Origin: Geobacter sp.
GTDB taxonomy: Bacteria > Desulfobacterota > Desulfuromonadia > Geobacterales > DSM-12255
Assembly: GCA_009886125.1 (NCBI GenBank)
Contig: VFJK01000015.1
Span: 1 to 41,654, forward strand
Direction of reading: 5' to 3'
Length of the DNA: 41,654 bases
Under the pieces are notes generated by a model. The model did not search any database, was not told where the DNA came from, and worked only from the letters and a program-made list of their open reading frames with translations. The position numbers and the translations under genes are program-made. Position 1 is the first letter of the stretch, and the number at the start of each line of letters is the position of its first letter. This document shows, piece after piece, positions 1-41,654 of this stretch.

Positions 1-175
1 CAGCGGTATCATCGGTGGAGCCGTCATCAACGACAATGACCTCGATGTCAGGATAGTCGGATGCACCTACGGCTTCAAGGCAGGCCCCTATGGTCGCAGC
101 GCAGTTGAAGGCCGGGATGATGACGGAAACCGTAGGGGTGGCATGGGTCACCTGCAATTCGCTGCTGGCATTCAT
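1..175 (-). CDS. Glycosyltransferase family 2, N-terminal part (cut by window edge)
   Basis: Only the first 58 codons are in the window. The reading begins MNASSELQ and contains the GT2 opening strand SVIIPAFN followed by [14 protein letters not shown], the nucleotide-sugar-binding Asp-Asp segment of GT-A fold transferases. The enzyme should move a sugar from a nucleotide-activated donor to a growing glycan at the cytoplasmic face. Its ATG overlaps the TGA of the upstream radical SAM gene as ATGA, so the two are probably translated together. Acceptor and donor cannot be told from this fragment. Confidence 0.85.
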
Positions 176-1902
176 GTCAGGGTTACCGCTGCAGGGTGCT
201 TGATGCTCTCCCCGTCCTGGTCGAAAGGCTGCTCCCAGCCGATTGCAGTCTTCCGGCCGAGTATGCCGTCTTTCGGGAGCTGGAACGGCCCTCCGGCCAG
301 CAGGCTGTAGTGAGCTCTCTGTTTGAACCAGTAAAGGTGATAGCCCCTGTCAAAGCGCTTTTTGAACCACCACCAGTAGTTCTTGACATAGGTGCGGGCA
401 TCCAGATCCCTGACGGCAATGGCGATATCGAAAAGGCTGATGAGGAGCCGGAACGGTGCCAACCGGAACAGACGGTCGGCCTTGATTTTGAGCAGGGTCT
501 TTTTCGCAGCCGGCGGCAGAAAGCACATGAATCGCAGCAGCACCCGGTATCCCATCAGGAGCCTGAGCCGTTCGGGCTTGTTGATGAACGAACCGGCGGC
601 CATGTAGTTGTCATGCAGCCCCTGTTCGAGCCGGTCCAGTTCCACCAGGTCGAGTTCGCCGGCATTTATGCCGTGCTCGATCAGTTCGGTTCCCGGCATG
701 TACTGGATGATGAAAGGTGCGATACGGTAACAGTGCCGCAGTCCCGCAAATAGCTTGGCCGCGTCCTGAAGTTCGGCTCTGATTGAAGCGATGGTCTCCT
801 CCTCGGAAAGGGGGGCCGTGCTCCCGTCGGCCAGTGTCCTGGGAAGACGGGGGAGACCGAGGATGTAATCGAGGGCATAGGGCTGGCCGACTTTTTCGAG
901 AATAGCGATCATTTTGAGAAAATCGTCATTTGATTCCCACCGGTTGAGAATCTTGTTGCGAATCTCCTGATCCCAGCATTCAAGTCCTATCTGTACCGCA
1001 AAACAGCCGGCTTCCTTCATCGCCCTGACCGCCGGTTCGGTAATCAGGAGCGGGTGGCTGAAACAGCGGAACGGGAGTCGGATTTCATCCCGGTAGCGGC
1101 GGAAAAATTCCAGGGCCCACTTTTCGCTGGCGTACATGACCGGTTGGCGGAAATCGATCCACTTCGATCCATAACGGTTGACATGCTCCTTGAGCTCACC
1201 GATGAGCGAGTCAACGGAACGCTCCCTGATTCTCGGCCCACTGAGACGGTCGGCTTCGTCTGCCAGAAAGGAGAGCGAGCAGTAGCTGCACTTGTAGGGG
1301 CAGCCGCGTGACGGGGAGGAGAGGTAGGAGTAGGAAAGTGGGACATGGGGGGCGAACAGCTCCTTGTCAATGGTGGGCAGGGCGTCGATGTTCTCGATGA
1401 GAGGGCGTTCGTCATTTTTTAGCAGTGAACCGTCCTCCAGCCTGAACCAGAGGTTCTTTATGCCATAATCGATTTTGCCGGCGTCTATGCTGTTGCAAAG
1501 TTCCAGGAGTGGATACTCCCCTTCGCTCCGGCAGATGATGTCGACTGCAGGATCATCGGGGAGGAGTACCTGGTCGGCAGCAGAGTGCGGGTGGATGCCG
1601 CCGAAAATTACCGGCACCCGGTAGTGCTTCTTGAGCGCTGCGGCGAGTTTGCGCATTTCCAGGTACTGAACAGTCTGGACGTGAAAGCCTACAAGGTCCG
1701 GTTCCAGTTCGATTATCCGCTGCAGGACCAGGTCTTTCTGGTCGAGAAGACGAGCCAGCCACTTGATTGAGAGGTAGTTCTTGTCATCGAACAGGGCCTG
1801 GTCATAAACCAGGTGCACCTCATGTCCGTTTGCCTTGAGAAGGGCAGAAAGCGCCTGCAGGGAGATGTTCTCCCAGCCGATGGCGACCAGCACACATTTC
1901 AT
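172..1902 (-). CDS. B12-binding domain radical SAM protein
   Basis: A 576-residue protein. The N-terminal ~140 residues look like a cobalamin-binding Rossmann domain ([12 protein letters not shown] start, [10 protein letters not shown], then a [10 protein letters not shown] segment typical of this class). The radical SAM core follows, with the CxxxCxxC cluster ligands at C201, C205 and C208 in [10 protein letters not shown]. About 180 C-terminal residues have no motif I recognise. Family members carry out radical methylations or other B12-assisted C-C chemistry, but many remain uncharacterised. The start overlaps the stop of the upstream GT2 gene (ATGA), and the stop overlaps the next GT2 start. 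Sitting between two glycosyltransferases, it may act on a glycan or lipid precursor. The substrate is unknown. Base composition appears more GC-rich than in the genes just upstream. Confidence 0.85.
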
Positions 1903-2651
1903 GGATTATGATCCTTGCCATGAATTTTTCGGAAGAACTTCAGCATATCGATGATGGTGGCCAATATGGTCGAAGGTCTGGCACAGGTAGGTTTGCCGTA
2001 GATTCGTTTCTTCATTTTAGCAGGCACTTCGGCAATGATCAGGTGCTTTCTTTTTGCCTGAACAAGTATTTCCACAAGAAAGAAGATGTTGTTGTTGGAA
2101 AATTCAATGATGCGATCCGAGAAGAGCGTGCGTCGATAGACCTGGATCCAGTTTACATCAGAGACGCCGATGTTGAAGAGCAGCGGGACAAGGATGCGGT
2201 TATAGGTGAAAGACGCCCAATAGGCGAACGGAGTATAGCCGACCCGCTCTGCGCGGGATCCCACGACGATGTCGCAGACTTGCATACTTTTCAGATACGC
2301 TTCAATGTCGTCGGTATCCAGGGGGTTGTCAACCGGGACAAAAATCACAAAATCCTTGGTTGCTCTGCCGATACCGGTACGGAACGCACCGCCAATGCCG
2401 GTATTTCTTTCGTGATGAAGGGCGACGATATTCGGGGTGCCTGTTGCTAGTCTGTCGGCAATTTCACCGGTGCGATCTTTGCTATAATCGTCAACTATGA
2501 TTATTTCAAAGTTCAGACCCAGAAAACGAAAAGATTCACAGGTATGAGTGACGGCCTTTTCCAGGCTGCAATCCTCATTGTAGGCGGGAATGATGATGGA
2601 TATTGACGGTGACTCAGGTAACGTAAAACGCCTCCACTGCAGCGGCAACAT
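1899..2651 (-). CDS. Glycosyltransferase family 2 (dolichol-phosphate mannosyltransferase-like)
   Basis: A 250-residue single-domain GT2. It shows SIIIPAYNED, EIIIVDDYSKDRTGEIAD, the HHERNTGIGGAFRTGI segment and FVPVDNPLDTDD, the order seen in DPM1-like enzymes that charge a polyprenyl phosphate with a sugar. There is no clear C-terminal membrane anchor. The ATG at 2651 lies 38 bp inside the upstream aminotransferase gene. No other good in-frame start sits before the SIIIPAYN strand, and a weak GACGAG stretch precedes the ATG, so I keep it. It is coupled by overlap to the B12 radical SAM gene downstream. Donor sugar is unknown; the neighbouring sugar-modifying genes suggest an amino-sugar or uronic acid glycan. 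Confidence 0.85.
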   Translation of the reverse strand: MLPLQWRRFTLPESPSISIIIPAYNEDCSLEKAVTHTCESFRFLGLNFEIIIVDDYSKDRTGEIADRLATGTPNIVALHHERNTGIGGAFRTGIGRATKDFVIFVPVDNPLDTDDIEAYLKSMQVCDIVVGSRAERVGYTPFAYWASFTYNRILVPLLFNIGVSDVNWIQVYRRTLFSDRIIEFSNNNIFFLVEILVQAKRKHLIIAEVPAKMKKRIYGKPTCARPSTILATIIDMLKFFRKIHGKDHNP

Positions 2652-3732
2652 AATCGATCTGCTCGTCGGTAATTTCAGGGAAAATCGGTAGAGAAAGTAT
2701 CAAGTCTGCGCTTGACTCGGTAACGGGGAAATCGCCTCTTTGCCAAGGCAAAAAAGAAAAAGCCTGGTGCAAGTGGATAGGTACCGGATAGTGAACGCCT
2801 GCCTGGATGCCCATTGCATTCAGGTGCTGCAAAAGATCGTTACGCTGCCTGCACTTGATTACAAAGAGGTGGAAAACATGCCCGTATGGTTTGATGCCTG
2901 CAACTGCCGGAGTTACTATTTCGGTGATATGGCGCAGTTTTTCACAGTAACGGCTCGCTGCCTGGAAGCGCTGCGTATTCCATTGGTCCAGAAAAGCCAG
3001 TTTGACGTTCAGGACCGCGGCCTGGATAGAATCGAGGCGGCTATTTTCTCCCGGAATTATGTGGGAATGTTTGTGCTCCGCCCCGTAGTTTCGCAACAGT
3101 CGGAGCTTTTCCACCAGAAGAGGATCTTCGGTTGCGATGAGTCCGCCATCTCCGAATGCTCCGAGGTTTTTGCTCGGGAAAAAACTGAAGCAGCCCGCAG
3201 CACCGAAGGTGCCTGCTCGCTTGCCGTTCCACATGGCGCCATGTGCCTGACAAGCGTCTTCAATTACCAGCAGGTCTCTTTCTCCGGCAAAGCGCATGAC
3301 CGCGTCCATGTCAAGGCACTGGCCGAATAGGTGAACCGGGATGATCGCTTTGGTTCTGGGTGAAATTCTTGCGCTGGCGTCGTTCAAATCAATGAGAAAA
3401 GTGTGCGGATCAATGTCGACCGGTACCGGAATCGCTCCGAGAGCATGAATCGCCAGAGCAGTGGCAATGAATGTGTTGGCCGGCACCAGCACTTCGTTCC
3501 CAGGGACAATTGATAGTGCCTTGGCCGCCAGACGGAGGGCATCTGTCCCGCTGGCTACTCCTATTGCTCCCTGCGTGCCAAGGAAAGATGCAAACTCATT
3601 TTCGAATCGTTCAACTTCCGGACCGAGGATGAATTCAGCGGTAGCGCAGCACCTTTGTATCGCCATGTCAATGGCATCGCGGTGTAGAGAGTACTGCTTT
3701 TTCAGGTCGACAAAAGGGACAATAGTTTCCAT
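2614..3732 (-). CDS. DegT/DnrJ/EryC1/StrS family nucleotide-sugar aminotransferase
   Basis: PLP-dependent aminotransferase of 372 residues from the METIVPFVDLKKQY start. This is the usual N-terminus of the family, so the ATG at 3732 is preferred over an in-frame extension to 3834 that would run inside the acyltransferase gene. The PLP lysine is K188 in SFFPSKNLGAFGDGG, and VIEDACQAHGA holds the cofactor-contacting Asp. Enzymes of this group transfer an amino group from glutamate to a keto-sugar nucleotide. With the dehydrogenase and acetyltransferase immediately upstream, it fits a dehydrogenase, aminotransferase, acetyltransferase route to an N-acetylated amino sugar, as in the WbpB/E/D pathway. 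That pathway link is inference from gene order. Confidence 0.92.
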   Translation of the reverse strand: METIVPFVDLKKQYSLHRDAIDMAIQRCCATAEFILGPEVERFENEFASFLGTQGAIGVASGTDALRLAAKALSIVPGNEVLVPANTFIATALAIHALGAIPVPVDIDPHTFLIDLNDASARISPRTKAIIPVHLFGQCLDMDAVMRFAGERDLLVIEDACQAHGAMWNGKRAGTFGAAGCFSFFPSKNLGAFGDGGLIATEDPLLVEKLRLLRNYGAEHKHSHIIPGENSRLDSIQAAVLNVKLAFLDQWNTQRFQAASRYCEKLRHITEIVTPAVAGIKPYGHVFHLFVIKCRQRNDLLQHLNAMGIQAGVHYPVPIHLHQAFSFLPWQRGDFPVTESSADLILSLPIFPEITDEQIDYVAAAVEAFYVT

Positions 3733-3742
3733 TTTTTTAGGC

Positions 3743-4249
3743 CTAAACCTTTTCTCCACCGATCCAGCGTTCATCCGCCGGGAGAGTGCGTTTAAATCTG
3801 GCAGGGTTTCCGGCAACCACCGTGTGAGGTTCAACGTTGCGGGTCACGACGCTTCCTGAGCCAACTACAGCACCTTCGCCGATGGTTATGCCGCAGAGAA
3901 TTATTGCTCCGGTGCCGATGCTGGCGCCTGTGCAGACCAGAGTCCGTTCACAACACCACTTACCGGCAGCTGCCTTGCGAGCAGTGGGGTACCGGTCATT
4001 GATGAAATTAACATTGTGCCCGATGAAAACATCGTCCTCTATTGTGACTTCGGAGCAGATGAATGTGTGAGACTGGATACGCACTCTTTTGCCGATGATG
4101 GCATCCCGTTGGATTTCAACAAAGGTGCCGATGCGGCTCTCATCGTCTATCCGGCAGCCGTAAAGATTTGCGTGGCCGAAAACGATTACACCGTTGCCAA
4201 AAATTACATCGTCCGCTATGGAACAGAAGTTGCCGATGGTAGGTTTCAT
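3743..4249 (-). CDS. Hexapeptide-repeat sugar O/N-acyltransferase (WbpD/FdtC-like)
   Basis: A 168-residue left-handed beta-helix protein with isoleucine-led hexapeptide repeats over most of its length (IGNFCSIADD, VIFGNGV, TIEDDVFIGHNV, SIGTGAIILCGITIGEGAVVGSGSVV) and the terminal VVAGNPARFKR typical of acetyl-CoA-dependent sugar acyltransferases. HNVNFINDRYP probably contains the catalytic His region. The ATG overlaps the TGA of the dehydrogenase gene (ATGA), and the aminotransferase begins about 10 bp after its stop. It should acetylate the amino group added by the aminotransferase. The exact sugar nucleotide is not determinable. Confidence 0.9.
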   Translation of the reverse strand: MKPTIGNFCSIADDVIFGNGVIVFGHANLYGCRIDDESRIGTFVEIQRDAIIGKRVRIQSHTFICSEVTIEDDVFIGHNVNFINDRYPTARKAAAGKWCCERTLVCTGASIGTGAIILCGITIGEGAVVGSGSVVTRNVEPHTVVAGNPARFKRTLPADERWIGGEKV

Positions 4250-5307
4250 AAGATCTTTTGAATAATCGTATTGGAAACGATGTCAACGGGAGCGCCAAGT
4301 TTGTACAGTGACTCGTGTGCTGCAGCAAGTACATTTGTCACGGCACAGGCGAAATCTGCGTCCGCAATGGTTTTTTCATTATCCAGCACCAGGCGCACAA
4401 AGGCGTCGGTCATGGTAGCGAGAGGTTCTTTTGATTCAATTCTCGGACTCAGGATGTCGCCGTCACGAAGAAGGTGTTTGAATCCGCCAAATTCTGGTTC
4501 TACATGCTGGGCAAAACCGATGCCTTTCTGAAAGAATCTTACCGGTTCCAGCATATTCAAGTCATCGAACTCCACCCTTGCCTTGCTGCCGATGATTTTC
4601 AGCAGACGCTCCTTGCTGGAATTGAGCCAACTGACATGAATCTGGCCGATGATCCCTCCAGGGTAGAAGAGGTTAATAAATCCAAAGTCAGCACGGTTGT
4701 GACTTAGAGGACTTGCGCCGACGGCAGATACTTTTTCAGGAACTGCTTCAAGGAGGTAATTCATTATGGAGACATCGTGCGGAGCCAGATCCCATAGGGA
4801 GCTGACATCTTCGCGAATCAGGCCGAGATGGGTTCGTGTTGACGTCAGATAGTAAATGTCGCCAAGGTTGCCGGATGAGATGAGTTCCTTTACTTTGGCA
4901 ATGCCGGTGTTGAAGAGGAATGTGAAACCAGTCATCAGCTTCAGGTCCCTTGCCTTGGCCAGATCTTTCAAAAGGCGGCAACTCACCCGGTCAGTCGTGA
5001 GCGGTTTCTCGCAGTAAACATGCTTACCTGCTTCAAGAGCCGCCTTGGTTAATTTAAAATGAGTTTCAGTCGGTGTAATAATGACAACAGCGTCAATATC
5101 CGGGTGATCCATGATTTTTGCGGGATCAGTAACGTATTCGCACTCTATATGGAGCATAAGCTTTGCTCGGGTCAGAGCCGGTTCAGAGGCGTCACATATG
5201 GCGGCAATTCTGATCAGTGGGTGATTGGCAAAATTGCGCAGTATGTTCAATCCCCAGTGGCCGACGCCGATGACGCCAATGGATATTTTTGAGTTTGTAT
5301 TAATCAT
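4246..5307 (-). CDS. Gfo/Idh/MocA family NAD(P)-dependent sugar dehydrogenase
   Basis: A 353-residue oxidoreductase. The N-terminal Rossmann fold has IGVIGVGHWGLN as the dinucleotide-binding loop. The family hallmark EKP occurs in VYCEKPLTTD, and the C-terminal alpha/beta substrate domain carries DLAPHDVSIM with the likely catalytic Asp/His. Members oxidise or reduce a hydroxyl of a nucleotide sugar, often creating the 3-keto group that a DegT aminotransferase then uses. Both follow-on enzymes are next in the same operon, with an ATGA overlap to the acyltransferase. A clear Shine-Dalgarno is not obvious before the ATG at 5307, and a 132-bp gap separates it from the upstream GT2 gene, so a promoter could lie there. 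Confidence 0.9.
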   Translation of the reverse strand: MINTNSKISIGVIGVGHWGLNILRNFANHPLIRIAAICDASEPALTRAKLMLHIECEYVTDPAKIMDHPDIDAVVIITPTETHFKLTKAALEAGKHVYCEKPLTTDRVSCRLLKDLAKARDLKLMTGFTFLFNTGIAKVKELISSGNLGDIYYLTSTRTHLGLIREDVSSLWDLAPHDVSIMNYLLEAVPEKVSAVGASPLSHNRADFGFINLFYPGGIIGQIHVSWLNSSKERLLKIIGSKARVEFDDLNMLEPVRFFQKGIGFAQHVEPEFGGFKHLLRDGDILSPRIESKEPLATMTDAFVRLVLDNEKTIADADFACAVTNVLAAAHESLYKLGAPVDIVSNTIIQKIL

Positions 5308-5439
5308 GGTAATAATCGAGGATGCATGTTTTTGTAATAATAATTACCCGTTAGAGAAGATATGTTTCCCAGCTACATTTGAGCTGTAATCAACTTTACT
5401 GCATAGTCTACGTTCTATCATAAGTTATCGAAAGTTGCT

Positions 5440-6435
5440 TCAGCAATCGTTTCTATAGAAACTGATCAAGCGTGGCGTGAAGCCGACTGCCTGCATAAGG
5501 AAGCCTACTCCGAGCAAAACGTTGCCGAGAAAGATCAGTGCTGTAACCGGCATAAGGTCTCGGAAAGATTTGCTGCATCTGAAACCTTCGATGGAAACAA
5601 TAATCAGGAATGCAGTTATAATCGCAGCTGAGATCAGCAGCACTTCGCGATTGATCATCCCGACCGTAAGGAAGGTCACAATGGTTACGATAACAGCGAC
5701 TGGTTGCAGAAACAACAGGTCCTTGATACACCCCCGTCGTTCCGAGTTTCCAAAAAGATGGTGATTGACTGCCATGCCCCTGACGATTCTCTGCTTCAAA
5801 AACCCCTGCACCGTCCGGTCATTATGATATACGACCGCCTTAGGGGTGAATCTTATTTTAAAGCCATTTTTCAGTAACTTTGCACAGAAATCAGTGTCTT
5901 CTCCGGTCTCTAGGTGCTCATTCATGCCCCCCAGGTCGAGATATACATCACGTCTGACGATGAGATTGCAAGAGGGAAGATTGTCTGCGTATCGGGCAGC
6001 GGAACTTTCTGATTTATAGAAGAGCCAAAACCCCATGACAAGCCAACTCATCTGGGCCATTCCCACCCAATGTCTTTCCCTGGACTCATTTGGTGGAGAG
6101 ATATTAGGACCGCCAGTAGCTCCAATATGACCGTCGGGGCCAAAGGCAGAAATCGCTTCCTCAAGCCAGTTATTGGCAGGGTACGCATCGCTGTCGATAA
6201 ACGCCAGGTAGCTGCGCTGAGTTTTCGAGACCCCGAGATTTCTCCTGCTCGCAATGTTGTTTTCAAGGGAATAATACACCTCAACGTTTGCCGGTATTAC
6301 AACGTCAGACGGCACGTCCTCGTTGAGAATCAGTATGATCTGGGCGTTCGGGTACATTGACGAACATGTTTCGACGCACTGCCGACTGAATCTTTCCCAT
6401 CGTACCGATGGTATGATTATCGCTATCTGGTTCAT
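5440..6435 (-). CDS. Membrane-anchored glycosyltransferase family 2
   Basis: A 331-residue GT2 from the MNQIAIIIPS start. This ATG at 6435 forms an ATGA overlap with the upstream radical SAM gene, so an in-frame extension to 6504 is rejected. The catalytic domain shows LAFIDSDAYP (DxD-like), the NLIVRRDVYLDLGGMNE acceptor-side segment and the ED motif GEDTDFCAKL. The last ~100 residues hold about three hydrophobic helices that should anchor it in the cytoplasmic membrane, an arrangement common in rhamnosyl- and other exopolysaccharide transferases. The stop is followed by a 132-bp gap before the dehydrogenase gene. Substrates are unknown. Confidence 0.88.
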   Translation of the reverse strand: MNQIAIIIPSVRWERFSRQCVETCSSMYPNAQIILILNEDVPSDVVIPANVEVYYSLENNIASRRNLGVSKTQRSYLAFIDSDAYPANNWLEEAISAFGPDGHIGATGGPNISPPNESRERHWVGMAQMSWLVMGFWLFYKSESSAARYADNLPSCNLIVRRDVYLDLGGMNEHLETGEDTDFCAKLLKNGFKIRFTPKAVVYHNDRTVQGFLKQRIVRGMAVNHHLFGNSERRGCIKDLLFLQPVAVIVTIVTFLTVGMINREVLLISAAIITAFLIIVSIEGFRCSKSFRDLMPVTALIFLGNVLLGVGFLMQAVGFTPRLISFYRNDC

Positions 6436-7520
6436 CTCAAGTATCCGGTCATATGCTGCAGGTAGAATGTCCAATTGGAAAGGATATTGACGCTTATCGC
6501 ACATTCATAGGTGCAGGCACATTTCGTGGTTTTCAGCCATTGTCTTATTTCCATTGCCCGTTCGCCCTCCCACAGCTTCTTAATGTCGTAGGAAGCCTGG
6601 CGGAGGTTGCCGAAAGGTTTGTCCAAAATTTCACATGGATACACGGTTCCATCGGCAGTAATAACTCCGAACAATGACCCTGCCTGGCAGTGCCTGAAAG
6701 GTCTTTCCCCCCTAATATGCGAGACAACAAGTTCTCGCGACAGAATGTTTTTGTCATTAAGAATCCTGCCTCGAAACGAATCGTTCCCGTATTCATGCAG
6801 TAATCCCTTCTGGCAGTCACGAAGTATTTTCCGTGTGAGTTCTTCATAGGCAACTGCCATACCCATCCGTTCGTCCGACGGCACATTGTAGACGCCTTCA
6901 CTGCGGGCCATGACGATCTGAATTGCGTCTATTTTCTGCTCGTTGACCAAATGGTCATAGATTTTCAAGGATTCACGGTAGTTCTGCGGTGAAATGGTTA
7001 GAGATACAGACGGTATGATTGCAGGCCTGAACGCTTTAATGGCAGAGAACGTGGCGATGCACCGCTCGAACATGCCATCAACAGCTGTTAGCAGATCATG
7101 TTTCTTGCCAATCTGGTTGATCGACAGGGATAGAAATATTGTTTTCTCCGGATGTCTGTCAGGCATTGTTTCGCAGAACCGGACAATGTTTGAGGTATAG
7201 AATCCGTTAGTAGAGATGAAAAGACTCTGTGCAGATGAATTCGTGAGGTAGAGATCGGCTATGTCGGTGAGGTCGTTTCTTATAAATGGCTCGCCACCTG
7301 AAATATTGACATTCATGAGGCTTCGCGGAAGGTTTTTAGTTATCTGTGCAATTTCCTGCAGGGAAAGCTCATCCGCTCTGTCTGTTGAAGGGCGAAAATC
7401 GACAAAACAGAATGGGCACCTTGCGTTGCATCGCTCGGTAACGAAGTGGATGAGGGTAGCAGGTCGTGCCTTCGAAAAGAGAAGGTTTGCTACTTGTTCT
7501 AATTGCAATCCTATCGCCAT
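6432..7520 (-). CDS. Radical SAM/SPASM domain protein
   Basis: A 362-residue protein. The 4Fe-4S ligands C31, C35 and C38 lie in ERCNARCPFCFVDF, followed by MNVNISGGEPFIRND, the GGE motif that contacts SAM. A SPASM-like C-terminal region includes HCQAGSLFGVITADGTVYPC, then FGNL and a CACTYEC cluster, which would bind auxiliary iron-sulfur clusters. SPASM proteins often modify peptides, but others act on sugars or alcohols. Here the gene sits between a GT9 and a GT2 gene (TAAATG junction upstream, ATGA overlap downstream), so a glycan-related role is as likely as peptide maturation. No precursor peptide is evident next to it. Confidence 0.88.
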   Translation of the reverse strand: MAIGLQLEQVANLLFSKARPATLIHFVTERCNARCPFCFVDFRPSTDRADELSLQEIAQITKNLPRSLMNVNISGGEPFIRNDLTDIADLYLTNSSAQSLFISTNGFYTSNIVRFCETMPDRHPEKTIFLSLSINQIGKKHDLLTAVDGMFERCIATFSAIKAFRPAIIPSVSLTISPQNYRESLKIYDHLVNEQKIDAIQIVMARSEGVYNVPSDERMGMAVAYEELTRKILRDCQKGLLHEYGNDSFRGRILNDKNILSRELVVSHIRGERPFRHCQAGSLFGVITADGTVYPCEILDKPFGNLRQASYDIKKLWEGERAMEIRQWLKTTKCACTYECAISVNILSNWTFYLQHMTGYLR

Positions 7521-8756
7521 TTATTCACCCGGTGTTAAAAAGTCATCTGCCAACTTATTGCAGATGATCGACCTTTGGTCTAAAAGCAACCCCTTTCCCT
7601 CCATCTTGTGAATAACTTCCTCAACAGTTATCAGTTGCATGCAGCGGTTCTCACCGTTGCAAACGGCCTTTTTGGCATTATAAGCGCTCAGGCAAGGGCT
7701 ACAGTCGAGACCGGCATAAAAAACCAGATGGTTATCACCCATCGGACCGTAGTGTGCCGGAGTCTCGGGGCCGAAAAAGGAAACGGTTGGAATTCCGAGT
7801 GATGCGGCAATGTGGAGGGGGCCGCTATCATTACTGATTAAGAACTGAACAGACTGGAGCAGGGCGATGAATTCTTCGAGGGGAAGTCTCCCTGACAGGT
7901 TCAGTACCTGATTTTGCAAGTTTTCTGGTAGTTTAACGAAGAACTCGGCCACGTAGTCAGCATCTTCTTCCGCTCCTGTCAGAATCATTCTGCGGCCAGG
8001 ATATCTGGTTATCTCGTTTATCAGTGAGATGAAGTTATCCATTGGCCAGCGGCGCTCCGGGGACAGGTCGCTTGAGTTTATGTTCATAGCGATCAAATGA
8101 TCGCCACTGGCTACACCATAATCCAGTAGTATTGAATTGACTCTTGACCGGGACTCAGCAGTTATCTCGGGCGGTGCCAGGGAGAAGTCTGTAACAATTA
8201 TTCCCAGAGGTTTGAGCTGGGAAGCAAAGATTTCGGTTATATGCAGGGTCGGGTTGAAGTTGATGCGATGTGTCAGCAGGTCTCCGCGCCAGACTATGTC
8301 ATGGTAATAACCGATCCTGATTTTGCTACAGCTCAGAAAGGATACAATGGTTGAAAATCTGGAAAAGAATTCCAGATCCAGAACCAGATCAAATTCTTCC
8401 CGGCGCAGTGCCGGCAGGATTGACAAGATATCACTGGCAAATGCCATGAAGGAGCTGGTACGGAAATAACGTACTTCGTTGATGAAGCTGAGATGTTTTG
8501 CAAAGAGGTTGTTGGGTTCAAACGTCAGGAGCACGATTTTGCTGGCAGGGTATGCGTTTCTCAAGGCTCTCAGGGTCGGTGTCGCAAGGATAATGCTCCC
8601 CATCCCCAGATATTTGGTGACAAGGATGTTAGTGATTCTGGTGGGTGTTGTAGCCGGCTTACGGTATATTTTTCGGAGTTGTTCATAAGCATCAAGTATG
8701 AAGCAGATAACGTTACCTACATAGAAATCAATTGTTCGCATCTGGAAAGTATTCAA
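7521..8756 (-). CDS. Glycosyltransferase family 9 (heptosyltransferase-like)
   Basis: GT-B fold transferase of about 411 residues. The N-terminal domain opens with RITNILVTKYLGMGSIILATPTLRAL in its usual place. The C-terminal nucleotide-sugar site carries LISNDSGPLHIAASLGIPTV followed by FGPETPAHYGP, the GT9 signature. A Cys-rich segment (LDCSPC...AVCNGENRC) also recurs in GT9 proteins. The start is uncertain: the TTG at 8756 has AAGAG seven bases upstream, while the ATG at 8741 lacks a Shine-Dalgarno. The family adds heptose or related sugars to LPS or other surface glycans. The downstream radical SAM gene starts directly after the stop (TAAATG). Confidence 0.88.
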   Translation of the reverse strand: MNTFQMRTIDFYVGNVICFILDAYEQLRKIYRKPATTPTRITNILVTKYLGMGSIILATPTLRALRNAYPASKIVLLTFEPNNLFAKHLSFINEVRYFRTSSFMAFASDILSILPALRREEFDLVLDLEFFSRFSTIVSFLSCSKIRIGYYHDIVWRGDLLTHRINFNPTLHITEIFASQLKPLGIIVTDFSLAPPEITAESRSRVNSILLDYGVASGDHLIAMNINSSDLSPERRWPMDNFISLINEITRYPGRRMILTGAEEDADYVAEFFVKLPENLQNQVLNLSGRLPLEEFIALLQSVQFLISNDSGPLHIAASLGIPTVSFFGPETPAHYGPMGDNHLVFYAGLDCSPCLSAYNAKKAVCNGENRCMQLITVEEVIHKMEGKGLLLDQRSIICNKLADDFLTPGE

Positions 8757-8781
8757 ATTTTAGCTCTTATGGTTTCAGAAT

Positions 8782-8808
8782 CATCAACCGCATAACATAT
8801 GATTGATG
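8782..8808 (-). other. Short inverted repeat between membrane-TPR gene and GT9 gene
   Basis: An 8-bp arm (CATCAACC) is matched 7 of 8 by GATTGATG across an 11-nt loop, inside the 67-bp gap. There is no T-run on either strand, so a Rho-independent terminator is not supported. It may be an mRNA-stability hairpin or a chance palindrome. Confidence 0.3.
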
Positions 8809-8823
8809 CTGACAAAGTTTTCC

Positions 8824-10785
8824 CTATCTGGTTTTGAGAACAAGATTGTAATTCTCACGTAAGACTGTATCACTCGGGTAGTAGATTAGCGCTTTAAGTA
8901 AATATGTTTCAGCAGATCTTTTGTCGCCCTGAAGCAAGGCGATTTGTGCCAGTGTAGTAAGTGTCGTGAGAGATTTAGGCTCGCGTTTCAGTACACGTTT
9001 GAATAATTCTTCCGCATCCTCTATCATGCCGGACTTCATTTTGAGGCTGCCGAGATTAGTAAGCTGAGTAATGTTACCCCAGCGTCTGACTGACTCCTCG
9101 AGAAGTTGGAGGCGCAACTCAGGGAATAAATTAGTTCTTTCAAGGAAAGCATCAAGGTTATCTGCCTGTATCGTATTCTGCACGCCTTCAATAAGACGTT
9201 TAACTTCATTTTGGTTGATCAAAGATGGAAGATTAGGCTGATCTGACCGCATCCAGAAAGATGCTGCGTAATCAAGGTACACGAGCCGCCAGAAGGGTTC
9301 TGATGAGAGCAGCGGTAACATCCCGGCACTTTCTGCCCTTGCAGCGTTTTCCAGAAGAACTCCTCTGAAATCATAGCGACGCACCATTTCATGCCAGGCG
9401 TCCGGTTGAGCATAAGCAGTATAGGTGGCGTCGAACACTTTCTTCAATTCATTCAGATTGAAGTCTTCAAGGCGGAAGTCGTAAAAAGGGATGCGTTTTG
9501 GGCCGCCGTGATATGCGTAAAACCCTCCCAGTGTCTGGCTGTTGAAGACTGAACCACGAAAATCGATCCGGTTAAGAAAGGATGGCAGTCCTATCGGTAC
9601 ATAGTCTGCTGACATGCCAATTCCAAAACGGTAAGGAACCCAGGTGGTCAGATAATTCAACGCTGGTTTCGGTGACCATATGATCGTTGACAGGATGATG
9701 ATGGAGGCAATTATTGCTGCTATTATGCGGCGGAAGCGAATGCTCTCAATAAGGGAGAAGTATTCTGCTATCAGCGGGGCGGCGACAATGGCGAAAATAG
9801 GCATGTTACGGATGCCGGTCATCGAGACTGCAAGCATGACAGATGCAATCAATGTCCGAGCGAGAGGCAGTCGCTTTCTATGCCAAACCATAACGGACAA
9901 CAAGCTTGTCAGGAAAGATACCATCAGTGTCCAGAAAAACCAGAATTCAATGAAGGAACGGCTTGTTGCGCCCAGTGGCGGAGCCAGTTCAAACATGTTG
10001 TATTTTGCCATGACTGCTTCAGGGGCGACTGTTGTAATGAGTTGCCATGTGTATTTGATGCTGTCGAAACCGGTTGGCGTGATCAAACACCCTGCAATAA
10101 CTATTGATAAAAGCACTCCGAGGGAGCGGACTTCATTGTAATTATTACTGCGGACCCCCTTCGTCAAAGCGACAAAAAAATAGCTGAAAACCAGAAATGG
10201 GCCGATTGAAAACAACCCGTGTGAGCATGTCCAGATTTCCTGTAAAATGAAAAAAAAGGTCAATTCTGCAGTGGAATGGTGTCTTCCTTGCTGAAGTCGC
10301 CAATAATAAACAGCGATCATTAGATATGAGATGATTTCCGGCCGTATTGTGAACCGTCCTGAGCATGCAATCGCTGTGACCAGCAGCAATGTCCAGGTTG
10401 CCGCAGAATTTGTCCAGTGCCTGATGCTACGGTAGGCTGCCCAGAAGGTTGTGCTCCAGACGAGAATCTGTAATGCTTGCAGCCAAAGATACCCAGCGAA
10501 ACTGTATCCTGCGGCAGTTACTGTGCGAAAAAGCCATAATCGCGGTTGAAAGGGTTGACCAAGATTAAAGAGACTGAGCTGATCAGTATCAGGAAAAGAT
10601 CCGAGCCTGAGAATCTCCTTGCCGACAGCCAGATGGTACCAGATGTCGTATTCGGATACTTTGGTAATAAGGAAAAAAACAATAATGGGGACAACGAATA
10701 GAAGCGGGAGGAAATTCTTTCGCCCGGTACGGGAAGCTTTTACAAAACGTTCACGGGTGCTGGTTCGAAACAAATTCTGGAGCAT
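8824..10785 (-). CDS. Polytopic membrane protein with C-terminal TPRs (GT-C-like, unassigned)
   Basis: A 653-residue protein. After a basic N-terminus there are many hydrophobic helices up to about residue 400, then a soluble part and two to three TPR units near the C-terminus (LTNLGSLKMKSGMIEDAEEL, TTLAQIALLQGDKRSAETYL). The first loop after helix 1 holds YDIWYHLAVGKEIL with D47, W49 and H51, followed by FPDTDQLSLF. This acidic first-loop layout resembles polyprenyl-phosphate-sugar-using GT-C enzymes, but sequence identity to a named family is not clear to me. AAGGTAAAG precedes the ATG. Its place at the head of the minus-strand glycan cluster, beside two similar-looking proteins on the plus strand, suggests a late step in glycan transfer or polymerisation. 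It could also be a sensor or assembly factor. Confidence 0.75.
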   Translation of the reverse strand: MLQNLFRTSTRERFVKASRTGRKNFLPLLFVVPIIVFFLITKVSEYDIWYHLAVGKEILRLGSFPDTDQLSLFNLGQPFQPRLWLFRTVTAAGYSFAGYLWLQALQILVWSTTFWAAYRSIRHWTNSAATWTLLLVTAIACSGRFTIRPEIISYLMIAVYYWRLQQGRHHSTAELTFFFILQEIWTCSHGLFSIGPFLVFSYFFVALTKGVRSNNYNEVRSLGVLLSIVIAGCLITPTGFDSIKYTWQLITTVAPEAVMAKYNMFELAPPLGATSRSFIEFWFFWTLMVSFLTSLLSVMVWHRKRLPLARTLIASVMLAVSMTGIRNMPIFAIVAAPLIAEYFSLIESIRFRRIIAAIIASIIILSTIIWSPKPALNYLTTWVPYRFGIGMSADYVPIGLPSFLNRIDFRGSVFNSQTLGGFYAYHGGPKRIPFYDFRLEDFNLNELKKVFDATYTAYAQPDAWHEMVRRYDFRGVLLENAARAESAGMLPLLSSEPFWRLVYLDYAASFWMRSDQPNLPSLINQNEVKRLIEGVQNTIQADNLDAFLERTNLFPELRLQLLEESVRRWGNITQLTNLGSLKMKSGMIEDAEELFKRVLKREPKSLTTLTTLAQIALLQGDKRSAETYLLKALIYYPSDTVLRENYNLVLKTR

Positions 10786-10940
10786 GTCTTTACCTTGCCT
10801 TAGACATTTTCTGGCATGTCAGCACGTTTTTGCTCCAATAGTAAGCACTGCCCATGATATCAATGAAATGAATCAGTGAGGACGTATCGAGGTGAGTCTA
10901 CCTGTACTTCAGGTGGCCGTCAATAGAGGATTGGAGGTAT

Positions 10941-12821
10941 ATGTCAGGCATTAAGAGTGGACAAGACAAGGCAAATTCTGAGGAGCGTATCGGCGACATA
11001 CTACGGTTGCTTATCCTGCTTACCGCTGTTTTACTGGTCTACGGCAGAATCCTTGGCCACGATTTCGTCACGATCTGGGACGACAATTTCTATGTGATCG
11101 ACAATCCGGACGCATGGGGTTTTTCCTGGATTAACATTAAAGGTGCGTTTACCAGTTTCTACACCGGCAATTACGCCCCGGTGCAGATTCTCTCCTACAT
11201 GCTGGATTTTACATTCTGGGGACTCAAACCGGTCGGTTATTTCCTGACCAACATCACTCTCCACATCTGCAACGGGCTGCTTTTTTACCGACTCCTCACC
11301 AGATCATTCCATAACAGAGTCATTACTCTTGCGGCAACCGGACTTTTTCTGCTCCATCCGGTTCAGGTCGAGACCGTTGCCTGGGTTTCCCAGCGGAAAA
11401 GCCTGCTGGCGATCTTTTTCATGCTGGTCGCCTGGGAGTTGTACTGCTCCTGGCGGGAAAGCAGCTCGAAGAACAGCTGGATTTTTTATGCCGCATCAGT
11501 GAGTGCCTTCAGCTTCTCCCTGCTCGCCAAGTCGGTCACGGTAGTCTTCCCGGTGATGCTTGTCCTCTTCGACATATCTGAGCCGACATACGACAGGCAA
11601 CTGCGGTTAAAGGACAAGATTCCGTTTCTGCTTGCCGCACTGGTGGTAGCGGTGATCACCTTCATTGCCCAGAAACCGGAGGTAGGGAGCGGCGGCCGGA
11701 CAGAGTATCATGGCGGCTCGCCCTGGATTACGCTGCTCTCCATGCTGCCGGTATTCTGCCGGTATCTTGGCATGCTGTTCTGGCCATCCAACCTGAGTGC
11801 CGATTATGCTGCTCCTCTTCACAAATCGCCGGATTTCGCCGTGCTGGCGGCATTTTTGCTACTTGCCGGGCTCTCTGTTGCCGGTTGGCAGCTCTGGAAA
11901 AGAGAGCGGTTCGCTGCTTTCTGGCTTATCTTTTTCTGGCTCGGGCTGTTGCCGGTTACCCAGATCGTCCCGCTGGTTACCATGATGAACGACAGGTACC
12001 TGTATCTCCCGATGCTCGGCGCAGCTGCCCTGTTCGGGATGGCAGCGGGAAAACTGCATGACAGGGGGGACGGGAAATATCCCGGTGCTGTCACCGGCCT
12101 GATTGTCTGTATCCTGGTTGTTGCTGCAGGAGCTTCCTTCAACCGTACTGCTGTCTGGCGGGATTCGATCACTCTTTTCCGGGATGTGGTCACCCGGTAT
12201 CCGCACAGCGAGCGGGGCTGGCGCATGTATGCCGATGCGACCCGCAATGCCGGGCAGATAAATGAAGCCCGGCAGATATACGCACAGGCGCTGATTGCAA
12301 ATCCTGACAGTCAGACAGCCATGGTCGGTCTGGCCGATCTTCTCAATAGTATGGGCAGAGGAGATGAAGCTTATCAACTGCTGCAGAAACTGCTGGCACT
12401 CAACCCGCAGCATGCGGCCGGCTGGCTGGCCCTTGGCGACAATTTGCAGAAGAAAAAGGATTATGGCGGTGCACAGAGAGCCTATGAGAAGGTGCTGGAA
12501 ATACAGCCGACCGCTATCCCGACCTATCAGAAGCTGGGCGATCTGGCGCTGCTGCAGCGTAGATTTGCTGCCGGCAGAACCTATTTTGAAATTATCGAGA
12601 AAAAAAGTCCCGGTTCGTTCACCGCTGCCTACCGGCGCGCATGTCTAGAAGCTCAGGCCGGGGAACAGGAACAGGCGCTGTTCTGGCTGGAGCGCGCCAT
12701 TGAACGCGGCTATCATGATTATGATGCAATTTATGATAACAGTGAGCTGGAGATTCTCTGGAGCACGCCCAAATTCATGATGCTACTCGAAACGTATTTC
12801 CCCGGGAAGCTCCCCAAATGA
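10941..12821 (+). CDS. TMTC-like multi-span membrane protein with TPR domain (first of tandem pair)
   Basis: A 626-residue protein. Multiple membrane helices fill residues ~20-400 and TPR units fill ~415-600 (for example EARQIYAQALIANPDSQTA and AQRAYEKVLEIQPTA). The first loop has TIWDDNFYVIDNP with D47-D48. Further on come GYFLTNITLHICNGLLFY, LHPVQVETVAWVSQRKSLLA and FWPSNLSADY, motifs shared with the eukaryotic TMTC O-mannosyltransferases and their bacterial relatives. By that relation it may transfer a sugar from a lipid-phosphate donor to a protein on the outer face of the membrane; this is inference. GGAGG lies just before the ATG. Its TGA overlaps the ATG of its paralog (ATGA), so the two are coupled and may work as a pair. 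Confidence 0.85.
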   Translation: MSGIKSGQDKANSEERIGDILRLLILLTAVLLVYGRILGHDFVTIWDDNFYVIDNPDAWGFSWINIKGAFTSFYTGNYAPVQILSYMLDFTFWGLKPVGYFLTNITLHICNGLLFYRLLTRSFHNRVITLAATGLFLLHPVQVETVAWVSQRKSLLAIFFMLVAWELYCSWRESSSKNSWIFYAASVSAFSFSLLAKSVTVVFPVMLVLFDISEPTYDRQLRLKDKIPFLLAALVVAVITFIAQKPEVGSGGRTEYHGGSPWITLLSMLPVFCRYLGMLFWPSNLSADYAAPLHKSPDFAVLAAFLLLAGLSVAGWQLWKRERFAAFWLIFFWLGLLPVTQIVPLVTMMNDRYLYLPMLGAAALFGMAAGKLHDRGDGKYPGAVTGLIVCILVVAAGASFNRTAVWRDSITLFRDVVTRYPHSERGWRMYADATRNAGQINEARQIYAQALIANPDSQTAMVGLADLLNSMGRGDEAYQLLQKLLALNPQHAAGWLALGDNLQKKKDYGGAQRAYEKVLEIQPTAIPTYQKLGDLALLQRRFAAGRTYFEIIEKKSPGSFTAAYRRACLEAQAGEQEQALFWLERAIERGYHDYDAIYDNSELEILWSTPKFMMLLETYFPGKLPK

Positions 12822-14497
12822 TCCCGGACCGATTGAGACCTCATATGCTCCCCCTGGCACTGCTGCTGACGGCTGTCATGGCAGTCTATGCCAGGACCCT
12901 CGGCCATGATTTCCTGATGAACTGGGACGATAATGCCTATGTGACGGCAAACAGTTCAGTGCACGGCTTTTCGGCGGAGAACATCAGGACGGTCTTCACC
13001 AGTTTCTACGCCGGGAATTATGCGCCGCTGCAGATGCTCTCCTATATGGCCGATTACACCTTCTGGGGATTATGGCCGGGCGGATACCTGCTGACCAATG
13101 TCGTCCTGCACCTCTCCAACGGCCTGCTCCTCTATCTGCTCCTCTTGCGGTCGGGCAGTCAGAGGCTTATGGCTGCCGTTGCCGCCGGGATCTTTCTGCT
13201 CCATCCGCTGCAGGTGGAATCTGTCGCCTGGATCTCCCAGCGGAAGACCCTGCTGGCAATGTTCTTCATGCTGCTTTCCTGGTGGGCCTATCTCCGCTAT
13301 CGCCGGCCTGGGGAGCTGTGCAGCCGCCGTTTTTATCTGTTGTCTCTGGCCGCTTTTGCCTGCTCGCTGCTCTCCAAATCCGCAGGTGTCTTTTTCCCGG
13401 CAGCGCTGCTGCTGTACGATTTCTGCTGCACAGACCGAGAACAGCGTCTGAAGCTGCTTGACAAGATGCCGTTTTTCGGACTTGCCCTGGCTGCGGCTCT
13501 GCTGACGCTGCTGAGCCAGTCTCCCGAGGTGACCGGTTGGAGCGGTCTGGATTACGGCGGCCGGAGCCAGTGGCACGGGGGGAGTCCCCGGGCGACACTC
13601 CTGACCATGCTGCCGGTGCTCTGCAGCTATCTGCGGATGATTGTCTGGCCCTTCGGACTGAGCGTCGTCTACAGTCCGGAAATTTACAAGACGATTGCAC
13701 CTCCCGTGGTAGCGGCGTTTTGCAGTCTGTTCGTCATTGGCGGCCTCGCCTGGCTGCTGTTCAGGAGCGATCGATGCGCCGGCTACTGGCCGATATTCTC
13801 GGGGCTGGCGATACTACCGGTTCTGCAGTTGGTGCCCCTGGTCACGATCATGAATGACCGCTATCTCTATTTCCCCATGATCGGTGTCGCCGCTCTTGGG
13901 GGACTCGGCGCGGTTGCACTGGGCAGACGGTGTGGAGAGAACGCTGCGTGGGGGGCCACGTTGGTAATCCTGCTGCTGTTGACTGTGAGCTCTTTCGAGC
14001 GGGTGGCAGTCTGGCAGGACTCAAGAACTCTCTGGCGCGATGCGATCAAAAAGGTGCCGGGGAAATTCGACGCCTGGGAAGGGCTGGGAGAGGCGTATCA
14101 CCTTTCCCCGCCGGTTCTGCTGAAAGAGGCTGAACATGCCTATGCCCGGGCGTTTGCGATTTACTCTTCGAGTCCGGTCAATCTCTTCAACTTTGCCAGG
14201 GTCAAGCTTGCACAGGGTGATGAGGACCGGGGGCTAAGCCTGTTGCAGCGGCTGTTGAAAGTAAACCCTGCCCATGTCATGGGATGGGCGGCGCTTGGTG
14301 ATATTCATTTTCGGCGTGCCGACTTCAGGCAGGCGGAGAGAGCGTATCTCCAGGCAGACAAGTTGCAGCCGGAAGTGGTAGAGGTGAGTCTGAGGCTTTA
14401 CCGGCTTTACTCGGCAACAGGTGCTGCAGACACAGCACGGTTTTATTATGAAAGGATTCTCGCGCAGGGCGGGGATGTTTCTGGATTGAAACATTGA
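12818..14497 (+). CDS. TMTC-like multi-span membrane protein with TPR domain (second of tandem pair)
   Basis: A 559-residue paralog of the preceding protein that keeps the same order of motifs: NWDDNAYVTANSSVHGFS with D37-D38, GGYLLTNVVLHLSNGLLLY, LHPLQVESVAWISQRKTLLA, WPFGLSVVYSPE and LVPLVTIMNDRYLYFP. The TPR part (from about residue 410) is shorter, with fewer repeats. The start overlaps the stop of the first copy. Because both copies keep the acidic first-loop pair, neither looks inactivated. Divergence plus unequal TPR length suggests separate acceptors or a heteromeric complex rather than a recent duplication. The stop is followed by a 228-bp gap holding an inverted repeat. Confidence 0.85.
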   Translation: MIPDRLRPHMLPLALLLTAVMAVYARTLGHDFLMNWDDNAYVTANSSVHGFSAENIRTVFTSFYAGNYAPLQMLSYMADYTFWGLWPGGYLLTNVVLHLSNGLLLYLLLLRSGSQRLMAAVAAGIFLLHPLQVESVAWISQRKTLLAMFFMLLSWWAYLRYRRPGELCSRRFYLLSLAAFACSLLSKSAGVFFPAALLLYDFCCTDREQRLKLLDKMPFFGLALAAALLTLLSQSPEVTGWSGLDYGGRSQWHGGSPRATLLTMLPVLCSYLRMIVWPFGLSVVYSPEIYKTIAPPVVAAFCSLFVIGGLAWLLFRSDRCAGYWPIFSGLAILPVLQLVPLVTIMNDRYLYFPMIGVAALGGLGAVALGRRCGENAAWGATLVILLLLTVSSFERVAVWQDSRTLWRDAIKKVPGKFDAWEGLGEAYHLSPPVLLKEAEHAYARAFAIYSSSPVNLFNFARVKLAQGDEDRGLSLLQRLLKVNPAHVMGWAALGDIHFRRADFRQAERAYLQADKLQPEVVEVSLRLYRLYSATGAADTARFYYERILAQGGDVSGLKH

Positions 14498-14555
14498 AAA
14501 ACTGCGCTCTGAACGATACAGTAGCAAACGGTTTATCCAAAAACGGCAGTTACTT

Positions 14556-14665
14556 AACGCAGAGACGCAGAGACGCAAAGAAAATCAAAATTAAGGCTCC
14601 GGACAGGTGACATCCTTAAACGCTTAACTTACTGTTTTTCCTCTGAGTCTTGGCGTCTCTGCGTT
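14556..14665. repeat. Imperfect inverted repeat (AACGCAGAGACGC family)
   Basis: The left arm at 14556-14584 begins AACGCAGAGACGCAGAGACG and ends in AAAGAAAA. The right arm at about 14634-14665 is its imperfect reverse complement, with GGCGTCTCTGCGTT as the perfect 13-bp end and a TTTTTC inner end. About 50 bp lie between the arms. The left arm also has an internal direct repeat (GCAGAGAC twice). It lies in the gap between the TMTC-like pair and the membrane/spermidine-synthase fusion. No transposase is nearby, so it looks like a REP- or MITE-like intergenic element that could form a long hairpin in the transcript. Confidence 0.75.
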
Positions 14666-14725
14666 CCAAATGCTTTTTCTGGGTTTATTGTGCTGATGTA
14701 AAGTATCCCGGAGGGTACGGCTCCC

Positions 14726-16927
14726 ATGCAGTGGTTTTTTATATTTTTCGTCATCTCAGGTTTCTGCAGCCTTGTGTACCAGATCGCCTGGCTGCGTCTG
14801 GCAATGGCAGGCTTCGGTGTCACTACGACTTCAGTCTCCCTGTTCCTCTCAATATTCATGGCAGGTATGGCGCTCGGGAGCTGGGGTGGCGGCAAGCTGG
14901 CCAGCAGATATGCCTCTTCGCCACATCTGCCACTCAGGCTCTATGCCGGAGCGGAGGCCTGCATAGCCCTTTCGGGTATCATTGTTGTTCCGGCGCTGGA
15001 TCTTTTTCATTCAGTTGCGCTCAACGTTAACGGCGCGTCATGGCTCAGCTACCTGGTTTCAGCCTTTTTCATGGCGGTGGCACTTCTCCCCTTTTGCGCA
15101 TGCATGGGGGCGACCTTCCCGTTGGCGATTGCCGCGGCACGGCGGTTTTTCACCGGCAGATACGCATCGTCATTCAGCTATCTTTATGTCGGCAACGTTC
15201 TGGGAGCGATGCTGGGTGCCCTGTCCTGCGCGTTCGTGATGATCGAACTGCTCGGGTTCAAGGGGACGATGGCCGTTGCGGTTGCCCTGAACCTGCTGGT
15301 GGCGGGCGGAGCCTTGATACTCTCTTTTCGCGGTGCTTCCGGCAGTCCGACCGGGTGCCTTGATCAGGAGAGGGTGCACACTGCGACAGCGGACAGCCGG
15401 GAATGGAAACTGTATGGCATCCTTTTCCTTACCGGCTTTGCCAGCCTGGGGATGGAGGTAGTCTGGACAAGGCTCTACATTCCGGTGTTTGGCCCGCTTG
15501 TCTACACCTTTGCTTTTATTCTGGCAGCCTATCTGCTGGCAACGCTGATCGGTTCACAGCTTTACCGCTATTACAGAAAACGCGGGTTTGAGTTTACCGA
15601 TGCTTCCATGGCAGTACTGCTTGCCGTGATCACTGCCGCCGCGTTGCTGCCGCTACTGGCGACTGACCCTCGGCTGTCGTTTCTGGGGGGACCGGTAGTC
15701 GGGGTCCTGCGAATGCTGGCAGGTATCGGTCCTTTCTGCGCGCTGCTCGGATTTTTGACGCCGGCACTGGTAGACCGTGTCTCATCAGGCGATCCGGATA
15801 AGGTTGGCACCGGCTATGCTCTCAATATGCTCGGCTGCATTATCGGTCCCCTTGTGATAGGGTTTCTGCTCAATCCGATTCTGAGCGAGAAGTGGGCATT
15901 GATCGCACTTGCTGCCCCCCTCTCGCTGTCCGGGTATCTTTTTTCAGCCAGCGGGAAGGGGCTGTCCGGCAGCATGCTCCTGCTCAAGAGAGGGGCGTTC
16001 GCGTTTACCGTTCTGGTTGTCGTTGCGGCGAGGAGTCCGGAAGATTTTCTTTTAGGGGGAATTGTCAAGAGGGATCATACTGCTACGGTTATTGCAACAG
16101 GTGAGGGGATGGCGAAGCTGTTGCTGGTGAACGGTTACGGCATGACGGCTTTGACGCCCATTACCAAGATGATGGTCCATCTCCCCATGGCTTTTCACGA
16201 TGGCCCGATCAACAAGGGGATCGTCCTCTGTTTCGGCATGGGGACTTCCTACCGGTCGATGCTGGCCTGGGGGGTATCATCGACTGTTGTCGAGCTTGTG
16301 CCCAGTATCCCCGGCCTTGTTCCGTTCTATCATCAGGATGGGGAGCTGCTCCTGAATGCGCCGAACGGCAGAATCGTCATCGACGATGCCCGTCGGTTCC
16401 TGGAGCGGACTCAGGAACAATTCGATGTAGTGGTTGTTGATCCACCCCCTCCGGTGGAAGCTGCTGCATCTAGTCTGCTTTACTCGAAGGAGTTCTATGG
16501 AGTCGTCAGAAAAAGGCTCTCGCCCGGGGGGATTTTCCAGCAATGGATCCCTCTGGGGCCTGGTGGCGGGACTAACGATACTTTTGTCATTGCTGCGATG
16601 ATGAAGTCGATCGCTCAGAGCTTTCCCTATGTCAGGACATTTTATTCCAATGGCGGTGATTACGGCATTCATGTTCTGGCCTCAATGAAGCCGATTCCCG
16701 AGCGCTCTCCGGATCAGCTTGCTGCCAGCCTCCCTGCAAGAGCTGCTATCGACATTGTAGAATGGGGGCCGCACAGTTTTTCTGCAGATCAGTTCAGAGA
16801 GGTTCTTCTTCAGGAGGAACCGGTTGAAAAATTCATTGCGGCAAATCCGTCTGCCCCTGCACTTACAGATGACAGGCCGGTAAATGAGTATTATATTCTA
16901 AGGACAATGTTTCGTACTGTCCGTTAA
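14726..16927 (+). CDS. Membrane transporter-like / spermidine-synthase-like fusion protein
   Basis: A 733-residue protein. Residues 1 to ~440 form many membrane helices (starting FFIFFVISGFCSLVYQIAW, with MGATFPLAIAAA, as in the membrane part of other SpeE fusions). The rest is a class I methyltransferase-fold domain. LCFGMGTSYRSM near residue 502 is the SAM-type loop, VVELVPSI gives the acidic ribose contact, and FDVVVVDPPPP near residue 570 corresponds to the aminopropyltransferase catalytic site. The second Asp of the canonical DxxDP site is replaced by Pro, so classical spermidine synthesis is doubtful. GGAGGG lies about 10 bases before the ATG. A longer relative occurs at 37961-40969. 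Role unknown; it may modify an exported amine or metabolite. Confidence 0.85.
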   Translation: MQWFFIFFVISGFCSLVYQIAWLRLAMAGFGVTTTSVSLFLSIFMAGMALGSWGGGKLASRYASSPHLPLRLYAGAEACIALSGIIVVPALDLFHSVALNVNGASWLSYLVSAFFMAVALLPFCACMGATFPLAIAAARRFFTGRYASSFSYLYVGNVLGAMLGALSCAFVMIELLGFKGTMAVAVALNLLVAGGALILSFRGASGSPTGCLDQERVHTATADSREWKLYGILFLTGFASLGMEVVWTRLYIPVFGPLVYTFAFILAAYLLATLIGSQLYRYYRKRGFEFTDASMAVLLAVITAAALLPLLATDPRLSFLGGPVVGVLRMLAGIGPFCALLGFLTPALVDRVSSGDPDKVGTGYALNMLGCIIGPLVIGFLLNPILSEKWALIALAAPLSLSGYLFSASGKGLSGSMLLLKRGAFAFTVLVVVAARSPEDFLLGGIVKRDHTATVIATGEGMAKLLLVNGYGMTALTPITKMMVHLPMAFHDGPINKGIVLCFGMGTSYRSMLAWGVSSTVVELVPSIPGLVPFYHQDGELLLNAPNGRIVIDDARRFLERTQEQFDVVVVDPPPPVEAAASSLLYSKEFYGVVRKRLSPGGIFQQWIPLGPGGGTNDTFVIAAMMKSIAQSFPYVRTFYSNGGDYGIHVLASMKPIPERSPDQLAASLPARAAIDIVEWGPHSFSADQFREVLLQEEPVEKFIAANPSAPALTDDRPVNEYYILRTMFRTVR

Positions 16928-16949
16928 TCAGTCAGAGAGGGAAATCAAT

Positions 16950-17687
16950 ATGAAAAAAGCATTAGCCATTGCCATCGTGTTGCTGACAGCTGTGTCCGTA
17001 TCTGCGGAAACAGCCGTCAAAGTTGAAGGGAGTAGACCGCGGGCGGTCAAGGCGAAGAAAAAAACCATGTCAACTGTCCCGATAAAACTCAGGACCGAGG
17101 AGCAGAAATCCCTGTACGGCCTCGGTCTTGTCATTGCCAGGCAGATGGAGGTGTTCAATCTTTCTCCCCGTGAGCTCCAGATAGTAAAGCAGGGGATCAA
17201 TGACGGCGTTAAAGGGAGAAAACCGAAGGTCGATTTTACGGTGTACAGCAAAAAGTCCGTTGAACTTGGTTTGGCTCGGCGAGATGCTCTCGGCAGGCAG
17301 CTTGCGGCCAAGACTCCTGGATATATGGAACTGGCAGCAGCAGAAGAGGGTGCCAAAAAAAGCTCTACCGGGGGCATTTATCTCTCCCTGAAGGAAGGGG
17401 AGGGGGTAAGCCCGCTGGATACGGACAAGGTGAAATTTCATTACCGGGGGACGCTGATCGACGGCAGAGAGTTTGACAGCACCTATAAACGTAATGAGCC
17501 GGATGCCGGGCTGGTGACTGAGTCCCTGCCCTGTCTTGGCGAAGCGGTCAAACTGATGAAGCCGGGGGGGAAGTCCAGGGTCGTCTGCCCGCCGGAGACG
17601 GCATTTGCCAAGGAGGGACTCGGTGTGATCCCACCTGATGCGACGCTGATTTTTGAAGTTGAGCTGTTAGAAATCAGTAAGCCTTGA
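16950..17687 (+). CDS. Exported FKBP-type peptidyl-prolyl cis-trans isomerase
   Basis: A 245-residue protein with a signal peptide (MKKALAIAIVLLTAVSVSAE), an alpha-helical N-terminal dimerisation-type domain (about 50-135) and a C-terminal FKBP domain. The FKBP part shows KFHYRGTLIDGREFDSTYKR, LMKPGGKSRVVCPPETAF and VIPPDATLIFEVELLEI, the usual active-site strands. The pocket Trp normally in a PGWTEA segment is replaced (here PCLGEAVKLM), which could weaken isomerase activity. It should act in the periplasm as a folding helper, like Mip or FkpA. It begins 22 bp after the fusion gene's stop, with AGAGAGGG as Shine-Dalgarno, so it is probably co-transcribed. It converges with nikO 25 bp further on. 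Confidence 0.92.
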   Translation: MKKALAIAIVLLTAVSVSAETAVKVEGSRPRAVKAKKKTMSTVPIKLRTEEQKSLYGLGLVIARQMEVFNLSPRELQIVKQGINDGVKGRKPKVDFTVYSKKSVELGLARRDALGRQLAAKTPGYMELAAAEEGAKKSSTGGIYLSLKEGEGVSPLDTDKVKFHYRGTLIDGREFDSTYKRNEPDAGLVTESLPCLGEAVKLMKPGGKSRVVCPPETAFAKEGLGVIPPDATLIFEVELLEISKP

Positions 17688-17712
17688 TTTCTCTTTGTCG
17701 GTTACAAGAGCA

Positions 17713-18462
17713 TCATTTCCCGCAGACCGGGCAGCCCTGCATGGAGAGCGGCTTTTCCAGCCGGCACTCGGTCAACAGTTGCTGGTTCGAAAATATCTCT
17801 GCCGGAGCTCCGTCCGCCCGTACCCTTCCATGCCCAAGCACAATCACCCTGTCGCACAGTTCCATCACCATGTCGAGGTCGTGACTGGTGAATATTTTGG
17901 TGTGGTGAAACTCTTTCATGAGTCCCATGAGCTGGCGACGGGCAAAAGGGTCCAGCCCGTTGGTCGGCTCATCCATGACGAGGATATCCGGTTCCATGGA
18001 GAGTACCGTTGCAATCGCAACCCGCTTCTTCTCGCCTCCCGAAAGGTGATAAGGGGGCTTTTCACGAAGATGACCGGCATCGACCTTGGCGAGTGCGGAT
18101 GTGACGCGCTCTTCTACAGCAGCTCCTGAAAGGCCGAGATTGAACGGGCCGAAAGCGACATCGTCAAAAACCGTCGGCATGAAGAGCTGATCGTCAGGAT
18201 CCTGGAACACCAACCCGACGGTGCGACGTATCTCAGGCAGAGTCTCTTTTGTTATCGGCGTGTGGCCAATGCTTATCTCTCCGCTCGTCGGCACGAGGTA
18301 GCCGTTCAGATGGAGCAGCAGGGTCGACTTCCCCGCTCCGTTTGCGCCGATTATACCGACTGACTCGCCGTGCGTTATGGTGAATGTCACTCCGTCAAGG
18401 GCAACAGTCCCGTCTGGATAGATGTGGCGGAGTTCTTTCAGTTCAACTATGTGATGACTCAA
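17713..18462 (-). CDS. nikO: Nickel/cobalt ECF transporter ATP-binding protein
   Basis: ABC ATPase of about 249 residues. Walker A is GANGAGKSTLLLHLNG, the Q-loop FQDPDDQLFMP is of the CbiO type, the signature LSGGEKKRVAIATVLSMEPD is followed by Walker B ILVMDEPTNGLDP, and the switch His is in FTSHDLD. The start is taken at the TTG at 18462 because GGGAGG sits five bases upstream and it overlaps the TGA of nikQ. An in-frame ATG-type start at 18540 would lie 82 bp inside nikQ and give an atypical leader. The protein powers uptake by the NikM/NikQ membrane parts. The last residues contain CRLEKPLSMQGCPVCGK, a Cys-rich tail worth noting. Confidence 0.93.
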   Translation of the reverse strand: MSHHIVELKELRHIYPDGTVALDGVTFTITHGESVGIIGANGAGKSTLLLHLNGYLVPTSGEISIGHTPITKETLPEIRRTVGLVFQDPDDQLFMPTVFDDVAFGPFNLGLSGAAVEERVTSALAKVDAGHLREKPPYHLSGGEKKRVAIATVLSMEPDILVMDEPTNGLDPFARRQLMGLMKEFHHTKIFTSHDLDMVMELCDRVIVLGHGRVRADGAPAEIFSNQQLLTECRLEKPLSMQGCPVCGK

Positions 18463-19271
18463 TTGAGCCTCCCGGTGACTATCGAGCCGATGATCTGAGT
18501 CAGATTCGTTGTTCTCATAAAAATCAGAACCAGCGACCATCCTGCAACAAAAAAAAGTTCGCGCCTTCCAAACGAAGATCGCCTGCCAGAGTGAAAACTG
18601 CCGTCAAACCCTCTCGAAAGCATCGCAATATGGACACGTTCGGCACGCTGCCAGGTACGGAGCAGGAGATGTCCTATAAGGGTCCCGAAGCTCTTTATCC
18701 CCATCCCTTTATTCCCGCACGAACGGAGTTGACGGGCTCTGGCAGCTCTTCCCCCCTCTTCGGTCAGCACGAAAATGTACCGGTAGAGGAAGAGGAGCTG
18801 TACGGCAAATGGGCGCGGCATCCCGAGCTGCTCAAGTGCCTGGCAGACCCCGGGGAAGCCGGTCAGGGCGAGGAGAATAAAGGCGCTTCCGACGGTCAGT
18901 ATGCTTCTGATTATTATGGAGAAAAACGACAGCCATCCGCCTGAGATGGCCAGTGGTCCTGCCTGAAGCATGATTGTACGGTCGATGAGCGGATTGAAGA
19001 TGCCGACAACGATCACGAAAGGACAGAGGAGAAGGATCTTTCTGGCAATGTAGGAAAAAGGGAGGTTCCCGGCAGCAATCATCGCAGCCGGAAATATGAA
19101 AAACGGGAAGAGGGCCGACAGTTCATATCTGTCGTGTGATATGACGAGCAGGACAAAAACAGCGGTGACAAGCACTTTTGCCCGTGCATCAAGCCGGTGA
19201 AGCCCTGTGTCTCCAGATGCCAGAAGATCGAGTCTCTTGAAATCAAGTATTGCGCCGTCGATGGAAGCCAT
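18459..19271 (-). CDS. nikQ: Nickel/cobalt ECF transporter transmembrane T-component
   Basis: A 270-residue CbiQ/NikQ-type protein. It has several membrane helices and the coupling segments RAARARQLRSCG and LLLRTWQRAERVHIAMLSRGFDG, whose Ala-Arg-x pairs contact the ATPase. AAGGAGAGC lies immediately before the ATG. Together with nikM and nikO it forms an energy-coupling-factor importer for Ni or Co. The divergent nikR and the operator before nikM argue for nickel. The stop overlaps the nikO TTG start, so translation of the two is coupled. A 99-bp gap with no feature I recognise separates it from nikM. Confidence 0.93.
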   Translation of the reverse strand: MASIDGAILDFKRLDLLASGDTGLHRLDARAKVLVTAVFVLLVISHDRYELSALFPFFIFPAAMIAAGNLPFSYIARKILLLCPFVIVVGIFNPLIDRTIMLQAGPLAISGGWLSFFSIIIRSILTVGSAFILLALTGFPGVCQALEQLGMPRPFAVQLLFLYRYIFVLTEEGGRAARARQLRSCGNKGMGIKSFGTLIGHLLLRTWQRAERVHIAMLSRGFDGSFHSGRRSSFGRRELFFVAGWSLVLIFMRTTNLTQIIGSIVTGRLN

Positions 19272-19370
19272 GCTCTCCTTGAAGAATGTACAAAAATCAT
19301 GGTGAGCTGCGAAGCAGTATCAAATCATATAAAGGCCGATAATTCAAGGTTTCAGACAGATTCTGCCCGT

Positions 19371-20618
19371 TCAGTGTTTATGATCATGGCTGCCATGTTC
19401 ATCTTCATGTTCATGGGAGTGCACAGCGACCTCGGCCTCGTGAGTATGCCGCGGGTTGGGGTCTTCCGGGTGAGGTTTCGAGTGATCGTGTACATGAGGG
19501 TGTGGATGTGAATGCTTGTGATCATGGCCGTGCGAATGCTCGACACCGCCGTGTCTATGCGGATGTTCATGATCATGTGCGTGTGGATGGGCATGTTCGT
19601 GAGCGTGAGGTTTCCGGGCTGCCAACTGCTGTCGCTTCCTCAGAATAAACCCGACCAGAACAGCCAGGCCGAGTGTGATAAGTGCGCCGGCAATCCCGGA
19701 GAGACTGGTGCCGAGCCTGCTCACTTTCCCTTTTTCACCTTCGGGTTTCTTGAAGTTGTAATCAGGCAGAAATGCCAGTTTTCCCTGAATGCCGGAGAGA
19801 GCAGCATGAATTCCGTCTTTCGAGCCTTCAACCGCTTCCTTGCCAGTCACTTTCTGTATCGACCATTCAAGACCGTCTGGATGCTCCGAAGCAAACCACG
19901 AAATAAACCCGCCGGTGATGAGGGCAAGAACCAGAAATCCGGGGATAATGCTCTTCATGATGCTTGCCTTGCCTTTATCCCTGGCGGTAAAGATATCGGG
20001 CCGGGCTTTATGGACAAAGCCGACGATTATTGCGGTCACTATCCCCTCGACAATCCCTATCCCCAGGTGAATCGGCTGCATCATTGCTACGAATGCGGTG
20101 AAGGGGAGGGCGGATATTCCGGATATCGTCGTTTCGAGTACGACAGAAAATGCACCGAGCTGAAGCCCGGCGATTGCGGCAGCCATTGAAGCGATCGCTA
20201 CTTTTGTTGATGACGGGTTACGTCCTGCTAATGGGCGATAGATGAGCGGATAGGCGATGAAAGCCGGAAATATCCCCAGGTTGAAGATGTTGCAGCCGAG
20301 AGCCAAAAGGCCGCCATCTGCAAAGAAGAGTGCCTGAACTACAAGCACTGAAGCGATAGTCAAAAAAGCTGCATAGGGGCCAAGCAGGATCGTAAGCAGT
20401 AATCCACCGCCGAGGTGACCACTGGAGCCTGTTGCCGGAATGGTGAAGTTGATCATCTGCGCAGCGAAGAGAAACGCGCCAAGAACACCCATGAGAGGGA
20501 CCTTGCGGTCGTCCAGCTCTTTGCTGACCTTTGCCGAGCAGTAAGCGATTGCTCCTGCTGAAGCTGCCCACATCGCGCCGCCGACTGCCGGTGATAAAAG
20601 TGCATCAGCCATGTGCAT
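19371..20618 (-). CDS. nikM: Nickel ECF transporter S-component (CbiM/NikM) with PDGLE region and His-rich tail
   Basis: A 415-residue protein starting MHMADALLSP. The second-position His of this N-terminus is the known metal ligand of CbiM/NikM proteins, which together with AGGAG eight bases upstream fixes the start at 20618 rather than 20645. Residues 1-205 are the S-component membrane domain (GSSGHLGGGLL, ALGCNIFNLGIFPAF). Around 247-251 is PDGLE, the mark of the fused NikN/CbiN-like domain. A final helix precedes residues 336-415, an 80-residue tail with 30 His in HxH and HxHxH runs. The tail should collect nickel; since the helix before it ends in RKRQQ, it is probably cytoplasmic. Expression should be repressed by NikR through the palindrome just upstream. 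Confidence 0.94.
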   Translation of the reverse strand: MHMADALLSPAVGGAMWAASAGAIAYCSAKVSKELDDRKVPLMGVLGAFLFAAQMINFTIPATGSSGHLGGGLLLTILLGPYAAFLTIASVLVVQALFFADGGLLALGCNIFNLGIFPAFIAYPLIYRPLAGRNPSSTKVAIASMAAAIAGLQLGAFSVVLETTISGISALPFTAFVAMMQPIHLGIGIVEGIVTAIIVGFVHKARPDIFTARDKGKASIMKSIIPGFLVLALITGGFISWFASEHPDGLEWSIQKVTGKEAVEGSKDGIHAALSGIQGKLAFLPDYNFKKPEGEKGKVSRLGTSLSGIAGALITLGLAVLVGFILRKRQQLAARKPHAHEHAHPHAHDHEHPHRHGGVEHSHGHDHKHSHPHPHVHDHSKPHPEDPNPRHTHEAEVAVHSHEHEDEHGSHDHKH

Positions 20619-20638
20619 GAAAAGTTCTCCTGTTTGGG

Positions 20639-20665
20639 GTAGCACATAAAATAAATATGTGCTAC
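20639..20665. promoter_or_regulatory. Probable NikR operator
   Basis: A perfect 10-bp inverted repeat GTAGCACATA / TATGTGCTAC is separated by the 7-nt AT spacer AAATAAA. It ends 21 bp upstream of the nikM ATG and covers the expected transcription start of the nikM promoter. NikR operators are long dyads with widely spaced half-sites (GTATGA-N16-TCATAC in E. coli), and this site, GTAGCAC-N13-GTGCTAC, has the same architecture. Next to a nikR gene it is the best candidate operator. Confidence 0.8.
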
Positions 20666-20669
20666 TAAT

Positions 20670-20698
20670 GGTATAAGATTATGTAAAAAGTATGTCAA
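20670..20698 (-). promoter_or_regulatory. Sigma70-type promoter of the nikM operon
   Basis: Read on the minus strand: -35 box TTGACA at 20693-20698, a 17-bp spacer and -10 box TATACC at 20670-20675. The predicted start near 20663 falls inside the palindromic operator, so bound NikR would block RNA polymerase. Confidence 0.75.
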
Positions 20699-20793
20699 GC
20701 TGTTTTGCTTTATTGCTGATTGAATCTATTGGATTTTGATGTTAAATCGTTTAGAATCTTTGAAAAAAGTCTGTTTAAGATCAGGAGCGTTGA

Positions 20794-21213
20794 ATGGGAA
20801 ATACGGTCAGATTCGGGATTTCGCTTGATGAGAAGCTGCTGGACAGTTTTGACCAGCTCATCGAGCAGAAGAGCTATATGAACCGGTCAGAGGCCATTCG
20901 CGACCTTATCAGGGCATCTCTGGTAGAGGAGCGTCTGGGAGCTGAAGATCAGGAGGCAGTCGGCACGGTGACTCTGGTCTATAACCATCATGTCCGTGAT
21001 CTTTCCGAGAAGCTGACCGAACAGCAGCATTCGCACCATGACCAGATTATCTCGGCTATACACGTCCATCTTGATGCGCATAACTGCCTGGAGGTGCTTA
21101 TCATCCGGGGGAATGTGAAGAATATCAAGCATATCGCCAACGAGCTGATCGGCGTCAAAGGAGTCAAACATGGCAAGCTGGTCATGACTACTACCGGCGA
21201 AGAGCTGCACTAA
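20794..21213 (+). CDS. nikR: Nickel-responsive transcriptional regulator NikR
   Basis: A 139-residue protein of the usual NikR length. The N-terminal ribbon-helix-helix ([16 protein letters not shown], then [12 protein letters not shown]) binds DNA, and the C-terminal ACT-like domain binds nickel. H79, H90, H92 and C98 reproduce the spacing of the E. coli square-planar nickel ligands (11, 2 and 6 residues apart). AGGAGC lies eight bases before the ATG. It is divergent from nikM and should repress it when nickel is plentiful. The 148-bp spacer contains the nikM promoter and operator; I could not pick a convincing promoter for nikR itself. Confidence 0.96.
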
Positions 21214-21281
21214 TACTCATTTGACAGGTTTGCGCATATACATCTTTTGAGCCGCTGAAGATTATTATAAAGATGAAAAGT

Positions 21282-21312
21282 TTGAAATATGGTAAAATTC
21301 GGGTATTATAAT
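21282..21312 (+). promoter_or_regulatory. Candidate promoter of the short peptide gene
   Basis: A TTGAAA box at 21282-21287 and a perfect TATAAT at 21307-21312, 19 bp apart (longer than the ideal 17). This would give a leader of about 40 nt before the 20-codon ORF and a transcript of about 140 nt up to the terminator. Confidence 0.5.
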
Positions 21313-21356
21313 CAGCAGTCGAAGATGAAATTTCACACCAACAAAGGGGGTTAGTT

Positions 21357-21419
21357 ATGAAGAAGGCAAAATACGTCTCTCCGAGAGTCCTCGGGAGTGC
21401 AGTTGTTCATCCGTGCTAA
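21357..21419 (+). CDS. 20-residue peptide gene of unknown function
   Basis: The ORF encodes MKKAKYVSPRVLGSAVVHPC and stops at TAA. AAAGGGGG lies about five bases before the ATG, a very strong Shine-Dalgarno. A promoter candidate stands upstream and a Rho-independent terminator starts 13 bp after the stop, so it has the parts of a complete small transcription unit. The peptide has a basic N-terminus, a YxxPxVLG segment resembling leader motifs bound by RiPP recognition elements, and ends in His-Pro-Cys. I do not recognise a named family. Alternatives are a leader peptide that controls the downstream secreted-protein gene by attenuation, or a small RNA with a chance ORF; a 7-bp hairpin (about 21379-21397) sits inside the ORF. 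No maturation enzyme is adjacent. Confidence 0.6.
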   Translation: MKKAKYVSPRVLGSAVVHPC

Positions 21420-21431
21420 GAAAAGGGTAGG

Positions 21432-21458
21432 GGCGCTGGCATAATGTCAGCGCCTTTT
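21432..21458 (+). terminator. Rho-independent terminator after the short peptide gene
   Basis: GGCGCTGGC (21432-21440) pairs with GTCAGCGCC (21446-21454) with one G-T wobble, a 5-nt loop (ATAAT), and TTTT follows. The T-run is short, so termination may be partial and allow read-through into the next gene. Confidence 0.75.
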
Positions 21459-21498
21459 GCTTGTCCAACAGCTCTATAGATTTGACAATGAGGATAGC

Positions 21499-22347
21499 AT
21501 GATAATTTTTCGGGCCTTATTTTTCCTTGTTTTTATTGCCTCTGCTGCCTGCGCTGAGGGAGATGCAGCACTAAAACCTTTACATGAAGAGTCGTTGGCG
21601 GCAACTGTCTCGGGGCAGATTATGATCGGAGACAATATGCCGATGCCTTACGGGGTCGTACTTCTGTATGACAAGTTGTTAGGGCCACCCCCCTCATTGG
21701 GAAAGTATTGGCGGGTTCCTGATCATATTACCGCTCTTGGGAATGATGGCCGGTTTTCGCTTGAGCTGGCAGATGGGACGTATTACTTCCAGGTTTCACA
21801 GAAAAATCCCGGTGCTGAAATAGGCCCGGCCAATGAAGCTGAATATCTCTATTTTCATGGTGATGCCGAAGGGAATTCCTTGCCGCTGATTGTCAGTAAA
21901 GGTCAAAGCGTAAACCTCGGGCAGCTTAAGGCGTTTCTCTGGAAGCCCGATCTGATAAAGCGTGACATGGGGATCACCTCTGTGGAAGGGGTCGTTGTTG
22001 ATCCTGACGGGAAACCGGTGGAGAGGGCGGTTGTCCTGGCATATTATAACAACATCGGACAGGGCAGGCCGGTGTTCATCTCCGACCGTACTGACAAGAG
22101 CGGCAGGTATCAACTCCGGACGAATGATGGAGGAATATTTTACCTCAAAGTCAGGAGTGTTGTCGGTGGAGGGAAGCCATCAAAAGGTGAGTATCTGAAT
22201 ACGACCAAGGAGTTCGAGCCGGTAAAGGTGACCCTTAAAAAAGAAGAGAAGCTGAAAGGGGTGACTCTCAAGGTAATGAAGATGTCACGCCCTGGAGAAG
22301 AAGCGGAGGATATTGAAAAAAGAGACTGGAGAAAAATAGTGCAATAA
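21499..22347 (+). CDS. Exported protein with two carboxypeptidase-regulatory-like beta domains
   Basis: A 282-residue protein. The ATG at 21499 follows GAGGA and begins a signal peptide (MIIFRALFFLVFIASAACAEG, probable cut after ACA). Two domains follow: one with ATVSGQIMIGDNMPMPYGVV and DGRFSLELADGTYYFQV, the second with VEGVVVDPDGKPVERAVVLA and DKSGRYQLRTNDGGIFYLKV. Each has the G.V.D..G.p...A.V / ..G.y.l....G.Y.l.v pattern of CarboxypepD_reg-type beta sandwiches. A charged tail ends the protein. It may bind a partner or sugar in the periplasm or on the surface; no catalytic motif is seen. It converges with the cytochrome gene, the stops being only a few bases apart, and there is no terminator between them. 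Confidence 0.75.
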   Translation: MIIFRALFFLVFIASAACAEGDAALKPLHEESLAATVSGQIMIGDNMPMPYGVVLLYDKLLGPPPSLGKYWRVPDHITALGNDGRFSLELADGTYYFQVSQKNPGAEIGPANEAEYLYFHGDAEGNSLPLIVSKGQSVNLGQLKAFLWKPDLIKRDMGITSVEGVVVDPDGKPVERAVVLAYYNNIGQGRPVFISDRTDKSGRYQLRTNDGGIFYLKVRSVVGGGKPSKGEYLNTTKEFEPVKVTLKKEEKLKGVTLKVMKMSRPGEEAEDIEKRDWRKIVQ

Positions 22348-22353
22348 CTGCTC

Positions 22354-24147
22354 CTACCACTTGCTCTTTTCGTTCCAGTCTCCTTCCTTTTTCTGTGGCA
22401 AACTGCTGTTTCTGCCAAACTGTCGTACATGACAACCCACGAAGTCAGTTTTAGCCGAACGGTTTTTAGCCGATGCCGAAGCAGTACTCTTTGCTGTTAT
22501 GCTACTAGCTCCCTTTGCCCCGGCAACTCCTTTTTTCTCCGGAAGCCATGAAAGACCGATGTTGTCACGTAAACCGGCCGGCCCCTCTTCGAAACAGTTT
22601 GTCTGTAGCAGGCGCGGCAGACCCGAATTGTGGGCCTGATGACACTTGGCGCAGGGGAATGAGTGCTCCCTGTTTTCTCCCCATCCTTTGACCGCTTTAT
22701 GAATACGAGCAGTTTTACTTTCTCCTTCAGAGCTTAAGCGGTTGTGACACTTAAGGCAGAGACCGCCAAAAGACTCTACCGTTTCGATTATTCTGGTTTC
22801 TGCAGAAAAAGTGTTCCTGTCGATATTGTACTGCATCCCCTGCATTGAAACCGGTCCCTTTGTCGTTCCGGTAGCTCCGGTCGTCATCACGTTACCTTGC
22901 CGGGAAGGCCCGCCCCTGCCGGGCGAGTTGGCTGGTGGCGCATCCTCCCTGTATGGCGACGTCAGCCAGGTCCCTTTCAGCAGAGGTACCGCATACGCCA
23001 TCTTTTCTCCCAAAGTCCGGCTTACGCCGTGCGGGTCGTGGCAGGGGGTGCAGAGACCGTTGATGCTCCCGTTTGCCGAATATTTCAGAAAAACATCTGC
23101 TTTGAGATGACTGCTGACAATCCCGGAGCGCCCCTGTCTGTTTGAGTAGCGTGAGGTCGACCCTTTGATACCTGATCCGAACCGGTGAGTATCCTTGTAG
23201 CCCATAATCGGCTGGCTGGCAGAAAAAGTCGAGTTGTAGCCCCAGGGGGTAATCCCGGCTGTTTCTGTTTCGTGGCAGTCAAAACAGAGTCCGGTGCCGC
23301 TGTTGTAGGGGTTTATGCTTTGCAGGTTCGGGTTCGAAGAAGGGGTATACGTCATCCGGTAACCGTTTCTGCCGGACGTTGTCTGTTTCAGCAGTCCACC
23401 GGCCTGTCTGCCTTCAATAGTATAGCTGGCAGTGACTCCAACGATAACTGATCCGTGAGAGTTGTGACAGTCATAGCACTCAATATTTTTAGTACCGCTC
23501 CTTCCTCTGGTAACAGGTATCTTTGCATCATAACCGCTCGCCTTGCTCCAGCCGCCTTCGTTTGCAGCGGCATTCCCATGGGCAGATAAAGCTTTGGAGA
23601 GCTGTTTTTTCCTGTTGGAAGTGGCGGTTGAGTATTTTCCCCAAGGAACAACTCCTTTCTGTTCATATCGGGAGGCAATACTCTGGCCGTCCCATGCATA
23701 AGTGCGGGGAGTGTTGGCATCGTCCGTGAATGTGCTGGTGTCATTGTTACTATCGCTGTGGCAGGAGAGGCAGTGGCGGGTGATTTTTGACACCTCGTCA
23801 CGTTCTCTATCCGTTCCGATATTTGCAGGATAAAAACTGATCGCAGTGCTTTCCTGAACATATGAAGCCGGCCTGGTCCCCTGACCCCAAATCACCAGAT
23901 CGATCCTGCCCGGGACGCGCTGGTGATGCTCCTTGTTCATCTCTCCATCAGGGGTTGCTTCCCAGTGGCATGCGTAGCAGTGTTTTGAGGTCGCTACAGT
24001 CCCCTGGATATGGTGGGAGCTTCCTCGCAACTGTTTTAAAATATCAGCATGACACTGCAGGCATTCGTCCGCTAGCGCCTGCAGTGCTGTAAGATTTAAA
24101 AACAATGTGATCAGGGAGAGTGTCAGTCGGGTGAATGGGCTTCTCAT
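22354..24147 (-). CDS. Exported octaheme c-type cytochrome
   Basis: A 597-residue protein with a signal peptide (MRSPFTRLTLSLITLFLNLT...ALA). I count eight CxxCH heme sites: CLQCH (C29-H33), CYACH, CLSCH (C126-H130), CYDCH, CFDCH, CTPCH, CLKCH and CAKCH. A ninth site-like FVGCHVRQ near the C-terminus lacks the first Cys, so it is unlikely to bind heme. The heme-poor stretches are Ser/Thr/Gly-rich, and the tail has a low-complexity SSITAKSTASASAKNRSAKT run. Multihaem cytochromes of this kind carry electrons across the periplasm or to outer-surface acceptors. GGAGAACC precedes the ATG. It is probably the last gene of a minus-strand operon with the two sulfatase-like genes. It is not a standard nrfA or omc type that I can name. 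Confidence 0.9.
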   Translation of the reverse strand: MRSPFTRLTLSLITLFLNLTALQALADECLQCHADILKQLRGSSHHIQGTVATSKHCYACHWEATPDGEMNKEHHQRVPGRIDLVIWGQGTRPASYVQESTAISFYPANIGTDRERDEVSKITRHCLSCHSDSNNDTSTFTDDANTPRTYAWDGQSIASRYEQKGVVPWGKYSTATSNRKKQLSKALSAHGNAAANEGGWSKASGYDAKIPVTRGRSGTKNIECYDCHNSHGSVIVGVTASYTIEGRQAGGLLKQTTSGRNGYRMTYTPSSNPNLQSINPYNSGTGLCFDCHETETAGITPWGYNSTFSASQPIMGYKDTHRFGSGIKGSTSRYSNRQGRSGIVSSHLKADVFLKYSANGSINGLCTPCHDPHGVSRTLGEKMAYAVPLLKGTWLTSPYREDAPPANSPGRGGPSRQGNVMTTGATGTTKGPVSMQGMQYNIDRNTFSAETRIIETVESFGGLCLKCHNRLSSEGESKTARIHKAVKGWGENREHSFPCAKCHQAHNSGLPRLLQTNCFEEGPAGLRDNIGLSWLPEKKGVAGAKGASSITAKSTASASAKNRSAKTDFVGCHVRQFGRNSSLPQKKEGDWNEKSKW

Positions 24148-24235
24148 TGGTTCTCCATGATCAAATTACCTGTTCTGGATAACGGGAAGTCAGCTGTCGG
24201 AGTATTATCCTGCGATCATGCATTCGAATGCTGTT

Positions 24236-25903
24236 TCAAGGGTATGGGATGATCATTCTCTTCTCCGCAGGAGCGTACTTGACCTTTTTGCTATCTACGG
24301 AGGCATCCCACTGCAACAAGGTTTTTTTGAGGCGGGATACTGTTTCGGGGTGTTTTCCCGCCACATTGATCTTCTCCATTGGGTCATTCTTCAGGTCGAA
24401 AAGTTCTACGTCTTCATGGTGCTGTCGTTTCCCGGTGATGAATCCCCACCATGAGAGTTTCTCCAGAAGTTCCCTGTTTTTTCTGAGTATCAGTTTCCAC
24501 TCAAGGGTGCGGACGGCGATGTCTCCCGGAGGATAACCCAACTGCGTAAAGCTTTCCTTCAATGTCTTCTGGTATTGCAAGAGCTCTTTTGTCTCGGCCG
24601 GAGAGAACTCTTTGCCGTTTGCGCTCTGCATCTCCAGATACCACCTGCTCAAGGTGTATTCCCACCATGGGAGACGATCTATGAAAACTTCGCTGCTGCC
24701 TGTAGCACCTTTCTCACCCTTGATCAGCGGGAGTATATTCGCTCCCTGTGCATCGTGGGGCGCAGGTATCTCCAGATAGCCGAGGATAGTCGGCATGACG
24801 TCCAGTCCCTGCACCTGTTCCCTGATCCGTTTGCCACCAAATTCGGCATCAGGAAAACGTAGCAGGAGAGCGTTTTTTACTACCGGATCAGTTACGTCAT
24901 AGTGGAAATAGAGGCCGTTCTCACCCAGATCGTCACCATGCATCGACTGAAGGACGATCAAGGTTTTTTCAGTCAGCTTGAGGGAGTCGAGGAGTTTCAT
25001 AAGATCGCCGATGAACTGGTCGGTGTAGTAGACCCCGGCGTCATAACGACCTGTCACATAGTTGATGTCCTCTTCAGTCAGATGATAAACCGGTTTGAAA
25101 TCCCGGTAGAATTCATTGCGATAGACACGGGAGAAGATGTCATAAGATGGTGCATCGTCATTGATCCCTTGCAGCTGGGGCAGCTTTTTCCAGAAGGGCG
25201 TGTAGCCGGGCGGGTCGTACATGGTTTTGTATGGGGGGGGGACGGTTGCTGAGTAGGGCATGTGGAGCAGACCGCTGCCGATCCAGAGGAAAAACTTCTT
25301 GTCACTGTTGTTTTTCAGCCAGTTGAATGCGTCGACAGGGGCGACCCGGAGGCTGGTACCTTCCGGCCCGCGGGCTGTCCGCCCGAAATAATCGAAAGAT
25401 CGGGAGAAGACGTCTCCGGGGTTGATAAGCTCGCCGCCAGCCGTATCGAAACGCATGAAGAATTCCGGCGAACTGACTGTGGCAGCAGTGGTGTAGCCAT
25501 AATATTTAAGGATTTCAGGAAGTGTCCTTGCGGTAACCATGTCCCTGGTTACTTCAAAAGAGACCATGCCGTTGACCCGAGGATATTGTGAAGTAAGAAC
25601 GCTCATCTGGGCAATCGGTGTCAGATTGGCCTGGGAGATGGCATTTTCAAAAAGGACCGATTTCCCAGCCAGCCTGTCTATGTTTGCGCTGGTATTGCGT
25701 TTGTAGCCGTAGGCTCCAAGGTGGTCAGCCCGGAGGCATTGCAGGGAGATAAGGATCACATTGGTATTTTCATGACGGGCTTTTGGCGCAGCAGCTCCGG
25801 GAGAGGTTTCACCCGAAGCTGCTGTGACAGTGACATATGACAGAAGCGCGACTGCTGACAGCAGAGACGAAATAACAGGGCGACTTCTGCGGTACTTCAT
25901 CAT
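24236..25903 (-). CDS. Exported sulfatase-like protein, probably catalytically altered
   Basis: A 555-residue member of the alkaline phosphatase/sulfatase superfamily with a signal peptide (to about residue 30). The fold is clear: NVILISLQCLRADHLGAYGY, QANLTPIAQMSVLTSQYP, the GLDVMPTILGYL segment and DVELFDLKNDPMEKIN at the end. Three expected catalytic positions differ. The first metal Asp is Gln (SLQCLRAD, Q55), the Cys/Ser formylglycine motif is absent (Thr95 in LTPIAQ), and the SDHG metal motif reads SMHGD near residue 320. It may be a non-catalytic partner of the adjacent paralog or have a changed metal site. The ATG overlaps the stop of that paralog (ATGA). The substrate is not known; there is no sign of FGly modification. 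Confidence 0.85.
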   Translation of the reverse strand: MMKYRRSRPVISSLLSAVALLSYVTVTAASGETSPGAAAPKARHENTNVILISLQCLRADHLGAYGYKRNTSANIDRLAGKSVLFENAISQANLTPIAQMSVLTSQYPRVNGMVSFEVTRDMVTARTLPEILKYYGYTTAATVSSPEFFMRFDTAGGELINPGDVFSRSFDYFGRTARGPEGTSLRVAPVDAFNWLKNNSDKKFFLWIGSGLLHMPYSATVPPPYKTMYDPPGYTPFWKKLPQLQGINDDAPSYDIFSRVYRNEFYRDFKPVYHLTEEDINYVTGRYDAGVYYTDQFIGDLMKLLDSLKLTEKTLIVLQSMHGDDLGENGLYFHYDVTDPVVKNALLLRFPDAEFGGKRIREQVQGLDVMPTILGYLEIPAPHDAQGANILPLIKGEKGATGSSEVFIDRLPWWEYTLSRWYLEMQSANGKEFSPAETKELLQYQKTLKESFTQLGYPPGDIAVRTLEWKLILRKNRELLEKLSWWGFITGKRQHHEDVELFDLKNDPMEKINVAGKHPETVSRLKKTLLQWDASVDSKKVKYAPAEKRMIIPYP

Positions 25904-27339
25904 TTCTTCTGGGCTCCCTTTGCCTGTGAGTCATAAACAGGGTTTAAGCCCGGAATCCACTGTTTTGCATTCAGGTCATTCCCGATCGATTTGAACTGTG
26001 CAAAGAGTTTCTGCTCAAGTTCGTAGGCGATTTTCGGTTCCTGCTCTACCAGGTTTTTCAACTCTTTCGGGTCATTTTTCAGGTTGTAAAGCTCACGGCT
26101 CTTGTTTTCAAGAGTATAGATGAGTTTCCAGCCCTCTTTGGTGATTATGGAGCGTTTGTAAGTGTACTGGCGGTAGTCGGTCTCGGAGTAGACCTCTTTT
26201 GCAACAGCCTTACCCTTGAATGAAGGGACCAGGCTTGTCCCGCGCAGCTGGGTCTTCGCTTTCTCAGGCATCTTCACGTCGAGCAGGTCGAGAATTGTCG
26301 GCATGATGTCGAGGCTGGTGATCTGATCCTTGATGACCTTGCCGCTTTTCTGCTTGGGAAGCTTGATGATCAGGGGCACGTGGATGAGCTCGTCATACAG
26401 GCTGAAGCCGTGGTCAAAGCGCTTGTGCTCGTAAAACTCCGTGCCGTGGTCGGAAGTCAAAACGAAAATGGTTTTGTCCATAAGGCCCAGTTTCTGAAGT
26501 TCTGCGAGGAATTCTTTAAATTTCGCGTCGGTCCGCTGGATTTTCTCGTCGTAAATGGCGCGCCAGAACTTTACATCCTCATCGCGCAGCGTGACGCTCC
26601 CCTTCTCCAGACCTTCTTCACGAAGAGCCTCCTGCTCCTGCGCAGAGCCGGTGAACTTTTTGTCGTACCCCTTTTCGACAAAGCGGTAGTCGAAACCTTC
26701 GGCAGGTACATTCTGGCCATGCATGTCATAGCCGTGCAGGAACATGAAGAATTTTTTGTCCTTGTTAGCCTTCAGCCAGTCAAGAGCTTTAGGAATGCTG
26801 ACTCCCATGCTGCCGAATTTACCCTTGTCAAAGAAATACTGGTCGAACCCCTGTCCATAGCCGAATCCGCCGCTAACCCCGGCATTACCGGTGAAACCGC
26901 CGGTTGCGTAGCCGCTATTCTTGAGGACTTCGGCAATGGTTACCAGGTTCGGGGAGAGCTCTTTGAGATTGGAAAGCTTGTTGTTCGGCGGGTTGAAGAC
27001 CGCGAACTTGTTGGTCAGTTTATGCTCGGACGGGTAGACGCCTGTGAACCAGCTCATGGAGGCAGGGACGGTCCATGAGGCAACTGAAATGTTGTTGGTG
27101 AAGTTGAATCCATTTTTGGCCATCTCATCGATGGTCGGGGTCACTTTTTTCGGATAGCCAAGCGAGCTTACATGGGCAGCCTGAAGTGCGTCAAAGCTGA
27201 CAAAAACAAGGTTGTAATCCTTGTACTTCAGGGAGAGCTCTGCTGTGGGTTTTTTCTTCTCTGCCCCGTATGAAACCCCGGCAATTGCCAGGGAGAGTGC
27301 GAGGCATACCATCATGGTGATAAAGCTTCTGGTTTTCAT
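25900..27339 (-). CDS. Exported sulfatase-like hydrolase with Thr nucleophile
   Basis: A 479-residue alkaline phosphatase-superfamily protein with a signal peptide (to about residue 26). It keeps the metal-binding Asp (SFDALQAAH, D50) and the SDHGTEFYEH motif near residue 295. The nucleophile position is Thr90 (SWTVPASMSWFTGVYP) rather than the Cys/Ser-x-Pro-x-Arg of formylglycine sulfatases. Thr nucleophiles occur in LtaS and phosphoethanolamine transferases of the same superfamily, so a phosphotransfer or phosphodiesterase activity is at least as likely as sulfate-ester hydrolysis. GGAG lies well placed before the ATG. It is coupled to the altered paralog downstream. With the glycan genes in the window, a surface-glycan or lipid substrate is possible but unproven. 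Confidence 0.88.
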   Translation of the reverse strand: MKTRSFITMMVCLALSLAIAGVSYGAEKKKPTAELSLKYKDYNLVFVSFDALQAAHVSSLGYPKKVTPTIDEMAKNGFNFTNNISVASWTVPASMSWFTGVYPSEHKLTNKFAVFNPPNNKLSNLKELSPNLVTIAEVLKNSGYATGGFTGNAGVSGGFGYGQGFDQYFFDKGKFGSMGVSIPKALDWLKANKDKKFFMFLHGYDMHGQNVPAEGFDYRFVEKGYDKKFTGSAQEQEALREEGLEKGSVTLRDEDVKFWRAIYDEKIQRTDAKFKEFLAELQKLGLMDKTIFVLTSDHGTEFYEHKRFDHGFSLYDELIHVPLIIKLPKQKSGKVIKDQITSLDIMPTILDLLDVKMPEKAKTQLRGTSLVPSFKGKAVAKEVYSETDYRQYTYKRSIITKEGWKLIYTLENKSRELYNLKNDPKELKNLVEQEPKIAYELEQKLFAQFKSIGNDLNAKQWIPGLNPVYDSQAKGAQKK

Positions 27340-27372
27340 TCTCCAAATCTCCTTTTCCTTTTCAGCTTGGGT

Positions 27373-28368
27373 TCAATAAACTTCCAGGTCTCTTCCTACT
27401 GCAATTTTCCCTTTGTAATCCTTCATCTCTCTGAGCAGGTCGTCCGGAGTTGACGCAAGCGGTCGCTTCTCCGGGCGGAGAGTTATCGAGTTATGGTAGA
27501 GGATCAACAGCTTGGGCTTTGCTTTGGAAGCAAGTTTTACAAGCTGTGTCGTTGTCGTATGGTACTTAGATGCGTATTCCCTTATATCGTGCCCTTGAGA
27601 GTTGGGTCTCATCGGGTTGTCGAGATACTTCTCGGTGAGAGCTTCATGAAGAAGGATGTCGCAGCCGTTGCAGGCCTTTACGGTCTCTTCTGTCGGGGTG
27701 GTATCTCCGGAGATGACGATGCTTCGGTCTTTTGTGTCGAAACGGTATCCAAAGCTTGTCTTCCAGTCACCATGTTTTGTCGGGAAGGCTGTTACCGTGA
27801 TGTTCTCGTCTTTAAAGACAACACCGCTCTTGATCTCGTGGACATTCACCTTGATCCCTTCGGGAGAGGCTTTTTCCATGCCATCCCGACGGATGGAGAT
27901 ATCTTCATGGTAGGCAGTCAGGATATGTTCGGTCATGAATTTCAGCCCTTCCGGACCGTAGACCTCGAGAGGCTTTTGCCGTCCCATTGTCCAGGGGGTC
28001 AGAATCAGATCGGGATACCCGGCGGTATGGTCGGAGTGGAGATGGGTTACAAATACGTTCCGGATATTGATCGGGTCAAGCTCGGTAACCCCTTTGTCAA
28101 GCTTTGCCGCAGCGGCACGTCTAATGACTCCCGGCCCGAAATCGACCAGATACGCGCTGCCGTTGACTACGATCGCAGTGGCCGGGCCTGAGCGATCCGG
28201 GTCAGGATTCGGGTTGCCGGTCCCGAGTAGCACCAGTCTGGTAGAACTGGCGGGACTTTCAGCGTATGCACAGGGGAGGGGAGTCGAGAGCATCACAAGG
28301 CAAACGATTTTGGTGATCAATGATTTTATGGGAAAGTCTCCAGGGTGGAAGTGGATACAGATTAACAC
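27373..28368 (-). CDS. Exported metallo-beta-lactamase-fold hydrolase (RNase Z/lactonase-like)
   Basis: A 331-residue protein from the GTG at 28368. VLLGTGNPNPDPDRSGPAT opens the fold, THLHSDHTAGYPD near residue 107 is the HxHxDH zinc site, VISGDTTP holds the bridging Asp and LLHEAL a further ligand. The signal peptide is KSLITKIVCLVMLSTPLPC...A. The start is unclear: GTG at 28368 lacks a Shine-Dalgarno, while GGAG sits eight bases before an ATA at 28329 that would begin a perfect signal peptide. The family includes tRNase Z, phosphodiesterases and arylsulfatase- or lactonase-type enzymes; the exported form suggests a periplasmic hydrolase. It is probably first in an operon with the sulfatase-like genes. 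Confidence 0.85.
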   Translation of the reverse strand: MLICIHFHPGDFPIKSLITKIVCLVMLSTPLPCAYAESPASSTRLVLLGTGNPNPDPDRSGPATAIVVNGSAYLVDFGPGVIRRAAAAKLDKGVTELDPINIRNVFVTHLHSDHTAGYPDLILTPWTMGRQKPLEVYGPEGLKFMTEHILTAYHEDISIRRDGMEKASPEGIKVNVHEIKSGVVFKDENITVTAFPTKHGDWKTSFGYRFDTKDRSIVISGDTTPTEETVKACNGCDILLHEALTEKYLDNPMRPNSQGHDIREYASKYHTTTTQLVKLASKAKPKLLILYHNSITLRPEKRPLASTPDDLLREMKDYKGKIAVGRDLEVY

Positions 28369-28454
28369 TCAGCAACTCTTTCATGCAAGGGTTTCTGGTC
28401 TGGACCTAATCCAATTGCATATTATCGGGCGTGGTTCTGGGCGCGTGGATATAC

Positions 28455-29228
28455 TCACTGAAGCAGTGATTCAGATGAATCATTTTCGGATGAAGCTGAT
28501 GGGTCGTCTGAAACGGCATTTCTTTTCGATTTCGATCTTGATGGATTTTTCTCAAATATTGACTCTTCCTGAGGTCTCTGCTTTCTATAAGGGGTTGCCA
28601 GCCTTACATCGTTATACTGGTAGTCGATGCTGAAACTGCTCTCGCCGCTATTAAGGTAATCAAACTCTTTCGCGGGAAAAGTTGCAATACCGTCCTTAGA
28701 TGTTGACGTGGCATACTTGTTTCCGTCAATTTCAACAGTTACAGACTCTCCTGCAAGAGGAGTGTCCATGATTACGAGCTTGTCATTATCAAACGACTCC
28801 CTTGAAAGAGTCTTGTCTGTGTCAGCCTTTTCAATGAAGTATGTCGGAGGGTTCTTGTTGCACATCCTTTTAAATATATTAAATCCTGTCACCAGTTCAT
28901 AAAACATGGGGACACCCATCGTAGTAAGCATGAAAGCAGGATACCGTTCATAAGCACTAAAACAGTCATAGCTTACTGTTTCGTGGCGGGTTTCTTTGAC
29001 TGCCCGGTACTCAGTTTTAATGTACTCAGCCATCGAGACGCGCCTGTAGAGCTTTACAGAAAGGGGCCTGACTTCCTCCAGAATCACTCTGTTCTCAAGT
29101 TCCCTCGCTCCGAGTGAAGTTTTTGACAACTCTTTGCCTGGTGCGATTGTCGTGACTATATTGGTTGTGGAACATGCCTGCAGTAGAAGCAAGCTGAGGA
29201 TGAAGAGTATGATAAAACAGTTTCGCAA
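28455..29228 (-). CDS. Lipoprotein of unknown function
   Basis: A 257-residue protein read from the TTG at 29228 with GGAG about nine bases upstream; there is no ATG near. The first 19 residues are a lipoprotein signal with lipobox LQAC (C19). The next part is rich in Arg/Glu (LGARELENRVILEEVRPLSVKLYRRV) and includes MAEYIKTEYRAVKETRHETV. A central hydrophobic segment FMLTTMGVPMFYELV could be a membrane-dipping helix. A beta-rich C-terminal part holds ESVTVEIDGNKYATSTSKDG. The last ~30 residues are Ser/Asp/Lys-rich and probably disordered. I know no family for it. It lies in its own segment, with an 86-bp gap to the hydrolase gene. Confidence 0.65.
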   Translation of the reverse strand: MRNCFIILFILSLLLLQACSTTNIVTTIAPGKELSKTSLGARELENRVILEEVRPLSVKLYRRVSMAEYIKTEYRAVKETRHETVSYDCFSAYERYPAFMLTTMGVPMFYELVTGFNIFKRMCNKNPPTYFIEKADTDKTLSRESFDNDKLVIMDTPLAGESVTVEIDGNKYATSTSKDGIATFPAKEFDYLNSGESSFSIDYQYNDVRLATPYRKQRPQEESIFEKNPSRSKSKRNAVSDDPSASSENDSSESLLQ

Positions 29229-29535
29229 AAGGTATATCTCCAGGGGGTCAATGCTCTTTTTTTAATGCAAGGATGAGACCGAAGGGGTTGATGACAAACG
29301 ATTTTCCCGATTAGTATTAGGAGGAGTTTCGCCAGAAGGTTTCCGCTGACAGTAAAAATATGAGTTGTTTTTGTATACGTCAGCTAAGCAACTAAATCAT
29401 ATAAAGAAAACACAATCAAGGAAATATGAAGTCAAGGGAGTGAACGCAGATTGATACAGGTGGCTCATCCCCGGTTTATGACGAGTTGGCGGTCTGTCCT
29501 TTCGGACTGAACGACCAGTTCCTTCTCACTGCAGG
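29229..29535. other. 307-bp intergenic gap with a small hairpin (29491-29516)
   Basis: The gap between the DUF4124-like operon and the lipoprotein gene is AT-rich in its middle and holds no convincing ORF. Near one end is a GGTC...GACC / GTCC-TTTC-GGAC nested inverted repeat (29491-29516), which on the minus strand lies just past the end of the upstream operon. It has no T-run, so it is weak evidence for a terminator. Otherwise I see no repeat, riboswitch or tRNA in it. Confidence 0.4.
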
Positions 29536-30150
29536 TCAGTTTTGCCGTGGTTTAGCCCGCTTGGCTTTGCGTACCGGTCTGTAGGTGTCGGTATTATTCT
29601 GTTCGAGGTATCGGTAGTACTCCTCTGTCATCTCTGCTTTCTTGCGGAGCTCGTCCTGGTCTACGACGATCATCTCATCGATGCCCTGCTCTCTGGAGAC
29701 TTTACTGTTCGTTTTTTTTGTCCCGGAACTTTCTGCCGAGCGGGGAACCGAAGGATTGTCCGTAAAGACAGGTGTGCCGTCCGCAGCGGTCTCCCGATAG
29801 ATCTGATCATCGTGTTGCCGGGGGATGATTCTGAAGTCAACGCCATATCTGACCTTGCCGAAAGCCGTGTTCTCATGGGCCTCTGATCGCGTCGAATAGA
29901 CGATGCGCTGATCCGGCTTGACCTGTAGCCCCTGTTCGCGGTTGATTTCGAGCCACTCCTGCAGGCCGTCATCGCGGAGTACCTCAATATAGGTACTCAG
30001 TTGATAACGGCGCAGCGAGATGACTGTGGCCTCGACATCCGGAGTATGAAGCTGCTCGGGCTTCTTTCTGCGGGCACCTTCGCACTGCGGGGCAACCAGC
30101 AGCAGTATAAGCAATGTAAGGCATACATGCAGGCAGCGACGGATTCTCAC
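29536..30150 (-). CDS. Exported protein with DUF4124-like segment
   Basis: A 204-residue protein from GTG at 30150 (GGGAGAG just before it; GTGA overlap with the upstream gene's stop). The N-terminal signal is MRIRRCLHVCLTLLILLLV followed by APQCEGA. The middle has a predicted beta domain (TVISLRRYQLSTYIEVL). QIYRETAADGTPVFTDNPSV near residue 117 matches the exported DUF4124 pattern, in which an aromatic residue, a D/N-x-G turn and FTD recur. The C-terminal 60 residues are charged and probably coiled or disordered. It is the last gene of a four-gene operon with two zinc-ribbon membrane proteins. Function unknown. Confidence 0.65.
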   Translation of the reverse strand: MRIRRCLHVCLTLLILLLVAPQCEGARRKKPEQLHTPDVEATVISLRRYQLSTYIEVLRDDGLQEWLEINREQGLQVKPDQRIVYSTRSEAHENTAFGKVRYGVDFRIIPRQHDDQIYRETAADGTPVFTDNPSVPRSAESSGTKKTNSKVSREQGIDEMIVVDQDELRKKAEMTEEYYRYLEQNNTDTYRPVRKAKRAKPRQN

Positions 30151-30698
30151 TTGCTCTCCCTGCAGATCATCCGGGAGAGCACCTGATACGGATGGGTAAG
30201 GCGCTGATAGCCGTCCCTGCTTCCGGCGGCACTGTTATCATCACCCGCATAGCGGGCATCGACCGGACTCCGCTGTTTTTTATATATCCGCACACTCTGC
30301 AGGGGTTTGTACATCAGTCGGGCGCAGTCGAGGATGACCTGGGTCTCATACTCCTCGCGACCAGACGCGGCATAACTCTCTTTGATCATGACTTTGAATC
30401 GATTGCGGTTTGTATAAATTATGTTTGCAGAGTCATATGAGTAGTCGACGCCGTACTCGGAAGCCAGATACTCCCAGGAGCGGCTGTTGTCGTCATCACT
30501 TACTTCGATCCTGTCCTGAAGTGCCTTCGGGATGGTCTCTGCCCTGTCAGTGAAATGCATATTGCCTGATTCGTCTGTCCAGGAGTAAATCTCGGCATAT
30601 GCCGCAGGGGTGGTTGTCAAAATCACGGCAACCAGAAGAGCGCTGAGAGTGACTATGGCTTTAAGAGGAAGATTATTTGAATCTGTCGCGGCAGGCAT
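30147..30698 (-). CDS. Exported protein with N-terminal DUF4124-like domain
   Basis: A 183-residue protein. The ATG at 30698 follows AAAGGAT by about seven bases and is preferred to an extension to 30806 inside the upstream gene. A hydrophobic signal or anchor (residues 12-35) is followed by AEIYSWTDESGNMHFTDRA (about 36-54), the DUF4124 pattern of proteins exported to the periplasm. The remainder has aromatic-rich strands and RLTHPYQVLSRMICRESK at the C-terminus. It overlaps the upstream zinc-ribbon gene by 26 bp and the downstream gene by 4 bp, so all are co-translated. Function unknown. Confidence 0.7.
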   Translation of the reverse strand: MPAATDSNNLPLKAIVTLSALLVAVILTTTPAAYAEIYSWTDESGNMHFTDRAETIPKALQDRIEVSDDDNSRSWEYLASEYGVDYSYDSANIIYTNRNRFKVMIKESYAASGREEYETQVILDCARLMYKPLQSVRIYKKQRSPVDARYAGDDNSAAGSRDGYQRLTHPYQVLSRMICRESK

Positions 30699-31575
30699 AC
30701 AGTTCATCCTTTGTCTTGTTGAATTCGAAGCTGAAATTGGACAGCCGCTCACTGAAGTCCGGATAGTAATTCCGGTAGGAATTTGCCAGCCCGCAGACTT
30801 CGCCATGAAGATTCGATAATCCTCTGACTTTCACATAACAGTCAAAGTAATTTTTTGATGGCGTCGGCAGTCTGCTGAAGGCGGAATCAGCCTCAATCCG
30901 CCGCCGGTTGATCGCACCGAGGCTGTCTGAAAGACTTTCCGTGAGGAAATAAGGCTGGGCATTCTGGTACCACGACGATTTGTAGTTGTAATTCTGGGTC
31001 ATGCAGGCATCAGTGTTGGTAACAAGGAGGTCGACAACCGGATTGAATCTCTCCTTGAAATCGTTGTCATTCCGTTCCGGTGATACATTGTGGCCCTGTC
31101 CCTCAGCCGCTTTTCTCATCTCGGTGGTATTCTCTGCGTAGAATTTGTTTCTTCTGGCACTGTTCATCGAACAGGTCATGAAAAACCCCAGCAGGACCAG
31201 CAGCGAGAGGACGCGTACGAGTAGCGACGAGAGCCGCCGGTCAAAGAGGTTACTGTACCACGCATCTACATCCCGTGTCGCTGTCCGGAGCTTGACAAAC
31301 TCAAGCCGCTCTTTTTCCTGCTGGCGGACCTGGGTCTGCAGGTAGTTTTTTATAACTATGCCGCAGATAGCACAAATCTCGGCCATGGCCTGCTCGCAGC
31401 TGCATTTGGGGCAGACCATCCGCTCCCGCTGCTGAATGATCTCCACTCCCGAACGTAACGGCCAGACTCTGAAGAGGTTGCTGCAGCGGGGGCAGGTGAC
31501 CTCACGACCCTCTGCAGGCACCTTGCTTTCATCGATATTCCCGCTCGCCGAGCAGACCGGGCACTCAATTCTCAT
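30673..31575 (-). CDS. Zinc-ribbon membrane protein (MJ0042-type N-terminus)
   Basis: A 300-residue protein from ATG at 31575 (AAGG upstream). IECPVCSASGNIDESKVPAE with TCPRCSNLFRVWP forms an MJ0042-type zinc finger (CxxC...CxxC). A second ribbon has MVCPKCSCEQAMAEICAICG. A basic linker leads to one transmembrane helix (LLVRVLSLLVLLGFFMTC) and then a soluble, probably periplasmic domain with several Cys (DACMTQNYN, FDCYVKV, EVCGLAN, YACRDRFK). The layout resembles its upstream neighbour, which has the same zinc-finger start and one helix. The cytoplasmic zinc fingers may regulate or recruit; the periplasmic domain is unassigned. Confidence 0.7.
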   Translation of the reverse strand: MRIECPVCSASGNIDESKVPAEGREVTCPRCSNLFRVWPLRSGVEIIQQRERMVCPKCSCEQAMAEICAICGIVIKNYLQTQVRQQEKERLEFVKLRTATRDVDAWYSNLFDRRLSSLLVRVLSLLVLLGFFMTCSMNSARRNKFYAENTTEMRKAAEGQGHNVSPERNDNDFKERFNPVVDLLVTNTDACMTQNYNYKSSWYQNAQPYFLTESLSDSLGAINRRRIEADSAFSRLPTPSKNYFDCYVKVRGLSNLHGEVCGLANSYRNYYPDFSERLSNFSFEFNKTKDELYACRDRFK

Positions 31576-31609
31576 ACGGAAACCTTGCAACCAACAGTAT
31601 CATAACCAT

Positions 31610-32383
31610 CTAATATTTCTGAAGCTCTCTGGCTGAATCGGGTGACGTCGCCACATGTACTGCGTGCAGGTCTGCCTTGCCGTTTTTGGCTGTCCCGCTC
31701 ATCTCATTTTCAATGATGTAAACGTCCTGATTGTCATGAAGGCCGTATTTACCGTCGCCTTCGAGGAACTTGTAGTCCTCGAACAGGAGATGGTTACCAA
31801 TATGGGTGCCGCGGATCGCCAGTCGATAGCGCGGCATCGTCTCGATCCAATCCATGTATCCCTCCAGCTTGCCTCCATCGGTGGTTTGAATGACCAGCAA
31901 AAAGGGGTGCTGTTTGCCGCGAAACGACATCTCTCCCTGCCAGTTGCCCGGCTGCAGAGCGTAATTCATGTCCATTTTACAGTCATGGCCGAATCTGGCC
32001 CATACTGCGATCAGAACTACGGCTGCAATCCCCCAGAACCGCTTGCTTGACAGCATCTTCCGGGCAGAAGGCATCTCGGCCACAGGTGCAAAAGTGACGT
32101 CATCAGAGGCATCCAGCTGGACACTGACCTGCTTGACCCGTGCCAGATATTTTGAGAAGACAAGACCGCACTTCGGGCAGAGGTCCGTTTCGATATTCGT
32201 ATTTACAAAAAATCCGCACGATGGGCAATTGTCGATACCGGGGGGCTCGGGAACGGTTTCCTGTTCCGGATGTAATTCAAATTGACGCTGACAGCTTTTG
32301 CAGGTTGCGATGACTCCGGTTTTCGGTATGCGAACATCGCCGATATCTTTGCTTGATTTGCAGTATGGGCAGGTAATGATCAT
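31610..32383 (-). CDS. Zinc-ribbon single-span membrane protein
   Basis: A 257-residue protein beginning MIITCPYCKSSKDIGDVRIP with TCKSCQRQFEL, an MJ0042-type zinc finger. A second CxxC pair ribbon follows in NCPSCGFF and DLCPKCGLVFSKYL. One membrane helix (RFWGIAAVVLIAVWARFG) precedes a beta-rich domain of about 110 residues (WQGEMSFRGKQHPFLLVIQT, LEGYMDWIETMPRYRLAI) that would lie in the periplasm. It is the first gene of the minus-strand operon reaching 29536, with AAGG upstream. The 169 bp before it, shared with the divergent PhnD-like gene, should hold both promoters. Function unknown; the N-terminus is paralogous to the next gene's. Confidence 0.7.
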   Translation of the reverse strand: MIITCPYCKSSKDIGDVRIPKTGVIATCKSCQRQFELHPEQETVPEPPGIDNCPSCGFFVNTNIETDLCPKCGLVFSKYLARVKQVSVQLDASDDVTFAPVAEMPSARKMLSSKRFWGIAAVVLIAVWARFGHDCKMDMNYALQPGNWQGEMSFRGKQHPFLLVIQTTDGGKLEGYMDWIETMPRYRLAIRGTHIGNHLLFEDYKFLEGDGKYGLHDNQDVYIIENEMSGTAKNGKADLHAVHVATSPDSARELQKY

Positions 32384-32552
32384 TCAATGCTGACCTTTCT
32401 CGTCGGAATAATAGCCATCGTACCGGGTTTTATAAAGCAGAAACAGTTGTCATGATCTTTAAAACTGAATTCCATTGTCTTAATTATTCAGCTTATGATA
32501 TGTGTATATAATTGAACTGCAGTCACAAATGCCACAAAATAGCGAGCCAACA

Positions 32553-33464
32553 ATGACTTTTTCAGCCGGGCGTTTCTTCCTTTTATTTATCATACTCACT
32601 GCGATATTTACCACCCTAACCTCATGCAAGGATCAAAACCGTAAAGTTGTCAAGATCGGCTACATGAACTGCAATAACGAGCAGGAGACCAGACATCGTT
32701 TCGTCCCCCTCACGCGCTACCTTTCAGACAAGGTCGGCGTTGAGTTTGTCATGGTCCCGGTGGATACGCATGATTTCGAAAAGCGTTTCAATCAGGGGGA
32801 GTTTGCCTTTACCCACACCAACTCGCTGATCTACATGATCCTTAAGGAGCGTAACAACCTGAAGCTCCTCGCCTCTGAAAAACGGGGTAATTTCGGTTCA
32901 AAGTCAGGCGGGGCGATCATCTCCAGAAAAGGAAGCGGCATAGACAGGCTGGACCAGATAAAAGGGAAGAATTTCGCATTCGGCCCTATGCTTGCTCCGA
33001 CCGGCTATCTTGCGGAGTATGACCTTCTCCTCAGGTCCGGCATCGATCCTGAGAAGGATTTTGCTTCCTATACCATCCCTTCCGGCTCCTACAAGCACGA
33101 AAAGCTTGTCTACGGAGTCCTGTTCGGTCAGTACGATGTCTCTGCTGCCACATTACTCGATCTTGAGACCATGACCAAAGAGGGAAAGATAGCCGCAGAC
33201 GATTTCAACATCCTTGCTCAGACTCCTCTTGTCCCGTACTGCACGTTCGCTGCCGCTTCGAATGCCGATCCGGCGCTTGTCGACAAGCTCCGCAAGGCTC
33301 TTCTGGAGCTGAAACCGACCGATACTGCCGAAGTCGACGGTGAAAGGGTGAAGGTCCTGAAAGCAGCCTGGATCGACGGCTATGAAGAGCTTGTTGATAA
33401 GGATTTCGACCTGTTGCGGGAGATGGCAAAGCGGGTCAACATGCCCCCTTACCAGAAGTTTTAA
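32553..33464 (+). CDS. PhnD-like periplasmic-binding lipoprotein
   Basis: A 303-residue protein from the ATG at 32553. The earlier GTG at 32502 and ATG at 32529 would add a non-signal leader. The lipoprotein signal MTFSAGRFFLLFIILTAIFT runs up to LTSC (C25). The rest matches the phosphonate/phosphite-type binding fold: VKIGYMNCNNEQETRHRFVP, LTRYLSDKVGVEFVMV, FTHTNSLIYMIL, a GKNFAFGPMLAPTGYL segment and DVSAATLLDLETM. Such proteins bind phosphonate, phosphite or other oxyanions, including reported selenate-linked members. No ABC permease or ATPase is next to it. It starts a tight plus-strand operon with a TPR protein (6-bp gap) and a YedE-type transporter. Confidence 0.85.
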   Translation: MTFSAGRFFLLFIILTAIFTTLTSCKDQNRKVVKIGYMNCNNEQETRHRFVPLTRYLSDKVGVEFVMVPVDTHDFEKRFNQGEFAFTHTNSLIYMILKERNNLKLLASEKRGNFGSKSGGAIISRKGSGIDRLDQIKGKNFAFGPMLAPTGYLAEYDLLLRSGIDPEKDFASYTIPSGSYKHEKLVYGVLFGQYDVSAATLLDLETMTKEGKIAADDFNILAQTPLVPYCTFAAASNADPALVDKLRKALLELKPTDTAEVDGERVKVLKAAWIDGYEELVDKDFDLLREMAKRVNMPPYQKF

Positions 33465-33470
33465 ACCAAT

Positions 33471-34004
33471 ATGAAGTTTGACCGTTTCGACAAAATCCTC
33501 ATTTCACTGCTTGCTATCGCTGCAGTAGCTCTTCTCGCCTACACGGCACAGTCTTTTCCTGCTAAAACGACTGCGATCGAATCCAGGAGCATGGAGCGTG
33601 AACTGGCTTCCCAGGCCCGTGTAGGGCTTCTGGAGAAGCTCTATTCGCCGGTTACCGTGGCTCTGCAGAACGGGCAGTATCAGGAAGCTCTGTTGAAGCT
33701 TGAGGAAGTAAATATCCGCTATCCTGGAGAGGCTCACGGATTTATCCTCAAGGGTGAGATCCTTTACCGGATGGGAGTGCTTGACGGCGCTGCCGCCGGA
33801 TTTATCAGGGGGATCAAGCTCAGCGGTGACTATATTGATAAAAACAGCCCGTTTTCAAAGCGCGACATCATAGCGATACTTGTAGAAAAATCGCTCCCTC
33901 CGGCACAAACCGCATATAAAAACTCCCACTCGAATCCGGCATTGAAAGAGAACCTTTCCAACCTCAACTACCTCAAGAGCCGACTTGCCGGGGGGTGCGA
34001 ATAA
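33471..34004 (+). CDS. Small membrane-anchored TPR protein
   Basis: A 177-residue protein. One N-terminal helix (ILISLLAIAAVALLAYT) anchors a periplasmic part with LYSPVTVALQNGQYQEALLK and EAHGFILKGEILYRMGVLDG, two TPR-like helix pairs. It lies between the PhnD-like lipoprotein and the YedE-like transporter, starting 6 bp after the former and sharing TAATG with the latter. It may hold the binding protein and transporter together. I know no family name for it. Confidence 0.7.
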   Translation: MKFDRFDKILISLLAIAAVALLAYTAQSFPAKTTAIESRSMERELASQARVGLLEKLYSPVTVALQNGQYQEALLKLEEVNIRYPGEAHGFILKGEILYRMGVLDGAAAGFIRGIKLSGDYIDKNSPFSKRDIIAILVEKSLPPAQTAYKNSHSNPALKENLSNLNYLKSRLAGGCE

Positions 34005-35068
34005 TGCGCCTGGACCGACACATGATGACAATTATACTGAGCGGGCTGTTGCTCGGGTTTTTCGGGGTGATGCTCTCTGTCTGGGGGAATCCGGAGAACT
34101 CCGGTATCTGTGTTTCCTGTTTTATCGAGAATAGTGCCGGTGCTCTCGGGCTTCATAATAACCCCCGTCTTCAGTACCTTCGTCCGGAGCTTGTCGGTTT
34201 CGTGCTGGGGGCATTTGCAAGTGCACTTCTCAGGAGAGAGTTCCGTTCCCGGGGCGGCAGTGCTCCTCTTTTCCGCTTTGCCTCAGGATTTTTCCTGATA
34301 GTCGGCTGTGCCGTGTTTATCGGTTGTCCGATAAAGCTTTTCCTGCGATTCACTGCCGGAGATCTTACCTCTCTGGCAGGTGTCGTCGGGCTGATCGTTG
34401 GCGTCTGGTGTGGTCTGAAGGGGCTTGCTAGCGGTGTCGAGCTCGGTCGACTCTCTCCTTCGGCTGCTCCGAGAGGGAGCGGGCTGCTCGCACCTGCTGT
34501 TTTTCTGATGTTTCTGCTTTTTATCTTCATCTCCCCGTCTTTTCTAATTGCATCTGAAAAAGGGAGCAGTGCCCAGCATGCGCCTCTGCTGATCTCTCTT
34601 GCCGTCGGGCTTCTCCTCGGGTTTATAGCCCAGGGGAGCCGTTTCTGTATTACCGGAAGCGTCCGTGACATCCTGCTGATGGGACGACGAGCTCCGCTCC
34701 TCTGGGGCGGGACCGCTTTTCTCGCGACAGCACTGCTGGTGAATTTTATCAGTGGCCGGTTTAATCCCGGTTTTGCCGGGCAGCCCGGCTCACATCAGGA
34801 ATACCTCTGGTCATTTCTCGGGATGGTCCTCGTCGGCTGGCTCTCGGTACTGATCGGCGGCTGCCCGTTCCGTCAGCTGGTGAAGTCGGGTGAAGGTGAT
34901 TCGGACGCGGCGCTGGTGGTAGCCGGGATGTTTCTCGGTGGTGCACTGGTTCAGGGGTGGAATCTTGCCGCTACATCCGCCGGGGTCCCGATTGGAGGGA
35001 AGATCGCCATCATAGCAGGTTTTGTGCTTGTTTTCAGCGGAAGCATCCTTCTGAGAGAGAGGGAGTAA
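34004..35068 (+). CDS. yedE: YedE-family membrane protein (selenium-metabolism type)
   Basis: A 354-residue polytopic protein. GGGGGTGC just upstream and the TAATG overlap support the ATG at 34004 over the GTG at 33995. The two YeeE/YedE-type halves hold CAVFIGCPIKLFLRF and VLIGGCPFRQLVKSGEGD, with a conserved Gly-Cys-Pro in each, plus GICVSCFIENSAGAL, AQHAPLLISLAVGLLLG and GSRFCITGSVRD. The pattern is that of the YedE subgroup found beside selenium genes; YeeE relatives import thiosulfate through the conserved Cys. Function is likely transport of a sulfur or selenium compound. No selD or selA is in the window to confirm selenium. Confidence 0.85.
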   Translation: MRLDRHMMTIILSGLLLGFFGVMLSVWGNPENSGICVSCFIENSAGALGLHNNPRLQYLRPELVGFVLGAFASALLRREFRSRGGSAPLFRFASGFFLIVGCAVFIGCPIKLFLRFTAGDLTSLAGVVGLIVGVWCGLKGLASGVELGRLSPSAAPRGSGLLAPAVFLMFLLFIFISPSFLIASEKGSSAQHAPLLISLAVGLLLGFIAQGSRFCITGSVRDILLMGRRAPLLWGGTAFLATALLVNFISGRFNPGFAGQPGSHQEYLWSFLGMVLVGWLSVLIGGCPFRQLVKSGEGDSDAALVVAGMFLGGALVQGWNLAATSAGVPIGGKIAIIAGFVLVFSGSILLRERE

Positions 35069-36091
35069 TTGACCGGTCAGTTCAGCAGATCTTTTTTTGC
35101 TCTTTTTGGACTTTTGCTCATTCCGGCACTCCTTCATGCTGCAGATATGGAGATCACTCCATTCAGGGCGACAAATCAGAGCCCTCTGGTGGTGATCCAT
35201 GCCATTCCTGTTGATTCTTCTGCCACGATAACGCCGAAAGGGCACGTCTCTTCAGCATTTACCTTTGACCTTGCCAGTAACTACACATACGCTTCAGACT
35301 TCTCATCAGGGGATAATCTTCTCTTTGACGGGGAGTCATACCGCTGGACAGTTTCGACCCGTTACGGATTGACTGATAGAGTCGAAATAGGGATTGATAT
35401 TCCGTACATGCTCTACGGGGGCGGCTTTCTCGACAGCTTCATAATCGACTGGCATGACACTTTCGGACTGCCGCAGGGGGGCCGGGACAGTGCAGCAAAG
35501 AACCGCTCGCAGTACAGCTACACCAAAGATGGTCGGCAGAAGCTGCTGATGGATCGTTCCGGCAGCGGGCTTGGAGATGTGACCCTGACGACGGGAGTGA
35601 AGCTGTTTGAGAACAGATCTCTTGCCGGTGCAGAATCCGTTGCTTTTCGTGCCACGCTCAAACTCCCGACCGGCGACAGTGACCGATTGCTCGGAGACGG
35701 GGCGATTGCCGGTACCGGCTCTCTCTGCGGAGGGATGAACCGGTTTACCCGGTGGGGTACTGTCGGGTTGTTCGGTTCAGCCGGTCTCATGGTGTCCGAT
35801 GACGGGAAGGTTTTGAGAGATCAGCAGAAAAACCTGGCAGGATTCGGGACATTAGGCGTGGGATGGGGGCCTCTGTCATGGATATCGTTCAAACTCCAGC
35901 TGAATGGAAATACCCCTCTGTACGGAGGCAGCAATCTTGCCGAGATTTCCAAACCACCGCTGATGCTTATGATGGGCGGGGCTTTGAAGTTCCCGGGTGA
36001 ATATATCCTGGATATAGGGGTCTCCGAGGATGTGTCCGTGGCTACTGCCCCTGATGTCGCTTTCCATCTCGGCCTCTCCAGGCAGTTCTGA
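35069..36091 (+). CDS. DUF3187 family outer-membrane protein
   Basis: A 340-residue protein from the TTG at 35069, right after the YedE stop (TAATTG) and close to GGGAG. It has a signal peptide (ending LLHAAD), then PFRATNQSPLVVIHAIP, the marker at the start of DUF3187 proteins, and alternating aromatic strands to a terminal Phe (HLGLSRQF), as in outer-membrane beta-barrels. It may form the outer-membrane pore for the same substrate as the PhnD-like and YedE-like proteins. That is inferred from the operon, as the family has no proven role known to me. Confidence 0.8.
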   Translation: MTGQFSRSFFALFGLLLIPALLHAADMEITPFRATNQSPLVVIHAIPVDSSATITPKGHVSSAFTFDLASNYTYASDFSSGDNLLFDGESYRWTVSTRYGLTDRVEIGIDIPYMLYGGGFLDSFIIDWHDTFGLPQGGRDSAAKNRSQYSYTKDGRQKLLMDRSGSGLGDVTLTTGVKLFENRSLAGAESVAFRATLKLPTGDSDRLLGDGAIAGTGSLCGGMNRFTRWGTVGLFGSAGLMVSDDGKVLRDQQKNLAGFGTLGVGWGPLSWISFKLQLNGNTPLYGGSNLAEISKPPLMLMMGGALKFPGEYILDIGVSEDVSVATAPDVAFHLGLSRQF

Positions 36092-36106
36092 TAAGGCTCC
36101 CAACTG

Positions 36107-37897
36107 ATGACTCATCTCCCGACTACAATCCAGGAATCTCTGCAGCGCGGCTGGAAAGAGCTGGACGTCATCTTTGTGACAGGCGATGCGTATATCGATC
36201 ATCCCGCTTTCGGCACTGCCCTGCTTGCGCGCCTGCTGGAGTCGGAGGGCCTCAGGGTCGGGATAATCGCCCAGCCTGACTGGAAAAACAAGGATGCATT
36301 CAAGGTCCTCGGTCGCCCCAGGCTGTTTTTTGCCGTGACTGCCGGGGCCATGGACTCCATGGTCGCCCATTATACACCTTCCCGCAAGATCCGCCGCGAC
36401 GATGCCTACACCCCCGGCAACAGCCACGGCGCCCGCCCGAACCGGGCCACTATTGTCTATACTTCTGGTTGCAAGGCGGCCTACAGGGATGTCCCGGTCG
36501 TAATCGGAGGTATCGAGGCTTCCTTGCGCCGCTTTGCCCAGTACGATTTCTGGGAGGACAAGGTTCGAAGGTCGTTGATCTTCGACAGCAAAGCCGATCT
36601 GCTGGTCTTCGGCATGGGGGAGCGTCCGCTCCTTGAGCTCGTAAGACGGCTTCAGTCCGGCGAGAGCTTTCAGGGCATAACCGATTTGAAGGGGGCCGCG
36701 GTTGTAGCCAGAGCCGCCGATTTGTCCGGATCAATTGAATTGCCCTCGTTTGAAGCGGTGTCGTCCGATAAAAAGCTTTATGCCGAGGCGTTCAGGCTTG
36801 CCAGCCTGGAGCAGAACCCGTACGCCGGTAAAGCCCTGATGCAGCCGCATGGCGACCGTTTTCTCTTGTGTAATCCGCCAGCGCTACCGCTTCCAGAAGC
36901 TGAAATGGACCAAATCTACGCACTGCCGTTCACCCGCCTGCCGCACCCTTCCTACAAGGAGCCGATTCCGGCCTGGGAGCAGATCAAGACCTCCATAACG
37001 ACTCACCGTGGCTGTGCCGGCGGCTGTGCTTTCTGCGCGATCACCTCCCATCAGGGGAAATTCATCCAGTCCCGTAGTGAGAAGTCGGTCCTGGCGGAGA
37101 TCGAAAGGGTGGCGGGGGAGAGGTGGGCTCACGGCAGCATCAGCGACATCGGTGGTCCGACTGCCAACATGTTCGGCGTCTCCTGCAAAGCGCCCGATCA
37201 GGGGCACTCCTGTCGGCGGGAAAGTTGCCTCTATCCGGCCATCTGCCGCAATCTTGACCTGGCAGATGCAAAGAGTGCGGGGCTCCTCAGAAAGGCGCGC
37301 AGCGTCAAAGGGGTGAAGCACACCGCCGTATCCTCCGGGGTCCGTTTCGACCTCCTGCTGAGGCAAAAGGGGTATTTCGACGAGCTTGCCAGCCATCAGG
37401 TCGGCGGACTGCTCAAGGTCGCGCCCGAGCATCTTGTCGACAGTGTTACCAGGGTCATGCGCAAGCCGGGAGGGCGGGCTTTTGCGGAGTTTCTGGAGAT
37501 GTTCCGCCAGAAGAGCAGGGAGGCGGGCAAGCGGCAGGCAGTCGTCCCCTATCTGATCTCCGGGCATCCCGGCTGCACGCTTTCCGACATGGTCGATCTG
37601 GCCCTGAAGCTCAAGGAGCTGGGTCTCAAGGTCGAGCAGGTTCAGGATTTCACCCCGACTCCGGGCACGCTGTCGACCTGTATCTACTATACCGGTCTGG
37701 ATCCGTTCAGCGGAGAGACGGTGTATGTTCCTCGCGGTGAAAAAGAGAAGAAGCTGCAGAAGTCGCTGCTGCTCGCACATCTTCCCGAAAACCGGAAAAG
37801 TGTCATGGAGGCGCTTAGGCTTTGCGGGCGGGAGAGGGAGGCCGGCAGATTGCTTGCGGTGTATTCTGGAGCAGTCACTTCGCGTAGTAGAAACTGA
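36107..37897 (+). CDS. ygiQ: YgiQ family radical SAM protein
   Basis: A 596-residue protein of normal YgiQ (UPF0313) length. It shows the N-terminal motif [20 protein letters not shown] and [19 protein letters not shown]. The radical SAM ligands are C303, C307 and C310 in [31 protein letters not shown]-type segments and LKVAPEHL follow, along with [20 protein letters not shown]. It begins 15 bp after the DUF3187 gene and may be co-transcribed. The family is widespread and its reaction is not established, so no role in the nearby transport operon should be assumed. Confidence 0.95.
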
Positions 37898-37960
37898 ATA
37901 TTTTATCCCCTCCATCCATCTGGGCTCAGAATAGTTGCACAAGGAACTTCTTTATAAATC

Positions 37961-40900
37961 ATGAAAAAATCCGTAATCCTGGCGACATATTTCATCTTCT
38001 TCCTGTCCGGTGTTTCTGCGCTGATCCATGAGATCGTCTGGGCACGATACCTCGGTCTCGTGTTCGGTGGATCGCACCTTGCGGTGACCTGTGTGCTCTT
38101 TGTGTTCATGGGGGGGCTGGCAGCAGGCAGCTACCTTATCGGCAAACGGGTCGATTCCCGTCAAAACCTGCTGCGCCTGTTCGGGTATCTTGAAATCGGC
38201 ATTGGTGCTTCAGCTCTTCTCTTTGCCGGTTTGATAAAGATATATCCGTCGATTTATATCCCGATCGCTCAGGCTGCTCCGGATTCAACTGTATTTATAA
38301 CCAGTATCAGAATCCTCTTTGCTCTTCTTGCGATGATAATCCCTACAACGCTGATGGGAGGGACGCTGCCGGTACTGACCTCTTTCACCTCCAGATTGAT
38401 GAAAGATACCGGAGTACGGCTCTCCTTCCTTTACGGGTTCAATACCTTCGGTGCAGTCTGCGGTGCAGCGGCTACGGGATTTGTGATGCTGCGCACCTTC
38501 TCCATGAGCACTACTCTCGTAATAGCGGTGGCAATCAATCTTGCTGTAGGGATTAGTGCCATCCTTATTCAGAAAACGATAAAAAGCGAAACTGAAAGTG
38601 AAGTTTCGTCACAAGATGAATCCGGGTCAGATGGGGTTCCGGCTACTGCGGAGAATCATTATCTCTCAAGGCTGGTTCTCTGGGGTATTGGTGTAAGTGG
38701 TTTTTGTGCAATGAGCTATGAAGTCCTCTGGAACAGGATCTTGAGTGTCGCAGTCGGGGCAAGTGCATACGGATTCACCATCCTGCTCATGGCTTTTCTT
38801 TCTGGAATAGCAGCCGGGAGCACTTCATATGGTCTTTATTGCAGCGTATCTACGAAACTGCGAAAAGGGATTCCGTCTCCGGTTGCAACTTCTGCACGAT
38901 CTTTTGGCGTCATCCAGGTGCTGATCGGTTTGACGGCACTCTATACGACGACACATTTTCGTTATCTGCCGAAATACGTGGCGTTCCTCCATGAGTTTTT
39001 CAGAGGACTGCTGCAGGGAGCAGATCAGTTTCAGGTGCTTCAGCTTGCAAATTTCACCCTTGCCTTTTACATGATGTTCATCCCGGCATTTTTTATGGGG
39101 GTGGCCTTTCCGATGGCCGGAGCTATACATAGTCGCTACAGCGGGTTTGTCGGCAAGTCTGTCGGTGAAACACTCTCTTTTAATACGATCGGTGCAATTC
39201 TGGGAGCAGGGGTCAGCGGATTTGTTTTGATCTACCTTTTCGGCATCCAGCGCTCTCTCCAGATGATCATCCTTCTGAATACCGTATACGGCCTGGTGCT
39301 TATTGCAGCCGTGCAGTGGGGAAAGCGGATATCGATGCTGGTCTCTTGTGCTGCCCTGGCTGCACTCATGGTACCGGTATTTTCCCCTTCATCATGGGAA
39401 CTCTGGAATCCGAAACTTTATGCGATATACCAGTCCAATAAACCCGAATCCTACGGGACGGATGAAGAGATAAGCGAGATGATGGACAACATGGATGTCC
39501 GTTATTACTACGAAGGGACTCAAACCATAGTCAGTGCTGTCCAGTCGGTGGACATACTTTTCTTTATTACCAACGGCAGGGTGGAAGCATCGAATGCCCA
39601 TCAGGATATGCAGTGTCAATATGTTCTCGGGCATCTGCCGATGCTGATGCATCATAATCCCCGCTCTGTTTTTGTTCTCGGAACCGGCAGCGGCATGACA
39701 CTGGGTGCGGTTTCTGTTCACCCGACAGTCGAGAAGATAACTCTGGCTGAAATCGAGCCCGGAGTCCTGGGGGTAGCAAAGACTTTCGGAATAGACAATC
39801 ACTACATACTTTCCCGGCCTGATCCCCGGCTTAAAATAGTTTTTAATGACGGCAGGAATCATCTCCTTACCACAAAAGACAAATATGATGTCATTACTGC
39901 AGATCCGGTGCACCCATGGTTCAGCGGTTCAGGCTATCTGTACTCTTCCGAATATTTCCGGCTTGCATCACAAAAGCTTAACCCAGGCGGCATACTTTGC
40001 CAATGGCTCCCTTTGTACGAGCTTACGGCTGAAAACCTGAAATCTGTTGTCAGAACGATACGGGAGAACTTCACTTATAGCATGATCTGGGTGACTCACT
40101 ACGATGCAGAGATAATCGCCAGTAATTCACCGATCATCATTGATGAAAACGAGCTGGCAAGGCGGATTTCGGCTGCACCTGTCACCGGCGATCTGCGCCA
40201 GATCAAGATGGGGAGTGCTGAAGATTTTCTGAGCTATTTCGTGATGGGTAGTGAAGGGGTAAAGGCATATAGCTCCGGAGGGAGGATAAATACTGATGAC
40301 AACCTCTATCTCGAATTTTCCGCTCCTCGCAGTATCGGGTTGGATTATCTGAGAGAAACCAACCTTTCAGATATTCTGGGCTACCGGGAAAAGATTCTGC
40401 CTTACCTTAAAAATGATAGTAATGAAGAGTTGAAAAGGTCTCAGTCACTTCGTTGGGAGGCAAATCACCAGGCTGCTCTACTTGAAGACAGGGTACATGT
40501 TCTGGATATGAGCGGCAAAATGATGACCTATCAATATACCGAGATTGCCACCGAGCTGGAGAATCGATACCCTCGCTATGCCCCATGGAGATTTGTCAAG
40601 GACGAGTCCGGAGATGAAAGAGGGGGTACCCCTCGTACCCTTCAGGAGTTGAATCTACAGATGATTGATGAAAATGATAAGCCGGTGATGGCTGAAATAT
40701 CAGCGATTGTTGTCCGTAAAAACAGCAGTAGGGCGCGGCTCTTTTTTGTAGATAACAGTACCAAGACCGTATTTGGCAAACTTCGTGTCAAGGGATCTGG
40801 AAAGGAAGCCTACATCGAAAACTTTGCTAAAGTTGTGATGGAAGATGTCCAGAAGGTATATTCCGAGGAGAGTATGAAGGCAGCAGAAGCCGGAAAGGAA

Positions 40901-40969
40901 CCGCCATCAGTTTTCAGGGTGTTCCCAAGGATCAAAACTGCTGTCGAGGCGAGGATAGATTTTGAATGA
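37961..40969 (+). CDS. Membrane protein / spermidine-synthase-like fusion with long C-terminal extension
   Basis: A 1002-residue protein. About 480 residues of membrane helices (YFIFFLSGVSALIHEIVWARY, TTLMGGTLPVLTSFTSR) precede a methyltransferase-fold domain. VLGTGSGMTLGAVS near residue 572 is the SAM-type loop, AEIEPGVLGVAKTF carries the acidic contact and VITADPVHPWFSGSGYLYSS near residue 647 corresponds to the aminopropyl site. The second Asp of DxxDP is replaced by His. About 200 further residues, with repeated charged segments and VVRKNSSRARLFFVDNS, match nothing I know. It is a longer relative of 14726-16927. The Shine-Dalgarno (AAGGA) is far from the ATG (about 15 bases). Substrate unknown; standard spermidine synthesis is doubtful. 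Confidence 0.85.
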   Translation: MKKSVILATYFIFFLSGVSALIHEIVWARYLGLVFGGSHLAVTCVLFVFMGGLAAGSYLIGKRVDSRQNLLRLFGYLEIGIGASALLFAGLIKIYPSIYIPIAQAAPDSTVFITSIRILFALLAMIIPTTLMGGTLPVLTSFTSRLMKDTGVRLSFLYGFNTFGAVCGAAATGFVMLRTFSMSTTLVIAVAINLAVGISAILIQKTIKSETESEVSSQDESGSDGVPATAENHYLSRLVLWGIGVSGFCAMSYEVLWNRILSVAVGASAYGFTILLMAFLSGIAAGSTSYGLYCSVSTKLRKGIPSPVATSARSFGVIQVLIGLTALYTTTHFRYLPKYVAFLHEFFRGLLQGADQFQVLQLANFTLAFYMMFIPAFFMGVAFPMAGAIHSRYSGFVGKSVGETLSFNTIGAILGAGVSGFVLIYLFGIQRSLQMIILLNTVYGLVLIAAVQWGKRISMLVSCAALAALMVPVFSPSSWELWNPKLYAIYQSNKPESYGTDEEISEMMDNMDVRYYYEGTQTIVSAVQSVDILFFITNGRVEASNAHQDMQCQYVLGHLPMLMHHNPRSVFVLGTGSGMTLGAVSVHPTVEKITLAEIEPGVLGVAKTFGIDNHYILSRPDPRLKIVFNDGRNHLLTTKDKYDVITADPVHPWFSGSGYLYSSEYFRLASQKLNPGGILCQWLPLYELTAENLKSVVRTIRENFTYSMIWVTHYDAEIIASNSPIIIDENELARRISAAPVTGDLRQIKMGSAEDFLSYFVMGSEGVKAYSSGGRINTDDNLYLEFSAPRSIGLDYLRETNLSDILGYREKILPYLKNDSNEELKRSQSLRWEANHQAALLEDRVHVLDMSGKMMTYQYTEIATELENRYPRYAPWRFVKDESGDERGGTPRTLQELNLQMIDENDKPVMAEISAIVVRKNSSRARLFFVDNSTKTVFGKLRVKGSGKEAYIENFAKVVMEDVQKVYSEESMKAAEAGKEPPSVFRVFPRIKTAVEARIDFE

Positions 40970-41018
40970 ATTTCGTCATCCAGAAAGCAGAGCGGGATTA
41001 TGTGTGATCAAAAAAAAC

Positions 41019-41048
41019 TTGACTGGCATATTGTGCCTGTTGTATAAA
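41019..41048 (+). promoter_or_regulatory. Promoter of the tRNA-tuf cluster
   Basis: -35 box TTGACT at 41019-41024 and -10 box TATAAA at 41043-41048, 18 bp apart. The start would fall within a few bases of the first tRNA. The long A-run just before the -35 box may act as an UP-like element. Confidence 0.75.
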
Positions 41049-41057
41049 GCTAATTCC

Positions 41058-41133
41058 GCTGGCGTAGCTCAACTGGAAGAGCAGCTGACTTGTAATCAGC
41101 AGGTTGCGGGTTCGAGTCCCATCGCCAGCTCCA
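41058..41133 (+). tRNA. tRNA-Thr (TGT)
   Basis: The acceptor stem GCTGGCG / CGCCAGC, discriminator T and encoded CCA bracket 76 nt. The anticodon loop CTTGTAA gives anticodon TGT, reading ACA. D- and T-arms (GGTTCGAGTCC) are standard. First of four tRNAs preceding tuf. Confidence 0.97.
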
Positions 41134-41195
41134 TTTATAAAGCGAATCGCCGGGATGGAAACAATCGCCGGCGTATTGTTGTAGGCTTTCCCCCT

Positions 41196-41280
41196 GGAGG
41201 GATTCCCGAGCGGCCAAAGGGAACAGACTGTAAATCTGTCGTCAGCGACTTCGGAGGTTCGAATCCTCCTCCCTCCACCA
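41196..41280 (+). tRNA. tRNA-Tyr (GTA)
   Basis: 85 nt with a long variable arm, as expected for bacterial tRNA-Tyr. The acceptor stem GGAGGGA pairs with TCCCTCC, followed by A and CCA. The anticodon loop CTGTAAA gives GTA, reading TAT and TAC. Confidence 0.97.
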
Positions 41281-41391
41281 TAAACGACATATCGAGACGA
41301 TCTTTTTCAGTTGTGGGCCAGGAGACGAAAGTCGCAAGAACTGGCAGCGCTGGGCAGATGCGGCTCACAAGGCATTCAACAGATCATTTTG

Positions 41392-41468
41392 GCGGGAGTA
41401 GCTCAGTTGGCTAGAGCATCAGCCTTCCAAGCTGAGGGTCGCGGGTTCGAGTCCCGTTTCCCGCTCCA
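41392..41468 (+). tRNA. tRNA-Gly (TCC)
   Basis: 77 nt. The acceptor GCGGGAG pairs with TTCCCGC (one G-T), followed by T and CCA. The anticodon loop CTTCCAA gives TCC, reading GGA. About 111 bp separate it from tRNA-Tyr, in which I see no gene. Confidence 0.97.
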
Positions 41469-41481
41469 AATTTTTTGTTAA

Positions 41482-41557
<76 letters not shown>

Positions 41558-41609
41558 TCAGCATAAACACCAAGAACTGGAATAAATCAGTAAACGGAGG
41601 ATTAATAAG

Positions 41610-41654
41610 ATGGCAAAGGCAAAATTTGAAAGAAACAAACCGCATTTAAACATA
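41610..41654 (+). CDS. tuf: Elongation factor Tu, first 15 codons (cut by window edge)
   Basis: The readable N-terminus MAKAKFERNKPHLNI is the highly conserved start of bacterial EF-Tu, the GTPase that delivers aminoacyl-tRNA to the ribosome. GGAGG lies at 41596-41600, about nine bases before the ATG. The order Thr-Tyr-Gly-Thr-tuf matches the E. coli tufB cluster, so the gene should be transcribed with the four tRNAs. The rest lies beyond the window. Confidence 0.96.
   Translation, partial: MAKAKFERNKPHLNI

Follow-up and report, generated by a model that had tools for sequence, protein, structure and literature searches.

The question raised by this locus is whether a 20-codon open reading frame (ORF), lying between a nickel-regulator gene and a gene for a secreted-looking protein, encodes a peptide that is translated and modified and, if so, which enzymes would modify it. 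The window, i.e. the whole stretch of 41,654 nucleotides analysed here, is an entire contig (C177) of a 3.57 Mb genome in 192 contigs. The ORF, its flanking signals and its nearest neighbours are as follows.

20794..21213, + strand: NikR, nickel-responsive regulator (NF003381, 226.7 bits), upstream neighbour of the peptide gene
21282..21312, + strand: possible sigma-70-like promoter (TTGAAA; TATTAT/TATAAT), from a promoter scan
21343..21350, + strand: Shine-Dalgarno sequence AAAGGGGG, 6 nt 5' of the ATG
21357..21419, + strand: 20-codon putative precursor peptide gene, MKKAKYVSPRVLGSAVVHPC-TAA, of a conserved multi-copy family under purifying selection
21429..21457, + strand: 13-bp hairpin followed by TTTT, likely intrinsic terminator, from folding against shuffles
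21499..22347, + strand: secreted-looking protein with a CarboxypepD_reg domain (start probably ATG 21499, the listed ORF beginning at TTG 21457)
22354..24147, - strand: multiheme c-type cytochrome (Pfam Cytochrome_C7, paired CXXCH)

The peptide gene and its family

The original prediction of a 20-residue peptide gene ending in HPC was borne out by the ORF at 21357-21419, whose family is conserved across genomes. A degenerate form of the peptide motif had a single match in the window and none in any of 100 shuffles, agreeing with the prediction that the segment is not a random short ORF. The strong Shine-Dalgarno sequence predicted for the gene was also confirmed, and a similar motif was located within 20 nt upstream of 176 of 177 unique family copies. 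The other two proposed signals stood in part. For an own promoter, TATAAT is present at 21307-21312, 5' of the ORF, and the promoter scan returned a single site, TTGAAA-16-TATTAT (21282-21309); because one promoter-like site compares with 0.5 expected by chance, an own promoter is plausible rather than proven. The hairpin of the proposed terminator is real (-22.7 kcal/mol, z -4.4, equalled in 0 of 200 shuffles), but its T tract is just TTTT and a consensus terminator scan called none at 21429-21457. Rfam matches near the ORF were confined to eukaryotic families with sub-gathering scores at 22156-22399. No NCBIfam model matched any of three family peptides tested, and no Pfam model matched the one tested.

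Searching 196 genomes, the present one included, gave family matches in 66, of which 62 were retained after removal of four with a best E-value above 0.3 (G167, judged a chance match on reading of its DNA; G129, G190 and G194 were removed by E-value only). In G180, a second and weak match was put down to chance, the genome being retained through its stronger copies. Up to six copies per genome were present among the matches listed. From this BLAST set, 79 stretches around matches were fetched (the GeoRSP contig L043 apart), and all 79 yielded an HPC-stop peptide under an extraction rule that required HPC-stop, giving 84 peptides, or 85 with that of the window. A pattern scan of species genomes recovered at least 118 stretches with the motif, and the matches listed include Desulfuromonadales/Geobacteraceae, Nitrospirota, Deferrisomatales and others, a distribution to be read as a lower bound; cultured isolates among the carriers are Geomobilimonas luticola JCM 17780, Pelotalea chapellei DSM 13688 and Geobacter sp. 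AOG1. Together with one IMG/VR contig, the pattern scan contributed 128 peptides among the matches listed; two matches (L256 and L276) were left out because no start codon was in reach. The 213 copies pooled from the matches listed reduced to 177 unique ones when identical local sequences were merged. These are 17-21 residues long as called, among the matches listed, although 41 of the 177 have a further in-frame start no more than 15 nt upstream, so that some N-termini may be called too short.

The family consensus is [M]KKxYxxP[RK]VVGSxxVHPC-stop. Y-15, P-12, H-3, P-2 and C-1 are invariant in 85/85 copies of the BLAST set (HPC-stop being also the extraction rule), R or K occupies position -11 in 85/85, and G-8 and V-4 are each kept in 84/85. 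Purifying selection at the codon level, proposed as a check, was found in the form of a pooled pN/pS of 0.144 over 78 disjoint close pairs. Differences at codon positions 1, 2 and 3 numbered 87, 69 and 378, each of 1280 (80 pairs). The low pN/pS and the concentration of differences at third codon positions lift the ORF above chance and, at the level of sequence, bear the signature of a translated, selected peptide. No variant with TGA (selenocysteine) replacing the last Cys codon was present among the loci fetched up to that check.

Several copies were recorded in unusual settings. Locus L284 (IMGVR_UViG_3300002231_000542) of the viral collection carries a family copy, MKKYMKPKVVGSSSVHPC, at 6695-6742 on the - strand with a good Shine-Dalgarno sequence; neighbouring ORFs look phage-like by eye, and the copy may be a phage-borne precursor. 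Five Nitrospirota contigs (L167, L205, L230, L239 and L267) each hold several copies, mostly of the VCVHPC type; on L239 four copies lie 1.0-2.8 kb apart, one of them followed by a CarboxypepD_reg protein.

GeoRSP enzymes and their linkage to the peptide

The original prediction had entertained, as speculation, a link to the two radical SAM genes within the window. The partners found are instead the GeoRSP genes on contigs C120 and C157 of the same genome. The window genes themselves, at 172-1902 (B12-type) and 6432-7520 (SPASM-like), sit within a glycosyltransferase/sugar cluster, and both fell below the cut-offs of the family models listed for them. GeoRSP is a proposed maturase set named in NCBIfam, consisting of a PqqD-like protein (TIGR04302), a radical SAM/SPASM enzyme (TIGR04303) and a second SPASM protein (TIGR04304), which is encoded in largely the same genomes as the peptide and often by adjoining genes.

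At locus L121, the gene order is YedE - PqqD-like - radical SAM - peptide - SPASM protein - cysteine desulfurase. Here YedE (TIGR04112, 388 bits, cut-off 200), the radical SAM protein (TIGR04303, 433.6 bits, cut-off 400) and the cysteine desulfurase (TIGR01977, 466 bits, cut-off 377) score above their cut-offs, and the PqqD-like protein (TIGR04302, 93.7 bits, cut-off 100) and the SPASM protein (TIGR04304, 100.2 bits, cut-off 300) below; the three GeoRSP models are nevertheless the best-scoring ones for their three genes, and the PqqD-like protein matches PF05402 with 67.2 bits. The peptide lies between the radical SAM gene and its SPASM partner at 17 of the 177 unique loci and beside the SPASM gene alone at four more; at three other loci the only radical SAM genes are distant ones of weak similarity. 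In 17 of the 21 GeoRSP-linked loci, a homologue of the cysteine desulfurase of L121 comes next. CxxxCxxC was found in 15/15 radical SAM proteins and 0/20 SPASM partners, and one active enzyme plus one partner lacking the SAM cluster motif would thus be expected.

In the class-level set of 24 GeoRSP genomes (23 above the TIGR04303 cut-off plus G185, with a partial match), 20 carry a peptide copy 37-212 nt behind the TIGR04303 gene on the same strand; the copies of G143, G144, G145 and G149 are solely away from the GeoRSP enzymes. The Geobacterales loci viewed showed no copy between the two enzymes, the radical SAM and SPASM genes adjoining directly. At order level, the table covers 15 of 35 GeoRSP genomes, picked as having peptide and enzyme on one contig; in nine of the 35 the start of a copy precedes the end of the co-oriented radical SAM gene by 8.6-10.7 kb, and in G035 the distance is 336 kb. 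In G014, the genes from the peptide to YedE are co-directional, except for opposite-strand ORFs taken as spurious.

Across the 196 genomes, TIGR04303 exceeded its cut-off in 58, and 56 genomes have both peptide and GeoRSP, six the peptide only, two GeoRSP only and 132 neither. Counted by genus, the level at which alone kinship was allowed for, 29 have both, one the peptide only, none GeoRSP only and 31 neither (61 genera). Completeness is 66-81% for four of the peptide-only genomes (G003, G006, G100 and G133), and in a fifth, G185, the GeoRSP match is partial (378 bits); G103, 97% complete with the peptide present and neither GeoRSP nor YedE, is a real exception. Conversely, G022 and G093 have GeoRSP and YedE and no detectable peptide, and a search of 16 and 19 kb surrounding their GeoRSP genes turned up no variant form; a diverged substrate or a relic system is possible in both. 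Twenty further peptide genomes taken as not belonging to Desulfuromonadales (Nitrospirota, Deferrisomatales, unplaced Deltaproteobacteria and one Phycisphaerae MAG) gave TIGR04303 matches over the cut-off in 14 and just below it in three (398, 391 and split 343+261 bits), GeoRSP being absent from the other three (L191, L217 and L222). The Phycisphaerae match, L222, sits on a 3.9-kb contig and may be a binning error. TIGR04112 YedE was present in 65 of the 196 genomes, or 59 after excluding six with only a higher-scoring YedE subtype; it occurs in 57 of the 62 peptide genomes and, after the same exclusion, in two outside them.

In the genome of the window, the GeoRSP proteins score 145.5 bits (TIGR04302, cut-off 100), 511.6 bits (TIGR04303, cut-off 400) and 287 bits (TIGR04304, cut-off 300). 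Contig C120 ends with the TIGR04302 gene and the start of the radical SAM gene, and C157 carries the remainder of the latter (with an overlap of about 79 residues) followed by the TIGR04304 gene; no variant peptide was detected on these contig pieces. A selB gene follows the SPASM gene (L043:1089-3068, C157), as a selenium-related neighbour besides YedE. A second precursor copy lies on contig C20. In the congener G002, the peptide region is collinear with 17716-28248 of the window, and the GeoRSP radical SAM gene is located about 27 kb from the peptide on one contig. The GeoRSP-linked part within the window itself is a cassette at 32502-35068.

32502..33464, + strand: PhnD-like periplasmic substrate-binding protein, with homologues upstream of GeoRSP in loci L110, L114-L117, L121, L197, L198 and L223
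33471..34004, + strand: small protein, homologue of a TPR gene adjoining GeoRSP (no Pfam match itself)
33995..35068, + strand: YedE family putative selenium transporter (TIGR04112, 408.9 bits, cut-off 200)

At the right end of the window, four tRNA genes (Thr, Tyr, Gly and Thr) occupy 41058-41557, and ORF 40962-41414, which crosses them, is probably an artefact.

Genes around the dispersed copies

Among 159 copies with a called upstream gene, 52 are preceded by one with three or more CxxCH motifs (5 to 34), always on the same strand and 16-185 nt away, compared with 9 of 171 downstream genes and 34 of 786 other genes of the same loci (odds ratio 10.7). These 52 copies are on 51 loci, at least seven of them from Nitrospirota, and the neighbour counts take in related genomes. 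Of 175 copies, 94 have a hairpin with a T run in the 90 nt behind them; control stretches gave 18 of 173 when taken 300 nt downstream and 1 of 160 when taken upstream, and the copies located at GeoRSP gave 12 of 21. With a cytochrome gene upstream and a hairpin and T run behind, many copies look, by gene order, like the last gene of a cytochrome operon. The window is an exception to this pattern, its upstream gene being nikR and its cytochrome gene lying downstream on the opposite strand. Synteny, ribosome-binding site and terminator had also been proposed as features to look for in relatives: the Shine-Dalgarno motif is conserved almost throughout, a hairpin with a T run is seen in part of the copies and the downstream gene varies.

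Relatives of the window cytochrome (22354..24147) were found within 6 kb of 45 of the 177 copies and relatives of the secreted-looking CarboxypepD_reg protein (21499..22347) within 6 kb of 39. Other partner proteins include CarboxypepD_reg, beta-helix/NosD-like and membrane mannosyltransferase-like types, and the two GeoRSP neighbourhoods scanned encode ResB-like and OpuAC-like proteins, a cupin and a permease of ArsP_1 or NicO type, though not all of them in both. NikR lies within 6 kb of 4 of the 177 copies and CbiM-like genes within 6 kb of 7, several of these matches being weak. At two Nitrospirota loci, L190 and L211, the peptide gene precedes nikR and nickel-transport-like genes by 119 and 203 nt, a pairing reminiscent of that in the window, though in a different phylum.

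Proposed maturation, alternatives and implications

Family conservation, selection, gene adjacency and co-occurrence, all read from genome sequence, make it very probable that the window ORF is a RiPP precursor gene and that GeoRSP is its maturation machinery. The Y and P of YxxP are present in 85/85 copies and the system includes a PqqD-fold protein, a pairing from which RiPP-type recognition is predicted. The PqqD-like protein (TIGR04302) would bind the N-terminal YxxP[RK]VV strand, and the radical SAM/SPASM enzyme (TIGR04303), with its TIGR04304 partner, would modify the C-terminal GSxxVHPC, with the C-terminal cysteine as the probable site. Conservation of the C-terminus extends to the very last residue, which points to this segment as the one acted upon by the radical SAM enzyme, and we put the chances that the C-terminal part is the modified site at about even. 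A single maturase may serve several dispersed precursor genes in trans, that of the window included. Of the earlier suggestions, that of a small peptide, probably modified and with YxxP serving for RiPP-type recognition, is thus supported.

Several known systems resemble this one in part. In pyrroloquinoline quinone biosynthesis (PQQ; PqqA/PqqD/PqqE), a very short precursor, a PqqD chaperone and a SPASM radical SAM enzyme act together, and the core of PqqA is Glu/Tyr. A very short precursor, a PqqD-like protein and a SPASM radical SAM enzyme are likewise present here, whereas the family peptide is multi-copy and lacks a Glu/Tyr core, and the L121 GeoRSP radical SAM protein scores 121.6 bits where the PqqE model has its cut-off at 381. 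Apart from its own model, this protein comes nearest to those of the AhbD, mycofactocin and NirJ maturases. Mycofactocin (MftA/MftB/MftC) has a PqqD-like partner as well. PMC3023750 describes its precursor as short (34-78 residues) and invariant at the C-terminus, and its maturase as a radical SAM protein. The family peptide shares the shortness, the invariant C-terminus and the type of maturase, but differs in its 17-21 residues, in its many dispersed copies per genome and in the second SPASM protein, and the mycofactocin cut-off of TIGR03962 (265) was reached neither by the L121 radical SAM protein (191 bits) nor by the partial copy of the window's genome (128 bits). In prochlorosin-type systems, one maturase serves many dispersed precursors. 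Several precursor genes would similarly share one maturase in trans here, although prochlorosins involve lanthipeptide chemistry, much longer leaders and no radical SAM enzyme.

Two alternatives accept the same precursor and differ in its product. The product might be a ligand of Ni, Co or Cu, with the His and Cys of HPC as donors and the linked transporters handling it. This reading could draw on the few NikR and CbiM-like genes near copies, on the cupin, DUF4198 protein and permease (NicO or ArsP_1) encoded near GeoRSP in two cases and on the NosD-like beta-helix proteins nearby; yet metal genes are beside few copies while multiheme cytochromes precede 52 of 159, and no outer-membrane metallophore receptor was seen among the proteins scanned, so that we regard it as doubtful though credible. 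Alternatively, the C-terminal Cys might receive or carry sulfur or selenium supplied through YedE and the cysteine desulfurase. YedE tracks the peptide closely (57 of 62 peptide genomes and two outside after the exclusion of the six subtype-only genomes), a cysteine desulfurase homologue follows 17 of the 21 GeoRSP-linked loci, and SelB is encoded after the SPASM gene in the genome of the window. PMC9312934 describes YedE as a possible selenium-related transporter. The substrate of YedE is a predicted one, however, none of the loci fetched by the time of that check had TGA for the last Cys, and no cysteine desulfurase homologue was observed beside the Geobacterales GeoRSP loci viewed (most with 1.5-kb flanks), leaving this chemistry unlikely.

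The remaining alternatives dispense with the maturation proposed. An unmodified small peptide, a signal or a small toxin, with an incidental GeoRSP association would suit the fact that the chemistry is predicted only, but it is made very unlikely by the genus-level co-occurrence of 29/1/0/31 and by the 20 class-level genomes, out of 24, in which a copy follows the GeoRSP radical SAM gene. The prediction had also considered a leader peptide or attenuator, in which ORF and hairpin regulate the following secreted-protein gene, and the strong hairpin after the window ORF, the downstream gene on the same strand and the excess of hairpins with T runs over controls (94/175 against 18/173) would suit it. 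This reading was not supported, since it is the peptide sequence that is conserved and the following gene that differs between loci; the hairpin is not universal, the near-ORF Rfam matches are sub-threshold eukaryotic families, and the GeoRSP co-occurrence would be left unexplained, so that we consider it highly improbable. A lasso peptide precursor was suggested by YxxP, which PMC12710340 gives as a lasso recognition motif, and YxxPxL is conserved in the lasso precursors of PMC10368454. Only about 10 residues follow the YxxP segment, however, the linked enzymes are radical SAM proteins, and neither a lasso B protease nor a C cyclase was found among the 19 window proteins or the GeoRSP-linked proteins scanned. 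The system found being GeoRSP, a lasso-type assignment was not supported and is considered extremely unlikely.

Returning to a RiPP precursor matured by GeoRSP, the product would act in the cell envelope, most likely in concert with the products of genes neighbouring the precursors, namely extracellular multiheme cytochromes and secreted proteins. With a multiheme cytochrome gene upstream of 52 of 159 copies, its function may lie in the envelope or in electron transfer, and a cytochrome-related role is put forward tentatively. It is conceivable, if speculative, that the family represents a minimal RiPP class of Desulfuromonadia and Nitrospirota, in which 17-21-residue precursors with a VHPC core of about 8 residues, many of them last in multiheme-cytochrome operons, are matured in trans to an accessory of extracellular cytochromes that is redox-active and binds metal or heme. 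In the open-licence PubMed Central literature, no relevant paper naming GeoRSP or TIGR04302/4303/4304 was found, nor one joining multiheme cytochrome, radical SAM and RiPP, or Geobacter with these; the substrate may be described in curator notes or subscription papers. What appears to be new is the putative RiPP family, its proposed maturase having already been named.

The orphan radical SAM system GeoRSP thereby gains a concrete candidate substrate, from a family of genes of about 20 codons that the NCBIfam and Pfam models tried had missed. This points to a single maturase for many scattered minimal precursors, across two phyla. Should the link to cytochromes be real, a modified peptide would be added to extracellular electron transfer, a process well studied in Geobacter-type bacteria.
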